From the NCBI RefSeq assembly GCF_012935715.1, contig NZ_CP052860.1, forward strand, positions 6,324,001 through 6,388,000: a stretch of 64,000 nucleotides of DNA. The letters run 5' to 3'. The translations under genes were made by a program, and so were the position numbers. Below, piece after piece: positions 1-64,000 of this stretch. How positions within the stretch are numbered: the first letter of the stretch is position 1; every line of letters starts with the position of its first letter. The stretch is from Pseudomonas sp. ADAK13 (GTDB lineage Bacteria > Pseudomonadota > Gammaproteobacteria > Pseudomonadales > Pseudomonadaceae). The notes beneath the pieces are model-generated. The model did not search any database. It saw nothing but the letters and a program-made list of their open reading frames with translations, and was not told the DNA's origin.

Positions 1-1
1 G

Positions 2-1324
2 ATTCTGGACGTGGTCTACAACCACACCGCCGAAGGCAACGAGCAAGGCCCGACCCTGTCCATGCGCGGCATCGACAACGCCTCGTACTACCGCCTGATG
101 CCGGATGACAAGCGCTTCTACATCAACGATTCCGGTACCGGCAACACCCTCGACCTGAGTCACCCGTGCGTGCTGCAAATGGTCACCGACTCGCTGCGCT
201 ACTGGGCCACCGAGATGCATGTCGACGGTTTCCGCTTCGACCTGGCAACCATCCTCGGCCGCTACCGCGACGGTTTCGACGAGCGCCACAGCTTCCTCGT
301 GGCCTGCCGCCAGGACCCGGTGCTGCGCCAGGTGAAAATGATCGCCGAGCCCTGGGACTGTGGCCCCGGTGGGTATCAGGTTGGCGGCTTCCCGCCGGGC
401 TGGGTGGAGTGGAACGACCGTTTCCGCGACACCGTGCGCTCGTTCTGGAAAGGCGACGACGGCCAACTGGCCGACTTCGCCGGGCGCATGACCGCCTCGG
501 GCGAGATGTTCAACCAGCGTGGCCGGCGCCCGTACAGCTCGGTGAACTTCATCACCGCCCATGACGGTTTCACGCTGCACGACCTGGTGTCCTACAACGA
601 CAAGCACAACGAAGCCAACGACGAGAACAACCAGGACGGCAGCAACAACAACCTGTCGTGGAACCACGGTGTCGAAGGTCCCACCGACGACCCGGAAATC
701 AACGCACTGCGCCTGCGCCAGATGCGCAATTTCTTCGCCACCCTTCTGCTGGCCCAGGGCACGCCGATGCTGGTGGCCGGTGACGAATTTGCCCGCACCC
801 AGCACGGTAATAACAACGCCTACTGCCAGGACAGCGAGATCGGCTGGATCAACTGGGAACTGGATGAAGACGGCAAGGCCCTGCTCAAGTTCGTCAAGCG
901 CCTGATCAAGTTGCGCCTGGCGTACCCGATCCTGCGTCGCGGGCGCTTCCTGGTAGGCGACTACAACGAAGACATCGGCGTCAAGGACGTGACCTGGCTG
1001 GCGCCAAGCGGCGATGAAATGACCACCGAACAATGGCAGGACAGCCATGGCCGCTGCCTGGGCATGTTGATGGATGGCCGCGCCCAGGAAACCGGGATTC
1101 GTCGCCCCGGGGCCGATGCCACCTTGTTGCTGGTGGTCAACGCCCACCACGACATGGTCAATTTCCGCCTGCCACCGGTACCGGATGGCGGCTTCTGGAC
1201 CTGCATGCTCGACACCAACCAGCCGTCGGTGCGTGGCCAGGAGCGCTTTGATTTCGACCACGAATACGCGGTCACCGGGCGGTCGCTGTTGCTGTTTGAA
1301 CTACAGCATGAGGACGAGGTGTGA
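2..1324 (+). CDS. glgX: Glycogen debranching enzyme GlgX, 3' part only
   Basis: GlgX hydrolyses alpha-1,6 branch linkages of glycogen in the cytoplasm. The gene enters from the left edge, so the N-terminal CBM48 module and the start codon lie outside the window; about 440 C-terminal residues are visible. They carry the GH13 catalytic set: the nucleophile Asp in [12 protein letters not shown], the acid/base Glu in [14 protein letters not shown], and the transition-state His-Asp in [13 protein letters not shown]. The isoamylase-type Asn-rich stretch [12 protein letters not shown] follows. The stop is one base before the next ATG, so the downstream gene may be co-transcribed. The glgE-treS-glgB block four kilobases away belongs to the same alpha-glucan metabolism. 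The GH13 debranching call is firm. Confidence 0.95.
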
Positions 1325-1325
1325 A

Positions 1326-2324
1326 ATGGATTTACACGATTTCCTGCAACATACCCCAGGCTACCCGGACACGGCGGCACTGGGCCGAGCACTAAGCACG
1401 CTGGTGGAGACCGGGCTGGACCAACTGCCCCGGCCCGGCAGCGGCGATACCCTGCAACGGTTCAGTCGCCTGGCCCAGGTGGCGGGCCATGACCTGGGCC
1501 TGTGCAAACTGTTCGAGGGGCATACTGACGCCCTCGCTATCATCGCCGAATTGGGCAGCGAGCTCCCGCCCATCGGCAGTACGTGGGGCATGTGGGCGGC
1601 CGAGCCGCCCACGGCCCGGGTGCGGGTGCGGCGCGACGGCCATCGGCTCGTACTGGAAGGCCGCAAGGCCTGGTGCTCCGGCGCGGCGGTGGTCAGCCAT
1701 GGTTTGCTGACAGCCTGGGATGACGAGGATCGCCAGCAGTTGGTGGCGGTGCAGATGGACCAGCCTGGGGTGACCGTCACCGATGACGGCTGGCAGGCTG
1801 TGGGCATGGCGGCGACGGGCAGTGTCGAGGTTATTTTCGATCGGGCCACCGGGCTGGCCGTGGGCGGCCCCGGGGATTATCTGGCGCGGCCCGGCTTCTG
1901 GCAGGGCGGGATCGGTATCGCGGCGTGCTGGTACGGCGCCGCCCAACGCTTGGCAGAAGCCTTGCGCGAACACTGTGCCCGCAGCAAGGAGCCCCACGCG
2001 CTGGCCCATTTGGGCGCGGTCGACAGTGCCCTGCACAGCGCCGCCTGCGTGCTGCGCAACAGTGCGGTACAGATCGACCGGCAACCCAAGGCCAATGCGC
2101 AACTGCTGGCTCAGCAGGCGCGGGCCTGTATCGAAGACTCGGTCGACCAGGTGGTGCGCCACGTCGGCCGTGCGCTGGGCGCCGGTCCTTACTGCAAGGA
2201 CCCGCACTTTGCCCAACTGATGGCGGACTTGCCGGTGTACATCCGCCAAAGCCACGCCGAGCGTGACCTGGGCGCCCTCGGCCAACAAATCGCTGAACAA
2301 ACCACAGGGCAGTGGCAACTATGA
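1326..2324 (+). CDS. Acyl-CoA dehydrogenase-like flavoprotein, short
   Basis: A protein of 332 residues, resembling the acyl-CoA dehydrogenase fold but shorter than the usual 380 or so. The middle domain is suggested by the WGMWAAE and GRKAWCSGA segments, which would contact FAD and acyl-CoA. A helical C-terminal half follows with an HVGRALGAGPY stretch. The ATG is one base after the glgX stop, and the end overlaps the PIG-L deacetylase by ATGA. The gene heads a coupled group with a deacetylase, a NodS-like methyltransferase and a glycosyltransferase. This suggests a biosynthetic or tailoring role rather than beta-oxidation; that is inference. I could not place the catalytic Glu with certainty, so enzymatic activity is unproven. 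Confidence 0.75.
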   Translation: MDLHDFLQHTPGYPDTAALGRALSTLVETGLDQLPRPGSGDTLQRFSRLAQVAGHDLGLCKLFEGHTDALAIIAELGSELPPIGSTWGMWAAEPPTARVRVRRDGHRLVLEGRKAWCSGAAVVSHGLLTAWDDEDRQQLVAVQMDQPGVTVTDDGWQAVGMAATGSVEVIFDRATGLAVGGPGDYLARPGFWQGGIGIAACWYGAAQRLAEALREHCARSKEPHALAHLGAVDSALHSAACVLRNSAVQIDRQPKANAQLLAQQARACIEDSVDQVVRHVGRALGAGPYCKDPHFAQLMADLPVYIRQSHAERDLGALGQQIAEQTTGQWQL

Positions 2325-3079
2325 AAACCAACCCTATCGTCGGCCAGGGCACACCGTTGCACCTGTGGCAAAGCTCCTCGCGGCTGGCCGAACTGGCCTG
2401 TGTCGAGATTGCCGAGCTGGTGCCCGAGGGCAGCCGCGCGGTGATCATTGCGCCTCATCCGGACGATGAAGTGCTCGGTTGCGGCGGCCTGCTGCAAGGC
2501 CTTGCCGCCCTGGACCGGCCCATGCTGTTGATCTCCGTCACCGACGGCAGCGCCAGCCATCCGGGCTCGCGTCGCTGGCCGGTGGAACGCCTGAGCGTGG
2601 TGCGGCCGCAGGAATCGGCCCAGGCGCTGCATCGACTGGGGTTGCCGTTGCACAGCCTGAAGTGGCTGCGGGCCGGTTTTTCTGACAGCCAGGTCGCGGC
2701 TGGCGAAGAGGACCTTGGGCAATTCATCCAACGCTACCTCAAGCCCGGCGACGTGGTCTTCACCACCTGGCGCGAAGACGGCCATTGCGACCATGAAGCC
2801 GTGGGCCGTGCCAGTGCCAAGGCGGCCCGGGCCGTGGGCGCGACCTTGCTGGAACTGCCGGTCTGGACCTGGCACTGGGCAACCCCCGAAGACAGCCAGG
2901 TGCCCTGGCACCGCGCGCGCAAAATTCTCCTGACGCCTGAAGCCGTGGCCCGCAAACGCCATGCGATCCACGCGTTTGCCAGCCAGCTGGAAGGTGACCC
3001 GCAGATCGGCCTGCCGCCGGTGCTCGCACCCTACGTGCTGGAGCGCCTGCTGCAGCCCTTTGAAGTGGTGTTTGTATGA
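2321..3079 (+). CDS. PIG-L family zinc deacetylase (first copy)
   Basis: A protein of 252 residues of the PIG-L/LmbE family, zinc hydrolases that remove N-acetyl groups from GlcNAc-type sugars. The signature APHPDDEVLGCGG is complete (His46, Asp48, Asp49, Glu50), and a second metal-site segment, GHCDHEAVGR, lies in the second half. The ATG at 2321 was chosen because it forms an ATGA overlap with the previous stop and has AGGG 11 bases upstream; the GTG at 2312 leaves no room for a ribosome binding site. The 3' end overlaps the methyltransferase gene by ATGA. No signal peptide is visible, so the protein should be cytoplasmic. The substrate is unknown. A paralogue follows at 4520-5281. Confidence 0.9.
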   Translation: MKTNPIVGQGTPLHLWQSSSRLAELACVEIAELVPEGSRAVIIAPHPDDEVLGCGGLLQGLAALDRPMLLISVTDGSASHPGSRRWPVERLSVVRPQESAQALHRLGLPLHSLKWLRAGFSDSQVAAGEEDLGQFIQRYLKPGDVVFTTWREDGHCDHEAVGRASAKAARAVGATLLELPVWTWHWATPEDSQVPWHRARKILLTPEAVARKRHAIHAFASQLEGDPQIGLPPVLAPYVLERLLQPFEVVFV

Positions 3080-3675
3080 GCGTCGCCACGCCCTACTTCG
3101 ATGAGCTGTTTGCCGGCAACGACGACCCCTGGGCGTTTCGCCAACGCTGGTACGAACGCCGCAAGCGGGCACTGACCCTTGCAGCGCTGACCCGGCCGCG
3201 CTACGCCTCGATCTTTGAACCCGGCTGCGCCAACGGTGAGCTGAGCTTCGAGCTGGCCACGCGCTGCGACCGCCTGCTGTGCTGTGACACCGCGCAGGCC
3301 GCCGTCAGCCTGGCACAGGCACGGTTGCTCGGTTTCAGCCATGCCACGGTGCAGCAGAGCCGCTTGCCGGACCAGTGGCCCAGCGAGACGTTCGAGCTGA
3401 TTGTGCTCAGCGAGCTGTGCTACTACCTCGACCCGAAGGACTTCGACGGGCTGATCGATCGCGCCCTCGCCTCGCTGACGCCTGACGGACAGATCCTCGC
3501 CTGCCACTGGCGACCGCCCATCGAAGGCTGCCCGCAAACGGCGGAACAGGTGCATGCGCGCCTCGGACAACGCCTGGGCATGCCGCCTTTGATACAGCAT
3601 CACGAAAGCGATTTTCTACTGGACCTGTGGAGCCGTGACGGCACCACGGTTGCAACCTTGGAGGGACTGCGATGA
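3076..3675 (+). CDS. NodS-like SAM-dependent methyltransferase
   Basis: A class I SAM-dependent methyltransferase of 199 residues. The N-terminus (YFDELFAGNDDPWAFRQRWY, about residues 8-27) resembles NodS, which N-methylates the deacetylated end of Nod-factor chitooligosaccharides in rhizobia. The SAM-binding glycine motif is FEPGCANGELSFELA, and the acidic strand end LLCCDTA follows. The gene is coupled at both ends by ATGA overlaps, between the PIG-L deacetylase and the glycosyltransferase. A deacetylase immediately followed by an N-methyltransferase fits successive modification of one amino sugar. That is inference from family and order; the acceptor is not known. Confidence 0.85.
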   Translation: MSVATPYFDELFAGNDDPWAFRQRWYERRKRALTLAALTRPRYASIFEPGCANGELSFELATRCDRLLCCDTAQAAVSLAQARLLGFSHATVQQSRLPDQWPSETFELIVLSELCYYLDPKDFDGLIDRALASLTPDGQILACHWRPPIEGCPQTAEQVHARLGQRLGMPPLIQHHESDFLLDLWSRDGTTVATLEGLR

Positions 3676-4331
3676 TCGGCATCCTGATACCCGTGCACAA
3701 CGAAGAAACACTACTGCCTGAATGCCTGAAAGCCGCGATGGTCGCGGCCAGTCATCCGGGCCTGCTGGGTGAAGAGGTGCAGATTCTGGCGGTGCTCGAC
3801 AGCTGCAGCGATCGCAGCGCCCTCATCGCCCGCGAATACCAGGTGCACAGCCTTGAAGTGCAGGCGCGGAACGTGGGACACGTGCGCGGCGTGGCCGCGC
3901 GGCACTTGCTGAACAACGGCGCGCGCTGGATTTCCTGCACCGACGCCGACAGCCGCGTGGCTCCCGATTGGCTGGTGGCGCAACTGGCCCTGGGGGTGGA
4001 CGCGGTGTGTGGCACGGTGACGGTGAACGCCTGGAGCGAAGGCTTCGACCCGGCGGCACAGATCCGCTATCACCAGGCCTATGAGGCGCGGGACGGGCAT
4101 CGGCATATTCATGGCGCCAACCTCGGCGTGAGCGCTGGTGCGTACGTGCGAGCCGGCGGTTTCGAACCCCTGCCGTGCCATGAAGACGTCGAGCTGGTGC
4201 GCCAGCTGGAGCGCTGCGGCGCGTCCATTGCCTGGAGCCACTCGCCCCAGGTGATCACCAGCGCCCGCCTGGATTGCCGCGCCCAGGGCGGCTTTGGGGA
4301 TTACCTCAAGAGCCTGATGCAGGCCTCCTGA
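3672..4331 (+). CDS. Family 2 glycosyltransferase
   Basis: A GT-A fold family 2 glycosyltransferase of 219 residues. It begins IGILIPVHNEE, the nucleotide-sugar binding strand, and has the DSCSD segment. The metal-binding CTDADSRV (DxD type) comes next, then an acceptor-side CHEDVELVRQL close to the ED motif of GT2 enzymes. There are no evident membrane segments, unlike NodC or cellulose synthases, so it probably acts in the cytoplasm on a soluble or membrane-surface acceptor. It is the last gene of the coupled run starting at 1326. Neither donor sugar nor product can be read from the sequence. Confidence 0.88.
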   Translation: MIGILIPVHNEETLLPECLKAAMVAASHPGLLGEEVQILAVLDSCSDRSALIAREYQVHSLEVQARNVGHVRGVAARHLLNNGARWISCTDADSRVAPDWLVAQLALGVDAVCGTVTVNAWSEGFDPAAQIRYHQAYEARDGHRHIHGANLGVSAGAYVRAGGFEPLPCHEDVELVRQLERCGASIAWSHSPQVITSARLDCRAQGGFGDYLKSLMQAS

Positions 4332-4519
4332 AAAAATAGCGACATCCGGCTATGTAAAAGCGACGATTCGTAACTATCATCAGTATTCCTTGCACGGCAA
4401 TCCAGGGTTGGAACGCCGTCGCGCCGCAAGCGTCGGTTGCCCGACCCTTGTGTATCAACAAGAGCCGTCCCGACAACGGGGTACGGCCTGCACTACCGAT
4501 GAACAAGGACGTGACACCC

Positions 4520-5281
4520 ATGAAACCTGCACCGTTAACCGACAGCCGCCGGGGCCCCGCGCAAATCTGGAACAGCGCCCCGCAACTCGCGCAAATCCCT
4601 GCTATCAACCCCGCAACCCTGGTGCCCGAAGGCAGCCGCGTAGTCGTCATCGCCCCGCATCCCGGCGACGAAGTGATCGCCTGTGGCGGCCTGCTGCAAT
4701 TGCTCAGCACCCGCGAATACGCCCTGCAACTGATCTCCATCACCGACGGCAGTGCCAGCCATCCGGGCTCTACCGTGTGGCCGGCCAAGCGCTTGAGCGT
4801 GGTCCGTCCCCAGGAAAGTGTCGAGGCGCTGCGACGGCTCGGTGTGCCCCTGCACAGCCTGAAATGGATTCGCGGCGGCTTTGCCGACAACGCCCTGGCC
4901 GCGCGGGAACAGCAAATGAGCCAGTTCATTGCGCGCTACCTGCAACCCGGCGACGTGGTGTTCACTACCTGGCGCAACGACGGCAACGACGACCATGACG
5001 CCGTCGGCCGCGCCGCCGCCAAAGCCTGCGCGGTCAAGGGCGTGCACCTGCACGAGCTGCCGATCTGGGCGTGGCACTGGCCGGTCCGGGAAACTGCCGC
5101 CATCCCCTGGCAACGCGCCCGCAAGGTCAGGCTCGACACCTGGAGCGTCGCCCGCAAGCTGCATGCTGCCCACGCCTATGCCAGCCAATTGGCCGGTGAC
5201 CCGGAAATCGGCCTGGCGCCGATCCTCGCGCAGGTGCTGCTGGAACGGATGCGCGAACCGTACGAGATCGTGTTCCTGTAG
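4520..5281 (+). CDS. PIG-L family protein (second copy) with altered HPGDE motif
   Basis: A paralogue of the 2321-3079 deacetylase, 253 residues and alignable end to end (both share LVPEGSR, SITDGSASHPGS, LSVVRPQES and LHSLKW). The active-site loop reads APHPGDEVIACGG: His47 and Asp50 are kept, but the first Asp of HPDDE is Gly49. In characterised members such as MshB that Asp is the general base, while His and the second Asp bind zinc. Metal binding may therefore survive with reduced or changed catalysis. The second-half segment is NDDHDAVGR. ATG 4520 was chosen because AAGGA lies 10 bases upstream and the start aligns with the first copy; ATG 4499 is also in frame. It is separated from the glycosyltransferase by 188 bases and probably has its own promoter. 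Confidence 0.88.
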   Translation: MKPAPLTDSRRGPAQIWNSAPQLAQIPAINPATLVPEGSRVVVIAPHPGDEVIACGGLLQLLSTREYALQLISITDGSASHPGSTVWPAKRLSVVRPQESVEALRRLGVPLHSLKWIRGGFADNALAAREQQMSQFIARYLQPGDVVFTTWRNDGNDDHDAVGRAAAKACAVKGVHLHELPIWAWHWPVRETAAIPWQRARKVRLDTWSVARKLHAAHAYASQLAGDPEIGLAPILAQVLLERMREPYEIVFL

Positions 5282-5336
5282 CTGCGGCCTACTCGTCTGT
5301 ACCTGTTACTTTTCACAGTAGCGGCAATGCCCGTGC

Positions 5337-5420
5337 GGCGAGGTGGGGTACAACCGGAACCTGGACAGCCATTCGCTCAAGGGGCGGGAGGGCACGATTG
5401 GGCTGAAAGTCGATTTCTAA
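5337..5420 (+). pseudogene. Remnant of an outer-membrane beta-barrel C-terminus
   Basis: One frame reads GEVGYNRNLDSH, then SLKGREGTIGLKVDF and a stop at 5418-5420. Alternating hydrophobic residues and a terminal Phe are the hallmark of the last strand of an outer-membrane beta-barrel (autotransporter or porin type). The same frame is closed by TAG at 5319-5321 and there is no start codon, so only about 28 codons of a former gene remain. The rest must have been lost in this gap between the second PIG-L gene and glgB. The identity of the parent protein is not recognisable from so short a piece. Confidence 0.5.
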
Positions 5421-5438
5421 GAAACAACAAATCCTCTA

Positions 5439-5509
5439 TGTGGGAGCCGGGCTTGCTGTGGTGAGCCCGACGGGGGACAAGCCCCCTCACCACAACAAGC
5501 CAGCTCCCA
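5439..5509. repeat. REP-like inverted repeat downstream of glgB
   Basis: The left arm TGTGGGAGCCGGGCTTG is mirrored by CAAGCCAGCTCCCA on the right, enclosing a second hairpin (TGGTGAGCC...CTCACCA). This is the core sequence of Pseudomonas REP elements. It lies 24 bases beyond the glgB stop and may also act as a transcript-end structure for the glgE-treS-glgB operon. Confidence 0.75.
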
Positions 5510-5533
5510 AATTTAGCCTTTATCGTCTGGGCA

Positions 5534-7768
5534 TCAGCCTTCCGGCCGCAGGATCAACACACCCAACGGAGGCAGGTTCAACGACAGCGACAACGGCTGC
5601 CCATGCTTGGGCTCATCCTCCGTAAACGCCCCGCCACCATTGCCGAAGTTGGAACCGGCATAGGTATCGGCGTCGCTGTTGATCACCTCGCTCCAGCGCC
5701 CGGCAAACGGCACGCCGACCTTGTAGGCCTCGCGCGGCACCGGTGTGAAGTTGGCCACCACCAGCACCGGCCGGCCGTCCTTGCTCCAGCGCAGCCAGGC
5801 GTAGACGCTGTTGATGGCGTCATCCCCGATCAGCCACTGGAAGCCTTGAGGCGCGTCGTCCTGGTCGTGCAACGCGGGCTCTTCGCGGTACAGGCGGTTG
5901 AGGTCGCCCACCAGTTTCTGCACGCCCCGGTGTTCCGGGTATTGCAGCAGGTACCAGTCCAGTTGCTGATCGTGGTTCCATTCACGCCATTGGCCAAACT
6001 CGCAGCCCATGAACAGCAGCTTCTTGCCCGGGTGCATCCACATGAAGCTCAGGTAGGCCCGCAGGTTGGCAAATTTCTGCCAGCGGTCACCGGGCATCTT
6101 GTCGATCAGCGAGTGTTTGCCGTGCACCACTTCGTCGTGGGAAATCGGCAGGATAAAGCGCTCGGACCACGCATACACCAAACCGAAACTCAGCTCGTTG
6201 TGATGATGGGCGCGGTACACCGGGTCTTGCTGGATGTAGTGCAGCGAATCGTGCATCCAGCCCATGTTCCACTTGTAGTTGAAACCCAGGCCGCCCTGTT
6301 GGGTTGGCTGGCTCACGCCCGGCCACGCAGTGGATTCCTCGGCGATCACCAGGGCGCCGGGGGCTTCCAGGGCCACCACGTCGTTGAGGTGACGCAGGAA
6401 GTCGATGGCTTCGAGGTTCTCCCGCCCGCCATGGCGGTTCGGCACCCATTCGCCGGCCTTGCGCGAATAGTCGCGATACAGCATCGACGCCACGGCATCC
6501 ACCCGCAGGCCGTCGATATGGAAATGCTTGAGCCAGTGCAACGCCGACGCCAGCATGAAGCCGTGGACTTCGGTGCGGCCGAGGTTGTAGATCAGGGTGT
6601 CCCAATCCTGGTGGAAGCCTTCCAGCGGGTTGGCGTATTCGTACAGCGCAGTGCCGTCGAACTGCGCCAGGCCGTGGGTATCGGTCGGGAAATGCGCCGG
6701 TACCCAGTCGAGGATCACGCCAATATCAGCCTGATGGCAGGCGTTGACGAAGAACGCGAAATCATCCGGCGAGCCGAAGCGCGCCGTCGGGGCAAATTGC
6801 GAGAGGGCCTGGTAACCCCAGGAGCCGCCGAACGGGTGCTCCATGATCGGCATCAGTTCGATATGGGTGAAGCCCAGTTGCTGCACATAGGGAATCAACC
6901 GCTCGGCCAGCTCGCGCCACGTGTACTGGCGGGCCACTTCGCCGACTTCATCCAGTTCGCACTGCCAGGAGCCGGGATGCAGCTCGTAGATCGACAACGG
7001 CGCGCTGGGCTTTTGCCGCTCGCCACGGGACTGCATCCAGTCGTGGTCCTGCCAGTCGACTTGCAGCGGCGAAGCGACTTTGGAGGCGGTGTCCGGCGGC
7101 ATCTGCGTGGCGAGGGCCATCGGGTCGGCCTTGAGCGGCAGAATCCCGTGAGCCCCGAGGATTTCGTATTTGTAAGCGGCGCCCGGTTGCAGGCGCGGGA
7201 TAAAGATTTCCCAGACCCCGGACGGGTGGCGCAGGCGCATCGGATGACGGCGCCCGTCCCAGACGTTGAAGTCACCCACCACCGACACCCGGCGGGCATT
7301 CGGTGCCCACACCGCAAAGCGCACGCCCTGGACGCCGTCGACGCTGGTCACCTGTGCACCGAGGCAACTGCTGAGGTCGCGGTGATTACCTTCGGCGAAC
7401 AGGTACAGGTCCATCTCGCCCAGCAACAGCTGGCTGAAGCTGTAAGGGTCTTCGGTGATCTGTTCACCGCCGGCCCACTGGATCTTCAGCAGGTACGCCT
7501 GGCGGCTGCCGAAATGCCCGACAAACAGGCCTGGCACTTGAGTCGCGTCGAGGCTGCCGATGTGCTCGCCGCTGTCCTTGGCCAGTACCTGGACACTCAA
7601 GGCTTCAGGCAGGAAGGCGCGAATGAATTGGCCGCCCTGCTCGTCATCATGGGGCCCGAGGATTGAAAACGGGTCATGGTGCTCTGCGCGCACCAGCGCC
7701 TCGATGTCCTTGGACGCCGGCATCGCAGTCAACTTTGGCTGCAGCGGTTCTTTGCTTGTAAAACTCAT
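5534..7768 (-). CDS. glgB: 1,4-alpha-glucan branching enzyme GlgB
   Basis: GlgB cuts linear alpha-1,4-glucan and rejoins the piece as an alpha-1,6 branch. The protein has 744 residues, the usual length for long-form GlgB. An N-terminal extension is followed by a CBM48 module around [19 protein letters not shown]. The GH13 barrel has DWVPAHFP, the nucleophile Asp in [10 protein letters not shown], the acid/base Glu in [11 protein letters not shown] and [13 protein letters not shown] 7768 overlaps the treS stop by ATGA, with GGGGAG five bases upstream, so it is translationally coupled as the third gene of glgE-treS-glgB. In this pathway it branches the linear chains made by GlgE. Confidence 0.97.
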
Positions 7769-10700
7769 GACGTCTCCCCACCGCGTGCAGTTTTCGACAT
7801 TGGTTTCAACCCGCTGAGCAGCCCGTGCAAACCTTGCAACGGCACCGGCAACCAGCTCGGGCGATTCTCTGCTTCGTAGGCCACTTCGTACGCGGCCTTC
7901 TCCAGGCTGAACAACGCCAGCGCTGCGTCCTGGCCTTTGGCATCCTGCCAGTCATGGCCCAGTGTAGTCGTGGCCGCGTGGTAGGCCTGGATAAATGCCT
8001 GTCTGGCCTCATGCAAATAGCGATCCGCGACCCGCTGCCGGGACGCATTGGCTTCAGGCGACTGGTCGACGCCCTGCACATTCACCGCCATGGCCGCCGC
8101 GTAATCAAACGAGCGCAGCACACCGCTCACGTCCTTGTACGGGCTGTGTTTGCCGCGACGTTCATGCAGCGGTCGCGCCGGTTCGCCCTCGAAGTCGATC
8201 AGGTAGGCATCGCCCTTGACCACCAGTACCTGGCCCAGGTGCAGGTCGCCATGCACGCGAATGCGCAACCCGCCCACCGTGGCTTTCGCCAGGTCCTGAA
8301 CATGACTGGCAATCGCCTTTTTCTGCTCCAGTAAAGCACTGACCAATGCCTGGTCAGCAGGGTTCAACTGGGTTTGATGCTGTTTGAGCAACTGAAGTGC
8401 GCGGTCGATTTGTGCACCCACGTGCCTGGCCCAGCCCTGGCTATCCTTGAGGGAAGTAACCTCGGGTTTGAAGGCCTTGTTAGTGGTCGGCGCGGCCAGC
8501 ACCTGGTGCATTTCACCCAGGCGCTGGCCGAGCAAGCCGGCGAAGTCCGCCAGTTCGCCAAGAGCGTTGTAGTGCTGCTCCTGCTCGGACATGGCTTCTG
8601 CCAGTTCGTCGCGAATCGCCCGCTCCAGGTTGTTCTGGGTCCAGCCCCAGGCATCGCCCTGGTTGCTCAGGTAACCCTGGGCAATCATCAGCAGGTTGTC
8701 CTGGCCATCGGCGTCGTGGCGTATCACCGAGCCCAGCAGCGGCGAGATATGTTCGTAGCCGGCTTCCGTCAGGTAGGCGCCCATTTCCAGCTCCGGGTGC
8801 ACACCCGCGCTGACTTTGCGGATCAGCTTGAGCACCAGGCTGCCGCCCACTACCACCGAACTGTTGGACTGTTCGGCGGCGAGGTAACGCACTTCCGATT
8901 CGTCGTTCAATTCCAGTTTGGCCAACTGCGCCGTGGGCTCGAAGCGAATCTCGCCGTCGGTGGAACTGAGCACGGTGTTGGCCTGCAAGCCCTGGATCAC
9001 CGCGCGGATATAGGTGTCGAGGCTGAACGCGTCCGTCACCAAACCGACCTGGCGCACCCGCCGCACACGTGCAAGCGCCAGTTGTTGCGGCAAGGCGCTG
9101 GTGAACTGGTCTTCACCCAGGAAGCCGAATGGCAACTGATAACGGCTGACCTGCCCGGCACTGGTGACTTCAATCTCACTGAGCAACACCGGGTGCTGCG
9201 GGTCGCCAAAACGCACGCCGTAGGCGATGTGCACGCTATCAATCGCCGTGTCCTTGCTGGCAAACCAGCGGCGCTTGGGCAGCCACGCCGGCAAGGCATT
9301 TTGTTCCAGGGTAGTACGGCATGGCGCTTCGAGCAGTTCTTCCAGGCGCTTTTTCAGCACCAGGGTGGTGAAGTCCGGGATGCTTTGCGCCGGCTCCACG
9401 TGCCAGCTCGGCATCTGGTTTTCCGCCGCGAGCACGAACCAGTAGAAGCCATACGGCGCCAGGGTCAGCAGGAAATTCAGCTGGCCAATGGGCGGGAATG
9501 CGTTGCCGCCGAGCATCTCTACCGGGACCATGCCGGCGAACGCCGAGAGGTCCAGCTCCGCCGCCTGGGCGCTGCGGGACACGTTGGCCACGCAGAGGAT
9601 GATCTCGCTCTTGCCATCGGCGCCCGTGTATTCACGGGTATAGGCCAGGATCCGGCGATTGCTCGGCGAGAGCATTTTCAGGCTGCCGCGACCAAAGGCC
9701 TTGGACTGTTTGCGCACCGCCAACATGCGCCGGGTCCAGTTCAGCAACGAGTGCGGGTCCTGGGTCTGGGTTTCGACGTTGACCGATTGGTAGCCGTATT
9801 GCGGGTCCATGATCGGCGGCAACACCAGGCTCGCCGGGTCGGCGCGGGAGAAGCCGCCGTTGCGGTCGATGGACCATTGCATCGGGGTGCGCACGCCGTC
9901 GCGGTCGCCAAGGTAGATGTTGTCGCCCATGCCGATTTCATCACCGTAGTACAGGGTCGGCGTGCCCGGCATCGACAGCAGCAGGCTGTTGAGCAGCTCG
10001 ATACGTCGGCGGTCACGCTCCATCAACGGCGCGAGGCGGCGGCGAATTCCCAGGTTGATCCGCGCGCGGCGGTCGGCGGCGTAATAATTCCAGAGGTAGT
10101 CACGTTCTTTGTCGGTGACCATTTCCAGGGTCAGTTCATCGTGGTTGCGCAGGAAGATTGCCCACTGGCAATTGGCCGGAATTTCCGGGGTCTGGCGCAG
10201 AATGTCGGTGATCGGGAAACGGTCTTCCTGGGCCAGCGCCATGTACATGCGCGGCATCAGTGGGAAGTGGAAGGCCATGTGGCATTCGTCGCCGTCGTCG
10301 CCCTTCTTGTCACCGAAGTACAGTTGAGTGTCTTCCGGCCACTGGTTGGCTTCGGCCAGCAGCATGCGGTCCGGGTAGTTGGCGTCGATCTCGGCGCGGA
10401 TCTGCTTGAGGACGTCGTGGGTTTCCGGGAGGTTTTCGTTGTTGGTGCCGTCGCGTTCGATCAAGTACGGGATGGCGTCCAGGCGCAGGCCGTCAATGCC
10501 CATGTCGAGCCAGTAGCGCATCACCGACAGCACAGCTTTCATCACCTGCGGGTTGTCGAAGTTGAGGTCCGGCTGGTGGGAATAAAAGCGGTGCCAGAAG
10601 TACTGGCCGGCGACCGGGTCCCAGGTCCAGTTGGACTTTTCGGTGTCGAGGAAAATGATCCGGGTGCCGTCGTATTTCTGGTCATCATCGGACCACACGT

Positions 10701-11112
10701 AGAAGTCCCGCGCGGCCGAGCCGGGCTTGGCTTTGCGCGCACGCTGGAACCACGGGTGCTGGTCCGAGGTGTGGTTGATGACCAGTTCGGTGATCACCCG
10801 CAGCCCGCGTTTGTGGGCTTCGGCGATAAAGCGCTTGGCGTCGGCCATGGTCCCGTAGTCGCTGTGCACGCCACGGTATTCGGCGATGTCGTAGCCGTCG
10901 TCGCGGCGTGGCGAGGGATAAAACGGCAGCAACCAGATGGTGTTCACGCCGAGGTCGGCGATGTAGTCGAGCTTGGCGATCAACCCGGGAAAGTCACCGA
11001 TACCGTCGTTGTTGGAGTCGAAATAGGATTTGACGTGAACCTGATAAATCACCGCGTCCTTGTACCAGAGCGGGTCTTTGATAAAGGTGGCAGCCTTGGG
11101 TTTCTTCGCCAT
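7765..11112 (-). CDS. treS: Trehalose synthase / maltokinase fusion TreS
   Basis: A 1115-residue bifunctional enzyme. The N-terminal GH13 half (about 1-560) interconverts trehalose and maltose: [12 protein letters not shown], nucleophile Asp in [12 protein letters not shown], Glu in [11 protein letters not shown] and [11 protein letters not shown]. The C-terminal half (from about 590) is a maltokinase with a kinase-like catalytic loop [11 protein letters not shown] and metal-binding IDFEGEP, phosphorylating maltose to maltose-1-phosphate with ATP. Fusion of the two is common in pseudomonads and channels trehalose directly to the GlgE substrate. CAGGAG lies seven bases before the ATG. It is the second gene of the operon, separated from glgE by a composite palindrome and coupled to glgB. 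Confidence 0.96.
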
Positions 11113-11143
11113 TGGAAACTCCTGGAAAATTCGTGGGGTCGCT

Positions 11144-11250
11144 GATCGTTCCCACGCTCTGCGTGGGAATGCCTGTTGCGACGCTCCGCGTCACGCTTGG
11201 GGACGCAGAGCGTCCGGGGCTGCATTCCCACGCGGAGCGTGGGAACGATC
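11144..11250. repeat. Composite palindromic repeat between glgE and treS
   Basis: Two 30-base arms (11144-11173 and 11221-11250) are inverted copies differing at two positions, and each arm contains its own small palindrome (TTCCCACGCTCTGCGTGGGAA). Between them lie two more inverted units (GACGCTCCGCGTC and GACGCAGAGCGTC). This nested layout is typical of dispersed non-coding repeats in the P. fluorescens group. It interrupts the operon and could form a strong mRNA hairpin affecting relative expression of glgE and treS. Confidence 0.75.
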
Positions 11251-11260
11251 TCAATCAGCT

Positions 11261-13258
11261 TCAGGAAACGGTAATGCGCCAGATACCAAACGGCTGGTGC
11301 CACGGTTCGATCCGCATCCACTGGGTCTTGCCGTACCAGGTCCAACGGTGGCCGGTCATCAAATCCTCGCCCTGAGTCTGGGCGTCGTCCGGCAAGCCCA
11401 TCTCCCACAGCGGCAACTCGAAATTGGCCTCCTGGGCGTTGAACGGGTCGAGGCTCACGGCAACCAGAATACAGTTGCTGCCGTCCTCGCTGCGTTTGCC
11501 GAAGTACAGGATGTTGTCGTTCCACGCGTTGTAGAGCGTCAGCCCGAGGTGCGTCTGCAGCGCCGGATTTTGTCGGCGGATGCGGTTGAGCTGGGCGATC
11601 TCGGCAATGATGTTGCCCGGCGCCGTGAAGTCCCGTGGGCGGATCTCGTATTTCTCCGAGTCCAGGTACTCTTCCTTGCCTGGCACCGGGGCCGCTTCGC
11701 ACAGTTCAAAGCCGGAATACATGCCCCACAGGCCGGAACCCATGGTGGCCAGCGCGGCACGGATCAAGAAGCCAGCGCGGCCGGACTCATGCAGGAAACC
11801 CGGGTTGATGTCCGGCGTATTGACGAAGAAGTTCGGCCGGAAGCACTCGCGCCACGGGGATTCGTTCAGTTCGCTCAGGTACTCGCTCAACTCGGCCTTG
11901 GTGTTGCGCCAGGTGAAGTAGGTGTAGCTCTGGGAGTAACCGACCTTGCCCAGGCGCGCCATCATCGCCGGGGTGGTGAAGGCTTCGGCGAGGAAGATCA
12001 CCTCCGGGTACTTGGAACGCACATCGCTGATCAGCCATTGCCAGAACGGCAGCGGCTTGGTGTGGGGGTTGTCGACGCGAAAGGTCTTCACGCCCTCTTC
12101 CACCCAGCCGACCACGATGTCGCGCAATTCGACCCACAGGCTGGGGATAGCGTCCGCGGCGTAGAAGTCGACGTTGACGATGTCCTGGTACTTCTTCGGC
12201 GGGTTCTCGGCGTATTTGATCGTGCCGTCGGGCCGCCAGTTGAACCAGCCCGGATGCTGCTTGAGCCAAGGGTGGTCCTGAGAGCACTGGATGGCAAAAT
12301 CCAGGGCGATTTCCAGGCCATGTTCGGCTGCGGCCTTGACCAGGTTACGGAAGTCTTCGCGGGTGCCCAGTTGCGAATGGATGGCCTCGTGGCCGCCTTC
12401 TTCGCTGCCGATGGCGTACGGGCTGCCCGGATCATCCGGCCCGGCGGTCAGGGAATTGTTCTTACCTTTTCGATGGCTGCGGCCGATGGGATGAATCGGC
12501 GGGAAATACAGCACGTCAAAGCCCATGTCATGGATCATCGACAGCCGTGAGTGCACATCGTTAAAGGTGCCATGGCGCGCAGGATCGTCGGTGATCGAGC
12601 GGGGAAACAGCTCGTACCAGCTGGCAAACTGCGCCGCCTCGCGCTCTACATCAATCGGGTATACGGCACTGATGCTCAAATAGGCGCGGTGGTCGGCCTG
12701 GGTCATCAGGTGTGCACTGTCTTCGTGCAGGAACAGCGCGACTTGCTCGGTTTCCAGCAGGCCGGAGAGTTCGTGGTGCAGCAGCATCAGGCGGTCGCGC
12801 AATTCGTTGTCGCTGCGCTCGGCGGCTTGCAGCACCTGGCTGCGGCCTTCCTGCAATTCCAGGCTGACGGGCACACCGGCCTCGTGTTTCTTGCTCAATT
12901 CGTAGCGGAAGCTGGCAAACGTGTCGATCCAGGCTTCGATGCAATACTCATGCGGGCCCTGGGTGGTCACGGTGAACGCACCTTCCCAGCCGTTGTTGCC
13001 AACATCGGTCATTACCACGCTGTGCCAGCTTTCTTCACTGCGCGGGCGCCAGCGGATCAGCACCGCGAGCTTGTCGTGGCCGTCGGCAAACACCTTGCTG
13101 GCGACCTGGACGCGCTGGCCGACCACAGCCTTGACGGCAAACTCGCCGCCATCGATGACCGGGGTGGTGCTTTCAATCGCAATCCTTGGCAGCAACAGTG
13201 CCTGGGACAGCGGTAACGTAGAGGTTGAATCATCGTGCGTCAGTGTTTCAGCAGTCAT
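11261..13258 (-). CDS. glgE: Alpha-1,4-glucan:maltose-1-phosphate maltosyltransferase GlgE
   Basis: GlgE transfers maltosyl units from maltose-1-phosphate to the non-reducing end of alpha-1,4-glucans. The product has 665 residues, normal for GH13 subfamily 3. It has an N-terminal beta domain (about 1-190), the helical dimerisation insert, then the barrel with [11 protein letters not shown], nucleophile Asp in [15 protein letters not shown], and Glu in [14 protein letters not shown] 13258 is preferred over an in-frame ATG 63 bases upstream because AGGGGAGA sits about seven bases before it and family members begin near here. It is the first gene of glgE-treS-glgB. The 205-base gap to the divergent proline-rich gene should contain its promoter. 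Confidence 0.96.
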
Positions 13259-13463
13259 CGAGCATCTCCCCTTAACGCCCAGTGGACGCTCTTGTGCCTG
13301 ATCCAAATTCTGAAACGGCACCGCTCTCCCTGAGCAGGGCCGTATAGGTTCCGAGCGTGCCGGCGGATGAAAAGTTCAGGTGGATATGTCGCCATCGGGC
13401 GGGGAATCAAATCCGTCGCCCGATTGTCCACCGATAGAGCAAAGCACAAAGGAGGCCACACCG

Positions 13464-13622
13464 ATGAATATCCCGATCCCGGCTGAAACCCCGGACCCGA
13501 ACATTGACACGCCCACCCTGCCACCGACCGAACCGGACCCGATTCCCGAGCAGGAACCGCCTGGCACTCAGCCACCACCGGTGGAGGAACCGCCGACGAC
13601 CATGCCACCGGTGATTGTGTAA
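13464..13622 (+). CDS. Small proline-rich acidic protein
   Basis: A 52-residue protein, about one third proline, built of short PxP, EPDP and PPT segments and ending PPVIV. It has no cysteine, no membrane segment and no fold-forming hydrophobic core, so it is probably disordered. Translation is well supported: a textbook AAAGGAGG (13448-13455) stands eight bases before ATG 13464. It is transcribed divergently from glgE and lies 200 bases upstream of the serralysin gene. I do not recognise a function; such peptides are easily missed by annotation. Confidence 0.7.
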   Translation: MNIPIPAETPDPNIDTPTLPPTEPDPIPEQEPPGTQPPPVEEPPTTMPPVIV

Positions 13623-13823
13623 ACCCTGGTATGAACCACAGGGGAGCGCCATGCTCCAGAGGGCTGGCAGCATGGCAAACCCTCCCCACCTCACCTGATA
13701 TACGAAACTTCCCACACCTCACAGGGACACTTCTTAGTGCTCCCCCGCTCTACGGACATCAGTCTTGTCACGCAATGGCCCCGGTACCTGGCGGCCTGGC
13801 AACCCTTAACGCGAGACAAGACC

Positions 13824-15203
13824 ATGTCGATAAGCACAACTCAGCCGTCCGGCAGTACGGCATACCAACAAATCGAAGACTTTAAGCACCGGGATGATCG
13901 CGGGGGCGACATAGAGCGTAATGGCTTGAAGTCCAAGACCTCGGAGCAAGCGACCCAGACGTTGACGCGTTCGCATAAGGGCTTTAATGACAAGAACAGC
14001 GATGGCACGACACGGGTCACTTATTCATTTGTGCCTGCATCCAAAAAGCCTCAGGGCGAACAAGGCAACTATCAGGGCGTTAGCAACATCGATGAAAAAC
14101 AGCAAACCCAGACCCGGGATGCTTTGAATACTTGGTCAGATGTCACCAACCTCAAGTTTGTCGAAGGGCCCAAAGACAAGGACAGTGAAGGCCACATTGC
14201 CTTTGGCAGTTTTAACAAGACGAAAATCAACAAAGAGTTCAAGCCGTTTGCCCCCCATACCGTCCACCCGAATGCCAGCGACCCGAATGCCCAAATCTGG
14301 ACAAAACCCAAGGACACCGAAGGCCCCGCCGGCAAAGCCATCCTGATCCACGAGATCGGTCACGCAATAGGCCTCGACCACCCAGGCAACTATGGCAAGG
14401 AGTACCGGGAGAAAAAGCTCGGTTATAAGGAAGATTCAAAAACCCACTCCATCATGAGCACCTATCACCACGGCAATCCGCCGCAGACACCGATGATTGA
14501 CGACATCGCGGCCATGCAGGGCAAATACGGCGCCAATTACGAAACCCGCAAAGACGACACGACCTACGGTTTCAACTCAAATGCCAATCGCGCCGCCTTC
14601 AGGCTCAACTCGGAAAAGGACACGATGAGGGTCGCCATTTGGGACGGCGGTGGCAAAGACACGCTGGACTTCTCCGGCTACAAGACAGACCAGAAGATCA
14701 ACCTCAACGAAGGTACTTTTTCCAATGTAGGCGGGGCGGATCGAAACGTGGGGATCGCTTATGGCGCGGTCATCGAAAATGCCACAGGTGGCCAGGGCAA
14801 CGACTTGATACTCGGCAACGACGTTGCCAATGAACTCCATGGCGGCGCCGGCGATGACGTGATAGCGGGCGGCAAAGGGGCCGACACGTTATGGGGCGGC
14901 AAAGGTTCCGATGTCTTTGTCTATGGCAACGTAAGCGAATCGAGTTGGCCCACGGACCCCGACCAGATCATGGACTTCGAGAGCGGCAAAGACAAAGTGG
15001 ATATATCGGGCATTCGCCAGGAGCTGGGGTTGCCGCTCAGGCAGGTGGAAGTGCAGGCTGGCACTTTATACGCCGGAGAATATTCCATTGCGTACGACCC
15101 GAAAGAAGACATCAGCACATTGCGCGTGCGCGGCAAGCACGCGGGAGAGAGCCTGATGGTGCATGTCCATGGGCGATTGCAACCTGGCGATATCGTGACC
15201 TGA
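13824..15203 (+). CDS. Serralysin-type secreted zinc metalloprotease with RTX repeats
   Basis: A 459-residue M10B metalloprotease. The catalytic zinc motif is HEIGHAIGLDH (HExxHxxGxxH), followed by the Met-turn SIMSTYHH. The C-terminal half carries calcium-binding RTX nonapeptides (GGQGNDLIL, GGAGDDVIA, GGKGADTLW, GGKGSDVFV). It lacks a Sec signal peptide and ends in hydrophobic GDIVT, as expected for a type I secreted protein. No aprDEF-type exporter or aprI inhibitor gene is adjacent, so export would depend on a transporter elsewhere. The start at MSISTTQPSG is chosen by analogy with serralysins; an in-frame CTG/ATG extension upstream is less likely. Base composition is visibly lower in GC than its neighbours (29 of 60 in bases 14041-14100). 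Confidence 0.92.
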   Translation: MSISTTQPSGSTAYQQIEDFKHRDDRGGDIERNGLKSKTSEQATQTLTRSHKGFNDKNSDGTTRVTYSFVPASKKPQGEQGNYQGVSNIDEKQQTQTRDALNTWSDVTNLKFVEGPKDKDSEGHIAFGSFNKTKINKEFKPFAPHTVHPNASDPNAQIWTKPKDTEGPAGKAILIHEIGHAIGLDHPGNYGKEYREKKLGYKEDSKTHSIMSTYHHGNPPQTPMIDDIAAMQGKYGANYETRKDDTTYGFNSNANRAAFRLNSEKDTMRVAIWDGGGKDTLDFSGYKTDQKINLNEGTFSNVGGADRNVGIAYGAVIENATGGQGNDLILGNDVANELHGGAGDDVIAGGKGADTLWGGKGSDVFVYGNVSESSWPTDPDQIMDFESGKDKVDISGIRQELGLPLRQVEVQAGTLYAGEYSIAYDPKEDISTLRVRGKHAGESLMVHVHGRLQPGDIVT

Positions 15204-15255
15204 ACCAAGGCGACGGATTGAGCCAGAGCAACCTCAACGCAAGGCCGGGCTCCAG

Positions 15256-15750
15256 CTAATCCTTCTCCAGCAACCTGACGATCCTTGGCATCACGCTGAA
15301 CACCATCAGCGCCAGCACCGTACTCAACACCGCCGTCGACTCACGCCCCATCCCGGCCGCGACGCCAATGGCGGCGGTCATCCAAAGGCCGGCGGCGGTG
15401 GTCAGGCCTTTGACGTGCTGGCCCTCCTCGTCTTCCTTGCCCTTGAGGATGGTACCGGCGCCGAGAAAACCAATGCCCGCAATCACACCTTGCAACACGC
15501 GGCTCATGGCGTCGGCCTGGGAGCCGGACAAATTCGGCACCAACACGAACAGCGCTGCCCCCATGGCCACCAGCATATGGGTGCGCACCCCGGCGGCCTT
15601 GCCCTTCTGTTCACGTTCAAAACCCAGAATGCCGCCCAGAATGGCCGCAATCAGCAACCGCACGGTGATCTGTGTCAGTTGCCGGGCATCGCCAATGTCG
15701 GCAAATTCAGCTTGCAGGGTTTGCCAGACTTCATGCCACCAGGCGTCCAT
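15256..15750 (-). CDS. MgtC/SapB family inner membrane protein
   Basis: A 164-residue protein with four or five hydrophobic segments and the MgtC N-domain signature (LLIAAILGGILGFEREQ, AAGVRTHMLVAMGAAL, and GIGFLGAGTIL). MgtC proteins help cells cope with low magnesium and, in several pathogens, with life inside macrophages, partly through the F-type ATP synthase. This one lacks the soluble C-terminal ACT-like domain of virulence MgtC, so it is the short SapB-like form. AAAGGA precedes the ATG. It is a single gene, convergent with the protease. The family call is strong but the physiological role is unspecified. Confidence 0.9.
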   Translation of the reverse strand: MDAWWHEVWQTLQAEFADIGDARQLTQITVRLLIAAILGGILGFEREQKGKAAGVRTHMLVAMGAALFVLVPNLSGSQADAMSRVLQGVIAGIGFLGAGTILKGKEDEEGQHVKGLTTAAGLWMTAAIGVAAGMGRESTAVLSTVLALMVFSVMPRIVRLLEKD

Positions 15751-15869
15751 GGTCGTGTCCTTTCAAGGGTCGATACGGGATGGACAACGCCGACCGTCAG
15801 TCAGTTGCGCAGAACCATTCATCCACGGGCAACGCCTAACCCTCAATATCCCTGGAAAAGGACAGCACC

Positions 15870-16109
15870 ATGCCCGTACGTATCGAAAACCAGACCTGTT
15901 ACTTCAAGGTCGATGAGCACGGCGACGAACAAAGCCTCCCCGCCACCGATGTCACGGTGATTACCGACAGCGCCAAGTCCATGTCAGCCGTGGAGTTGAA
16001 CGGCGATCGCGTCTACATCACCGAAGCAGAAGCCGACGCATTGACCGTCGCAGGTGCCACCGACGGCCGTAAGCATCTGAAGGCCACCGACGGTGATTCG
16101 GTGATTTGA
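15870..16109 (+). CDS. Small DUF3203-like protein
   Basis: A 79-residue acidic protein beginning MPVRIENQTCYFKVDEHGD. It resembles the DUF3203 family of small Pseudomonas proteins of unknown function (recollection, not searched). It has one Cys and no signal peptide or membrane segment. GGAAAAGGA lies just before the ATG. It stands alone between the mgtC-like gene (divergent) and ccoG, with a hairpin and an ANR-box-like site behind it. No function is proposed. Confidence 0.75.
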   Translation: MPVRIENQTCYFKVDEHGDEQSLPATDVTVITDSAKSMSAVELNGDRVYITEAEADALTVAGATDGRKHLKATDGDSVI

Positions 16110-16123
16110 TTGACCTGGATCAT
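16110..16123. promoter_or_regulatory. Candidate ANR/FNR box upstream of ccoG
   Basis: The site TTGACCTGGATCAT matches the FNR/ANR consensus TTGAT-N4-ATCAA at 8 of 10 specified positions. It lies about 170 bases before the ccoG start. FixG/CcoG genes belong to the low-oxygen cbb3 oxidase programme, so ANR control would make sense. The distance is long and a hairpin intervenes, hence low confidence. Confidence 0.35.
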
Positions 16124-16136
16124 CCCCCCCGCAAAA

Positions 16137-16169
16137 GTGCTGCACCCCACGCGCCACAGGGTGCAGCAC
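16137..16169. other. Perfect 11-bp inverted repeat after the DUF3203-like gene
   Basis: GTGCTGCACCC and GGGTGCAGCAC are separated by 11 bases. It could terminate the DUF3203-like transcript, but no T-run follows on the plus strand, so it may instead be an operator or an RNA stabiliser. Confidence 0.45.
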
Positions 16170-16293
16170 ATTGTCGCAGGCGCGCATCAAAGGCCCATCT
16201 GATCCGCTTTTAATCGCCATACCTGAGCCTGTTATGCAAACAGAGCGCCGGTCATAGTTCATCTGCCTGATGGAGGCTGATGAGCGAAAGACC

Positions 16294-17709
16294 ATGAGCG
16301 ATAGAATCCCCGTCCGAACCGTAGAAATGTATGAGCCTGCGCATCCAAAGAAGATGAAGGCCACCTCCAGCGACAACCTGATTCACACCCGCAGCTTCAC
16401 GGGCCTGTTCCGAACCTTGCGCGTGGTGGGCGCGGGCTTCCTGTTCCTGGCGTTTTTCGGCACCGTGTGGCTGAACTGGGGCGGACGCCAGGCCGTTCTG
16501 TGGGACCTGGCTGAAAGCAAATTCCACATTTTTGGCGCCACGTTCTGGCCCCAGGACTTCATCCTGCTGTCGGCGCTGTTGATCATCTGTGCGTTCGGCC
16601 TGTTCGCGATCACGGTGTTCGCAGGCCGCGTGTGGTGCGGCTATACCTGCCCGCAAAGCTCGTTTACCTGGCTGTTCATGTGGTGCGAAAAAGTCACCGA
16701 AGGCGAGCGCAACCAGCGCATCAAGCTGCAAGCCGCGCCCTGGAGCTTGAACAAGCTGGCCAGGCGTTCGGCCAAGCACACCCTGTGGCTGGGCATCAGC
16801 GTGCTGACCGGCCTGACGTTTGTCGGCTACTTCACGCCGATCCGCCCCTTGGCCGAAGAACTGCTGACCTGGCAGATGGGCGGCGTGAGCCTGTTCTGGG
16901 TGCTGTTTTTTACCGGCGCCACCTACCTCAACGCCGGCTGGCTGCGCGAAGCAGTGTGCATGCACATGTGCCCGTATGCGCGGTTCCAGAGTGTGATGTT
17001 CGACAAGGACACCCTGACCATTTCCTATGACGTGGCCCGTGGCGAGCACCGCGGCCCGCGCAAACGTGATGTGCAACCGGCGGACGTCGGCCTGGGTGAC
17101 TGCATCGACTGCCAACTGTGCGTGCAGGTATGCCCCACCGGCATCGACATCCGCGACGGCCTGCAAATGGAATGCATCGGCTGCGCCGCGTGCATCGACG
17201 CCTGTGATTCGATCATGGACAAAATGGGCTATGCCCGCGGCCTGGTCAGCTATACCTCGGAGCATCAGTTGCAAGGGGGCAAGACCCATCTGCTCAGGCC
17301 GCGACTGATCGGCTACAGTGCCGTGTTGCTGGTGATGATCGGGGCGTTGGTGGTGGCCCTGGTCGTACGGCCGATGGTGTCGCTGGACGTCACCAAGGAC
17401 CGCGGGATGTTCCGCGAGAACAGTGAAGGCCTGATCGAGAATATCTACAGCCTCAAGGTCATCAACAAGACCCAGCAGCGCCAGGATTACCGCCTGGAGC
17501 TGGTAGATGCAGACGGCTTCCAGTTGCAGGGCAAGACCGACATCAGCCTGGCGCCCGGGGAAATCACCGATGTGCCGGTGTCGGTGGCGATGACCGCAGA
17601 GAAGCCGGTCAGCAGTTCCCAGACCATCCGTTTCAAGGTAACGGACGTGGATGAGCCATGGGTTTACAGCGCGGCGGATAGCCGGTTTGTGGCGCCGTTG
17701 AATCGTTAA
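16294..17709 (+). CDS. ccoG: CcoG/RdxA/FixG-family polyferredoxin membrane protein
   Basis: A 471-residue inner-membrane iron-sulfur protein. N-terminal membrane segments (GFLFLAFFGTVWLNW and others) carry CGYTCPQSSF and CMHMCPYARF. A soluble domain with two 4Fe-4S motifs (CIDCQLCVQVCP and CIGCAACIDACD) and a last membrane helix (AVLLVMIGALVVALVV) follow. An Ig-like FixG C-terminal domain closes the protein. CcoG acts in cbb3 cytochrome oxidase assembly and has been described as a cupric reductase. Here it is not beside ccoNOP or ccoHIS, so it may be an additional copy. ATG 16294 is used because MSDRIPVRTVEMY fits family starts; ATG 16270 is the in-frame alternative and neither has a strong ribosome site. 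Confidence 0.93.
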   Translation: MSDRIPVRTVEMYEPAHPKKMKATSSDNLIHTRSFTGLFRTLRVVGAGFLFLAFFGTVWLNWGGRQAVLWDLAESKFHIFGATFWPQDFILLSALLIICAFGLFAITVFAGRVWCGYTCPQSSFTWLFMWCEKVTEGERNQRIKLQAAPWSLNKLARRSAKHTLWLGISVLTGLTFVGYFTPIRPLAEELLTWQMGGVSLFWVLFFTGATYLNAGWLREAVCMHMCPYARFQSVMFDKDTLTISYDVARGEHRGPRKRDVQPADVGLGDCIDCQLCVQVCPTGIDIRDGLQMECIGCAACIDACDSIMDKMGYARGLVSYTSEHQLQGGKTHLLRPRLIGYSAVLLVMIGALVVALVVRPMVSLDVTKDRGMFRENSEGLIENIYSLKVINKTQQRQDYRLELVDADGFQLQGKTDISLAPGEITDVPVSVAMTAEKPVSSSQTIRFKVTDVDEPWVYSAADSRFVAPLNR

Positions 17710-17733
17710 AAACCGGGTTTCAGAAACACTGGA

Positions 17734-17776
17734 GATCAAATGTGGGAGCGAGCAAGCCCACTCCCACCTTTTGATC
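17734..17776. repeat. REP-type hairpin behind ccoG
   Basis: GATCAAATGTGGGAG and CTCCCACCTTTTGATC form a long near-perfect stem around CGAGCAAGCCCA. It contains the Pseudomonas REP core and probably ends or stabilises the ccoG transcript; it lies 42 bases before the MocR gene. Confidence 0.7.
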
Positions 17777-17817
17777 TGTGTTCAATCAGCAAAATCTGTT
17801 CAAAGCACTAGGCCCCA

Positions 17818-19227
17818 ATGAAACGCTACGAAAAATTCGCCGACGACATCGCAGAACTGATCCGCTCCGGCGTCCTCGGCCCGGGCCAGCGCGTGCCTTC
17901 GGTGCGCTACGCCAGCCAGACCTATGGCGTCAGCCCGTCCACGGTGTTCCAGGCCTACTACCTGTTGGAGCGTCGCGGGCTGATCCGCGCCCGGCCACGC
18001 TCCGGGTACTTCGTCAACACCCATGCGCCGAGCCCGTTTTCCGAGCCGGCGGTGAGTGCCCACGTGCACGAGACCACCGAAGTGGACGTCAGCGAACTGG
18101 TGTTCTCGGTGCTCGACTCCATCAAAGACCCGCAAACCGTGCCGTTCGGCTCGGCGTTCCCCAGCCCGACGCTGTTCCCGCTGCAGCGCCTGGCCCGCTC
18201 ACTGGCCAGCGCCAGCCGGGAAATGGACCCACGCATGGTGGTCACCGACATGTCGCCGGGCAACCCGCAGCTGCGCCGGCAAATCGCCCTGCGTTACATG
18301 GTCGGCGGGCTGATGCTGCCGATGGAAGAACTGTTGATCACCAACGGCGCCCTTGAGGCGCTGAACCTGTGCCTGCAAGCCGTGACCGAACCGGGCGACC
18401 TGGTAGCCATCGAAGCACCGGCGTTCTATGCCAGCCTGCAAATACTGGAACGCCTGAAACTCAAGGCGGTGGAAATTCCCGTGCACCCGCGCGACGGCAT
18501 TGACCTCAAGGTGCTCGCCCAAAGCCTGGAACGCTACCCGATCAAGGCCTGCTGGTGCATGACCAGCTTCCAGAACCCCATGGGCGCAACCATGCCCGAG
18601 GCAAAAAAACAGGAACTGGTGGAATTGCTGCGCAGCCATCAGGTGCCGCTGATCGAAGACGACGTGTACGCCGAGTTGTACTACGGCCAACAGGCTCCGA
18701 AACCGGCCAAGGCGTTCGACACCGAAGGCCTGGTAATGCATTGCGGCTCTTTCGCCAAAAGCCTGGCCCCCGGCTACCGCATTGGCTGGGTCGCCGCCGG
18801 GCGTTACGCACAGAAGATCGAGCGCCTGAAGCTGATGACCTCGCTGTGCGCCTCAATGCCGGCCCAGGCGGCGATTGCCGATTACCTGCAACACGGCGGC
18901 TACGACCGGCACCTGCGCAAGTTGCGGTATGCGCTGGAGGAGCAGCAAAGCGCCATGCTCGCCGCCATCGCGCGCTATTTCCCGGCGCAGACACGGGTCA
19001 GCCAGCCGGCAGGCGGTTATTTCCTGTGGCTGGAGTTGCCGGAGCAGACCGACTCATTGAAGTTGTTCCAGATGGCGTTGGCCCAGGGCATCAGCATCGC
19101 GCCGGGACCGATTTTTTCGCCGACGCAGCGCTTCAGGAACTGCATTCGTCTGAATTACGGCAGCCCTTGGGATGAGTCGTGTGAAAAGGCGATGGAAACG
19201 CTGGGGAAGATTGTACGTTCGTTTTAA
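17818..19227 (+). CDS. MocR-type transcriptional regulator (GntR HTH plus aminotransferase fold)
   Basis: A 469-residue PLP-dependent regulator. Residues 1-70 form a GntR winged helix (ELIRSGVLGPGQRVPSVR, then YGVSPSTVFQAYYLLERRGL). Residues from about 100 form a fold-type I aminotransferase domain with the PLP lysine in HCGSFAKSLAPGYRIG and the Asp in EDDVYAELYYG. Proteins of this class sense PLP or amino-compound ligands and usually regulate a neighbouring gene, often divergent. Here neither neighbour is an obvious target: ccoG lies behind it on the same strand and an unrecognised gene lies ahead. The target is therefore unknown. Confidence 0.93.
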   Translation: MKRYEKFADDIAELIRSGVLGPGQRVPSVRYASQTYGVSPSTVFQAYYLLERRGLIRARPRSGYFVNTHAPSPFSEPAVSAHVHETTEVDVSELVFSVLDSIKDPQTVPFGSAFPSPTLFPLQRLARSLASASREMDPRMVVTDMSPGNPQLRRQIALRYMVGGLMLPMEELLITNGALEALNLCLQAVTEPGDLVAIEAPAFYASLQILERLKLKAVEIPVHPRDGIDLKVLAQSLERYPIKACWCMTSFQNPMGATMPEAKKQELVELLRSHQVPLIEDDVYAELYYGQQAPKPAKAFDTEGLVMHCGSFAKSLAPGYRIGWVAAGRYAQKIERLKLMTSLCASMPAQAAIADYLQHGGYDRHLRKLRYALEEQQSAMLAAIARYFPAQTRVSQPAGGYFLWLELPEQTDSLKLFQMALAQGISIAPGPIFSPTQRFRNCIRLNYGSPWDESCEKAMETLGKIVRSF

Positions 19228-19322
19228 AGCCTTGGAACCAAACAGGGTGCCGGACCACACAGGAGCGCGGCATTTCGTTGAACAGGAAATGTCCGTTCTC
19301 TGGTTCAAATCAAAGGTAATCG

Positions 19323-19787
19323 ATGAAGATCTCCCCTCCAGCCGGCCTGAGGCTGCTACCGATCCCTCCCAACTACATGCGTGCCGCAGAACAAGGCCAG
19401 GTACGTGAGATGACCGGCCCAATGGGTCTGCCTGTCGGCGACCTTCGTTCGGCAGAAAGGATCATCGAACAGAGTCTGGTGCTAAGCGGTTTCCTTCGGC
19501 GTTACGATCACCTGGCCATAGGCGATGACCTCAAACGGCAAGTCGGCGACTGGACCGAAGCCAATCCGGATCCAGACTCACGCGCCGATGCCGCCTACAA
19601 CCTGGACAAAGTGCTGCGGTTCATTGACAACCTCGACGACCGCAAGCTGAACGCCAGTCACACTCGAAACGGGGTGGTAGATGGCTTTTCTGACTCAGGC
19701 TATAGCACCCAGGACAACTCGGAGGCCAGGCTACTCAGCGAGTTCTCGAACAGGGGCTACACAGTGCTGCGTTGGGCCGGCTACTGA
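19323..19787 (+). CDS. Unrecognised 154-residue protein
   Basis: No family is recognised. The N-terminal 25 residues are rich in Pro and hydrophobics (MKISPPAGLRLLPIPPNYMR). The middle is acidic and helical (WTEANPDPDSRADAAYNLDKV), and the C-terminus is Ser/Asn/Gly rich, ending RGYTVLRWAGY. It has no cysteine, no membrane segment and no clear signal peptide. AAAGGTAA stands about six bases before the ATG, supporting translation. A short REP-like hairpin follows the stop. The MocR gene precedes it by 95 bases and the SDR gene converges on it. It could be lineage-specific; I assign no function. Confidence 0.6.
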   Translation: MKISPPAGLRLLPIPPNYMRAAEQGQVREMTGPMGLPVGDLRSAERIIEQSLVLSGFLRRYDHLAIGDDLKRQVGDWTEANPDPDSRADAAYNLDKVLRFIDNLDDRKLNASHTRNGVVDGFSDSGYSTQDNSEARLLSEFSNRGYTVLRWAGY

Positions 19788-19799
19788 GCTACTGAGCGT

Positions 19800-19823
19800 G
19801 TGGCAAGGGCTTGCCCCTGCCAC
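19800..19823. repeat. Short REP-like hairpin
   Basis: GTGGCAAGGG-CTTG-CCCCTGCCAC, one mismatch in a 10-base stem. It lies between two convergent genes (unrecognised protein and SDR) and is probably a shared transcript end. Confidence 0.55.
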
Positions 19824-19836
19824 AACGAGCCCAGAC

Positions 19837-20583
19837 CTAGCGACCGCCCGCCAGGTCAATAAAGGTCCCGGTGGCATAGGACGCCTTGTCCGACAGCAGC
19901 CAGATAATCCCTTCCGCGACTTCTTCAGCACGCCCGCCACGGGCCATGGGAATCCCGGGCTCCAGCTTGCTGACCCGGTCCGGGTCGCCGCTCAGGGCAT
20001 GGAAGTCGGTGAAGATGAAGCCGGGACGCACACCATTGACCCGAATCCCCTCACCCGCCACTTCCTTGGATAACCCGAGGGTGAAGGTGTCGAGCGCGCC
20101 CTTGGAAGCGGCGTAGTCGACATATTCCCCCGGCGAACCCAGACGCGCGGCGGCCGACGACACGTTGACGATGCTGCCGCCCTGCCCGCCATGCTTGGGC
20201 GACATGCGCAACAGCGCATGCTTGGCACACAGAATCGGCCCCAACACGTTGGTTCTGAGGGTTTTCAGGATGCGGAACTCGGACATCTCATCGACCCGCG
20301 ACTTGTGCCCGACGGTACCGGCGTTGTTGACCAGCGCGGTCACCCGGCCCAATTCGGTATCGACCCGGTGGAACAAGCCGATCACTTCGTCTTCGATGCT
20401 GACATCGGCCCGTACCGCAATGGCCTGGGCGCCGAGGGCGCGCACTTGCTCAAGTACGCGGTGGGCAGCGTCCTCATCGGCCTGGTAGTTGATGCAGATG
20501 CGGTAGCCCTGGGCAGCGGCCAGCAACGCCGTGGCAGCGCCAATCCCACGACTGCCGCCGGTGATGACGACGACTTTATCCAT
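19837..20583 (-). CDS. SDR family NAD(P)-dependent oxidoreductase
   Basis: A classical short-chain dehydrogenase of 248 residues. It has the cofactor motif TGGSRGIG at the N-terminus and NNAG in the middle. The catalytic Ser lies in NVSSAAARLG and the YxxxK motif in YVDYAASK. ATG 20583 is chosen over one 21 bases upstream because AGGAGA sits seven to nine bases before it and MDKVVVITGG is the normal family start. It is transcribed alone, downstream of and in the same direction as the MucR-type gene's start region. The substrate cannot be predicted; FabG-like enzymes of this class reduce many carbonyls. Confidence 0.92.
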   Translation of the reverse strand: MDKVVVITGGSRGIGAATALLAAAQGYRICINYQADEDAAHRVLEQVRALGAQAIAVRADVSIEDEVIGLFHRVDTELGRVTALVNNAGTVGHKSRVDEMSEFRILKTLRTNVLGPILCAKHALLRMSPKHGGQGGSIVNVSSAAARLGSPGEYVDYAASKGALDTFTLGLSKEVAGEGIRVNGVRPGFIFTDFHALSGDPDRVSKLEPGIPMARGGRAEEVAEGIIWLLSDKASYATGTFIDLAGGR

Positions 20584-20655
20584 GTGTAAGGTCTCCTGAT
20601 TCAACGTGAGCTGATGGATCCAATACTACCTGCGCCCCGCAGGTTTTGCATGGGC

Positions 20656-22749
20656 TCACGTCACCGAATGCGCACGCACCACCTGCTCGGCACTCTGGAT
20701 GTCGGCCATGAACCCCTCGGCCGGCAACGGATGCCCCAGCAGATACCCCTGCAACGAATCGCAGCCCAGCCGTGTGAGGAAACTCTGCTGTACGTCGGTC
20801 TCCACGCCTTCGGCCACAATGCGCAGGCCCAGGGCCTGGCCGAGGGCGACGATGGCCGAGACAATCGCCGCGTCGTCGCTGTCGTGCTCGAGGTCGCGGA
20901 CAAACCCTCGGTCGATTTTCAGCTCATTGGCCGGCAGGCGCTTGAGGTACATCAGGCTCGAATAGCCGGTGCCAAAGTCATCGATGGACAGGTCGACGCC
21001 CATGTCCGAAAGCTTCTGCAACACTGTCATGCTCGCATCGGCATCGCTCATGGCGGTGGTTTCGGTGATTTCCAGGGTCAGGCTGTTGGCCGGCAACCGG
21101 TGACGCTCCAGGGCATTGGCAACGCTCTTCACCAACCCGGCATGGCAGAACTGCAACGCCGACAGATTCACTGCAATGCGCCAATCGTGGTAGCCCTGGG
21201 CGTACCACACCTGCATCTGGCGACAGGCTTCGTTGAGCACCCATTCGCCGATGGGGATGATCAGCCCGGTCTTTTCCGCCAGTTCGATAAACTTGTCCGG
21301 CAACAACAGGCCCTGTTGCGGGTGTTCCCAGCGCAGCAGCGCTTCGGCACCGACCGGGCGGCCGCTGATGGCGTCGAACTTGGGCTGGTAGTACAACCGG
21401 AACTGCTCGTGCTCCACAGCGTTGCGCAAATCCTGCAGCAGTTGCAGTTGCTTGCGCGCGTTGGTGTTCATCGAGACGTCGAAAAAGCTGTAGCCGTTCT
21501 TGCCCATGCCCTTGGCGTGATACATCGCCGCGTCGGCGTTCATCAGCAGTTCCTGAGGCGTGGCGCCGTTGCCGGGGAATAGGGCGATGCCGATGCTGGC
21601 GGAGATTTTCAGCTCGTGCTCGGCGACGCGGAACGACTGGTTGATCAAGCCCACCTGGCGCTCGGCCAGGCGCAACGCATCGTCAGGCTGACCCAATTGC
21701 ACCAGCAACACGAACTCGTCACCGCCGATACGGGCCAGGGTGTCCTGGCTGCGCAAGTCTTCCCGCAGACGCAGGCCCACTTGCTGCAACAACTGGTCGC
21801 CCATGTGGTGACCGAAAGCGTCGTTGACCGGTTTAAAGCCGTCCAGGTCGATAAACATCAGCGCGAAGCAACCGCCCTCTTCGTTCACCCGCTGTATCGC
21901 TTGTTGAATCCGGTCGGCAAGCAAGGTGCGGTTGGGCAAACCGGTGAGCATGTCGTGCAGGGCCAGGTGGGTCAGTTCCTGGTTGGCTTGGGTCAGCGAG
22001 TCCGCCAACACTGCGGTGCGGGCTTCCAGGCGTGCGTCCAGCAGAGACGTCAGCAGCGCAATGATCAAGACCGCCAGGGTGGTCACCAGCACCAGGTTGT
22101 CCAGGCCCTTGCCACTCAAGCCGTTCAGGGCCGCGCCGCAAAAACTGCCATCGGCGAAACGCGCAGCCGCCATGCCGGTGTAGTGCATGCCAACGATCGC
22201 CACGCCCATCACCATCGCCGCGCCGCCCCGGGCCAAACGCACGTAAGGCGTGTTGCGCCGCAGGTTGAAGGCAATCCACAAGGCCGCCGCCGAAGCCCCC
22301 ACGGCAATCAGCAACGAGGCGGTGAACAGCGTGGGGTCGTAGTCGATACCGGGCGTCATGCGCATGGCGGCCATCCCGGTGTAGTGCATGGCGCTGATGC
22401 CGGCGCCCATGATCAAGGCGCCAAACCCGAGCTGCCAGGCCGGCAAACGCGGTTGACTGACCAGCCACAGGGCAAAACCGCTGGAAAGGATTGCGATCAG
22501 CAATGACAGCGCCGTGATCTCGATGTCATAACCCAGGCTGATCGGCAGGCGAAAGGCGAGCATGCCGATAAAGTGCATCGACCAGATACCCACCCCCATC
22601 GCCAGCGCGCCACCGCCCATCCACAGGTAGACGGCACGCCCTTTGGCCGTGGCAATGCGGCCGGTCAGGTCCAGCGCGGTATAAGACGCAAGGATCGCGA
22701 CAAACAGGGAAATCAGGACGAGGGCGGGGGAATAACTACCGGTGAGCAT
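20656..22749 (-). CDS. mucR: MHYT-GGDEF-EAL cyclic-di-GMP enzyme, MucR type
   Basis: A 697-residue membrane protein. Residues 1-250 form an MHYT sensor with seven hydrophobic segments and three copies of the motif (MHFIGM, MHYTGM, MHYTGM), thought to bind metal and sense O2 or NO. The diguanylate cyclase domain has an intact GGDEF (ARIGGDEFVLL) and an upstream RxxD inhibitory site (RSQD). The EAL domain has GAEALLRWEHP and DDFGTGYSSL, as in active phosphodiesterases. In P. aeruginosa, MucR of the same architecture supplies c-di-GMP for alginate synthesis and controls biofilm dispersal. ATG 22749 is preferred to one 33 bases upstream. NbdA has the same layout, so the symbol is provisional. Confidence 0.88.
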   Translation of the reverse strand: MLTGSYSPALVLISLFVAILASYTALDLTGRIATAKGRAVYLWMGGGALAMGVGIWSMHFIGMLAFRLPISLGYDIEITALSLLIAILSSGFALWLVSQPRLPAWQLGFGALIMGAGISAMHYTGMAAMRMTPGIDYDPTLFTASLLIAVGASAAALWIAFNLRRNTPYVRLARGGAAMVMGVAIVGMHYTGMAAARFADGSFCGAALNGLSGKGLDNLVLVTTLAVLIIALLTSLLDARLEARTAVLADSLTQANQELTHLALHDMLTGLPNRTLLADRIQQAIQRVNEEGGCFALMFIDLDGFKPVNDAFGHHMGDQLLQQVGLRLREDLRSQDTLARIGGDEFVLLVQLGQPDDALRLAERQVGLINQSFRVAEHELKISASIGIALFPGNGATPQELLMNADAAMYHAKGMGKNGYSFFDVSMNTNARKQLQLLQDLRNAVEHEQFRLYYQPKFDAISGRPVGAEALLRWEHPQQGLLLPDKFIELAEKTGLIIPIGEWVLNEACRQMQVWYAQGYHDWRIAVNLSALQFCHAGLVKSVANALERHRLPANSLTLEITETTAMSDADASMTVLQKLSDMGVDLSIDDFGTGYSSLMYLKRLPANELKIDRGFVRDLEHDSDDAAIVSAIVALGQALGLRIVAEGVETDVQQSFLTRLGCDSLQGYLLGHPLPAEGFMADIQSAEQVVRAHSVT

Positions 22750-22905
22750 GGGACTTCTCGTGACCAATGGGCCGAACGGCATCCGTGCCGGGCTGAAAAG
22801 TCAGGGATTGTAGCGAGATTAATTCTTGTACACCTGAAATATTGTCGTATAGCCATCATTCAAAATTTGACGCCAATCGGCTGGCTCAAAAACAGCGTAA
22901 AACCC

Positions 22906-22994
22906 TGTGGGAGCGGGCTTTCTCGCGAAGGCGCAGTGCCAGTCAACGATGTATCAACCGACCCACCGCTTTCGCGAGCAAGCCCGCTCCCACA
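22906..22994. repeat. REPIN-like pair of inverted REP sequences
   Basis: TGTGGGAGCGGGCTT at the left is the exact reverse complement of AAGCCCGCTCCCACA at the right. Inner arms TCTCGCGAAGGCG and CGCTTTCGCGAG lie inside, with a spacer of about 30 bases. This is the doublet form of REP (REPIN) common in P. fluorescens relatives and mobilised by RAYT transposases. No RAYT gene is in the window. Confidence 0.8.
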
Positions 22995-23022
22995 CAAGCC
23001 CGAACACCTGCCAGACCGGTGC

Positions 23023-24501
23023 CTATTTCTTGTCGCTCAACTGCATCTGCCCATCCCAGCCACCGCCCAATGCAGCGATCAGTTGCACACTGGCAACCAG
23101 CCGGGTTTGCAGCAGGGTCAGCACCGTGCGCTCGTTGCTCAGGGCCGTGGCTTGCACGGTGACCACATCGAGATACGCGATCAAACCGGCCTTGTATTGG
23201 TTCTGGGTCAGGCGCAGGGATTCCCGGGCGGCGTCGAGGGCCTCGTTACTGACCACCGCCTCGTCTTCCAGGACCTTGAGCTGGACCATGTAGTTTTCCA
23301 CCTCGCGAAAACCGTCGAGTACGGTCTGGCGGTACTTGGCCACGGTTTCGTCATAGGACGCTTCGGCGCGGTCGACTTCGGCCGAACGCTGGCCACCGTC
23401 AAACAAGGTCATGGCGAGTTTCGGCCCCACTGACCAGAAGCGGTTCGGCAGGCTGATCCAGTCGGCGTAGGTGCTGCTGGAATACCCACCGGCCAGGCTC
23501 AGGGTCAGGTCCGGGTAGTAGGCGGTCTTGGCCACGCCGATATTGGCGTTGGCGGCAATCACCGAGCGCTCAGCCTGGGCGATGTCCGGGCGGCGCTCCA
23601 AGAGTTGCGACGGCAGGCTCACCGGAATCTGCGGCAGGGCCGGAATGTCCTTGCTCACCGCCAGGTTGAAGTTGGCCGGCGGCACACCGATCAGCACGGC
23701 GATCGCGTTTTCCAGCTGCGCGCGCTGCCAGATCAGGTCGATCATGCTGGCCTGGGTGCTTTTCAGCTGGGTCTGGGCCTGGGCGATGGCGTCCTTGCCC
23801 GAGACACCGGCGCGGTATTGGTTCTGGGTCATTTGCAGGGAGCGCTGGTAGGTGTCTACCGTGGCTTGCAGCAAACGGGTCTGTTCGTCCATGACCCGCA
23901 GTTGCAGGTAATCCTGCACCAGTTCCGACTGCTGGCTCAGGCGCATTGCCGCCAGGTCCGCGGCGCTGGCTTCGGCACTGGCTTCATTGGCTTCCAGGCC
24001 CCGGCGCAATTTGCCCCAGATATCGGCTTCCCAGCTCACGCCCAATTGGGTGTTCAGGGTGTCGCGGATACCGCTGCTGGAACTGCTCAGGCTGGCGTTA
24101 CTGCTGCCAGTGCCCTGGCTGGCCCGGGTTTTGGTGGCACTGAGGTCGACGGTCGGGAAGAACGCCCCACGGGCACTGCGCACCTGAGATGCAGCCTGGC
24201 GATAGCGCGCCTCGGCCTGGGCTACGGTCTGGTTGGAACTGTTGAGTTTTTCTACCAGCTCATTCAACTGCCGGTCGCCGTACAACTCCCACCAGGCGCC
24301 ACGGGCCAACGAGTCGCTGGGGGCTGCCTGACGCCAGCCCTGGGCTTCCTTGTACTGGGCCGGCTCGGTCAACTCGGGGCGTTTGTAATCCGGGCCGACG
24401 GCGCAGGCGCTGAGCATCACGCCGCACAGGGCCAGGCTCAGCAGCTTGGAGCCGCGCGTCAAGGCCAGGCGTTGCACAGCGGGAAACGTTGAATCGGTCA
24501 T
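23023..24501 (-). CDS. opmB: Outer-membrane efflux lipoprotein OpmB (NodT/OprM family)
   Basis: The outer-membrane channel of the MuxABC pump. The protein has 492 residues, with an N-terminal signal ending in lipobox LSAC (acylated Cys) and then AVGPDYKRPE, typical of OprM-like lipoproteins. Two repeated efflux domains with long coiled-coil helices follow. ATG 24501 overlaps the muxC stop by ATGA, which excludes an ORF extension 42 bases longer. It is the last gene of muxA-muxB-muxC-opmB. In P. aeruginosa MuxABC-OpmB exports novobiocin, aztreonam, macrolides and tetracycline; here the role is inferred from identical gene order. Confidence 0.93.
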   Translation of the reverse strand: MTDSTFPAVQRLALTRGSKLLSLALCGVMLSACAVGPDYKRPELTEPAQYKEAQGWRQAAPSDSLARGAWWELYGDRQLNELVEKLNSSNQTVAQAEARYRQAASQVRSARGAFFPTVDLSATKTRASQGTGSSNASLSSSSSGIRDTLNTQLGVSWEADIWGKLRRGLEANEASAEASAADLAAMRLSQQSELVQDYLQLRVMDEQTRLLQATVDTYQRSLQMTQNQYRAGVSGKDAIAQAQTQLKSTQASMIDLIWQRAQLENAIAVLIGVPPANFNLAVSKDIPALPQIPVSLPSQLLERRPDIAQAERSVIAANANIGVAKTAYYPDLTLSLAGGYSSSTYADWISLPNRFWSVGPKLAMTLFDGGQRSAEVDRAEASYDETVAKYRQTVLDGFREVENYMVQLKVLEDEAVVSNEALDAARESLRLTQNQYKAGLIAYLDVVTVQATALSNERTVLTLLQTRLVASVQLIAALGGGWDGQMQLSDKK

Positions 24502-27500
24502 AGCGCAGTGTCCAGGGCAGCATCGGTACGCACTCCGCGCCAACCGTTGAAACGGTGGCGCAGGCGGTCGAGATAAAGGTAAACCACAGGCGTGGTGTAA
24601 AGGGTCAGGATCTGGCTCACCACCAGGCCGCCGATAATCGTCAGGCCCAGGGGCTGGCGCATTTCCGCGCCTTCGGCGGTGCTCAGCAGCAGTGGCAAGG
24701 CGCCGAGGATCGCGGCCAGGGTGGTCATCAGGATCGGCCGCAACCGCACGAGGCAGGCCGCGCGAATCGACTCCAGCGGGCTCATGCCGTCGTGGCGCTC
24801 CAGTTGCAGCGCGAGGTCGATCATCAGGATCGCGTTTTTCTTCACCACCCCGATCAACAGGAACAACCCCAACAGCGAGATCAGGCTGAACTCGCCCCCC
24901 AGCACGTAGATCGACAGCAGTGCACCCACACCTGCCGAAGGCAAGGTCGAGAGAATGGTCAGCGGGTGGATGTAGCTCTCGTAGAGGATCCCCAGCACCA
25001 GATACACCGCCACCAGCGCGCCAAGGATCATGAACGGCTGGCCTTTTTGCGTGGCGGCAAAGGCGTCGGCGGTACCGGACATCTTCGCGATCACGTCTTC
25101 CGGCAGGCCGACCTTGGCAATCGCCCGCTCGATGGCGGCCGTGCCCTGCTCTACCGTGACGCCGGGGGACATGTCGAACGCAATGTTTTCCGACGCGAAC
25201 TGACCTTCATGGCGCACGGTGTCATCGGCCAGGCTGTTTTCGTAGTGCGCAATGGTCGACAGCGGCACCCGCGCGCCGGTGGAGGTGATGACCTGCACTT
25301 GATTGAGGGTGATCGGGTCCTGGGCGTATTTCGGGTTGACCTCCATCACCACCTGATACTGGTTGAGGCTGTCATAGATCGTGGAAATCTGCCGCTGGCT
25401 GTAGGCGTTGTTCAGCACCGCCGTGACCATGCTCATGTCGATGCCCAGGCGCTTGGCCTGGTCACGGTCGACAATCAGCGTCACCTGCGCGGCGCCGCGA
25501 CCCTCGCGGGCATCGATGGCGGTCAGCTCCGGCAACTCGCGCAACGCGGCGACCACTTTCGGGTACCACAGGCGCAAGGCGGCCAGGTCACCGCTTTGCA
25601 GGATGTAGGAATACTGCGCAGTGGTCTGGTCGCGGCTGCCACCAAATTGCAGGTCCTGGTCGGCCATCAGGAACAGCCGCCCGCCCGGCACCAGCGGCAC
25701 GTCTTTACGCAAACGCTCGATCACTCCCTGGGCAGAAATCTTGCGCTCGCTGATGGGCTTGAGCCGCACCAGCATCACCGCGTTGTTGGTGCCGTTGTTG
25801 CCGCCGATAAAGCCGGCCACGCTCAGCACCGCGGGGTCCTTCAGCACGGCCTGGCGGAAGATCTCCATCTTCGGCTGCATCACGCCAAACGACAGCCCGT
25901 CATCACCGCGCACAAAACCGATCAACTGGCCGGTGTCCTGCTGGGGCATGAAGGTTTTCGGCACTACGACATACAGGGCCACGTTGACCCCAATGGTCAC
26001 CAACAGGCTGAGCAGGGTCAGGCGCCGATGGCGCAGCACCCAGTCGAGGCTGCGGGCATAACCGGCGACCATGCGCGCGTGGGCCTTCTCGCTCCAGCGC
26101 TGCAAACCGGTTTCCTGCCCCGGGACGTGGGGCTTGAGCCACCGGGCACAGAGCATCGGGGTCAAGGTCAGCGACACCACCAGCGAGACGATAATGGCCG
26201 CCGCCAGGGTGATGGAAAATTCGCGGAACAAACTGGTGACGATCCCGCCCATGAACAGGATGGAGAGGAACACGGCCACCAGCGATACGTTCATCGACAG
26301 CAAGGTAAAGCCGACTTCCTTGGCCCCCAGGTACGCCGCCTTCATCGGCGGCACACCCTCGTCGATATGCCGGGAAATGTTCTCCAGCACCACGATGGCA
26401 TCGTCCACCACCAGGCCGGTGGCAAGGATCAACGCCATCAGCGACAGGTTGTTCAGGGAAAACCCGAACAGGTACATCACGGCAAACGTGCCCACCAGGG
26501 ACACCGGCACCGCCAGGGTAGGAATCAACGAAGCACGGAAGTTACCGAGGAACAGGTACACCACCAGGATCACCAGCGCCACGGCGATCAGCAACGTCAT
26601 CTCGGCTTCGTGCAGGGTCGCGGTGATCACGGGCGAACGGTCCATGGCCAGGTTCAGCTTGACGCTGGACGGCAACACCGCCTGCAACGCTGGCAACTGG
26701 GCCTTGATCTGCTTGACCGTCTCGATGATGTTGGCGTCGGACTGGCGGTTGATCACCAGCAGCACCGCCGAATCATTGTTGAAGAAGCCGCTGTTGTAGC
26801 GGTCTTCCACGCCGTCGCTGATCTTGGCCACATCCCCCAGGCGCAGGGCCGCGCCGTTCTGGTAGCGAATCAGCAGCGGCTCATAGTCCTTGGCTTTTTC
26901 CAGCTGGTCGTTGGCCTGGATCTGCCAGTTGCGCTCGCTGTCTTCCAGGGAGCCCTTGGGCCGGCGCACGTTGGCATTGGCAATGGTGTTGCGCACATCG
27001 TCCAAAGCCACGCCGTACTGGTCGAGGGCCTTGGGTTCAAGTTCGATACGCACGGCGGGCAAGGAGCTGCCGCCGATCTGCACTTCACCTACGCCCGGCA
27101 CCTGGGACAGGCTCTGGGACAGGATGGTCGAGGCCAGGTCGTACAACTGGCCCTTGGGCAATACGTCCGAGGTCAGGGACAGCACCATGATCGGCGCCTG
27201 GGACGGGTTGATCTTTTTATAGGTGGGCATGCTGCGCATGCCGCTGGGCAGCAGGTTGCGCGAGGCGTTGATGGCGGCCTGCACTTCCCGGGCGGCGCCG
27301 TTGATGTCGCGGTTGGAGTCGAACGCGAGAATCACCCGGGTCGAACCCTGGCTCGACGAACTGCTCATGGTGGTGATGCCGGAAATCGCGCCGAACGAGC
27401 GTTCCAGCGGCGTCGCCACCGTAGAGGCCATGACCTCGGGGCTGGCCCCGGGCAGGCTGGCCGAGACCACGATCACCGGGAAGTTGATCTGCGGCAACGG

Positions 27501-27605
27501 CGACACCGGCAGCAAGTTGAACGCCACGCCGCCCAGCAACATGATCGCCAGGCTCAGCAGCATGGTTGCTACCGGCCGGCGAATGAAAGGTCCGGACAGG
27601 TTCAT
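24498..27605 (-). CDS. muxC: RND efflux transporter MuxC (MdtC-like)
   Basis: An inner-membrane RND proton/drug antiporter of 1035 residues, the standard length. It starts at [16 protein letters not shown] (first membrane helix) and has the TM4 proton-relay region [19 protein letters not shown] with paired Asp. The periplasmic porter and docking loops and the second six-helix set ([15 protein letters not shown]) follow. It begins within an ATGA overlap with muxB and ends in one with opmB. Systems of this MdtBC type use two different RND subunits in one trimer; muxB is the partner. The pump removes antibiotics or plant and bile compounds; specificity cannot be read from sequence. Confidence 0.95.
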
Positions 27606-30600
27606 GACTCAACCGGCTCCAGGCGCACGGGTTCTTTGCGCCAGCGACGCCCCAGGCGGTCGAAATACAGGTAGATCACCGGTGTGGTGAACAGGGTCAG
27701 CACCTGGCTCACCAGCAACCCGCCGACCATCACCAGGCCCAGGGGCTGGCGCAACTCTGCACCGGAACCGGTGGCGAGCATCAACGGCACGGCACCGAAC
27801 AGCGCGGCCAGGGTGGTCATGAGGATCGGCCGGAAACGCAACAGCGCCGCTTGATAGATCGCGGTTTGCGGGTCCAGGCCCTGGTTGCGCTCGGCGTCGA
27901 GGGCGAAGTCGATCATCATGATCGCGTTCTTCTTCACGATGCCGATCAGCAGGATGATGCCGATAATCGCGATCATCCCCAGGTCGTTGCCACTGAGCAG
28001 CAAGGCCAGCAAGGCCCCTACCGCTGCCGACGGCAAGGTCGAGAGAATGGTGATCGGGTGGATGTAGCTCTCGTAGAGCACCCCCAGCACGATGTACATG
28101 GTCACCACCGCCGCCAGGATCAGCAGCAAGGTGCTCGACAGCGACGCCTCGAACGCCTGGGCCGCGCCCTGGAACTGGGTCTGCACGCCCACCGGCATGC
28201 CGATGTCTTTCTGGGCCTGGTTGATCAGCTCCACACCCTTGCCCAGCGCCACGCCGGGGGCCAGGTTGAACGACATCATCACGGCCGGGAACTGGCCGAT
28301 ATGCGCGATCGCCAACTGTGCCTGGCGCTGTTCCACATGGGCCAGGCTCGACAGCCTTACCTGGCCGCCGTCGGTGGTTTTCACGTGGATCTGGTTCAGG
28401 GCGGCCGGGCCGAGGGTTTCGCCCGACTGGGCCTGCAACACCACGCGGTACTGGCTGGCCTGGGTATAGATGGTGGAAATCTGCCGCTGGCCGAAGGCGT
28501 CATACAGCGCATCGGTGATGGTCGATACCGTCACGCCAAGGCGCGAAGCGGCGTCGCGGTCGATCACCAGGTACACCTGCAGGCCTTTGTCCTGCAGGTC
28601 GCTGGCAACGTCGGAGAGTTCCGGCAACTGGCTGAGGGCGTGCACCAGCTTGTCGCTCCACAGGGCCAGCAACTCGGCGTCCGGCGAGGACATGCTGAAC
28701 TGGTATTGGGTACGACTCACGCGGTCTTCAATGGTCAGGTCCTGCACCGGCTGCATGAACAGGCGGATGCCCACCAGCTTGTCCAGTTGCGGCTGCAGGC
28801 GCGTGATGATCTGCGCCGCGCTCAGGTCCCGTTCGCCGTGGGGCTTGAGGTTGATCAGCAGGCGGCCACTGTTGAGGGTGGCGTTATCACCGTCCACCCC
28901 GATATAGGAGGACAGGCTCTCCACCGCCGGGTCTTCGAGGATGATCTTCGCCAACTCCTGCTGGCGTTGGCTCATGGCCGCGAAGGAGATCGACTGAGGC
29001 GCTTCGGAAATACCCTGGATCACACCGGTGTCCTGCACCGGGAAGAAACCCTTGGGCACCACCAGGTACAGCACCACGGTCAGGCCCAGGGTGGCGATGG
29101 CCACCAGCAAGGTCAGCGGCTGGTGCTTGAGCACCCACTGCAACTTACGCCCGTAGGCTTCGATCAGCCAGTCGATCCAGGCGCCGCTGGCCTTGTAGAA
29201 GCGGCCCTGTTCTTCTTCCTTGGGTTCACGCTTGAGCAACCGCGCGCACATCATCGGCGTCAGGGTCAGGGACACCACCAGGGAAATCAGGATCGCCACT
29301 GCCAGGGTGATGGCGAACTCACGGAACAAACGCCCGACCACATCAGCCATGAACAGCAGCGGGATCAATACGGCTATCAGCGACAGGGTCAGGGAAATCA
29401 GGGTGAAGCCGATCTGCTTGGCGCCCTTGAGCGCAGCCGCCATCGGCGTCTCGCCCTCCTCGATATAGCGGGAAATGTTCTCCAGCATCACGATGGCGTC
29501 GTCCACCACAAAGCCGGTGGCGATGGTCAGGGCCATCAGCGTCAGGTTATTGATGGAGAAGCCGGCCAGGTACATCACCCCAAAGGTGCCCACCAGGGAC
29601 AGTGGCACGGCGATGGACGGAATGAGGGTCGCGCTGAAGCGGCGCAGGAACAGGAACGTCACCATCACCACCAGGGCGATGGCGATCAGCAATTCGTGTT
29701 GCACGTCCTTGACCGAGGCACGGATGGTCTGGGTACGGTCAGTCAGCACCGTCACGTCCAGGCCCGCCGGCAGGTTGTCGGTGATGCTCGGCAACAGCGC
29801 CTTGATCCGGTCCACCACCTCGATGACGTTGGCCCCGGGCTGGCGCTGGATGTTCAGCAACACCGCCTGGTTTTCGTTGGCCCAGGCCGCAAGGCGTTCG
29901 TTTTCGGCACCGTCGACAATCTGCGCCACATCCTTGAGCCGCAACGGCGCACCGTTGTTGTAGGCCAGGATCAGCTCGGCGTATTCCTTGGGCGAGACCA
30001 ACTGGTCGTTGGCGTCGAGCATCGACACCCGCGTGGGGCCGTCGAAGTTACCCTTGGGCTGGTTGACGTTGGAGGCGGCGATCAGGGTGCGCACGTCCGA
30101 CAGGTTCAAGCCGTTGGCCGCGAGGGCCTCGGGGTTGACCTTGATCCGCACGGCCTGGCGCTGGCCGCCGGCAATGCTGACCATGCCGACGCCGCTGATC
30201 TGCGCGATCTTTTGCGCCATGCGTGTGTCGACCAGGTCATTGAGCTTGGGCAACAGCATGGTCTTGGAGGTGATGGCCAGGGTCAGCACCGGGGTATCCG
30301 CCGGGTTGACCTTGTTGTACACCGGCGGTGCCGGCAGGTCCTTGGGCAGCAGGTTGGTGGCGGCGTTGATCGCGGCCTGTACCTGTTGCTCGGCGACGTC
30401 CATGTTGATGTCGAGGTTGAACCGCAGGGTCAGTACCGAGGCGCCGCCGGAACTGGTGGACGCCATCTGGGTCAGGCCGGGCATTTGCCCGAACTGACGC
30501 TCCAGGGGCGCCGTCACCGCGCTGGTCATCACGTCCGGGCTGGCGCCGGGGTACAGGGTCATCACCCGGATGGTCGGGTAGTCCACCTGGGGCAAGGCCG

Positions 30601-30703
30601 AGACCGGCAACAGGCGGTAGGCGATCACGCCGGCCAAAACAATGGCCAGCATGCTCAGGGTAGTGGCTACCGGGCGAAGGATGAACAGCCGCGAGAGGTT
30701 CAT
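27602..30703 (-). CDS. muxB: RND efflux transporter MuxB (MdtB-like)
   Basis: The second RND subunit, 1033 residues, clearly paralogous to MuxC. It has the same start [16 protein letters not shown], the TM4 motif [19 protein letters not shown] and the later [15 protein letters not shown]. It is coupled by ATGA to muxA before and muxC after, so membrane fusion protein and both pumps are made together. In E. coli MdtABC the B and C subunits form a heterotrimer with division of labour between proton transport and substrate binding. The same is expected here. Confidence 0.95.
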
Positions 30704-32007
30704 GCGCCGCCCTTTTGCGCCTTGCCGGCATCAGCCGGGCCTTGCTGCGTCTTGGCTGCCGGCTGGCCCTGGAGGTGTTCGGTCGGGGTGGTCGGCACTT
30801 CACTGCTGTCGTTGACCACTTCGATTTCACTGCCGTCCTTCAGCCGGTCGGTGCCTTCCAGCACCACGCGGTCGCCGGCGGCAAGGCCTTGCTTGATCAC
30901 GGTGTGGTCGCCGTCGGAATCACCGATCACCAGCGGACGTACCTTGACCTTCTTGTCGCCATCCAGCACGTAGACAAAGGTGCCGGTGTTGCCGAACTGA
31001 ATCGCCGCCGACGGCGCCAGCACCACGTTATGCAGGGTGTCGGCCAGCAGGTGCACGTTCACGAACTGGTTGGGGAACAGTGCCTGGTCCTTGTTATCGA
31101 ACCGTGCCTTGAATTTCAGGGTGCCGGTGGTGACGTCGATCTGGTTGTCCAGGCTCTGCAACACGCCACTGGCCTTGAGGGCCACATCGCCACGGTCCCA
31201 GGCTTCCACCGGCAGCTTGTTACCGGCGTGATAACGCGCCAGTACGGTTTCCAGGGTGTTTTCCGGCAACGTGAAGACCACGCTGATCGGCTGGGTCTGG
31301 GTGATCACTGCCAGGAAGGTGGTGTCGTTGGCCGCCACAAGGTTGCCCACGTCCACCTGACGCAGGCCGACACGCCCGGTGATCGGGGCGCGGATCTTGG
31401 TGAATTCGAGGTTGAGCTTGGCGTCATCCACCGCGCCCTGGTTGGTCTTGACCGTGCCCTGGTACTGCAGCACCAGCGCTTCGGCGGTGTCGAGGGTTTG
31501 TTTGGCGATACTGTCCTGGGCGTACAGGTCGCGATAACGCTGCACGTCGACCTGGGCGTTTTTCAGCTGCGCCTGGTTTTGCAGCAACGTGCCCTGGGCC
31601 TGGAGCAAGGCATTCTGGTAACTGCGCGGGTCGATTTCCGCCAGCAGGTCACCGGCCTTGACCATCTGCCCTTCTTCAAAGGCGATCTTGACCAGCTCTC
31701 CCCCTACCCGGCTGCGCACATTGATGGTGTTCAATGCGGTGACCGTGCCCAGTGCCTTGTAATACACCGGGAACTCACCCAGCACCGCAGGCGCCACGCG
31801 CACCGGCACCGGGCCGGTAGAACCACCAAAGCCCGGACGCATCATGCCCGACTTGCCGGCATGCCCGGCGGGCTTCTTCTCGGCGCTGTCTTTGTGGCTG
31901 CCAGGCCAGAATTTCCAGCACAGGCCGGCAATGACCAGCAGCACGAGGAGGCCGAACAGCCAGCGGCGGGAGTGACGAGGGGTGGATTGCATGGAGTGAT
32001 CAACCAT
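30700..32007 (-). CDS. muxA: Membrane fusion protein MuxA (MdtA-like)
   Basis: The periplasmic adaptor of the pump, 435 residues. It has an N-terminal membrane anchor ([19 protein letters not shown]), then barrel-sandwich, hairpin and beta-barrel domains ([56 protein letters not shown]). The C-terminal tail is rich in Gln, Pro and Lys. ATG 32007 is used; ATG 31992 is in frame and neither has a clear ribosome site. It is the first gene of the operon, so its promoter lies in the 150 or so bases up to the tpx terminator. No local repressor gene is seen. Confidence 0.93.
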
Positions 32008-32154
32008 TGGGCGCGAGAGCTTCTTCTTTGGGAGGCTGAAAGATAAGCACTGGGGCGCGTTAAGAAAAGCGCCTTTACCGGCTATTTACCTTGGATTACA
32101 ACTTTTAACTTCTTTGCTTAGTCCATTCGCTATCTGACTAAGCCTCTGAAGCAC

Positions 32155-32186
32155 AAATAAAAACGGCCTGGACTAGGCCAGGCCGT
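32155..32186 (-). terminator. Rho-independent terminator of tpx
   Basis: Read on the minus strand, ACGGCCTGG-CCTAGT-CCAGGCCGT forms a perfect 9-bp stem followed by TTTTATTTG. It lies 52 bases after the tpx stop and shields the muxABC promoter region from read-through. Confidence 0.85.
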
Positions 32187-32237
32187 AATACTGCATCACG
32201 CGTGTTACTGCAAAACGACAGTAATGCGTAGTAACAG

Positions 32238-32738
32238 TTACTTCAAAACAGCCAGGGCTGCTTCGTAGTTCGGCTCTTGGCCGATTTCGCTGACCAGCTC
32301 GCTGTGCAGCACGTTGTCATTTTCGTCCAGCACCACGACGGCACGGGCGGTCAGGCCGCGCAGCGGGCCTGCGGCGATCGCAACGCCGTAGTCAACGGCA
32401 AAGCCGGCGTCGCGGAAGTCCGACAGGTTCTTCACGTTTTCCAGGCCTTCGGCGCCGCAGAAGCGTGCCTGGGCAAATGGCAGGTCAGTGGAAATGCACA
32501 GCACCACGGTGTTGTCCACGCTGTTGGCCTGGGCATTGAACTTGCGAACCGAAGTCGCGCAAGTCGGGGTATCGATGCTTGGGAAGATGTTCAGCACTTT
32601 GCGCTTGCCGGCAAAGGTAGCCAGGGTCGCGTCCGACAGATCGCCAGCAGTCAGGGTAAAGGCTGGCGCTTTGGCGCCGACTTGTGGCAAGTCGCCGTCG
32701 ACCTGGATAGGGTTGCCTTTATGGGTAACTTGAGCCAT
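32238..32738 (-). CDS. tpx: Thiol peroxidase Tpx
   Basis: An atypical 2-Cys peroxiredoxin of 166 residues that reduces hydrogen peroxide and lipid hydroperoxides using thioredoxin. The peroxidatic Cys lies in [16 protein letters not shown] and the resolving Cys in [23 protein letters not shown] is the typical Tpx start; ATG 32738 has AAGGAT eight bases upstream, so a longer in-frame extension is discarded. It is transcribed in the same direction as the sulfur operon ending 108 bases upstream, but has its own terminator and probably its own promoter. In some species Tpx is cytoplasmic and in others periplasmic; no signal peptide is seen here. Confidence 0.96.
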
Positions 32739-32846
32739 GAACGGAATCCTTCTAGTGGTGGTAGTGAAACGAATTTCAGGTGCCGAAGTTAAACACAAAG
32801 TTCGATTGGCACCTATGGCCGGACGCAAATTGTCATGGAGCGGGAC

Positions 32847-35561
32847 TCAACGCCCCGCCGCCACGAACCCCCGTTGCAAATCCTCGATCAACGCCTCCAC
32901 ATCCTCCAGCCCCACATGCAGACGCACCACCGGGTTCAATCCACGGTCGGCGACGCTCTGGCGATCCTGGGTGTCGGCCAGGGTCACCAGGCTCTCAAAA
33001 CCGCCCCAGGACGCACCCAGGCCAAACAGCTGCAAGCCGTCGATAAACCGTTCGACGTAACCGGCATCCGCGCGGGTGAGTTCAAACGACAGCAAACCGT
33101 TACTGCCGCTGAAGTCGCGCTTCCACAGCACATGGCCAGGGTGCTCGGGCAAGGCCGGATGAAACACCCGCTTGACCTGCGGCTGCGCCTGCAACCATTG
33201 GGCAATCTTCAGCGCCTGGCGCTCGTGCACGTCCAGCCGGGAAGCCAGGGTGCGCGCGCCACGCAGGATCAGGTAGGCATCGTCGGCACTGACCGCATTG
33301 CCAAAGGTGTCGCTCATTTTCGCCAGGGCCGGCCATGCTGCTTCGCTGGTGCAGACACTGCCCATCATCACGTCACTGTGGCCGCCGAGGTATTTGGTCA
33401 GGGCCATGATCGAGATGTCGGCGCCCAACGCCAGCGGCCGGTACAAGTAGGCCGAGCCCCAAGTGTTGTCCACCGCCAGCAGAATCCCGCGCGGCTTGCA
33501 CAGTGCGGCTATCGCGGGCAGGTCACACAGTTCATACAGCAGCGAACCCGGCACTTCCGCATAGACCATTTTGGTGTTGGCCTGTAACTGCGCTTCCAGA
33601 CCGCTGCCGTCCGGGGTGAAGTAGCTGACTTCGATGCCGAATGGCTGCAGGAACTCGCGGGCCAGCTTGCGCACCGGGGAATACACCGCGTCGGTGATCA
33701 GTACATGATCGCCGGGTCGCAGGTAGGCCAGGAACGTCTGCGCCGCAGCGGCGAGGCCGGTGCCATACAGCCGCGTGCGATAGCCGCCTTCGAGTTCGGT
33801 GACCAAATCTTCCAGGGCGAACGCGGTGGGGTTGCCACGCGCGCCGTAACTCAGGACACGCTCGCTGTCGCGCCGGGAACGCGCGTCACGCATCTGGGCG
33901 AGGTTGTCGAACAGCACGGTGCTCAAACGGGTGATGGGGACGTTCACCGCCCGGCCGCCATTGCCGCCTTCGGTACGTGCCGCATGAATCAGCCGGGTGC
34001 GCACGCGCGATACGGGCGCCAATGGTTTGAGGCTGGCGATTTCCGCCTCGCTCATCTGCGCCAACAAGCCGATTTCCCAGGCCAGGTATTGGCGGGCGGC
34101 ATCCTTGTTGCCGCTATGGCGGTCGTGGGTGAAGAACAGGAAGTCGATGCACTGATTATCCGCTGGGGTCTGCGCATCCTCGATCACCGGCAAACCGGCT
34201 GCGACCCAGGCGGCATAGCCGCCGTCGAGCACGTGCACCTCTTCGCCCAACCCCAGCGCGGCAAACGCGGCCAGCGCCGGGTCATCCGCCAGCAGCACCA
34301 ACGGCCGCGCACCGGCGGCCAACAACGAGCGAATCGACCAGCGCGAACCGGCAATCCGGCCCTTGCGATGGATCATGCTCGGGCGCAGGTCCACCAGGTC
34401 CACGGCATCGTCTTTCAGGGCATCGGCCAGCGCCTGCACCGAGATCAATGGCAACGCCTTGAACGGCACAGCCTGCCTGACCGGTAACGCCAGGCCACTC
34501 TGGACACCGTCCTTGAGCACATACGCCTCATGCCCCAATTGCCGCAGCCAGCTGGCGACAATCGGCGCACGCACGCCGTCGCTGTCTACCAGCACCACCC
34601 GCGCCTGACGCACGCCGATGTACAGGTCGGTGGACTGAATCAGCTGCCCGCCTGGGGTATGTTGCGCCCCCGGCAAACTGCCGGCGGCAAACTCTTCGGC
34701 GGTGCGTACATCACACAGGAACAGGCTGCGGGAAAGATCTTGCGCCCACTGGCGAACCTGATCCGCCCCAACAGTGACCACCCCTGCCCGCGCAGCCAAT
34801 TGCCGGGCAGCCTCGCGCTGCTGCACCAGATCAGTGGAGACCTGATCGGCATACCGCCGGGTGCTGCCATGCTCCAGCTTGAAGTCCGCCAGGTACCACC
34901 CCTGAGTGCCGTTTTCCAGCGCATAGACCGGGTTCTTCACGCCGAGGTTGATCAGCGTCTGGGCGCCGATAATGCTGCGGGTACGACCGGCGCAGTTGAC
35001 CACGATCGGCGTGGTCTCATCCGGCACCAGGTCGTGCACGCGGTAGCCCAGTTCACCGTTGGGGCAGCAGATGGAACCGGGAATGGTCATCTTGCGGTAT
35101 TCATCGAACGGCCTGCCGTCCAGCACCACCAGCGGCTCGCCCTTGGCCTGCCAGTCCGCCAGTTGGTGCGCGGTGACGTGGGGCGTGTGGCTGGCCTCTT
35201 CCACCAATTCGCCAAAGGCTTTTGACGGCACATGCACCCCGGCAAACAGTTGCAGGCCCGCCGCCTGCCAACCGTCCGCGCCACCTTGCAGCACATGCAC
35301 ATGGCGGTAGCCCAGCGCCTGCAAGCGCAACGCCGTACGCGCAGCCACCTCGCCGCCGTCCTGGTCGTAAATCACCAGGCGCACCTGAGGATTCGGCGCC
35401 AGGCGCTGCACCTCCAGCTCCAGGCGGCTATAGGGCAGGTTCACCCCGTGGAACAGGTGGGCCTCGCCGTATTGGCCGTGCTCGCGTACGTCAAACAGGG
35501 CGATTTCCTGGCCGTCGAACAGCCATTGTTGCAATTGCCCGGGTGTGATGGTCTGGCTCAT
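32847..35561 (-). CDS. Four-rhodanese / cystathionine beta-lyase-type PLP fusion protein
   Basis: A 904-residue protein with four rhodanese-like domains (about 5-110, 130-230, 260-360, 375-465), a linker with HDRHSGNKDAARQYLAWE, and a C-terminal Cys/Met-metabolism PLP domain (about 520-904). Only the second rhodanese keeps the catalytic loop, CAGRTRS with Cys190; the others have Asp in that place (YDQDGG, VDSDGVR, ADDPAL). The PLP lysine is Lys723 in LTKYLGGHSD, as in cystathionine beta-lyase. A C-S lyase acting on cystine or a similar disulfide yields a persulfide, which the active rhodanese could accept; this coupling is inference. Start at MSQTITPGQ, 25 bases after the GST stop. It is the last gene of the ten-gene operon. 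Confidence 0.88.
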   Translation of the reverse strand: MSQTITPGQLQQWLFDGQEIALFDVREHGQYGEAHLFHGVNLPYSRLELEVQRLAPNPQVRLVIYDQDGGEVAARTALRLQALGYRHVHVLQGGADGWQAAGLQLFAGVHVPSKAFGELVEEASHTPHVTAHQLADWQAKGEPLVVLDGRPFDEYRKMTIPGSICCPNGELGYRVHDLVPDETTPIVVNCAGRTRSIIGAQTLINLGVKNPVYALENGTQGWYLADFKLEHGSTRRYADQVSTDLVQQREAARQLAARAGVVTVGADQVRQWAQDLSRSLFLCDVRTAEEFAAGSLPGAQHTPGGQLIQSTDLYIGVRQARVVLVDSDGVRAPIVASWLRQLGHEAYVLKDGVQSGLALPVRQAVPFKALPLISVQALADALKDDAVDLVDLRPSMIHRKGRIAGSRWSIRSLLAAGARPLVLLADDPALAAFAALGLGEEVHVLDGGYAAWVAAGLPVIEDAQTPADNQCIDFLFFTHDRHSGNKDAARQYLAWEIGLLAQMSEAEIASLKPLAPVSRVRTRLIHAARTEGGNGGRAVNVPITRLSTVLFDNLAQMRDARSRRDSERVLSYGARGNPTAFALEDLVTELEGGYRTRLYGTGLAAAAQTFLAYLRPGDHVLITDAVYSPVRKLAREFLQPFGIEVSYFTPDGSGLEAQLQANTKMVYAEVPGSLLYELCDLPAIAALCKPRGILLAVDNTWGSAYLYRPLALGADISIMALTKYLGGHSDVMMGSVCTSEAAWPALAKMSDTFGNAVSADDAYLILRGARTLASRLDVHERQALKIAQWLQAQPQVKRVFHPALPEHPGHVLWKRDFSGSNGLLSFELTRADAGYVERFIDGLQLFGLGASWGGFESLVTLADTQDRQSVADRGLNPVVRLHVGLEDVEALIEDLQRGFVAAGR

Positions 35562-35586
35562 GAAAGTCCCGCAAAAAAGAGATGAA

Positions 35587-36234
35587 TTACTGCAAGGCCA
35601 ACGAGCGCTCGCCAGCGGCCACTTCACGCCCCTTGGCATAGGCCCGCTGGACCGCCGGGCGTGCCTTGATCCGCAAGCGCCAGGCCTGGATGTTCGGGTA
35701 GTCCGCCAGGTCCTGGCCTTGGCGCAGGGGCTGGATCCACGGGAAGATCGCCATGTCGGCCACCGAATACTCGCCCGCCACGTACGGCACCTCGGCCAAG
35801 CGTTGCTCCAGCATCCGATACAGGCGCGTGGCTTCGGCGTTCAGCAGGTCCAGGGCGAAGGGAATCGGTTCCGGCGCCTTCTCCTTGAACAGCTGCAACT
35901 GGCTCAGGTACGGGGTGATATGCCCCACCTGCCAGAACAGCCACTCCTGGACTTTCTGGCGCTCGGCGGTACCGGCGGGCGGCAGGAAACGCCCGGCCTG
36001 GTCGGCCAGGTAATTCAGGATCGCCCCGGACTCGAACAGGCTCAGTGGTGCTTCAAGGCTGTGGTCGACAATCGCCGGAATCCGCCCATTCGCGCTGATG
36101 CGCCGGAAGCTTTCCTGCTTCTGCGCGCCTTCACGGATGTTCACCGGAATCAGGCGGTACTCTGCTTCCAGCTCTTCAAGCAGGATGCCGACTTTCAGGC
36201 CATTGCCGGTGGGCCAGTAATACAGGTCGATCAT
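35587..36234 (-). CDS. Glutathione S-transferase, Nu-class-like
   Basis: A GST-fold protein of 215 residues. The N-terminal thioredoxin-like domain begins IDLYYWPTGNGLKVGILLEE. The Thr and Asn in PTGNG resemble the TxN motif of Nu-class enzymes (YfcG, YghU), which bind two glutathiones and act as disulfide reductases. NGRIPAIVDHS contains the cis-Pro, and the C-terminal helical domain is complete. ATG 36234 overlaps the stop of the cupin dioxygenase gene. In this operon a glutathione-dependent disulfide or persulfide reduction step is plausible, passing sulfur between the lyase/rhodanese and the dioxygenase. That is inference. Confidence 0.9.
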   Translation of the reverse strand: MIDLYYWPTGNGLKVGILLEELEAEYRLIPVNIREGAQKQESFRRISANGRIPAIVDHSLEAPLSLFESGAILNYLADQAGRFLPPAGTAERQKVQEWLFWQVGHITPYLSQLQLFKEKAPEPIPFALDLLNAEATRLYRMLEQRLAEVPYVAGEYSVADMAIFPWIQPLRQGQDLADYPNIQAWRLRIKARPAVQRAYAKGREVAAGERSLALQ

Positions 36235-36827
36235 GCGTAGGCCTTGATCGACGGGGCCATCTGCGAGGCGTTGTAGTTAAGAATCCGGCCGTCGGCTTCA
36301 ACGCCATAACGGCCATTGAGGGACTCCAGCGGCAAGCCATACAGGTGGAAGTGCAAGGTCGGCTGCTCACCCTCGACGAGAATCCCGTGCAGGTCTTCAC
36401 CGAGGAACGAGATGGAAGTACCCGGCTGCACGATGACTTCTTTCTCAAGGGTCAAGGTGGTGAAGCCTGCGTCACGTCCTTCATCGTTGCGGCCATAGAC
36501 GTAGTTGATCTCCTGGCCTTCAACGGCACTGATGATCGCCCAGGTTTCATGGTTGTGGGGGATGGTGCTTTTGCCCGGCAGCAGCGAGTTCAGGTACAGG
36601 GTCGGTGTGTCGCCATCGTCGTTCAGGCGATAACGGAAGGCAGTACTGCCCTGCCCCGGCACCGGTGCGGGGAATTCGCTGAAGTTGAACAGGTCCCGGC
36701 GCTCGGCCAGGGTTTCCAGCAGCCCGACGATTTCCACCAGGGCCGCGCGGTCTACGCCACGCTGGTTGATGACGCGGATCTGCTGCAGGAAGTCTTCGAT
36801 AACGGCGGCACGGTTTGCGGTACTCAT
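36231..36827 (-). CDS. Cysteine dioxygenase-family cupin
   Basis: A 198-residue cupin of the cysteine dioxygenase type. The iron-binding histidines are His91 and His93 in IPHNHETWAI and probably His147 in GEDLHGI. The enzyme family adds O2 to a thiol to give a sulfinate (cysteine to cysteine sulfinate, or 3-mercaptopropionate to its sulfinate). The protein has no cysteine at all, so the Cys-Tyr crosslink of mammalian CDO is absent, as usual in bacterial thiol dioxygenases. It lies 16 bases after the ABC ATPase gene and overlaps the GST gene by ATGA. The true thiol substrate is open. Confidence 0.87.
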   Translation of the reverse strand: MSTANRAAVIEDFLQQIRVINQRGVDRAALVEIVGLLETLAERRDLFNFSEFPAPVPGQGSTAFRYRLNDDGDTPTLYLNSLLPGKSTIPHNHETWAIISAVEGQEINYVYGRNDEGRDAGFTTLTLEKEVIVQPGTSISFLGEDLHGILVEGEQPTLHFHLYGLPLESLNGRYGVEADGRILNYNASQMAPSIKAYA

Positions 36828-36843
36828 GACGAGGTTCCTCTTA

Positions 36844-37668
36844 TTAGACAGACAGGGTGTAGCGGCTCAGGTTGGTCAACAGGTACGGATCGTTGGCGAT
36901 CGGCGGACGGCGGCCCGGATCGCCCAAGGCATGGCGCAGGAATTCCTGGGTGCGTTCACTGGTGGGGCGCTGGAAGATTTGCTCGGCGCTGCCGTGCTCG
37001 ACGATCACGCCGTTTTCAGTGAAGTAGACGATGTCGCTGATCTCTTCGGCGAAGCGCATCTCGTGGGTCACCAGCACACAGGTCATGCCCTCTTCGGTCA
37101 GCTCACGAATCACCGTCAGCACTTCGCCGACGGTTTCCGGGTCCAGGGCCGAGGTCACTTCATCGAACAGAATCAGTTCCGGGCGCATCGCCAACGCGCG
37201 GGCAATCGCCACCCGCTGCTGCTGCCCGCCGGAAAGTTGGCCGGGATAGGCATCGGCCTTGTGCTCCATGCGCACCTTGGCCAACAGCGCCCGCGCGTCT
37301 TTCTCGGCGTCGGCGCGGTTGCGGCCGAGCACCTTGCGCGGGGCGATCACCAGGTTTTCCAGCACCGACAAATGCGGGAACAGGTTGTACTGCTGGAACA
37401 CAAAACCGACGCGCTTGCGCAACTCGATGCGCTGGGCTTCCTGGGTCAGGGTATCGACCCGGGTTTCGCCGACGCGGATGGTGCCGCGCTGGGGCTGCAA
37501 CAGGCCGGTGATGCAACGCAGGATGGTCGACTTGCCCGAGCCCGACGGGCCGATGATCGACACCGCCTGGCCGCGATGCACATCAAGGTCGATGCCCTTG
37601 AGCACCCGGTTGTCACCGAACGACAGCTGCAAGTCCCGCAGGCTGACCAGGGGTTCAATAGAAGGCAT
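36844..37668 (-). CDS. Polar amino acid ABC transporter ATP-binding protein
   Basis: The ATPase of a GlnQ/HisP-type importer, 274 residues. It has Walker A GPSGSGKST, Q-loop FVFQQYNLFPH, signature LSGGQQQR, Walker B LILFDEVTSALDPE and H-loop VTHEM. A 25-residue C-terminal tail after the usual end is longer than in GlnQ. It starts within a 14-base overlap with the upstream permease gene. Together with two permeases and two binding proteins it forms one uptake system, here presumably for a sulfur amino acid or derivative given the downstream thiol enzymes. Confidence 0.95.
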   Translation of the reverse strand: MPSIEPLVSLRDLQLSFGDNRVLKGIDLDVHRGQAVSIIGPSGSGKSTILRCITGLLQPQRGTIRVGETRVDTLTQEAQRIELRKRVGFVFQQYNLFPHLSVLENLVIAPRKVLGRNRADAEKDARALLAKVRMEHKADAYPGQLSGGQQQRVAIARALAMRPELILFDEVTSALDPETVGEVLTVIRELTEEGMTCVLVTHEMRFAEEISDIVYFTENGVIVEHGSAEQIFQRPTSERTQEFLRHALGDPGRRPPIANDPYLLTNLSRYTLSV

Positions 37669-38347
37669 AACGGCGCTCCAGGCGTTGGGTCAAACGGGAA
37701 ATCGGGTAGCAATAGGCGAAGAACAACACCAGCAAGCTGAGGTAGATCACCACGGTAAAGCCGGTCATGTTCACGGTGTTGCTGGCGATCTGCGCGGTGT
37801 CGATCACGTCGTGCACGCCCACCAGCGAAGCCAGGGCGGTGCCCATGGTGACCACCGCGTAGAGGTTCATCCACGGCGGCAACATGCGCTTGAAGCACTG
37901 GGGCAGGATGATCGAGCGGAAGATCTGGCCACGGGTGAACGCCAGTGAACGCGCGGCTTCCCACTGGGTACTGGGGATCGAGCCGATGGCACCGCGAAAG
38001 ATCTCCGCCACGTTGGCGCTGGCCGGCAACGCGAGGCCAATGGTCACCTTGACCCAGTCGGGGAACGACACATAGCTGCTGCCGATATGGATCTCGAACG
38101 GGAACACGTAGGTGGTGAAATAGATCAGCACCAGCCACGGCGCGTTGCGGAAAAACTGCACCCAGACCCGCGCCGGCAACCGCAGCAGGCGCAAGGGCGA
38201 CATGGCCAGCGCGCCCACCATCAGGCCCAGCAGCGAGCCGAGTCCGATCGCCACCAGGCTGATCAGGATGTTCTGGCCGAAACCGCTGACCAGTGCCGGC
38301 GACCATTGCAGCAACGCCGACAGCACCGGGAATGAATCAATGGCCAT
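37655..38347 (-). CDS. Amino acid ABC transporter permease
   Basis: A HisM/GlnP-family permease of 230 residues with about five membrane segments and the EAA loop region (EAARSLAFTRGQIFRSIILPQ) that docks the ATPase. It overlaps the other permease gene by 11 bases and the ATPase gene by 14, indicating tight co-translation. It forms a heterodimeric channel with the product of 38337-39071. Membrane topology and motif are clear; the substrate is not. Confidence 0.93.
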   Translation of the reverse strand: MAIDSFPVLSALLQWSPALVSGFGQNILISLVAIGLGSLLGLMVGALAMSPLRLLRLPARVWVQFFRNAPWLVLIYFTTYVFPFEIHIGSSYVSFPDWVKVTIGLALPASANVAEIFRGAIGSIPSTQWEAARSLAFTRGQIFRSIILPQCFKRMLPPWMNLYAVVTMGTALASLVGVHDVIDTAQIASNTVNMTGFTVVIYLSLLVLFFAYCYPISRLTQRLERRYAFY

Positions 38348-39071
38348 AGCCGGGCATCCTCAGGCGCGCTTCCAGCCAGCGCCCCACACAATTGACGGTA
38401 AAGCTCAGCAAGCCGAAAAAGCTCAGGATCAAAATCATCAGTTCCAGCACGTTGTCGCTCTGGGTCCAGATCATGATCGAGGCGTAAGTGATATCGCCCA
38501 CGGCAATGGCCGAGGCCACGGCGGTCATTTTCACCAGGTCGATCAGGTTGTTGATCAGCGACGGCAACGCAAAGCGCAAGGCCAACGGCAACTGCACGTT
38601 CCACAGCAGCTGGCGGCTGCTGAAGGCCAGGGAACTGGCGGCTTCCAGCGTCACCGCGGGCACCGCCTCGATGCCGGCGCGCAGGGCTTCGGCGTGAAAC
38701 GCGCCTTTATGCAGGGAGATCACGATCACCACCCAGGCAAACGGCGTCAGCGGGTTGGCTGCGCCGACCGCCTGGGTCAGCAGCATGTTCAACACCAGGA
38801 ACGCGCAGTACAGCTGCACCAGGGTCGGGGTGTTGCGGGTGACTTCGATAAACACCCGCGCCGGCTTGGCCAGCCATGGGTTGCCCGAGGTCAGCAGCGC
38901 CGCCAGGCTGATCCCGGCCAGCAGGCTGCCGACGATGGTGAACAGGCACAACAACACGGTGGTCAACGCGCCCTGCGCCAGGGTGCCACGCTGATAGGCA
39001 TCCAGCAGGAAGTTGTAGTTGAGGCCGATGCCGGCGGCCCAGTGCACAAACATCTCCAGCCAATGACTCAT
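38337..39071 (-). CDS. Amino acid ABC transporter permease
   Basis: The partner permease of 244 residues. The N-terminus (GIGLNYNFLLDAYQRG) precedes the first helix (TTVLLCLFTIVGSLLAG). The EAA loop is EAASSLAFSSRQLLWNVQLP. The start overlaps the aminotransferase stop by four bases. It belongs to the polar amino acid uptake (PAAT) family. Together with the second permease, the ATPase and one or both binding proteins it imports the pathway substrate. Confidence 0.93.
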   Translation of the reverse strand: MSHWLEMFVHWAAGIGLNYNFLLDAYQRGTLAQGALTTVLLCLFTIVGSLLAGISLAALLTSGNPWLAKPARVFIEVTRNTPTLVQLYCAFLVLNMLLTQAVGAANPLTPFAWVVIVISLHKGAFHAEALRAGIEAVPAVTLEAASSLAFSSRQLLWNVQLPLALRFALPSLINNLIDLVKMTAVASAIAVGDITYASIMIWTQSDNVLELMILILSFFGLLSFTVNCVGRWLEARLRMPGYGH

Positions 39072-40279
39072 TCGACGCCCCGCAACTTGCCGCAGGCGAC
39101 CGCGATACGGCGGCCGGCCTCGGCCACGCTGTCAGTCGCCGTGGCGATGGACAGGCGAAACCACGGCGACAGGCCATAAGCACTGCCCGCCACACCGGCG
39201 ACGCCCTCCTCCAACAAGTACGCGACGACATCGCCGTCATCCTTCAACGGCTGACCGTCCGGGCGGTAGCGGCCGAGCAGACCGGCGCAGCGCACAAACA
39301 CGAAGAACCCGCCTTGAGGCTCAAGCACCTCCAGGCCGTCGACGGTGCCGAGGGCCATCATCAGCAGGTCCCGACGCAGTTGATAGGCCGCCACCTGCTC
39401 GACCAAGAAGCCCAGCCCGCCGGTGAAGGCGGCCAACGCGGCGGCCTGCCCGACGGAAGACGCACCGGAGGTGGATTGGGATTGCACCACCGCCATGGCG
39501 TTGGTCAGGGTCTGCGGCCCGGCGCCGAAGCCGATGCGCCAGCCTGTCATGGCGTAGGTCTTGGACACGCCGCCCACCAACAGGCAGCGGTCCTGCAAAT
39601 CCGGCGCGACGTTCAGCAGGCTCTGGGCCGGGCGACCGTCGAAGCGGATGTGTTCGTAGAGTTCATCCAGCAGCACCAGCACCTGGGGATGGCGACGCAA
39701 CACCTCGGCCAGCGCTTGCAGTTCAGCTTCGCTGTAGACAGCACCGCTTGGGTTGCCCGGGCCGTTCAGGATCAGCCAGCGGGTGCGCTCGTTGATGTGC
39801 TGCTCGAGTTGCGCCGGCAGCAACTTGCAGCCCTGCTCCAGCCCGCACTCGATAAACACCGGTTCGCCACCGTTGAAGCGCACGCTGTCGGGGAACGACG
39901 GCCAATACGGCGTGGGTACCAGCACTTGATCGCCGTCGTCGAGGGTGGCGGCGAAGGCGTTGAAGATGATCTGTTTCGCGCCGTTGGCGATCACGATGCT
40001 GGGCAGCGAATAGTCGAGGTGGTTTTCTTCGGCCAGCTTGCGCTGCACCGCCACGCGCAAGGCTTTTACCCCGGGTGTCGGCGTGTATTTGGTGGCGCCC
40101 GCGGCGATGGCGGCGTAGGCAGCTTGCTTGATGTGCTCCGGGGTATCGAAATCCGGCTCGCCGGTGGTCAGGTCAAGAATGTCGCGGCCGGCGTCACGCA
40201 GTTCCGTGGCGCGGGACTTGGCTGCCGCGTTGGCCGACAGCGACACCCGCTGCACGCGCCTGGACAGGCGAACGGTCAT
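39068..40279 (-). CDS. Class I/II PLP aminotransferase
   Basis: A 403-residue aspartate-aminotransferase-like enzyme of fold type I. It has TTGEPDFDTPEHI near the N-terminus, NGPGNPSGAVY for the PLP ring, Asp in LVLLDELYEH, the Schiff-base lysine in GGVSKTYAMTGWRIG, and the substrate-carboxylate Arg in FRLSIATA. It is coupled by four-base overlaps to the FAD-linked dehydrogenase before it and the permease after it. A 2-hydroxyacid dehydrogenase followed by an aminotransferase could convert a sulfur-containing 2-hydroxy acid into the amino acid used by the C-S lyase, or run the reverse keto-acid exchange. Specificity is inferred only from context. Confidence 0.93.
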   Translation of the reverse strand: MTVRLSRRVQRVSLSANAAAKSRATELRDAGRDILDLTTGEPDFDTPEHIKQAAYAAIAAGATKYTPTPGVKALRVAVQRKLAEENHLDYSLPSIVIANGAKQIIFNAFAATLDDGDQVLVPTPYWPSFPDSVRFNGGEPVFIECGLEQGCKLLPAQLEQHINERTRWLILNGPGNPSGAVYSEAELQALAEVLRRHPQVLVLLDELYEHIRFDGRPAQSLLNVAPDLQDRCLLVGGVSKTYAMTGWRIGFGAGPQTLTNAMAVVQSQSTSGASSVGQAAALAAFTGGLGFLVEQVAAYQLRRDLLMMALGTVDGLEVLEPQGGFFVFVRCAGLLGRYRPDGQPLKDDGDVVAYLLEEGVAGVAGSAYGLSPWFRLSIATATDSVAEAGRRIAVACGKLRGVE

Positions 40280-41697
40280 GGCTGCACCTCCAGGACTTTG
40301 CCCGGGTTGAGCAGGTTTTTCGGGTCGAGGGCGCGTTTGATGCGGCGCATCAGGTCCAGCTCCACCGGGCTTTTGTAGCGGCCCAGCATGCCGACCTTGC
40401 GCTGGCCAATCCCGTGCTCGGCGCTGATAGAGCCGCCGTGGGCGTGGGCGCTGTCGTGCACCAGCAGGCTCAGTTCGGCGTAGTTGCGCATGTGCTCATC
40501 CACCGTCGAGTCCAGCGGATGGGCAACGTTGTAATGCAGGTTGCCGTCCCCCAGGTGCCCGAAGGTGAAGTTGCGCACCCCGGGAAAATGCGCCTGCAAC
40601 AGCGCATCGGTATGGGCGACGAAGGCGACGATTTGCGAGATGGGCACCGAGATGTCGTGCTTCATATTGCGCCCGGCGCGCTTCTGCGCCTCGCTCATGT
40701 TTTCGCGCAGCAGCCACAGGGCTTCGCTTTGCGCCAGGCTTTCGGCGATCAGTGCATCGGCCAGTAATGACTGTTCGAAGGCTTCACCGAGGACGGTTTC
40801 GAAGGCTTCACGGGCGTGGGCTTCGCCGTGGTTATCCGACAGCTCCAACAAGGCGAACCAGGGCTGGCTGGCTTTCAGGAACGGTTGCGGGCCTTCGGGA
40901 AACTGTTCGCGCAGCAGCGCCAGGCAATCGGCGCTGAGCAGTTCGAACGCAGTGAGATTCGCACCGAAACCGGCGCGGGCATGGGACAGGAATGCAACCG
41001 CCTGGGCCAGCTCATCAAAGGCCAGCAGCGCAGTAGCCTGGGCCTTGGGCAACGGGAACAGCTTCAGTGTCGCGGCAGTGATAATCCCGAGGGTGCCTTC
41101 GCTGCCGACGTACAAATCCCGCAGGTCATAGCCGGTGTTGTCCTTGCGCAAACCGCGCAGGCCGTTCCAGATTTCGCCTTCGGCGGTCACCACTTCCAGG
41201 CCCAGGGTCAGCTCGCGGGTATTGCCATAACGCAGCACGGCAGTACCGCCGGCATTGGTGCCGAGGTTGCCCCCAAGGGTGCAGCTGCCTTCGGCGCCCA
41301 AGCTCAGCGGAAACAGTCGGCCGGCTTCACGGGCCACATCCTGGACGTTTTGCAGGATGCAGCCGGCTTCGACGGTCAGGGTGTCGTTATCGGTGTCGAT
41401 CACGCGGACCCGGTTCATGCGGTCGAGCAACAGCAATACCGCGCGGCCACTGGCGTCCGGTGTGGCGCCTGCCATCAGGCCGGTGTTGCCGCCCTGGACG
41501 ACAATGGGCGCCTCCAGGGCCACACACGCACGCACCACGGCGGCGACTTCTTCGGTATTGGCCGGGTGCACCACCGCGACTACCTGACCGGTGTAGCGGC
41601 CCTGTTTGTCGGTGAGGTACTGGGCAGCCTCGTCACTGCGCTGCACGTGGGCGGTGCCGAGCAGTTGTTGCAGGGTGGCAAATAGCGGTTCACTCAT
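40276..41697 (-). CDS. FAD-linked D-2-hydroxyacid dehydrogenase (GlcD/D2HGDH type)
   Basis: A VAO-family flavoprotein of 473 residues. The FAD-binding part has VVQGGNTGLMAGATPD and LGGNLGTNAGGTAVLRYGN. The C-terminal catalytic part has GHLGDGNLHYNVAHP, which in D-lactate and D-2-hydroxyglutarate dehydrogenases binds metal and substrate, and GSISAEHGIGQRK. Oxidation of a D-2-hydroxy acid to the 2-keto acid is the family reaction, with electrons passed to a flavoprotein or quinone. The start at MSEPLFATLQ overlaps the second binding-protein gene by eight bases; ATG 41712 is an in-frame alternative. The substrate in this sulfur-linked operon is unknown. Confidence 0.9.
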   Translation of the reverse strand: MSEPLFATLQQLLGTAHVQRSDEAAQYLTDKQGRYTGQVVAVVHPANTEEVAAVVRACVALEAPIVVQGGNTGLMAGATPDASGRAVLLLLDRMNRVRVIDTDNDTLTVEAGCILQNVQDVAREAGRLFPLSLGAEGSCTLGGNLGTNAGGTAVLRYGNTRELTLGLEVVTAEGEIWNGLRGLRKDNTGYDLRDLYVGSEGTLGIITAATLKLFPLPKAQATALLAFDELAQAVAFLSHARAGFGANLTAFELLSADCLALLREQFPEGPQPFLKASQPWFALLELSDNHGEAHAREAFETVLGEAFEQSLLADALIAESLAQSEALWLLRENMSEAQKRAGRNMKHDISVPISQIVAFVAHTDALLQAHFPGVRNFTFGHLGDGNLHYNVAHPLDSTVDEHMRNYAELSLLVHDSAHAHGGSISAEHGIGQRKVGMLGRYKSPVELDLMRRIKRALDPKNLLNPGKVLEVQP

Positions 41698-42496
41698 GGC
41701 TGTACTGCTCATGCAAATCACGCAGGGCTTGGGACGGCGCCATGCCGGTGCGTTCGCCGAGCGCAATCAACCAGCCGCTGCGGTGCCAGTCGCGCACGAT
41801 GGCGTCGAGCCTGGCCTGGGTATCGTGTTCGCCCTTGCGGATCCAGATCACCGATTTGGAAGGGATCAGATCTCCCGGCAACGGGATCTCATAGCCGGAC
41901 CATTCGGCATCGTCCAGCAACGCGTGCATGGTCGGGCTGACGTGCACCGCCGCCACGCAGCCATTGCCACGCAACGACAACAGGGATTCAGACTGGCTGC
42001 GGAACGCCTTGATCTGCGCGCCGTAGGTTTCCTGCAACGGCTTGATGAAGTTGCTGCCCTGGGACACGCACACCGGCTTGTCCTTGAGGTCGGCCCACTG
42101 GGTGATGCCGGCGCCTTTGCGGATCAACGCCGCGCCGCCGACTTCTTCATAGGGCGTGGGCACGTAGTCGAGAATCTCGGCGCGCTCGTCGGTGTACTGC
42201 ATGTTGGCAATCAGCACATCGACCTTGCCTTGCTGCAGGAACTGCACGCGGTTGGGGGCCAGTACCGAAACGGTCTTGGTCTCCACACCCAGCGCCTGTC
42301 CGAGGCCCTTGGCCAACTCCACGTTGTAGCCCAGGTGTTCGCCGGTCTTGGGGTCGATGGTGCCAAACGGCGGGCCGCTGAGAATCACGCCGACGCTGAT
42401 GGTGTGGCGTTGCTGGATCTTGTCGAGGGTGGCGTCGGCGTGGGCCAGGCTTGCGCACAGGGCCAGGCCGAGAACGGTCAGGGATTTCAATCGCAT
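41690..42496 (-). CDS. Periplasmic amino acid-binding protein (second of a tandem pair)
   Basis: A 268-residue family 3 solute-binding protein with a signal peptide (LKSLTVLGLALCASLAHA) followed by DATLDKIQQRHTISVGV. Two lobes are visible, with FLQQGKVDVLIANMQYTDER and Cys residues in KPVCVSQGSNF and GNGCVAAVH that could pair in the periplasm. It starts two bases after the stop of its paralogue (TGAGCATG). The two proteins share long stretches (DATLDKIQQRH, NRVQFLQQGKVD), so they arose by duplication and may bind different ligands for the same permease. Confidence 0.93.
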   Translation of the reverse strand: MRLKSLTVLGLALCASLAHADATLDKIQQRHTISVGVILSGPPFGTIDPKTGEHLGYNVELAKGLGQALGVETKTVSVLAPNRVQFLQQGKVDVLIANMQYTDERAEILDYVPTPYEEVGGAALIRKGAGITQWADLKDKPVCVSQGSNFIKPLQETYGAQIKAFRSQSESLLSLRGNGCVAAVHVSPTMHALLDDAEWSGYEIPLPGDLIPSKSVIWIRKGEHDTQARLDAIVRDWHRSGWLIALGERTGMAPSQALRDLHEQYSHE

Positions 42497-42498
42497 GC

Positions 42499-43335
42499 TC
42501 AGGCGCCCTTGAACTGTTTCTGCAACTCCACCAGCGCCGGGGAAGCCGGGGTGATGTGGTTGCGGGTCTGGGCGTCGATCAGCCAGCCGCTGCGGTGCAG
42601 TTCCTTGACGATCGGGTCGAGTCTGGCCTGGGTGTCGCTCTCGCCACGGCGAGTCCAGATCACCGACGGTGCGGGATTCAACTCGGGGCTGAGGGTGCGG
42701 TAATCCTTCCATTCCGCGCTGTCGTTGATCAGCGGGTTGACCAGCGTGGAGTCATGCACGGCGGCGACGCAGTTGTTGCCACGCAGGGCCAACAGGGATT
42801 CGGAGGAGCTTTTGAAGGCCTTGATCTGCGCGCCGAGCTCGGTGAGCGGCTTCACGTAGCTGCTGCCCTGAGAGGTGCACACCGGCTGGTCCTTGAGGTC
42901 TGCCCAGCGGGTGATCTTGCTGTCCTTGAGCACCGCTGCGGTGCCGCCGATCTTGTAGAACGGGGTCGGCACGAAACCGAGGATGTCGCCACGCTCGGCG
43001 GTCCACTCCATATTCGCGATCAGCAGGTCGACCTTGCCCTGTTGCAGGAACTGCACGCGGTTGGCCGGCAATACCGGCACCAGTTGCACTTCGGCGCCCA
43101 ACTGACGGCCCAGCTCGTTGGCCAGGTCGACGTTCAAGCCCTTGGGCTTCTGGGTAGTAGGGTCGATACCGCCAAACGGCCCGCCGGAGAGCAGCACGCC
43201 GACCACCAGCACATGGCGCTGCTGGATCTTGTCCAGGGTCGCATCGGCCTGAGCCACCACGCTGCCGCCCAGGGCAATCAATGCGCCCAGGACCACAGGC
43301 AACCTTCGTTTTACCGCCGCGCGCACAAAACCCAT
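42499..43335 (-). CDS. Periplasmic amino acid-binding protein (first of a tandem pair)
   Basis: A 278-residue family 3 solute-binding protein and the first gene of the ten-gene operon. A signal peptide (LPVVLGALIALGGSVVAQA) precedes DATLDKIQQRHVLVVGV. The ligand-lobe stretch FLQQGKVDLLIANMEWTAER and the cysteines in QPVCTSQGSSY and GNNCVAAVHD match the second copy. AGGGGAG lies five bases before the ATG. The 234 to 240 bases upstream, shared with the divergent LysR gene, contain AT-rich DNA and inverted repeats and should hold the operon promoter and operator. Confidence 0.93.
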   Translation of the reverse strand: MGFVRAAVKRRLPVVLGALIALGGSVVAQADATLDKIQQRHVLVVGVLLSGGPFGGIDPTTQKPKGLNVDLANELGRQLGAEVQLVPVLPANRVQFLQQGKVDLLIANMEWTAERGDILGFVPTPFYKIGGTAAVLKDSKITRWADLKDQPVCTSQGSSYVKPLTELGAQIKAFKSSSESLLALRGNNCVAAVHDSTLVNPLINDSAEWKDYRTLSPELNPAPSVIWTRRGESDTQARLDPIVKELHRSGWLIDAQTRNHITPASPALVELQKQFKGA

Positions 43336-43443
43336 GGAACTCCCCTCATTAGCGATCGGCGTACCCCGACCTGATGTGGGGGCATGCTAGGGAGAGTGCC
43401 GGGGTAACGGAAATTCAAATATCTAATATCGTTATAACTTCCC

Positions 43444-43475
43444 GTATATGGACGCGCTGCTTTTTGGCCATATAC
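43444..43475. promoter_or_regulatory. Inverted repeat in the LysR/operon intergenic region
   Basis: GTATATGG and CCATATAC are perfect inverted copies 16 bases apart, within an AT-rich stretch that also contains the palindrome GTTATAAC at 43431-43438. The region separates the divergent LysR gene from the ten-gene operon. It is the natural place for a LysR operator; which of the two dyads is used cannot be told. Confidence 0.5.
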
Positions 43476-43575
43476 TCGAAATCATTAGCTCTCGTAAAAA
43501 TTCGACGCGACAAAACATAAACATCTGTAATGTTTATCTTCGCACCCTTGATATAAAAAACGCCCTGGAATGGCC

Positions 43576-44436
43576 ATGTCGACCCTCGATCTCGAACTGC
43601 TCCGCACCTTTATTGCCGTGGTCGACCACCACAGCTTTGCCGAAGCCGGCACCCATCTGGCACGCACGCAATCCTCCGTCACCCAGCATATGCAGCGCCT
43701 CGAACAGCAAGTGGGGGTCAGCCTGTTTGAGAAACGCGGCCGGCAAAAACAGCTGACGGAACCCGGCTTGCAGTTATTGCGGCATGCGCGGCAGATGCTG
43801 TCGCTGAATGACGAGGCGCTTAATTCCCTGCGGGAAAGCAGCCTCAGCGGCGTGCTGCGCATCGGCTCGCCCCATGACATCGCCGACACCATCCTGCCGC
43901 CGATCCTCAGCCACATCGCCCGTTCGGCGCCGCGCCTGCGCCTGGAAATCGACGTGGGCCGCAGCCCGTTCCTGATGGATGACTTGCACCGGGGCAAGGT
44001 CGACATGGTGATTTCCACCCGCGCCGACGCCAACCTGGAAGGCTTTGCGTTGCGCACTTCGCCGGTGTGGTGGATCTGTTCGGCGCAATACATTCATTCG
44101 CCGAGCGAACCGCTGCCGCTGATTCTGGTGGATGAGCCGAGTATCTATCGACGTTATGCCCTGGAGGCGCTGGAACGGGCGAATATCCCGTGGCGCCAGG
44201 CGTATCTGGCGTCGAACCTGATCGGGATCAAGGCCGCCACCCGCGCAGGGCTGGGCGTGACCCCACGGAGTATGGAAATGCTCGGGCCGGACATGCGGGT
44301 ATTGGGGGAAAACGATGGGCTGCCGAGGATGCCAGAGGTGACGTATTACCTGTGGATCCGCCCGAACACGGCGAACCCGATTGCGCGCAAGGCGTATGAC
44401 TTGATCAGGGCCAGCCAGGGGCTGGCACTGGGGTGA
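43576..44436 (+). CDS. LysR-type regulator divergent from the sulfur operon
   Basis: A 286-residue LysR regulator. The N-terminal helix-turn-helix reads LDLELLRTFIAVVDHHSFAE, then THLARTQSSVTQHMQRLEQQ. A linker helix and the two-lobed effector domain follow (LRIGSPHDIADTILPP, VDMVISTRADANLEGFAL). ATG 43576 has GGA six bases upstream; ATG 43570 is two codons earlier and possible. Being divergent from a transport-plus-catabolism operon is the standard arrangement for control of that operon with the substrate or an intermediate as inducer. Its stop is only three bases from that of the convergent dnaQ. Confidence 0.93.
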   Translation: MSTLDLELLRTFIAVVDHHSFAEAGTHLARTQSSVTQHMQRLEQQVGVSLFEKRGRQKQLTEPGLQLLRHARQMLSLNDEALNSLRESSLSGVLRIGSPHDIADTILPPILSHIARSAPRLRLEIDVGRSPFLMDDLHRGKVDMVISTRADANLEGFALRTSPVWWICSAQYIHSPSEPLPLILVDEPSIYRRYALEALERANIPWRQAYLASNLIGIKAATRAGLGVTPRSMEMLGPDMRVLGENDGLPRMPEVTYYLWIRPNTANPIARKAYDLIRASQGLALG

Positions 44437-44439
44437 CGG

Positions 44440-45186
44440 TTATTGCTGGGTCAATTGGGTCCACAGCGCCGGGGCGCCGGCAGATTTGGCGATCGCCTCC
44501 AGACGCGCCGCGTGTTCGGCCATGTCCTGCTCACTGGCGCGAATGATCGTGGTGGGCTGGCGATCTGCTGGCAGGCGGCGGATTTCCGAAGGGCGATTGC
44601 CCGAGCCTTCTGCCGAGCCGTTGCCATCCGACGCGTTGCCGGCCAGGGACAGGCTGGTCTGGCCACCGGTCATGGTCAGGTAAACGTCGGCGAGAATCTC
44701 GGAGTCGAGCAAGGCGCCGTGGAGTTCACGACCGGAGTTGTCGACGCCATAGCGTTTGCACAATGCATCGAGGCTGTTGCGCTGGCCCGGGTGACGCTCA
44801 CGCGCCATCATCAGGGTATCGAGGATCGAGCAGTGCTGGGTAATGTCAGCCCGATCGGTCTGGCCCATCAGCGCAAATTCGTTGTTGATGAAGCCAACGT
44901 CGAACGCCGCGTTATGGATGATCAGCTGCGCGCCGTTGATGAACTCGAAGAACTCATCGGCCACTTCGGCAAACCGCGGCTTGCCCACCAGGAATTCGTT
45001 GGTGATGCCGTGGACGCCGATGGCGCCTTCATCACTTTCCCGATCCGGTTGCAGGTAGACGTGGAAGTGCCGGCCAGTGAGGCGGCGGCCCATCAGTTCG
45101 ACGCAGCCGATTTCAATGATCCGGTGGCCGTCGGTCACCGGCATGCCGGTGGTTTCGGTATCGAGTACAACAGATCGGATGGCCAT
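44440..45186 (-). CDS. dnaQ: DNA polymerase III epsilon subunit (proofreading exonuclease)
   Basis: The 3'-5' proofreading exonuclease of the replicative polymerase, 248 residues. DEDDh motifs are seen: Exo I VLDTETTG, Exo II HNAAFDVGFINNEF, and Exo III with the catalytic His and Asp in LHGALLDSEILAD. A Gly/Ser/Asn-rich flexible linker (about 180-200) leads to the C-terminal tail that binds the alpha subunit. It follows rnhA in the same direction with a gap of 64 bases. The gene set dnaQ-rnhA-methyltransferase-gloB-mltD is the same as in E. coli and P. aeruginosa. Confidence 0.97.
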   Translation of the reverse strand: MAIRSVVLDTETTGMPVTDGHRIIEIGCVELMGRRLTGRHFHVYLQPDRESDEGAIGVHGITNEFLVGKPRFAEVADEFFEFINGAQLIIHNAAFDVGFINNEFALMGQTDRADITQHCSILDTLMMARERHPGQRNSLDALCKRYGVDNSGRELHGALLDSEILADVYLTMTGGQTSLSLAGNASDGNGSAEGSGNRPSEIRRLPADRQPTTIIRASEQDMAEHAARLEAIAKSAGAPALWTQLTQQ

Positions 45187-45250
45187 CAGGGTTCAGCTCT
45201 CAACGGTTTGGTACATTTCAAGGGGCGGGATCTTAACACGTCAGCCGGCA

Positions 45251-45703
45251 TCAGCTCTGCTTGTAGCCGCGCACGTCATCCACGCCACGGTTGGCCAACT
45301 GGTCGGCCCGCTCGTTACCCGGGTGGCCGATGTGCCCGCGCACCCACTTCCAGGTGATGTTGTGGCGGTTGCATTGCTCATCAAGCAACTGCCACAGGTC
45401 GGCGTTTTTCACCGGTTCCTTGGCGGCGGTCTTCCAGCCGCGCTTCTTCCAGTTGACCATCCACTCGTTGATGCCTTTCATCACGTACTGGGAGTCGGTC
45501 ACTAGCAACACGTCACAACGACGCTTGAGCTCTTCAAGGCCGCGAATCGCGCCCATCAGCTCCATGCGGTTGTTGGTGGTGTTGGCCTCGCCGCCCCACA
45601 GTTCCTTCTCCACGCCCTTGCACACCAGCAAGGCGCCCCATCCGCCGGGACCGGGGTTGCCCTTGCAGGCGCCATCGGTGAAGAGTTCTACGCTATCGGT
45701 CAT
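45251..45703 (-). CDS. rnhA: Ribonuclease HI
   Basis: RNase HI cleaves RNA in RNA-DNA hybrids. The product has 150 residues with all four carboxylates visible: Asp in [16 protein letters not shown], Glu in [15 protein letters not shown], Asp in [13 protein letters not shown] and Asp in [10 protein letters not shown]. The basic handle region ([18 protein letters not shown]) is present, as in the E. coli enzyme. The start is placed at [10 protein letters not shown]; in-frame ATGs further upstream lie within a 15-base tandem repeat and lack better ribosome sites. Confidence 0.97.
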
Positions 45704-45709
45704 TTCACT

Positions 45710-45739
45710 ATCCATCAAAGCGGGATCCATCAAAGCGGG
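45710..45739. repeat. Two tandem copies of a 15-base unit before rnhA
   Basis: The unit ATCCATCAAAGCGGG occurs twice head to tail, ending seven bases upstream of the rnhA start codon (reading rnhA on the minus strand). Read in the rnhA frame it encodes PALMD twice, each with an ATG, so copy number could alter the untranslated leader or create alternative starts. Confidence 0.85.
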
Positions 45740-45805
45740 TTGCCGATAATCGACCGACAAGGGCCCGAGGTCGAGAGGCTCGACCTGAAATCAAAAAAGG
45801 TAGGT

Positions 45806-46564
45806 TTACTGCTCGCTCTGCTTGCGATTGACCTTGGCCATCGGCATCGGCACCAGCTTGCCCATCGGTTCGCGGCGTACCTGGCGCACCGGGCGCAGGC
45901 CAACGACGATCTTGCGCGCCACCAACAGGTAGAAACCACCACCGGACAATTGCCAGGCACCGGCCCTGCGCTCCCAGCCGGCCAGCCGGCCCTGCCACTT
46001 GGCAGACGCAAGCGGCGGACGATAGCACCCGAAGCGGCGTTTCTCCAGCGCAAAGCCCAGCAGGTTCAACCAGTCGCCCACCCGCGACGGCGAGATACAG
46101 CGCGCCTGGCGCAGCCCGTCGTGGGCGAACACGTGGCGCAAACCCCAACTGCTCCAGGGGTTGATACCGATGATCAGCAAATGGCCACCTGGGCGCACAC
46201 TGCTGGCCGCTTCACGCAGCAAACCGTGGGGCGACAGGCAGAAATCCAGCCCATGCTGCAACACCACCACGTCGGCGGCATGCTCGCTCAACGGCCAGGC
46301 CTGCTCCTCGCACACGATTTCAACACCCGGCAACGGCGCCCCCAGGCGCACATTGCGTTGCACCTGAGGCGCCGACGGCGGGGTTTGTGCCGACGGACCG
46401 TAATGCACCAGGTAACCGCCAAAGAACCGGCCCAGCTCGTCTTCGAGCATGCGCCGCTCCTCATCCAGCAAAAATTGCCCGATAGGCCCGGACAGCCATT
46501 CACGGGCGGCACCGATCAGTGCCAGCCACTCGGGGTCGGCCTGGGCGAACGCTTTATCAGTCAT
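45806..46564 (-). CDS. SAM-dependent methyltransferase, YafS-like
   Basis: A class I methyltransferase of 252 residues lying between gloB and rnhA, the position of yafS in E. coli. The SAM-binding region is short ([20 protein letters not shown], then [17 protein letters not shown]), and a basic C-terminus ([16 protein letters not shown]) follows. ATG 46564 has GGAG seven bases upstream and is preferred to one four codons earlier. It is divergent from gloB across 65 bases. The substrate is not known for the family. Confidence 0.88.
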
Positions 46565-46629
46565 TGCATTCTCCAACTCGCCAAGAAGTTCTAAGATGCA
46601 CCAATGTGTTCAGCTTGGCGAATCAAAGA

Positions 46630-47397
46630 ATGATACAGATCAGTGCCCTGCCCGCCTTCACCGATAACTACATCTGGTTGTTACAGGATCAGCCGAACAA
46701 GCGCTGCGCCGTGGTCGACCCCGGTGATGCCGCGCCCGTGCTGGCTTGGCTCCAGCAGCACCCCGACTGGACCCTCAGCGACATCCTGGTGACTCACCAT
46801 CACCATGATCATGTCGGCGGCGTCGAGCAACTTAAACGTGTTTCGGGCGCCACGGTCTACGGCCCGGCCAATGAAAAGATCCCGGCGCGGGACGTCGCAC
46901 TCCAGGATAACGACCGGATCAACGTGCTGGGCTGGGACTTCCAGGTGTTTGCCGTACCCGGCCACACCCTCGGCCATATCGCCTTTTATCACCAGGGCGT
47001 GCTGTTCTGTGGTGACACCCTGTTCGCCGCCGGTTGTGGCCGCCTGTTCGAAGGCACCCCGCAACAAATGCACACCTCCCTGGAGCGCCTCGCGGCATTG
47101 CCGGCGAACACGCTGGTGTACTGCACCCACGAATACACACAAAGCAACCTGAAATTCGCCCAGGCCGTGGAACCGCATAACGCGGATATCGCCGAACGGG
47201 TGGAGAACGTCCGGCAACTGCGGGCCAACGGCGAGATGACGCTGCCCTCGAACCTGGCCCTGGAAAAACTCACTAACCCTTTTTTGCGCACCTCTGAAAC
47301 ATCCGTTAAAGAAAAAGCGGACGAACGGAATGGCCGGGATAACCGGGCCGGGAGCGAGGTGTTTGCTAGCTTGAGGTCTTGGAAAGATACGTTCTAA
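46630..47397 (+). CDS. gloB: Hydroxyacylglutathione hydrolase (glyoxalase II)
   Basis: Glyoxalase II hydrolyses S-D-lactoylglutathione to D-lactate and glutathione, completing methylglyoxal detoxification. The product has 255 residues. It has the metallo-beta-lactamase motif [10 protein letters not shown], further ligands in [11 protein letters not shown] and [17 protein letters not shown], and the C-terminal helical domain with [13 protein letters not shown] that binds glutathione. The start at [10 protein letters not shown] is typical of GloB. It is followed by mltD after about 100 bases. Confidence 0.97.
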
Positions 47398-47495
47398 GCG
47401 CGCGGAATTTAGTACGGAATTTCTGAATGGTTGACCGCAACCCAAGCGCTTTCTAGAATCGCCCGACATTTTTGCCCGGAACTTACTTCCAGCCA

Positions 47496-48908
47496 ATGTC
47501 GTCATCTATTCGTAAAACCAACCATTCAGACGCATTGACCCGCCTGGCTCAAGCCGTGGCGGTGGCTGTGTCCGCTACTCTGGCGGGCTGCCAATCGACT
47601 AATTTTGCCGCACAATCCACCGTGCAACCCAAGCCAAACCTTACCGCCAAGATCAAGCAAAAACCCCTTTGGCTATCAGAGAAGCCAAGCCCGGAAGTGC
47701 CCCAGGATGTCTGGGAACGCATGCGCCGGGGCTTTCAATTGCAGGACGGGTTAGGCGTCAACCCGCGCATTGAACAGCAACGATTGTGGTTTGCCAGCAA
47801 CCCTTCCTTTCTTGAGAACGCCGGCGAACGCGGCAGCCTCTACATTCATTACATCGTCGAACGCCTTGAAGAGCGCAACATGCCCCTGGAGCTGGCGCTG
47901 CTGCCAGTGATTGAAAGCGCCTACAACCCGATGGCCTATTCCCGCAGCGATGCGGTCGGCCTGTGGCAGTTCGTTCCCGCCACCGGGCGCTACTTCAACC
48001 TGCGCCAGACCCGCGCCTACGACGGCCGCCGCGACATCACCGCCTCCACCACCGCCGCCCTGGACTACCTGACACGTCTGCATGACATGTTCAACGGCGA
48101 CTGGCTGCTGGCCCTGGCGGCTTACAACGCAGGTGAAGGCACGGTCAGCCGGGCCATCGAGCGTAACGAGAAGCTCGGCTTGCCGACAGACTACTGGAAC
48201 CTGCCACTGCCCCAGGAAACCAAGGACTACGTGCCGAAGTTCCTGGCGCTGTCCCAGGTGGTGCTGGCCCCCGAGGCATACGGTGTCAACCTGAACCCGA
48301 TTGCCAACACGCCGTACTTTGAAGTGGTAGAAATCAAAACGAGCATGGACCTGTCACGGGTCGCCGCGCTGGCCGAGATTGACGAAGACGAACTGTTCCA
48401 GCTCAACCCCGCCCTGAAGCAGCGCACCACCCTGGACGGCCCGCAGCATTTGCTGGTGCCCACCTCCAAGGCGCAGTTGCTGGCCAGCAGCCTTTCGGCG
48501 ATGAAGCCGGAAGAATTGCTGAGCATGCGCCCGAAAAAGCCGGTGTTCGACGACGTTGAGCACAAGGCCATTGCCGGTCGCACCCGCAACTACAAGGTCC
48601 GCAGCGGCGATAACCTGACGCTGATTGCCAAGGCCAACAAGGTCGATGTGCATGATTTGCAGCGCTGGAACAAGCTCAATGGCCAGGCGCTGAAGGTCGG
48701 CCAGACCCTGGTGATGCAGGACACCCGCAAGCTGGTGGCCAAGGCCGACAGCAAGAAGCCGGTGCAATACAAGGTCAAGAAGGGCGACTCGCTGTACATC
48801 GTCGCCAAGCGCTTCAACGTCGAGATGCAACATCTCAAGCGCTGGAACCCGCGCACTGGCCAGGCGCTGAAGCCCGGGCAGATGCTGGTGGTTTCCGGGC
48901 CACGCTAA
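47496..48908 (+). CDS. mltD: Membrane-bound lytic murein transglycosylase D
   Basis: MltD cleaves peptidoglycan glycan strands with formation of 1,6-anhydro-MurNAc. The product has 470 residues: signal peptide with lipobox LAGC, an SLT domain (about 95-250) with catalytic Glu in LLPVIESAYNPMAYS and GLWQFVPATGRYF, and AAYNAGEGTVSRAI. Two C-terminal LysM domains (YKVRSGDNLTLIAKANKV and YKVKKGDSLYIVAKRFNV) bind glycan. It is anchored to the outer membrane. ATG 47496 is chosen because it places the lipobox correctly; no strong ribosome site is seen. A clear terminator follows. Confidence 0.95.
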   Translation: MSSSIRKTNHSDALTRLAQAVAVAVSATLAGCQSTNFAAQSTVQPKPNLTAKIKQKPLWLSEKPSPEVPQDVWERMRRGFQLQDGLGVNPRIEQQRLWFASNPSFLENAGERGSLYIHYIVERLEERNMPLELALLPVIESAYNPMAYSRSDAVGLWQFVPATGRYFNLRQTRAYDGRRDITASTTAALDYLTRLHDMFNGDWLLALAAYNAGEGTVSRAIERNEKLGLPTDYWNLPLPQETKDYVPKFLALSQVVLAPEAYGVNLNPIANTPYFEVVEIKTSMDLSRVAALAEIDEDELFQLNPALKQRTTLDGPQHLLVPTSKAQLLASSLSAMKPEELLSMRPKKPVFDDVEHKAIAGRTRNYKVRSGDNLTLIAKANKVDVHDLQRWNKLNGQALKVGQTLVMQDTRKLVAKADSKKPVQYKVKKGDSLYIVAKRFNVEMQHLKRWNPRTGQALKPGQMLVVSGPR

Positions 48909-48923
48909 GCAGCAAATACAGGG

Positions 48924-48951
48924 GGGAACGGGCGACCGTTCCCTCTTTTTT
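48924..48951 (+). terminator. Rho-independent terminator of mltD
   Basis: GGGAACGG-GCGA-CCGTTCCC is a perfect 8-bp stem with a GNRA-type tetraloop followed by TCTTTTTT, 16 bases after the mltD stop. It separates mltD from the nppA1 operon. Confidence 0.92.
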
Positions 48952-49076
48952 GTTCACCCTCCTTATCACCCCCCAAGCCTGTAGTCTTCCTCCCACGGCA
49001 CCAGCCTTTTTCCAATCGGAACAAGCTGTTACTGTACGGCTCATAAAGCCCAAGCCGCCTGGATCGGATCTCTGAC

Positions 49077-50906
49077 TTGAAGCGTCCCCTCCTTCTACTA
49101 ATAAGTCTGGCCTTGAGCTTTTCCGCGAACGCGACCATTACCGAGAGCCACGGTTATGCGCAGTTCGGCGTGCTCAAGTACCCGGCCAAATTCACCCACT
49201 TCGACTGGGTAAACCCTGCAGCGCCAAAAGGCGGCACACTGCGGGTGATGGCGTTTGGCACGTTCGACACCCTCAACCCTTATACCTTCAAGGGCTCAAG
49301 CCCGGTCTCCACCGCCAACTTCCTGCAATACGGCGTCAACGAGCTCAATGAGCCGCTGATGGTCGGCACCGGCCAGTACGCCCCGTCCGGCGATGAACCG
49401 ACGTCCAGCTACGGCCTGATTGCCCAATCGGTGGAATACAGTGAGGACCGCAGCTGGGTAGTGTTCAACCTGCGCCCTGAAGCACGCTTCCACGATGGCA
49501 AGCCGATTACCGCCTACGACGTGGCGTTTTCCTATCGCACGCTGCTGACCGAAGGCCACCCGCAGTACCGCACCAACCTGCAGGAAGTCGCCCGGGTCGA
49601 CATTCTCAATCGGCATCGCATTCGTTTTGTGTTCAAGCGTGCCGGCAACCCGTTGCTGATCCTGCGCCTTGGGGAGCTTCCGGTATTGCCCCAGCATTAC
49701 TGGAAAAACCGTGACTTCAAGGCCACCACCTTCGAGCCGCCGCTGGGCAGCGGGCCTTACCGCATCACAAAGGTCTCGCCGGGACGCCAGCTGGTGTTCG
49801 AACGGGTCAAGGATTACTGGGGCAAGGACCTGGCGGTCAACCGTGGTTTCTATAACTACGACAAGGTCGAGGTGGAGTTTTACCGTGACAGCGACGTGGC
49901 TTTCGAAGCGTTCAAGGCCGGCGAGTTCGATATCTATATCGAGCACCAGGCGAAGAACTGGGCCAATGGCTATAACTTCCCGGCGGTCAACCGTGGCGAT
50001 GTGATCAAGGCGCAGATCGCCCACCAGATTCCGACCCAGAGCCAGGGCCTGTTCATGAACAGCCGGCGCCCGACCTTCAGCCAGGCCAAGGTGCGCGAAG
50101 CCCTGGGCTTGATGTTTGATTTCGAGTGGACCAACCGCACCCTGTTCAGCGGCGCCTATAAACGCACCCTCAGCTACTACCCCAACAGCGAATTCTCCGC
50201 CACCGGCGTGCCCACCGGTCATGAGTGGCTGATGCTCTCACCCTATCGCGATCAACTGCCGGCCAACCTGTTTACCCAACCCTTCAGCCTGCCCCAGACC
50301 GACGGTCGCGGCATCCCCCGGGACACCCTGCGCCGCGCCCTCGCGTTGCTGGCCGACGCCGGCTGGAAGCTGTCCGGGCAACGCCTGCTCAACAGTGACG
50401 GCCAGCCGCTGCGCCTGGAGATCCTGCTGGTGAATCCGAACCTGGAGCGCATCCTGCAACCCTATGTCGAGAATCTGACCAGCATCGGCGTCGATGCCCG
50501 CTTGCGTACGGTAGACCGCGCACAGTACAAACAGCGCCTCGATCAATTCGACTTCGACATGATTCTGATGACCCTCAACCAGACCCTCAGCCCCGGCCTT
50601 GAGCAGTGGCAGTATTTCCACTCCAGCCAGGCGGCGGTCAAGGGCAGCAAGAATTACGCAGGCATCGCCAACCCGGTGGTCGACCATCTGCTGGACCAAC
50701 TGCTGGCGGCGCAAACCCGCGAAGAACAATTGGCCGCCGGCCGGGCGCTCGACCGCGTCCTGCTGTGGCAGCACTACAGTATTCCCAACTGGTACCTCAA
50801 CTATCATCGCCTGGCGTACCGCAACCGGTTCGCCTTCGTCACCACGCCGCCCTACAGCCTGGGCCTGAGCGCGTGGTGGCTGAAAGCTTCGGAGAAAGCC
50901 CAATGA
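49077..50906 (+). CDS. nppA1: Peptide/peptidyl-nucleoside ABC binding protein (first, NppA1-like)
   Basis: A 609-residue family 5 solute-binding protein related to YejA. The signal peptide KRPLLLLISLALSFSANA is followed by TITESHGYAQFGVLKYP. Typical stretches are FDWVNPAAPKGGTLRVM, FHDGKPITAYDVAFSYRTL and LGSGPYRITKVSPGRQ. The only start that gives the signal peptide is the TTG at 49077; there is no in-frame ATG nearby. It is the first gene of a five-gene operon. In P. aeruginosa the equivalent nppA1A2BCD takes up peptidyl nucleoside antibiotics, and in E. coli YejABEF imports microcin C. Confidence 0.92.
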   Translation: MKRPLLLLISLALSFSANATITESHGYAQFGVLKYPAKFTHFDWVNPAAPKGGTLRVMAFGTFDTLNPYTFKGSSPVSTANFLQYGVNELNEPLMVGTGQYAPSGDEPTSSYGLIAQSVEYSEDRSWVVFNLRPEARFHDGKPITAYDVAFSYRTLLTEGHPQYRTNLQEVARVDILNRHRIRFVFKRAGNPLLILRLGELPVLPQHYWKNRDFKATTFEPPLGSGPYRITKVSPGRQLVFERVKDYWGKDLAVNRGFYNYDKVEVEFYRDSDVAFEAFKAGEFDIYIEHQAKNWANGYNFPAVNRGDVIKAQIAHQIPTQSQGLFMNSRRPTFSQAKVREALGLMFDFEWTNRTLFSGAYKRTLSYYPNSEFSATGVPTGHEWLMLSPYRDQLPANLFTQPFSLPQTDGRGIPRDTLRRALALLADAGWKLSGQRLLNSDGQPLRLEILLVNPNLERILQPYVENLTSIGVDARLRTVDRAQYKQRLDQFDFDMILMTLNQTLSPGLEQWQYFHSSQAAVKGSKNYAGIANPVVDHLLDQLLAAQTREEQLAAGRALDRVLLWQHYSIPNWYLNYHRLAYRNRFAFVTTPPYSLGLSAWWLKASEKAQ

Positions 50907-52741
50907 TACCTTTGCGTACTGTGATCCTTGGCAGCCTGTTGTTGTGCGGCGCCGCCAATGCGGCCCCGCAACATGCCCTGACCCTCTACAACGAACCACC
51001 CAAGTACCCCGCCGATTTCAAGCATGTCGACTACGTCAACCCGGATGCCCCCAAGGGCGGCACCTTCCGCGAGTCCAGCATGGGCGGCTTCGACAGCCTC
51101 AACCCGTTCATCAGCAAGGGCGTGCCGGCCGACAACATCGGCCTGATCTACGACACCCTCGCCCAGCAAAGCCTGGACGAACCCATCACCGAATACGGCC
51201 TGGTAGCCGGCAAGATCGAAAAGGCCCCGGACAACAGCTGGGTGCGCTTCTACATTCGCCCCGAAGCGCGCTTTCACGACGGCCACCCGATCCGCGCCGA
51301 AGACGTGGTGTTCAGCTTCCAGACGCTGATGAAAGACGGCTCGCCGATCTACAAAACCTACTACGCCGACGTCGATGAGGTGGTCGCCGAAGACCCGCTG
51401 CGCGTGTTGTTCAAGTTCAAGCGCACCAATAATCGCGAACTGCCGCTGATCCTCGGGCAACTCACGGTATTGCCCAAGCATTACTGGGAGACCCGGGACT
51501 TTTCCAAGGGCAACCTGGAGATTCCATTGGGCAGCGGCCCGTACAAGGTGGCCGAGGTCAAGGCCGGGCGTTCGATCCGCTACGAGCGGGTCAAGGATTA
51601 CTGGGCCAAGGACCTGCCGATCAACAAGGGCTTCTACAACTTCGATTACCGCGTCACCGATTACTACCGCGACAACACCGTGGCCCTTGAAGCGCTGAAG
51701 GCCGGGCAGTTCGATTACTGGCTGGAGATCAGCGCGAAAAACTGGGCGAACGCCTACAACACCCCCGCCGTCGCCCAGGGCCGCCTGATCAAGGAAGAAA
51801 TCCCCAACGGCAACCCCACCGGGATGCAGGGCTTCGTGTTCAACATCCGTAAGCCGATGTTCCAGGATGTTCGGGTACGCAAGGCCATCAGCCTGCTGCT
51901 GGACTTCGAATGGAGCAACAAGCAGCTGTTCAACGGCGCCTACACTCGCAGCCGCAGCTATTTCGAAAACTCCGAGATGGCCGCGACCGGCCTGCCCGGC
52001 CCGGACGAACTGGCGATTCTTGAGCCGCTGCGGGACAAGATCCCGCCCCAGGTGTTTACCGATGCCTTCGAGCCGTCGAAGACCGACGCCAGCGGCATGA
52101 TCCGCACCCAGCAACGCGAGGCTTATCAGTTGCTGCAAGAGGCCGGCTGGAAGATCGTCGATGACAAGATGGTCGACACCACGGGGAAACCGGTGACCAT
52201 CGAGTTCCTGCTGGCCCAGACCGAGTTCGAACGCATCCTGCTGCCGTTCAAGCGCAACCTGGCCGACCTGGGGATTGACCTGGTGATTCGCCGGGTGGAT
52301 GTCTCCCAGTACATCAACCGCATCCGCTCGCGGGATTTCGACATGGTGGTGGGCGGCTTCCCGCAGTCCTCCTCGCCGGGTAACGAGCAGCGTGAGTACT
52401 GGAAGTCGTCCAGCGCCGACAAACCCGGCAGCCGCAACTACATCGGCCTGAAAGACCCGGCCATCGACCAACTGGTGGAAGAACTCATCGACTCCGACTC
52501 GCGCAAGAGCCTGGTGGCCCACGCCAAGGCCCTGGACCGCGTGCTGCAGTTCGGCTACTACGTGATTCCCAACTGGCACATCAAGACCTTCCGCGTGGCC
52601 TATTGGGACCACCTCGGCCACCCGAAAGTCTCACCGCGCTATGACGTCGGCACCGCCACCTGGTGGAGCAAACCCGACGCCAAACCTGCGGTAACCCTGG
52701 ACACCAACCAGACCGCCGATCCGGCGAGCGGGGGCGACTGA
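50903..52741 (+). CDS. nppA2: Peptide/peptidyl-nucleoside ABC binding protein (second, NppA2-like)
   Basis: A 612-residue paralogue of the preceding protein, starting in an ATGA overlap with its stop. The signal peptide is [20 protein letters not shown]. Shared stretches include [35 protein letters not shown] and [13 protein letters not shown]. Having two binding proteins for one permease suggests a broadened ligand range, as for NppA1 and NppA2 in P. aeruginosa. It is followed one base later by nppB. Confidence 0.92.
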
Positions 52742-52742
52742 G

Positions 52743-53816
52743 ATGCTGGCCTATATTGTTCGCCGACTGCTGCTGATCATCCCGACCCTGTTCGGCATTT
52801 TGCTGATCAACTTTGTGATCATCCAGGCCGCCCCCGGTGGCCCGGTGGAGCAGATGATCGCCAAGCTGGAAGGCTTTGAAGGCGCCACCAGCCGTATCGC
52901 CGGTGGCGGTGCCGAAGTCTCGGTGGCCGGCTCCAGCTACCGCGGTGCCCAGGGCCTGGACCCGGCACTGGTGAAGGAAATCGAGAAGATGTACGGCTTC
53001 GACAAGTCGGCGCCGGAACGCTTGTGGATCATGGTCAAGAACTACGCCCGGCTGGATTTTGGCGACAGCTTCTTCCGTGATGCCAAGGTCATCGACCTGA
53101 TCAAGGAAAAGATGCCGGTGTCCATCTCCCTCGGGCTGTGGAGCACGCTGATCATGTACCTGGTGTCGATCCCGCTGGGCATCGCCAAGGCCACGCGACA
53201 CGGCAGCCATTTCGACGTGTGGACCAGTTCGGCGATCATCGTCGGCTACGCGATCCCGGCGTTCCTGTTTGCGATCCTGCTGATCGTGGTGTTCGCCGGC
53301 GGCAGTTACTTCGACTGGTTTCCGTTACGCGGGCTCACCTCCAACAACTTTGACGAGTTGAGCTGGGGCGGCAAGGTCCTCGATTACTTCTGGCACCTTG
53401 CGCTGCCGGTGACCGCGCTGGTGATCGGCAACTTCGCCACCATGACGCTGCTCACCAAAAACAGCTTCCTCGACGAGATCAACAAGCAATACGTGGTCAC
53501 CGCCAAGGCCAAGGGCCTGACCAACCACCGCGTGCTGTACGGCCATGTGTTTCGCAACGCGATGCTGCTGGTGATTGCCGGCTTCCCGTCGGCCTTTATC
53601 GGCATCTTCTTTACCGGTTCCTTGCTGGTGGAAGTGATCTTTTCCCTCGACGGCCTGGGCCTGATGAGCTTTGAAGCGGCGATCAACCGCGATTATCCGG
53701 TGGTGTTCGGCACGCTGTTCATCTTCACCCTGCTGGGGCTGGTGGTGAAGTTGATCGGCGACCTCACCTACACCCTGGTCGATCCGCGCATCGACTTCGC
53801 CAGCCGGGAGCATTGA
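52743..53816 (+). CDS. nppB: Peptide ABC transporter permease (NppB/YejB-like)
   Basis: A 357-residue DppB/OppB-class permease, closest in architecture to YejB. It has a first helix ([21 protein letters not shown]) and a periplasmic loop with Gly/Ala-rich [15 protein letters not shown] that is longer than in OppB. The ATPase-docking region ([19 protein letters not shown]) and the last helices follow. It starts one base after nppA2 and ends one base before nppC. Confidence 0.94.
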
Positions 53817-53817
53817 G

Positions 53818-54837
53818 ATGAATCTATCCCCCCTCAATCGTCGCCGGTTCGAGCGCTTCAAGGCCAACAAACGTGGCTGGTGGTCGCTGTGGCTGTTCCT
53901 GATCCTGTTCGGCCTGAGCCTGGGCGCCGAGTTGATCGCCAACGACAAGCCACTGGCGGTGCATTACGACGGCGAATGGTATTTCCCGGCCCTCAAGCGC
54001 TACCCCGAGACCACCTTCGGCGGTGAATTCCCGCTGGAAGCCAACTACAAAAGCCCCTATATCCAGGAGCTGCTCAAAGCCAAGGATGCCTGGACGTTGT
54101 GGGCACCGATCCCGTTCAGCTACCAGAGCATCAACTACGACCTGAAGGTTCCGGCCCCGGCCCCGCCGTCGCGGGACAACCTGCTGGGCACCGATGACCA
54201 GGGCCGCGATGTGCTGGCGCGGGTGATCTACGGCTTCAGGATTTCCGTGCTGTTTGCGCTGACGCTCACCGTGCTCAGTTCGATCATCGGCGTTATCGCC
54301 GGCGCGTTGCAGGGTTTCTATGGCGGCTGGGTCGACCTGGCCGGCCAGCGGTTCCTGGAAATCTGGTCCGGCTTGCCGGTGCTGTACCTGTTGATCATCC
54401 TCGCCAGTTTCGTGCAGCCCAATTTCTGGTGGCTGCTGGGGATCATGCTGCTGTTTTCCTGGATGAGCCTGGTAGACGTGGTGCGCGCCGAGTTCCTGCG
54501 CGGGCGTAACCTGGAATACGTGCGGGCGGCCCGGGCGCTGGGGATGCAGAATGGCGCGATCATGTTCCGGCATATCCTGCCCAACGCCATGGTTTCGACC
54601 ATGACCTTCATGCCGTTCATCCTGACCGGTGCCATCGGCACCCTCACCGCCCTGGACTTCCTGGGCTTCGGCCTGCCCGCCGGCTCGCCGTCCCTGGGCG
54701 AACTGGTGGCCCAGGGTAAATCCAACCTGCAAGCGCCGTGGCTGGGTATGAGTGCCTTTGCCGTGCTGGCGATCATGTTGAGTTTGCTGGTGTTTATCGG
54801 CGAGTCCGCTCGCGATGCCTTCGACCCGAGGAAATGA
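53818..54837 (+). CDS. nppC: Peptide ABC transporter permease (NppC/YejE-like)
   Basis: A 339-residue DppC/OppC-class permease of the YejE type. The N-terminus (RRRFERFKANKRGWWSLW) precedes the first helix, and a long periplasmic segment follows with the typical YejE sequence PETTFGGEFPLEANYKSPY. The motif LGTDDQGRDVLARVIYGFR and the docking loop RAARALGMQNGAIMFRHILP are intact. It is co-translated with nppB and forms the channel with it. One base separates its stop from nppD. Confidence 0.94.
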   Translation: MNLSPLNRRRFERFKANKRGWWSLWLFLILFGLSLGAELIANDKPLAVHYDGEWYFPALKRYPETTFGGEFPLEANYKSPYIQELLKAKDAWTLWAPIPFSYQSINYDLKVPAPAPPSRDNLLGTDDQGRDVLARVIYGFRISVLFALTLTVLSSIIGVIAGALQGFYGGWVDLAGQRFLEIWSGLPVLYLLIILASFVQPNFWWLLGIMLLFSWMSLVDVVRAEFLRGRNLEYVRAARALGMQNGAIMFRHILPNAMVSTMTFMPFILTGAIGTLTALDFLGFGLPAGSPSLGELVAQGKSNLQAPWLGMSAFAVLAIMLSLLVFIGESARDAFDPRK

Positions 54838-54838
54838 G

Positions 54839-56449
54839 ATGAATCAGGACAATCTGATCGAAGTCCGCGACCTCTCTGTCGAGTTCGTCGTAGGCAACAG
54901 CCACCAGCGGGTGGTGAACAACGTCAGCTTCGATATCAAGCGCGGCGAAACCCTGGCGCTGGTGGGCGAAAGCGGCTCGGGCAAGTCGGTGACGGCGCAC
55001 TCGATCCTGCGCCTGCTGCCCTACCCGCTGGCACGCCACCCTTCGGGCACGATCCAGTACGCCAACCACGATTTGCTGACGCTCAAAGAAAAGACCCTGC
55101 GGCATATTCGCGGCAACCGCATTGCGATGATTTTCCAGGAGCCGATGACCTCGTTGAACCCGCTGCATTCCATCGAGAAGCAGATCAACGAAGTGCTCGG
55201 CCTGCACAAGGGGCTGACCGGCAAGGTCGCCACCCGACGCACCCTGGAGTTGCTCGAACTGGTGGGCATCCCCGAACCCCACAAGCGCCTCAAGGCCCTG
55301 CCCCATGAGCTGTCCGGCGGCCAACGCCAGCGGGTGATGATTGCGATGGCCCTGGCGAATGAGCCGGAGTTGCTGATTGCGGACGAGCCGACCACGGCAC
55401 TCGACGTCACGGTGCAGTTAAAGATCCTGGAGTTGCTCAAGGAACTGCAGGCGCGCCTGGGCATGGCCTTGCTGTTGATCAGTCACGACCTGAACCTGGT
55501 AAGGCGCATTGCCCACCGGGTATGTGTGATGCAAAAAGGCTGCATCGTTGAACAGGCCGAGTGCGAAACCCTGTTCCAGTCGCCCAAACATCCATACACC
55601 CAGGAACTGCTGGCGGCAGAACCCAGCGGTGGCCCTGCCACCAATGAAATCGGCCCGCCGTTGCTGGAAGTCGAGGACCTAAAAGTCTGGTTCCCGATCA
55701 AGAAAGGCTTCTTGCGCAGCACCGTCGACTACGTCAAGGCGGTGGACGGCATCAACTTCAGCCTGCCCCAGGGCCAGACGCTGGGCATCGTCGGTGAAAG
55801 CGGCTCGGGCAAATCCACTCTGGGCCTGGCGATTTTGCGGCTGATCGCGAGCAAAGGCGGCATTCGGTTCGAAGGCCATCAGATGGACAAACTGAGCCAG
55901 CAGCAGGTGCGCCCGCTGCGCCGGGAAATGCAGGTGGTGTTCCAGGATCCGTTCGGCAGCCTGAGCCCGCGCATGTGCGTGAGCGAGATCGTCGGCGAAG
56001 GCCTGCGCATCCACAAGATGGGCACTGCGGCCGAACAGGAAGCAGCGATCATCGCCGCGCTCAAGGAAGTAGGCCTGGACCCGGAAAGCCGGCATCGCTA
56101 CCCCCACGAATTCTCTGGAGGTCAACGCCAGCGCATCGCGATCGCCCGGGCCCTGGTGCTCAAGCCCCGCCTGATCTTGCTGGATGAGCCCACCTCGGCC
56201 CTCGACCGCACCGTGCAGCGCCAGGTGGTAGAGCTGCTGCGCCACCTGCAAACCAAGTACAACCTGACCTACCTGTTCATCAGCCACGACCTGGCGGTGG
56301 TCAAGGCCTTGAGTCACCAGTTGATGGTGGTCAAGCACGGGCAGGCGGTGGAGCAAGGGGATGCACCTGCGATTTTCGCCAACCCCCGGCATGCCTACAC
56401 GCGGCAATTGCTGGAGGCGGCGTTTCTGGTGCCCGCCACCCCGCAGTAA
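54839..56449 (+). CDS. nppD: Peptide ABC transporter double ATP-binding protein (NppD/YejF-like)
   Basis: A 536-residue protein with two complete ABC ATPase domains in one chain, as in YejF. Walker A GESGSGKS occurs twice. The signatures are LSGGQRQR and FSGGQRQR, and the Walker B motifs LLIADEPTTALD and LILLDEPTSALD. The start at MNQDNLIEVRD has GAGGAAATGAG immediately upstream and lies one base after the nppC stop. It drives import through NppB and NppC. A GC-rich hairpin at 56463-56481 follows but has no T-run. Confidence 0.95.
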   Translation: MNQDNLIEVRDLSVEFVVGNSHQRVVNNVSFDIKRGETLALVGESGSGKSVTAHSILRLLPYPLARHPSGTIQYANHDLLTLKEKTLRHIRGNRIAMIFQEPMTSLNPLHSIEKQINEVLGLHKGLTGKVATRRTLELLELVGIPEPHKRLKALPHELSGGQRQRVMIAMALANEPELLIADEPTTALDVTVQLKILELLKELQARLGMALLLISHDLNLVRRIAHRVCVMQKGCIVEQAECETLFQSPKHPYTQELLAAEPSGGPATNEIGPPLLEVEDLKVWFPIKKGFLRSTVDYVKAVDGINFSLPQGQTLGIVGESGSGKSTLGLAILRLIASKGGIRFEGHQMDKLSQQQVRPLRREMQVVFQDPFGSLSPRMCVSEIVGEGLRIHKMGTAAEQEAAIIAALKEVGLDPESRHRYPHEFSGGQRQRIAIARALVLKPRLILLDEPTSALDRTVQRQVVELLRHLQTKYNLTYLFISHDLAVVKALSHQLMVVKHGQAVEQGDAPAIFANPRHAYTRQLLEAAFLVPATPQ

Positions 56450-56560
56450 CCTCTTCGCACGTGCCCCGGGTGCTCCGGGGCGCGGCTACATAAGTACCGA
56501 CTGCATGCGGTTCACGCTGTTGATACTGCTCGACTTCATCTATCACACAGTGAAGTCACC

Positions 56561-58519
56561 ATGCCCCCACCAGAACCCGTTTCACCTCCGACGTTTCGCC
56601 CAACCTACACGCCGGAATTCATCAGCGACGAGGACGTCGTCGCCTACGCCCATGCACTGATTGGCGAGCAGCGAGATCGAGAGTATGGCGGTTATATCTT
56701 CAAACGCGGCGAGCGGTTTATTGCCACAACGCCCTTGAGCGGTTCGACTTTCAGTTTCACACCGGCCGAGGTTTATCCCAGGACCGCAGCCGGACACCCA
56801 ACACGGCCCCGCCACTTGGACTTGGTGGGCATTTATCATTCCCACCCCGACGTCCTCACCGACCCGCTGGAAATCAACTCCTTTTCCACCGGCGACATTT
56901 ATGCGGCCATCAAGCTCTACGAGCAGACACCGGGAGCAGCCTGTTACTTGTCTAATCCGGACGGTTCGCTGCTCAAGTTTACCCCCACGGACTCCGACCT
57001 GACCCAGGCCCTGCTGCTGCGCGTCACCCCCAAGGAACCCAACGGCAAGATCAGCCCCCTGAGCGAGGAGCTGGCTGCCGGGACGGCCAGCCGGTTGAGC
57101 TTCGTTCAACAAGTGGCCGGCGCCGGACGCCTGCAAGTCATCCGTGCCAGCCAACTGTGGCGTTTTGTGGGCGACGTTTCGCCCAAATGGCAACCGCTGC
57201 ACCAAGGCAACGACTTGATCAATGCCGAGCGCCTGGGGCCGTCTTTCCTCAAGCCGGAAGAAGCACTGAACTGGTTACTGCAACACCTGCCCCACTCAAC
57301 CACCCATACACTCAGCGCGGGCCTGTTGCTGACCCACACCCATGAGAAACATGTGGTGCCCACCTACCCACTGGCAATCAATGACCCGGGCTTTGCCATC
57401 GAGAGCCTGTTGCCGGGCAATGATGTGGGAGTGGTGGAGTTGCCAACGGACTACACCATCAGCGGCGTCTACTTCGCACCGTTGCGCAACCGCTCCGACA
57501 GCAGCGTCCTGGCTCTGAACGGCAAGGGTCTGTTTGTCTCGCCCGAATTGATATTCGCCCTGTTGTCAAAACTGCTCCAGCACCCCGACCTGTCCGCCTA
57601 CTTCTACACCCTGGAAGCGACACTTTTTCAATACACCTCCCTGGGCACCCCGGAAGAAAAACACCTTCTCGACGTCCTCATCCCGTTCGGCGGCAGCCGC
57701 TGCCAGGTGCATCGCACCCTGGCCAATGGCACCCTGAGCCCCGAAGCGTTCATTCGGCAAGTGGCAGCGGCGGGCGAATTACGCGTACTGCACCCTCATG
57801 GCTCATGGACCCGCCACGGCCGGATCCCGGCCGACTGGGCACCTGCAACCCCCACCCTGATCAATGATCGCTCCCTCACGCCAGTCATGCGGCAACGCTT
57901 TATCGACGCCGACGACGCTGTGCACGCCATGACCCAAGAGCTTGAAGCCTACGATCTGGCCATCATCGGAATTGTTCTAGAGAACCGGCTACATGACACT
58001 TACGTCACAAGCATCGGACTGTCCGGGAGTACGCTTGACTACCACTACATCGGGCCCTTTTCCCCGCAGGCCTCTCGACGCCCGGCGCTGCCCCAAGGCT
58101 ATGTGCCGCGAGGGATTTACTTCCGTCCCCGGCACTCGGATCTCACTCCAACGCCGGAGCCCTATCCGAACGCCGGCACTTTTTTCCACCCGCAGGCCTT
58201 TGAGTTTTTCTTCCAGCTCAGGGCCTATGGCCTGGATATAAGCGAGGCCTACTGGGCGAGCACCGAGGGCGCCTTGATCAAGTACACCTCACGCAACTCC
58301 ATTGAAGAGTTTGTATTTGGCGGCATGATGGTCCCCGCAACGCCTGACAGTGCCAGTCAGATACAGAACGACCTGAATGCAGGGGACCTTTCCCTGGAAA
58401 TTTTCATTTCCACCTGGGCGCAAGCCGGAGAGCTCTCCGTACTGCGCACCGATTCGTATTGGCCGCAGCGCGGCGTGTATGTTCCCACCGCGCCCGGTTG
58501 GTTCGAAACTCAGGACTGA
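56561..58519 (+). CDS. Three-module protein with a JAMM-like motif in the first module (DUF4329-like)
   Basis: A 652-residue protein made of three diverged modules (about 20-225, 228-435, 446-652). Each has a GxYxxP strand (GIYHSHP, GVYFAP, GIYFRP), an aromatic/K-Y-T strand (GSLLKFT, ATLFQYT, GALIKYT) and an AGxLxVL...W ending (AGRLQVIRAS, AGELRVLHPH, AGELSVLRTD). Only the first module keeps a metalloprotease-like set: Glu41, His93-Ser-His95-Pro, and Ser109-x-x-Asp112, which recalls JAMM/JAB domains though with a longer spacer. The first module resembles DUF4329 as I remember it. No signal peptide or membrane segment is seen. It is a single gene between nppD and a convergent SDR gene eight bases away. 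Function unknown; an effector or toxin-related role is one possibility. Confidence 0.75.
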   Translation: MPPPEPVSPPTFRPTYTPEFISDEDVVAYAHALIGEQRDREYGGYIFKRGERFIATTPLSGSTFSFTPAEVYPRTAAGHPTRPRHLDLVGIYHSHPDVLTDPLEINSFSTGDIYAAIKLYEQTPGAACYLSNPDGSLLKFTPTDSDLTQALLLRVTPKEPNGKISPLSEELAAGTASRLSFVQQVAGAGRLQVIRASQLWRFVGDVSPKWQPLHQGNDLINAERLGPSFLKPEEALNWLLQHLPHSTTHTLSAGLLLTHTHEKHVVPTYPLAINDPGFAIESLLPGNDVGVVELPTDYTISGVYFAPLRNRSDSSVLALNGKGLFVSPELIFALLSKLLQHPDLSAYFYTLEATLFQYTSLGTPEEKHLLDVLIPFGGSRCQVHRTLANGTLSPEAFIRQVAAAGELRVLHPHGSWTRHGRIPADWAPATPTLINDRSLTPVMRQRFIDADDAVHAMTQELEAYDLAIIGIVLENRLHDTYVTSIGLSGSTLDYHYIGPFSPQASRRPALPQGYVPRGIYFRPRHSDLTPTPEPYPNAGTFFHPQAFEFFFQLRAYGLDISEAYWASTEGALIKYTSRNSIEEFVFGGMMVPATPDSASQIQNDLNAGDLSLEIFISTWAQAGELSVLRTDSYWPQRGVYVPTAPGWFETQD

Positions 58520-58527
58520 TTCAGCCC

Positions 58528-59373
58528 TCAAAAGTCCGTAGAGGCCGACAGCCCCCGCCAGGTACTCAGCTCCTGCTGGACATAGGCCAGCTTGGCCTCG
58601 GTCACCCGCAAGGTATCGGTGCCCAATGCCAGGCGCAGCGGTGGCTGTTCAGCCTCCACCAGCTTGAGCATGGCCACCGCCAGCTTGTCCGGGTCGCCGG
58701 GCTGCTGCTGGTTGTAGACCTTGGCCAGTTTGCGCACCTCGCCCGAGGTGGCGGCGTAGTCCTCGATGCTCGCCGGCGACTCCACCAGGGAGTTGCTGTC
58801 GAGGAAGTCCGTGCGGAAATACCCCGGTTCAACCACGGTGACCTTGATGCCCAGCGGGGCGAGTTCGCCATGCAATGCTTCGCTCAAGCCTTCGACGGCA
58901 AACTTGGTGGAGCAATAAACCCCATACCCCGGCGCCGACTGGAAGCCGCCCACCGACGAGATATTGATCACATGCCCGCTGCGCGCCTCGCGCATAAAGG
59001 GCAACACGCCGCGTGTGACGTTAAGCAGGCCGAACACGTTGGTTTCATACAGCCGACGAATCTCATCGGCAGACGCCTCCTCCACCGCGCCCAACAAGCC
59101 GAAACCGGCGTTATTGACCAGCACATCGATACGCCCGAAGTGTTCGACAGCGGCGCGGGCCACTTCAGCGGCCAGGGATTCGTGGGTCACATCCAGTTGC
59201 ACCGCCAGCAGGCCAGGTTGCTCGCCAAATCGCTCAATCACCGCTTGAGCATTACGGGCGGTCGCCACTACCGCGTCGCCGTGGGCCAGCGCTGCCGCGA
59301 CGATTTTTGCACCGATGCCCCGGGAAGCCCCGGTCACCAGCCAAACACGCTTGAAGGAATGTGCCGTTGTCAT
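58528..59373 (-). CDS. SDR family oxidoreductase next to a divergent LysR gene
   Basis: A short-chain dehydrogenase of 281 residues. It has the cofactor motif TGASRGIG, NNAG, Ser in NISSVGGFQSAP and YxxxK in YGVYCSTK. The longer C-terminal region (VEPGYFRTDFLDSNSLVE onwards) is of the type found in oxidoreductases annotated as YkvO- or DltE-like. The start at MTTAHSFKRVW is preferred to an in-frame ATG 48 bases upstream because AGGT precedes it at a usual distance. It is divergent from the LysR gene at 59484 and probably controlled by it. Confidence 0.92.
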   Translation of the reverse strand: MTTAHSFKRVWLVTGASRGIGAKIVAAALAHGDAVVATARNAQAVIERFGEQPGLLAVQLDVTHESLAAEVARAAVEHFGRIDVLVNNAGFGLLGAVEEASADEIRRLYETNVFGLLNVTRGVLPFMREARSGHVINISSVGGFQSAPGYGVYCSTKFAVEGLSEALHGELAPLGIKVTVVEPGYFRTDFLDSNSLVESPASIEDYAATSGEVRKLAKVYNQQQPGDPDKLAVAMLKLVEAEQPPLRLALGTDTLRVTEAKLAYVQQELSTWRGLSASTDF

Positions 59374-59483
59374 GATCCGTACCTGATGGAGTGAAAGTGA
59401 AGCCAAGGTACGCCGCCGCATTAGCCTGAAAAACCCTCTCGTGCTACAAGCACTATGAAACTGAACTTCATAATGGAAATCCG

Positions 59484-60395
59484 ATGAACCTTGATCCGTT
59501 CAATGGCTTGACCGAATTTCTCGCCGTCGCCGAATTGAAGAACTTCACCCAGGCCGCCGCACGCCTCGGGGTCACACCGACGGCTGTCAGCCATGCGGTC
59601 AAAACCCTGGAGAAACGCACGGGCGTGGTGTTGTTTCAGCGCACCACGCGGCGGGTGGCGCTGACCGAAGCCGGGATGACGCTTTACAGCCGCTTGCGCC
59701 CCGCCGCCGGGGAAATCGACGAAGCCCTGGCGGCCCTCAGCGGCTACCGCGACCGGCCCATGGGCACCCTGCGCCTGACGGTGCCGCGCCTGTCGGGCAA
59801 GCTGTTGATCGAGCCGTTGATCCCACGTTTTCGTGAGGCGTTTCCGGATGTGGTGCTGGACATTTCCCTGGACGACGCCACCGTGGACCTGGTGACCGAG
59901 GGCTTCGATGCCGGGATTCGACTGGGGGAATCCATCGACAAGGACATGGTTGCCGTGCGCCTCACACCGGATCTGAACTGGTCGGTGGTGGGCGCTCCCG
60001 ACTACTTCGCCAAGGCCGGTAAACCGGCGACGCCCGAGGAGCTGACTGCCCATCAAACCATCGGCTATCGCTTCCTGACCGCCGGTACCGCGCACCGCTG
60101 GGAATTTGAGCGGGCGGGCCGGGAATTCACCGTCGGCGTTCAAGGCGGGCTGATCGTCAATGATCGCAACCTGATGATCGCCGCCGCCCGGGCCGGCCAG
60201 GGCCTGGCTTATGTGAGTGACTTTGAGGTGATGGACGACCTGGCCGCAGGCACGCTGGTGCAAGTGCTGCAATCCTTTGTGCCACCCAGCAGCGGGCTGT
60301 ACCTGTATTTTCCCGCCCGAACCCAGAGCCAGCCGAAACTGCGGGCCTTTATCGACCTGGCGACCGCCTGGGTCGCCGAGCAGCGCATTGGCTAA
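59484..60395 (+). CDS. LysR-type transcriptional regulator
   Basis: A 303-residue LysR regulator. The HTH region reads TEFLAVAELKNFTQAAARLG, then VTPTAVSHAVKTLEKRTGVV. The CrgA/AaeR-like effector domain has GTLRLTVPRLSGKLLIEPLI and GFDAGIRLGESIDKDMVAV. The divergent SDR gene across 110 bases is the likely target, a very common LysR-SDR pairing in pseudomonads. It is followed by the iron-regulated sigma factor unit, which has its own Fur-box candidate. Confidence 0.93.
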   Translation: MNLDPFNGLTEFLAVAELKNFTQAAARLGVTPTAVSHAVKTLEKRTGVVLFQRTTRRVALTEAGMTLYSRLRPAAGEIDEALAALSGYRDRPMGTLRLTVPRLSGKLLIEPLIPRFREAFPDVVLDISLDDATVDLVTEGFDAGIRLGESIDKDMVAVRLTPDLNWSVVGAPDYFAKAGKPATPEELTAHQTIGYRFLTAGTAHRWEFERAGREFTVGVQGGLIVNDRNLMIAAARAGQGLAYVSDFEVMDDLAAGTLVQVLQSFVPPSSGLYLYFPARTQSQPKLRAFIDLATAWVAEQRIG

Positions 60396-60407
60396 GCCAG
60401 TGCAAAA

Positions 60408-60426
60408 GCAAACCAATATCATTTGC
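60408..60426. promoter_or_regulatory. Candidate Fur box for the FecI-like operon
   Basis: GCAAACCAATATCATTTGC is a 19-base dyad (GCAAA...TTTGC). It matches 15 of 19 positions of the common Pseudomonas Fur site GCAAATGATAATCATTTGC. It lies 65-83 bases upstream of the sigma-factor start. Iron-bound Fur would repress the sigma factor and thereby the whole signalling unit. Confidence 0.75.
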
Positions 60427-60490
60427 ACCGTGCCCGGCCCTTTGGTTTAATCGCGACCAATTCTTATTTACCCCAAGGCTTTTGCGCCAG

Positions 60491-61021
60491 ATGGATACTG
60501 TGTCGACCTCGCCCTCCTCGTTCAGCGACCTCTATGGCAATCACCATTCCTGGCTGCTGGGGCTGCTGCGCAGGCGCCTGAGCAATCGCTGGGATGCAGC
60601 GGACCTGGCCCACGACACCTTTATCCGGGTGCTCAAGCGCCCGCCCGCCGAGGCCGACGAGACCCGGGAGCGCTCCTACCTGGCCACCGTCGCCCGGGGC
60701 CTGTGCATCGATCACTGGCGCCGTCGCCAACTGGAACACGCGTGGCTGCAAAGCCTCGCGGATCGGCCGGTGGCGTTGCAGCCGTCGCCGGAGCAACGGG
60801 CAATCATTGTCGAAACCTTGTACGAAGTGGACGCCATGCTCGCGCGCCTGCCTCACAAGGTCCGCGAAGCGTTCCTGCTCGCGCAGTTGCAGGGCCTGCC
60901 CTACAAGCAGATCGGCATTCAGCTCGGGGTGGGCGAACGCATGGTGAAAAAGTACATGGCCCAGGCACTGCTGCATTGCGCAGTGCTGGAAGCGGAGCTG
61001 GACGGGATGCTGGTGGAATGA
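60491..61021 (+). CDS. FecI-like ECF sigma factor
   Basis: An extracytoplasmic-function sigma factor of 176 residues of the iron-starvation group. Region 2 contains NRWDAADLAHDTFIRVLK and RSYLATVARGLCIDHWRRR. Region 4 has LPHKVREAFLLAQLQGLPYK followed by the HTH IGIQLGVGERMVKKYM. It should direct transcription of the downstream receptor gene when the receptor binds its siderophore. ATG 60491 is used; a TTG three codons earlier is also open, with AAGG closer to it. The stop overlaps the FecR-like start by ATGA. A Fur-box candidate lies upstream. Confidence 0.93.
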   Translation: MDTVSTSPSSFSDLYGNHHSWLLGLLRRRLSNRWDAADLAHDTFIRVLKRPPAEADETRERSYLATVARGLCIDHWRRRQLEHAWLQSLADRPVALQPSPEQRAIIVETLYEVDAMLARLPHKVREAFLLAQLQGLPYKQIGIQLGVGERMVKKYMAQALLHCAVLEAELDGMLVE

Positions 61022-61977
61022 ACGGCCCCGGAAAACTCAGCCACGCCAGCCTGGAACAGGCGGCCCAGTGGTACGTGCGCCTGCAGGATCAGCCAGACGC
61101 GACCCAGCACTGGCAGGCATGGCTTGGACAAAGTCCCGAGCACCAGGCCGCCTGGGGTTATGTAGAGCGGGTCAGCCAGCGCTTTGCGCCGCTGGCCGAA
61201 CAAGCCCATGGCGCCAGCCGCGCCCTGCGCAGTTCCCGGCGGCAAACCCTCAAGACGCTTCTGGTGCTGTGCGCCGGCTCGACACTGGCCTGGGGCGCCT
61301 GGCGCAACACCACCCTGCCCCGGCGGGTGGGCGGCTGGCGTGCCGATTACGCCACCGCCGGCGGCGAAACCCGCGAGGCCGTGCTGGAGGACGGCAGCCG
61401 CCTGTGGCTGAACGCGTTGAGTGCCCTGGATGTGCGTTTCGACAGCGTGCAGCGCTTGCTGCACCTGCGCTTCGGTGAAGTGCTGATCGAGACCGCCAGG
61501 GACCCAGGCCGTCCGTTCCTGGTGGAGACCGAACAGGGCCGCCTGCGGGCGCTGGGCACCCGGTTCAGCGTGCTGCAGGACGGCGACAGCACGCTGCTCA
61601 ATGTGTTTGAGGGCCGGGTCGAAGTGCGCACCGCCGCGAGCCATCAGGTACAAATCACCGAGGCCGGGCAACAAGTGTCCTTCACCCGTGACGGGTTCAC
61701 CGCCCGCTTACCGGCGTCCGCCACCCGCGAAGCCTGGAGCCGCGGCGTGTTGCTGGCGGACAACCTCCCGCTTGGCCAACTGATCGCCGAACTCAACCGC
61801 TATCGCCCGGGCCACCTGGGGTGCGATCCGGCCGTGGCCCACTTGCCCGTGATGGGCGCGTTCCCGCTCAAGGACAGCGACCACGCCCTGCGCCTGCTAC
61901 AGGCCGCCCTGCCGATTCGGGTCGACACGCTCATGCCGTGGTGGGCCACGGTCAGGCCCAAAAACCCGACCGCATAA
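61018..61977 (+). CDS. FecR-like sigma regulator
   Basis: A 319-residue inner-membrane sigma regulator. The cytoplasmic N-domain (SLEQAAQWYVRLQDQPDATQ and SPEHQAAWGYVERV) holds the sigma factor. One membrane segment (TLLVLCAGSTLAWGAW) follows, and the periplasmic FecR domain (TREAVLEDGSRLWLNALSAL, LVETEQGRLRALGTRFSV) contacts the receptor signalling domain. The ATGA overlap with the sigma gene couples their amounts. The C-terminal STN-like end (FPLKDSDHALRLLQAALPI) is typical. It both restrains and activates its sigma factor in family members. Confidence 0.93.
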   Translation: MNGPGKLSHASLEQAAQWYVRLQDQPDATQHWQAWLGQSPEHQAAWGYVERVSQRFAPLAEQAHGASRALRSSRRQTLKTLLVLCAGSTLAWGAWRNTTLPRRVGGWRADYATAGGETREAVLEDGSRLWLNALSALDVRFDSVQRLLHLRFGEVLIETARDPGRPFLVETEQGRLRALGTRFSVLQDGDSTLLNVFEGRVEVRTAASHQVQITEAGQQVSFTRDGFTARLPASATREAWSRGVLLADNLPLGQLIAELNRYRPGHLGCDPAVAHLPVMGAFPLKDSDHALRLLQAALPIRVDTLMPWWATVRPKNPTA

Positions 61978-62074
61978 AAAACTTTCAGCCGTCAGTTCCC
62001 TTTTCCACAACTCGTTCGGTTAACCCAGCAGATGCTTTCAATCAGCCGATCGATTTGATCCAAAGGGAATGTTC

Positions 62075-64000
62075 ATGTCGCAACCCGTTCGCTTTGCCTT
62101 GCGCCCCCTGGCGCTGGCCGTTACCACCACCTTTGTGTGCCTGGGCGCGCTCAACGTGCAGGCCGCCGAAGCTCCATCCACCCAGGAAGCCGCCCGCAAC
62201 TACAGCATTGCGGCGGGCTCTTTGGTCAACGTGCTGAACAGCTTCGCCGAGCAGTCCGGGATATTCATCGTCGGTCACAACAGCCTGGCAGCCGGCAAGA
62301 CCAGCCCGGGCCTGAATGGCAGCTACACCCCGGCCAGCGGTTTGCAGCGTCTGTTGCAGGGCAGCGGCCTGCAAGCCCTGTCCCAGGGCAACAACGGATA
62401 CGTGCTGGAATCGATTCCGGCCAACACCGGCGCCCTGGAGCTGGGCGCCACCACCATCTCCGGCGAAGGCCTGGGCGCCACCACCGAAGACACCCACTCC
62501 TACACCACCGGCGCCATGGCCTCGGCCACCGGCCTGGCCCTGTCGATGCGCGAGACGCCGCAATCGGTGACGGTCATCACCCGCCAGCAAATGGACGACC
62601 AGGGTTCCAACAGCATCGCCGACACCCTGCGCCGCGCGCCCGGTGTGAGCGTGCAGAACTACGACAGCGAACGCTGGGAGTTTTCCAGCCGTGGCCTGCC
62701 GATCACCAACTTCCAGTACGACGGCGTCAACTCCACCTACGACGGCGTATATGACTACGGCACCACCAGCACCGACATGGCGGTGTATGACCGCCTGGAA
62801 ATCATCAAGGGGTCGGCGGGCCTGATGTCCGGCTCCGGCGACCCTTCGGCCACGGTCAACCTGATTCGCAAAAAGCCCACCCGGGAATTCAAGGCTTCGG
62901 TCACCCAAACGTTTGGCTCGTGGGATAACTACCGCACCGAAGGCGATCTTTCCGGGCCGCTGACCGATTCCGGCAACGTGCGCGGGCGCTTTGTCGGGGT
63001 GTACCAGGATCGCCAGTCGTACCAGGATCACTACCAGAACACCAAGGACATCGCCTACGGCATCCTCGAAGCCGACTTGACGCCCGACACCCTGCTGACC
63101 TTCGGCATCGACCAGCAAGACACCCGCTCCCGTGGCGCCAGCTGGACCGGCTTCCCGATGTACTTCAGCAACGGTTCGCGCACCGATTTCTCGCGCTCCT
63201 TCAACCCGGCCGCCGACTGGAGCCGCCGCGACTTCCAGAACCAGACCCTGTTTGCCTCGGTGGAACACAAGCTGGCGAACGACTGGTCGCTGAAAGTCAG
63301 CCTGGACCGCAAGCGCAGCCAGCACGACACCCTGCTCGCCTCCGCCAGCGGCGGCAACCCGGACCAGGCCACCGGCGACGGTATGTTCATGTTCATGGGC
63401 AAGTACAAGGGTGACCAGGTGCAAAACACCCTGGACATCAACCTCAACGGCCCCTTCAGCCTGTTCGGTCGGGAGCACGAGTTGATCATGGGCTTCATGG
63501 CCAGCCGGGCCAAACAGGACGTGCCGGTATACGGCTCAGTCTACCCGCCGGTGGGCGGCAGCATTTATGACTGGCGCGGTGAATACCCGAAACCCGACAT
63601 CCCCCGCAGCGGCCAGAACGACATCGTGCAGCGCCAGACCGGCGCGTACCTGGCCACACGCTTGAAACCCACCGACGACCTGTCTGTGATTCTCGGCACC
63701 CGTGTGAGCAATTTCAGCGGCACCGACAACACCGACTTCTATGACCCGACCAAGGCTGACAACCGCCTCACCTACCGCCAGACCGGCATCGTCACGCCCT
63801 ATGCCGGCATCGTCTTCGACCTCAATGACATCTGGTCGGTCTACACCAGCTACACCAAGATCTACAAGCCGCAAAACAGCAAGGACGCCGACCGCAAGTT
63901 GCTTGATCCGATTGAAGGCGACACCTATGAAGCCGGGCTCAAGGCGGCGTTTTTCGACGGCCGCCTGAACGCCAGCTTTGCCGCGTTCCGCATCGAACAG
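62075..64000 (+). CDS. TonB-dependent siderophore receptor with signalling domain, 3' truncated by window end
   Basis: 642 codons are visible and the frame runs off the right edge. A signal peptide (ALAVTTTFVCLGALNVQA) is followed by an STN signalling domain (NYSIAAGSLVNVLNSFAEQS, LQRLLQGSGLQALSQ), a TonB-box region near LELGATTISG, and the plug (ETPQSVTVITRQQMDDQGSN, ADTLRRAPGVSVQNYD, RLEIIKGSAGLMSGSGDPSA). The beta-barrel then begins. The STN domain passes the ferri-siderophore signal to the FecR-like protein. ATG 62075 is preferred to 62069 because AAAGGG lies seven bases upstream. The plug resembles FpvA/FoxA-type hydroxamate or pyoverdine receptors; the ligand is not determined. Confidence 0.94.
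   Translation, partial: MSQPVRFALRPLALAVTTTFVCLGALNVQAAEAPSTQEAARNYSIAAGSLVNVLNSFAEQSGIFIVGHNSLAAGKTSPGLNGSYTPASGLQRLLQGSGLQALSQGNNGYVLESIPANTGALELGATTISGEGLGATTEDTHSYTTGAMASATGLALSMRETPQSVTVITRQQMDDQGSNSIADTLRRAPGVSVQNYDSERWEFSSRGLPITNFQYDGVNSTYDGVYDYGTTSTDMAVYDRLEIIKGSAGLMSGSGDPSATVNLIRKKPTREFKASVTQTFGSWDNYRTEGDLSGPLTDSGNVRGRFVGVYQDRQSYQDHYQNTKDIAYGILEADLTPDTLLTFGIDQQDTRSRGASWTGFPMYFSNGSRTDFSRSFNPAADWSRRDFQNQTLFASVEHKLANDWSLKVSLDRKRSQHDTLLASASGGNPDQATGDGMFMFMGKYKGDQVQNTLDINLNGPFSLFGREHELIMGFMASRAKQDVPVYGSVYPPVGGSIYDWRGEYPKPDIPRSGQNDIVQRQTGAYLATRLKPTDDLSVILGTRVSNFSGTDNTDFYDPTKADNRLTYRQTGIVTPYAGIVFDLNDIWSVYTSYTKIYKPQNSKDADRKLLDPIEGDTYEAGLKAAFFDGRLNASFAAFRIEQ

Follow-up and report, generated by a model that had tools for sequence, protein, structure and literature searches.

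Gene content and organization of the locus

The window analysed in this study, a stretch of 64,000 nucleotides from Pseudomonas sp. ADAK13, carries ten close-packed genes on the minus strand between positions 32847 and 43335, each with an ATG start and a stop codon. These genes and the features upstream of them are as follows.

43570..44436, plus strand: divergent LysR-type regulator (LrhA-like, under the cut-off)
43410..43438, minus strand: conserved 29-nt block upstream of SBP1, found by conservation across intergenic regions
42499..43335, minus strand: SBP1, family-3 solute-binding protein (PF00497; best solved relatives 1xt8 and 2yjp)
41690..42496, minus strand: SBP2, second family-3 binding protein, cassette gene (PF00497)
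40276..41697, minus strand: FADox, FAD-dependent D-2-hydroxyacid dehydrogenase of the GlcD/D-2HG dehydrogenase superfamily, cassette gene (PF01565 and PF02913)
39068..40279, minus strand: AT, class I/II aminotransferase, aspartate-aminotransferase-like, cassette gene (PF00155; 6f35 AatB, E 3e-120)
38337..39071, minus strand: perm1, ABC permease of the polar amino acid type (PF00528; TIGR01726 above cut-off)
37655..38347, minus strand: perm2, ABC permease of the polar amino acid type (PF00528; TIGR01726 above cut-off)
36844..37668, minus strand: ABC ATPase of the polar amino acid type (PF00005)
36231..36827, minus strand: thiol-dioxygenase cupin, sister clade of mercaptosuccinate dioxygenase (Msdo)
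35587..36234, minus strand: GST, YfcG-like glutathione transferase (best solved relatives YfcG 3gx0 and 5hfk)
32847..35561, minus strand: fusion of four rhodanese domains with a cystathionine-beta-lyase-type PLP C-S lyase

The checked starts departed from the longest open reading frame in three genes (SBP2, 42496; FADox, 41697; fusion, 35561), and the FADox sequence used in searches (40276-41694) was one residue short at its N-terminus. With these starts, gaps of 2, 16 and 25 bases separated SBP1-SBP2, ATPase-cupin and GST-fusion, respectively, and the remaining neighbours overlapped, by 4 bases each at FADox-AT, AT-perm1 and cupin-GST, and by 8, 11 and 14 bases at SBP2-FADox, perm1-perm2 and perm2-ATPase. 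This spacing suggests that the ten genes are co-transcribed. A thiol peroxidase gene (32238-32738) was considered as an eleventh member and left out; it lies 108 bases downstream with its own start and occurred in the flanks of only 4 of 79 related loci (L001-L004).

A sequence-only reading had described ten minus-strand genes with gaps of 25 bases or less, their families and a divergent LysR, and this description was borne out by the open reading frames and by Pfam/NCBIfam and structure matches. Three labels were refined: the cupin appeared nearer to Msdo than to cysteine dioxygenase; the "Nu-like GST" was a GST that resembled YfcG but scored 195 bits against that family (NF010579; cut-off 332); and the four-rhodanese/C-S lyase fusion was real, with a catalytic Cys loop in rhodanese domain 2 only. 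FADox matched the structures 3pm9 (E 9.4e-127) and human D-2HGDH 6lpn (E 3.4e-81), and AT reached 529 bits against PRK06107, under the cut-off of 617.

In 74 of 75 intergenic regions the 29-nt block was recovered with 5 mismatches or fewer, whereas one shuffle per region gave at least 11; regions had been dropped if either gene was missing, the orientation was wrong or the length was 420 bases or more. A 22-nt core within it had a single genomic match when up to 3 mismatches were allowed. The block is probably a regulator or promoter site of the operon, as judged from its conservation. The strict form of a LysR-type dyad near the lysR start was present in only 3 of the 75 regions, and a sigma-70 promoter scan gave one match, fewer than the shuffle mean of 2.3.

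Conservation of the core and a removable cassette

At a threshold of at least 44% identity, matches among the 79 related loci were found for the cupin in 79, the ATPase in 78, perm2 and the C-S lyase in 77 each, the rhodanese and perm1 in 76 each, SBP1 in 75, LysR in 73, AT in 60, SBP2 in 59, FADox in 57 and GST in 38. Each component of the core (LysR, SBP1, the ABC transporter, the cupin, and the four-rhodanese and C-S lyase parts) was present in 73-79 loci, and this recurrence indicated that the operon is a real conserved unit and not a product of chance. The gene set might have proved peculiar to this genome; instead, most of it recurred in the 79 loci. Across the genus, a cupin of the operon's kind (at least 67% identity) was found in 37 of 199 genomes.

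SBP2, FADox and AT form a removable cassette: all three were present in 56 of the 79 loci, none in 18 and some in 5. The operon tree retained 83 of 86 rows, loci without all four core genes being dropped; among 10 independent pairs that differed in FADox, an average of 9.2 showed the same change in SBP2 and an average of 8.5 in AT, and neither gene ever changed in the opposite direction. Since the three genes are adjacent, one deletion could remove them all. SBP2 occurred without a linked FADox in three loci (L072, L073 and L079), whose genomes carry unlinked relatives at 55-60%. The association of GST with the cassette was not significant (median p 0.125). A Vreelandella locus (L068) retained FADox, AT, the cupin, GST and the fusion with a different transporter.

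The cupin is a sister of mercaptosuccinate dioxygenase

Msdo (8vni) was the only sequence match of the cupin in the PDB at E 0.001, and it was also first among the structure matches of the predicted fold; the sole sequence match being Msdo, the likelihood of a cysteine dioxygenase was lowered. The two proteins share 41% identity over 172 aligned residues. In a quick tree, the cupin fell outside the Msdo clade (rows of 57-88% identity to 8vni) and into a clade of its own, which makes it a sister of Msdo and not a member. An outright Msdo was rejected, because Msdo relatives (80-88% to 8vni) coexist with clade-A cupins in single genomes, namely one of Variovorax and two of Delftia (G568, G569 and G570). 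Residues R65, H91, H93, H147, H159, H161 and Y163, which by the numbering of cysteine dioxygenase would be the iron His triad and the Arg/His/Tyr site residues, were kept in 93 of 93 rows and in 8 of 8 Msdo-clade rows. However, at a column that is Cys in all 8 rows of the Msdo clade, the cupin clade has Ile, Val or Thr, and its Arg67 stands opposite Leu or Met. Given this position outside the Msdo clade and these clade-specific residues, the substrate of the cupin may differ from that of Msdo. 3-Mercaptopropionate dioxygenase (4tlf) has the thiol-dioxygenase cupin fold in common with it but only 18% identity in the fold alignment.

The rhodanese-lyase fusion and the two binding proteins

The four-rhodanese part of the fusion matched 1yt8 (E 4.5e-109) and the C-terminal lyase part matched 1cl1 (E about 1.4e-87 to 8.9e-87). 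One open frame spanned both parts in 68 of the 79 loci. The catalytic Cys loop (CAGRTR) was confined to rhodanese domain 2 and kept in all 84 rows, whereas the corresponding loops of domains 1, 3 and 4 lacked Cys, both in the window and among the commonest motifs listed. The four-domain rhodanese 1yt8 of P. aeruginosa (539 residues), PA2603, which is adjacent to PA2602, resembles the four-rhodanese part but lacks the lyase. The lyase part scored 412-415 bits against TIGR01324 (cystathionine beta-lyase; cut-off 365.9), which no other protein of the genome passed (runner-up 256 bits). It resembles E. coli MetC (1cl1) and retains the TKY motif, whose Lys we take to bind PLP. MetC, however, has no such fusion partner or operon context, and the residue before Ser-Trp in the aligned loop is Tyr in MetC and Ala in the fusion (Ala in 78 of the 80 rows listed).

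The best solved relatives of both SBP1 and SBP2 were 1xt8 and 2yjp, which we take to be cysteine-binding proteins. The alignment, from which rows with a stop, below 40% identity or below 85% coverage were left out, showed the second-lobe Asp, the expected contact of the alpha-amino group, in 79 of 79 rows of SBP1; in SBP2 it was replaced by Val or Ile in 63 of 63 rows (Val in the window). An Arg was retained in every row of both. This absence lends support to the D-hydroxy-analogue half of the earlier inference. Among 28 other family-3 binding proteins of the same genome, 7 lacked the Asp and none had Val or Ile; since the Asp is also missing in those 7, its absence from SBP2 is by itself no proof of a hydroxy-acid ligand.

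Comparison with the msdo loci of Advenella and Variovorax

The reaction of Msdo has been published for relatives, and msdo loci have been described in the mercaptosuccinate catabolism of Advenella mimigardefordensis DPN7 (MIM_c37410-37480) and Variovorax paradoxus B4 (PMC5373536). The sequence-only reading had known of no named pathway with such a set; the msdo locus is a published relative, since it likewise has a LysR gene, a thiol-dioxygenase cupin, a cystathionine-beta-lyase-like gene and a rhodanese gene, in Advenella also a polar-amino-acid ABC transporter as in the operon (PMC5373536). All four of the msdo-type set (cupin, rhodanese, C-S lyase and LysR) are present in the window. The operon differs in that its cupin belongs to the sister clade, a single gene encodes rhodanese and lyase, and four genes (SBP2, FADox, AT and GST) are additional. 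The loci opened with flanks were a subset of many cupin matches; of 16 with a cupin at least 61% identical to 8vni, 12 also had the lyase. Two opened Msdo-like loci (L206 and L207) had neither lyase nor rhodanese, two (L202 and L205) had the rhodanese only, and an Msdo-clade locus at 57% (L154) had no lyase.

In Advenella, growth on mercaptosuccinate rather than succinate raised Msdo 10.9-fold, and two spots of the amino-acid-binding protein encoded next to it rose 22.7- and 5.6-fold. Relative to succinate, DTDP also raised the binding protein 3.1- and 8.6-fold (PMC5373536), which shows that it responds to more than mercaptosuccinate. Deletion of lysR or msdo abolished growth on mercaptosuccinate and deletion of the transporter did not. 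The part of the source consulted gives no role for the adjacent lyase, and the transporter was tested there for mercaptosuccinate uptake and found dispensable (PMC5373536). A transporter that is induced yet dispensable on mercaptosuccinate fits one that serves an upstream S-conjugate.

Proposed pathway and alternative explanations

We propose, with a probability of about one half, that the locus is a two-entrance catabolic operon for an acidic cysteine thioether, the leading candidate being S-(2-succino)cysteine, a cysteine damage product formed from fumarate; the substrate, the sequence of reactions and what the rhodanese and GST do are inferred. The substrate class would be R-S-CH2-CH(NH2)-COOH, where R is a carboxy-alkyl group. 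At the first entrance, the amino acid would be taken up through SBP1 and the ABC transporter; at the second, its 2-hydroxy analogue would enter through SBP2 and the same transporter, the D-form would be oxidized by the FAD enzyme to the 2-oxo acid, and the aminotransferase would convert this to the amino acid. The C-S lyase half may then release pyruvate, ammonia and the mercapto-acid R-SH by beta-elimination, and the cupin would oxidize R-SH with O2 to a sulfinate, that of mercaptosuccinate breaking down to succinate and sulfite. The rhodanese domain with the catalytic Cys may handle sulfane sulfur, perhaps coupling it to sulfite; GST may reduce disulfides of R-SH, and LysR would activate the operon. 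The sequence-only reading had outlined a dedicated route that takes up and breaks down a sulfur amino acid or its D-hydroxy counterpart and finishes with a sulfinate and the transfer of sulfur; the evidence favours this outline, and the reading as a whole is partly supported. The kinship of the cupin, however, points to a mercapto-carboxylic acid as the compound oxidized, in preference to a thiol from cystine or mercaptolactate.

The same pathway logic could serve another S-carboxyalkyl-cysteine (S-carboxymethyl-, S-(2-carboxyethyl)- or S-(2-carboxypropyl)-cysteine), with mercaptoacetate, 3-mercaptopropionate or a methyl relative as the product in place of mercaptosuccinate. The separate clade of the cupin beside Msdo and its clade-specific residues speak for this reading, as does the occurrence of such compounds in plants, several carriers being, by their record titles, presumably plant-associated species; nevertheless, we regard it as unlikely.

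Alternatively, the lyase might act on lanthionine, cystine or a mixed disulfide and release cysteine or its persulfide, the latter passing to the rhodanese; the cupin would be a cysteine dioxygenase, and the aminotransferase would make sulfinylpyruvate from cysteine sulfinate, followed by loss of sulfite. The presumed cysteine binding of the nearest relatives of both SBPs agrees with such a route, as does the ATPase, whose best model is the cystine transporter TcyN (NF008428/PRK11264; 304.5 bits, under the cut-off of 406), and cysteine sulfinate is a known substrate of aspartate aminotransferases. However, the nearest solved relative of the cupin is Msdo and not cysteine dioxygenase, AT comes and goes with SBP2 and FADox and is absent from core loci that are complete in other respects, which is odd for a step after the cupin, and the hydroxyacid dehydrogenase is left without a role. 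A cysteine route seems improbable. Other aminotransferases of the cell could substitute for AT in it.

That the lyase is the cystathionine beta-lyase of methionine synthesis, the other genes serving general sulfur scavenging, is very improbable: it is indeed the only protein of the genome above the TIGR01324 cut-off, but it shares one protein with rhodanese domains and is linked with a thiol dioxygenase and an importer, it has Ala for Tyr before Ser-Trp, and the cupin's distribution over the genus is patchy for a housekeeping function.

For S-(2-succino)cysteine, the Bacillus yxe (scm) route and its 2SL variant start with N-acetylation, after which YxeK or 2SL cleaves the bond between the succinyl group and sulfur and cysteine is recovered (PMC9706529, PMC12757645). 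The proposed operon has the same candidate substrate and would also break a C-S bond, but it would cut the cysteine-side bond and oxidize the thiol. Among the ten operon proteins, no Pfam/NCBIfam match (Pfam only for SBP2) was found to an N-acetyltransferase, YxeK or 2SL, or a deacetylase. In the literature search, no title or abstract opening described the gene set, and no paper combined '2-succino' with 'mercaptosuccin'. Tentatively, the operon might represent a third, previously undescribed S-(2-succino)cysteine route, from cysteine-side cleavage through mercaptosuccinate to succinate and sulfite.

In conclusion, the comparison offers one simple explanation for both the msdo-adjacent lyase gene and the induced, dispensable transporter, and the predicted substrate is of broad biological relevance. 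The absence of the Asp from SBP2, whose gene lies with those for a hydroxyacid dehydrogenase and a transaminase, offers a compact and checkable example of a transporter broadening its diet. If the third route is true, Msdo, which has been investigated up to now with mercaptosuccinate as a polythioester precursor, would gain a natural purpose, and paired receptors for an amino acid and a hydroxy acid would feed one pathway through a dehydrogenase-aminotransferase cassette.

Organization and distribution of the operon

The operon consists of ten minus-strand genes whose neighbours overlap or lie 25 bases or less apart, and a LysR gene is oriented divergently beside it. Gene families were assigned by NCBIfam, Pfam and solved structures. 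The features of the region are as follows:

32847-43335, minus strand: operon, in order of transcription solute-binding protein SBP1, solute-binding protein SBP2, FAD D-2-hydroxyacid dehydrogenase (FADox), aminotransferase (AT), permease, permease, ATPase, thiol-dioxygenase cupin, GST, and a fusion protein of 904 residues that joins four rhodanese domains to a cystathionine-beta-lyase-like enzyme
43410-43438: 29-nt block conserved among the related loci, located in the divergent promoter region
32238-32738: thiol peroxidase-like gene, which follows the operon immediately here but lies about 4.7 kb away in the relative L001, so that something was gained or lost in between
24498-32007: beside the thiol peroxidase gene, three genes that, judged from their size and a reading of the sequence alone, resemble a two-pump RND efflux set with a membrane-fusion protein
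13737-15203: serralysin-type metalloprotease C-terminal domain (PF08548)
5534-13321, minus strand: row of GlgE-, GlgB- and amylase-type alpha-glucan genes

The window covers positions 6,324,001-6,388,000 of the host genome, a single contig of 7.3 Mb, and the closest named loci, those of Pseudomonas sp. IPO3778 and Pseudomonas yamanorum, carry the cupin at 98% identity. The 79 related loci, each taken with its flanks, came from a single search of genome contigs for the cupin; window proteins were scored as present in them at 44% identity or more. The cupin was found in 79 loci, the ATPase in 78, the second permease and the lyase in 77 each, the rhodanese part and the first permease in 76 each, SBP1 in 75, LysR in 73, AT in 60, SBP2 in 59, FADox in 57 and GST in 38. 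In the genus search, a cupin of at least 67% identity was present in 37 of 199 genomes, a further 10 had solely remote cupins (34% or less), and 152 had none. Any cupin match occurred in 12 of 369 genomes of the class, including that of the window, and some match to the cupin alignment occurred in 164 of 250 genomes from the family of Corticimicrobacter.

Of 75 intergenic regions, 74 contain the 29-nt block with no more than 5 mismatches, a conservation that alone is no proof of function because related species inherit the region by descent; shuffled controls, one per region, always gave at least 11 mismatches. A genome search for a 22-nt core of the block, allowing up to 3 mismatches, found this single site. 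The block is a good candidate for the operon's LysR site or promoter.

Gain and loss of the cassette

SBP2, FADox and AT behave as a removable cassette, all three being present in 56 of the 79 loci, none in 18 and a part in 5. Among these five, L064 is truncated by a contig end, L068 has a different transporter, and L072, L073 and L079 belong to Corticimicrobacter and Variovorax. A quick tree built from four core proteins (83 rows) implies 16 changes of state for SBP2 and 15 each for FADox and AT. In 10 independent, supported pairs differing in FADox state, SBP2 followed the direction of FADox in 9.2 pairs on average and AT in 8.5, never in the opposite direction (median p 0.004 for each). GST followed in 3.7 (median p 0.125), which leaves its link to the cassette unproven, and GST pieces were found in one of the 18 cassette-free loci, L045, which has a decayed appearance. 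Since the cassette genes are adjacent and the tree was made from the operon's own genes, single deletions account for part of the joint loss; the sparing of the flanking SBP1 and first permease goes beyond what such deletions by themselves explain.

The two receptors

Family-3 binding proteins grip an amino acid through one Arg and one Asp. In E. coli GlnBP, Arg75 is reported to contact the alpha group of the ligand, and the small lobe contains Asp157 (PMC7400645). The Asp of SBP1 aligns with an Asp in the solved relatives 1xt8 and 2yjp. In the two alignment columns, which we take to be equivalent to Arg75 and Asp157, the Arg is present in every row of both receptors, and the second position is Asp in 79/79 rows of SBP1, and Val (60/63) or Ile (3/63) in SBP2. 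Of 30 other family-3 loci in the same genome (49 matches altogether), 28 could be aligned; the residue is Asp in 21 of them and Gly, Asn, Ser or Ala in the other 7, and never Val or Ile. SBP2 retains the Arg but presents an aliphatic residue where the ammonium group would sit, and its gene lies beside those of FADox and the transaminase; it is best read as a putative receptor for a hydroxy (or oxo) acid. A related locus, L218, carries two SBP1-like receptors at 11193-12913, one with Ala replacing the Asp (CVAAVHASS), and no FADox or AT match was found within that stretch; this is perhaps an independent switch of ligand.

Association of lyase, rhodanese and thiol dioxygenase

The rhodanese and lyase halves share one open frame in 68 of the 79 loci, and a stop separates them in three (L055, L064, L065), which shows that not even all Pseudomonas loci carry the fusion. 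The test was inapplicable in eight: L039 ends, L046 has no lyase, and six Burkholderiales loci have a different order or no adjacent pair. The Cys loop CAGRTR occurs in a single rhodanese domain in 84/84 rows. In Delftia, Variovorax and relatives (L142, L144, L145, L146), a further clade of thiol-dioxygenase cupins is apparently in frame with a four-rhodanese protein, and several matches from the Corticimicrobacter family are such open frames of about 745-830 residues.

The cupin belongs to the sister clade of mercaptosuccinate dioxygenase (Msdo). Among 16 examined Msdo-like loci (cupin 61% or more to the Msdo structure 8vni), 12 carry a lyase within the stretch, at 52-61% to that of the window; L202 and L205 have rhodanese but no lyase, and L206 and L207 have neither. 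L154, whose cupin is 57% to 8vni and in the same tree clade, has rhodanese and no lyase, and counting it gives 12 of 17. In L209-L211, cupin, lyase, rhodanese and ABC transporter are consecutive, the gene set published for Advenella, and in L150-L152 rhodanese and lyase are separated by a gene that, on reading alone, encodes a TctC-like receptor. The lyase is thus often present although the published scheme of mercaptosuccinate catabolism requires none (PMC5373536), which suggests that mercaptosuccinate, or its like, normally arises by beta-elimination.

Physiological data from Advenella mimigardefordensis DPN7 bear on this point. Relative to succinate, mercaptosuccinate was reported to raise the level of Msdo 10.9-fold, that of the neighbouring amino-acid-binding protein 22.7- and 5.6-fold, and that of the transporter ATPase 7.0- and 6.8-fold (PMC5373536). 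One finding does not fit: DTDP likewise induced the binding protein (3.1- and 8.6-fold), so the induction is not specific. Mutants lacking lysR or msdo no longer grew on mercaptosuccinate, and deletion of the transporter (MIM_c37450-37480 in the text and strain table; 37430-37480 in the legend of Fig 5) left growth unchanged on every carbon source tested (PMC5373536). Such dispensability on mercaptosuccinate is expected if the transporter serves an upstream amino acid.

Proposed function

Taken together, we propose, at a probability of roughly 0.5, a general scheme in which an acidic S-conjugate of cysteine would be cleaved by the lyase and the thiol dioxygenated, leading to sulfite, with a hydroxy-acid feeder in addition. 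The strongest rival, a cysteine route with transamination of cysteine sulfinate, is weakened by the kinship of the cupin and by the aminotransferase being tied to the cassette. Within the S-conjugate scheme, S-(2-succino)cysteine, which from its chemistry should yield mercaptosuccinate, pyruvate and ammonia on beta-elimination, is the leading candidate substrate, though less likely than not. In the open-licence literature, mostly as titles and abstract starts, no description was found of the fusion, the cassette or the paired receptors, nor of the explanation offered here for the presence of lyase and transporter in msdo loci. The published msdo locus is a known relative, and the operon is thus a variant of it rather than an arrangement without precedent.
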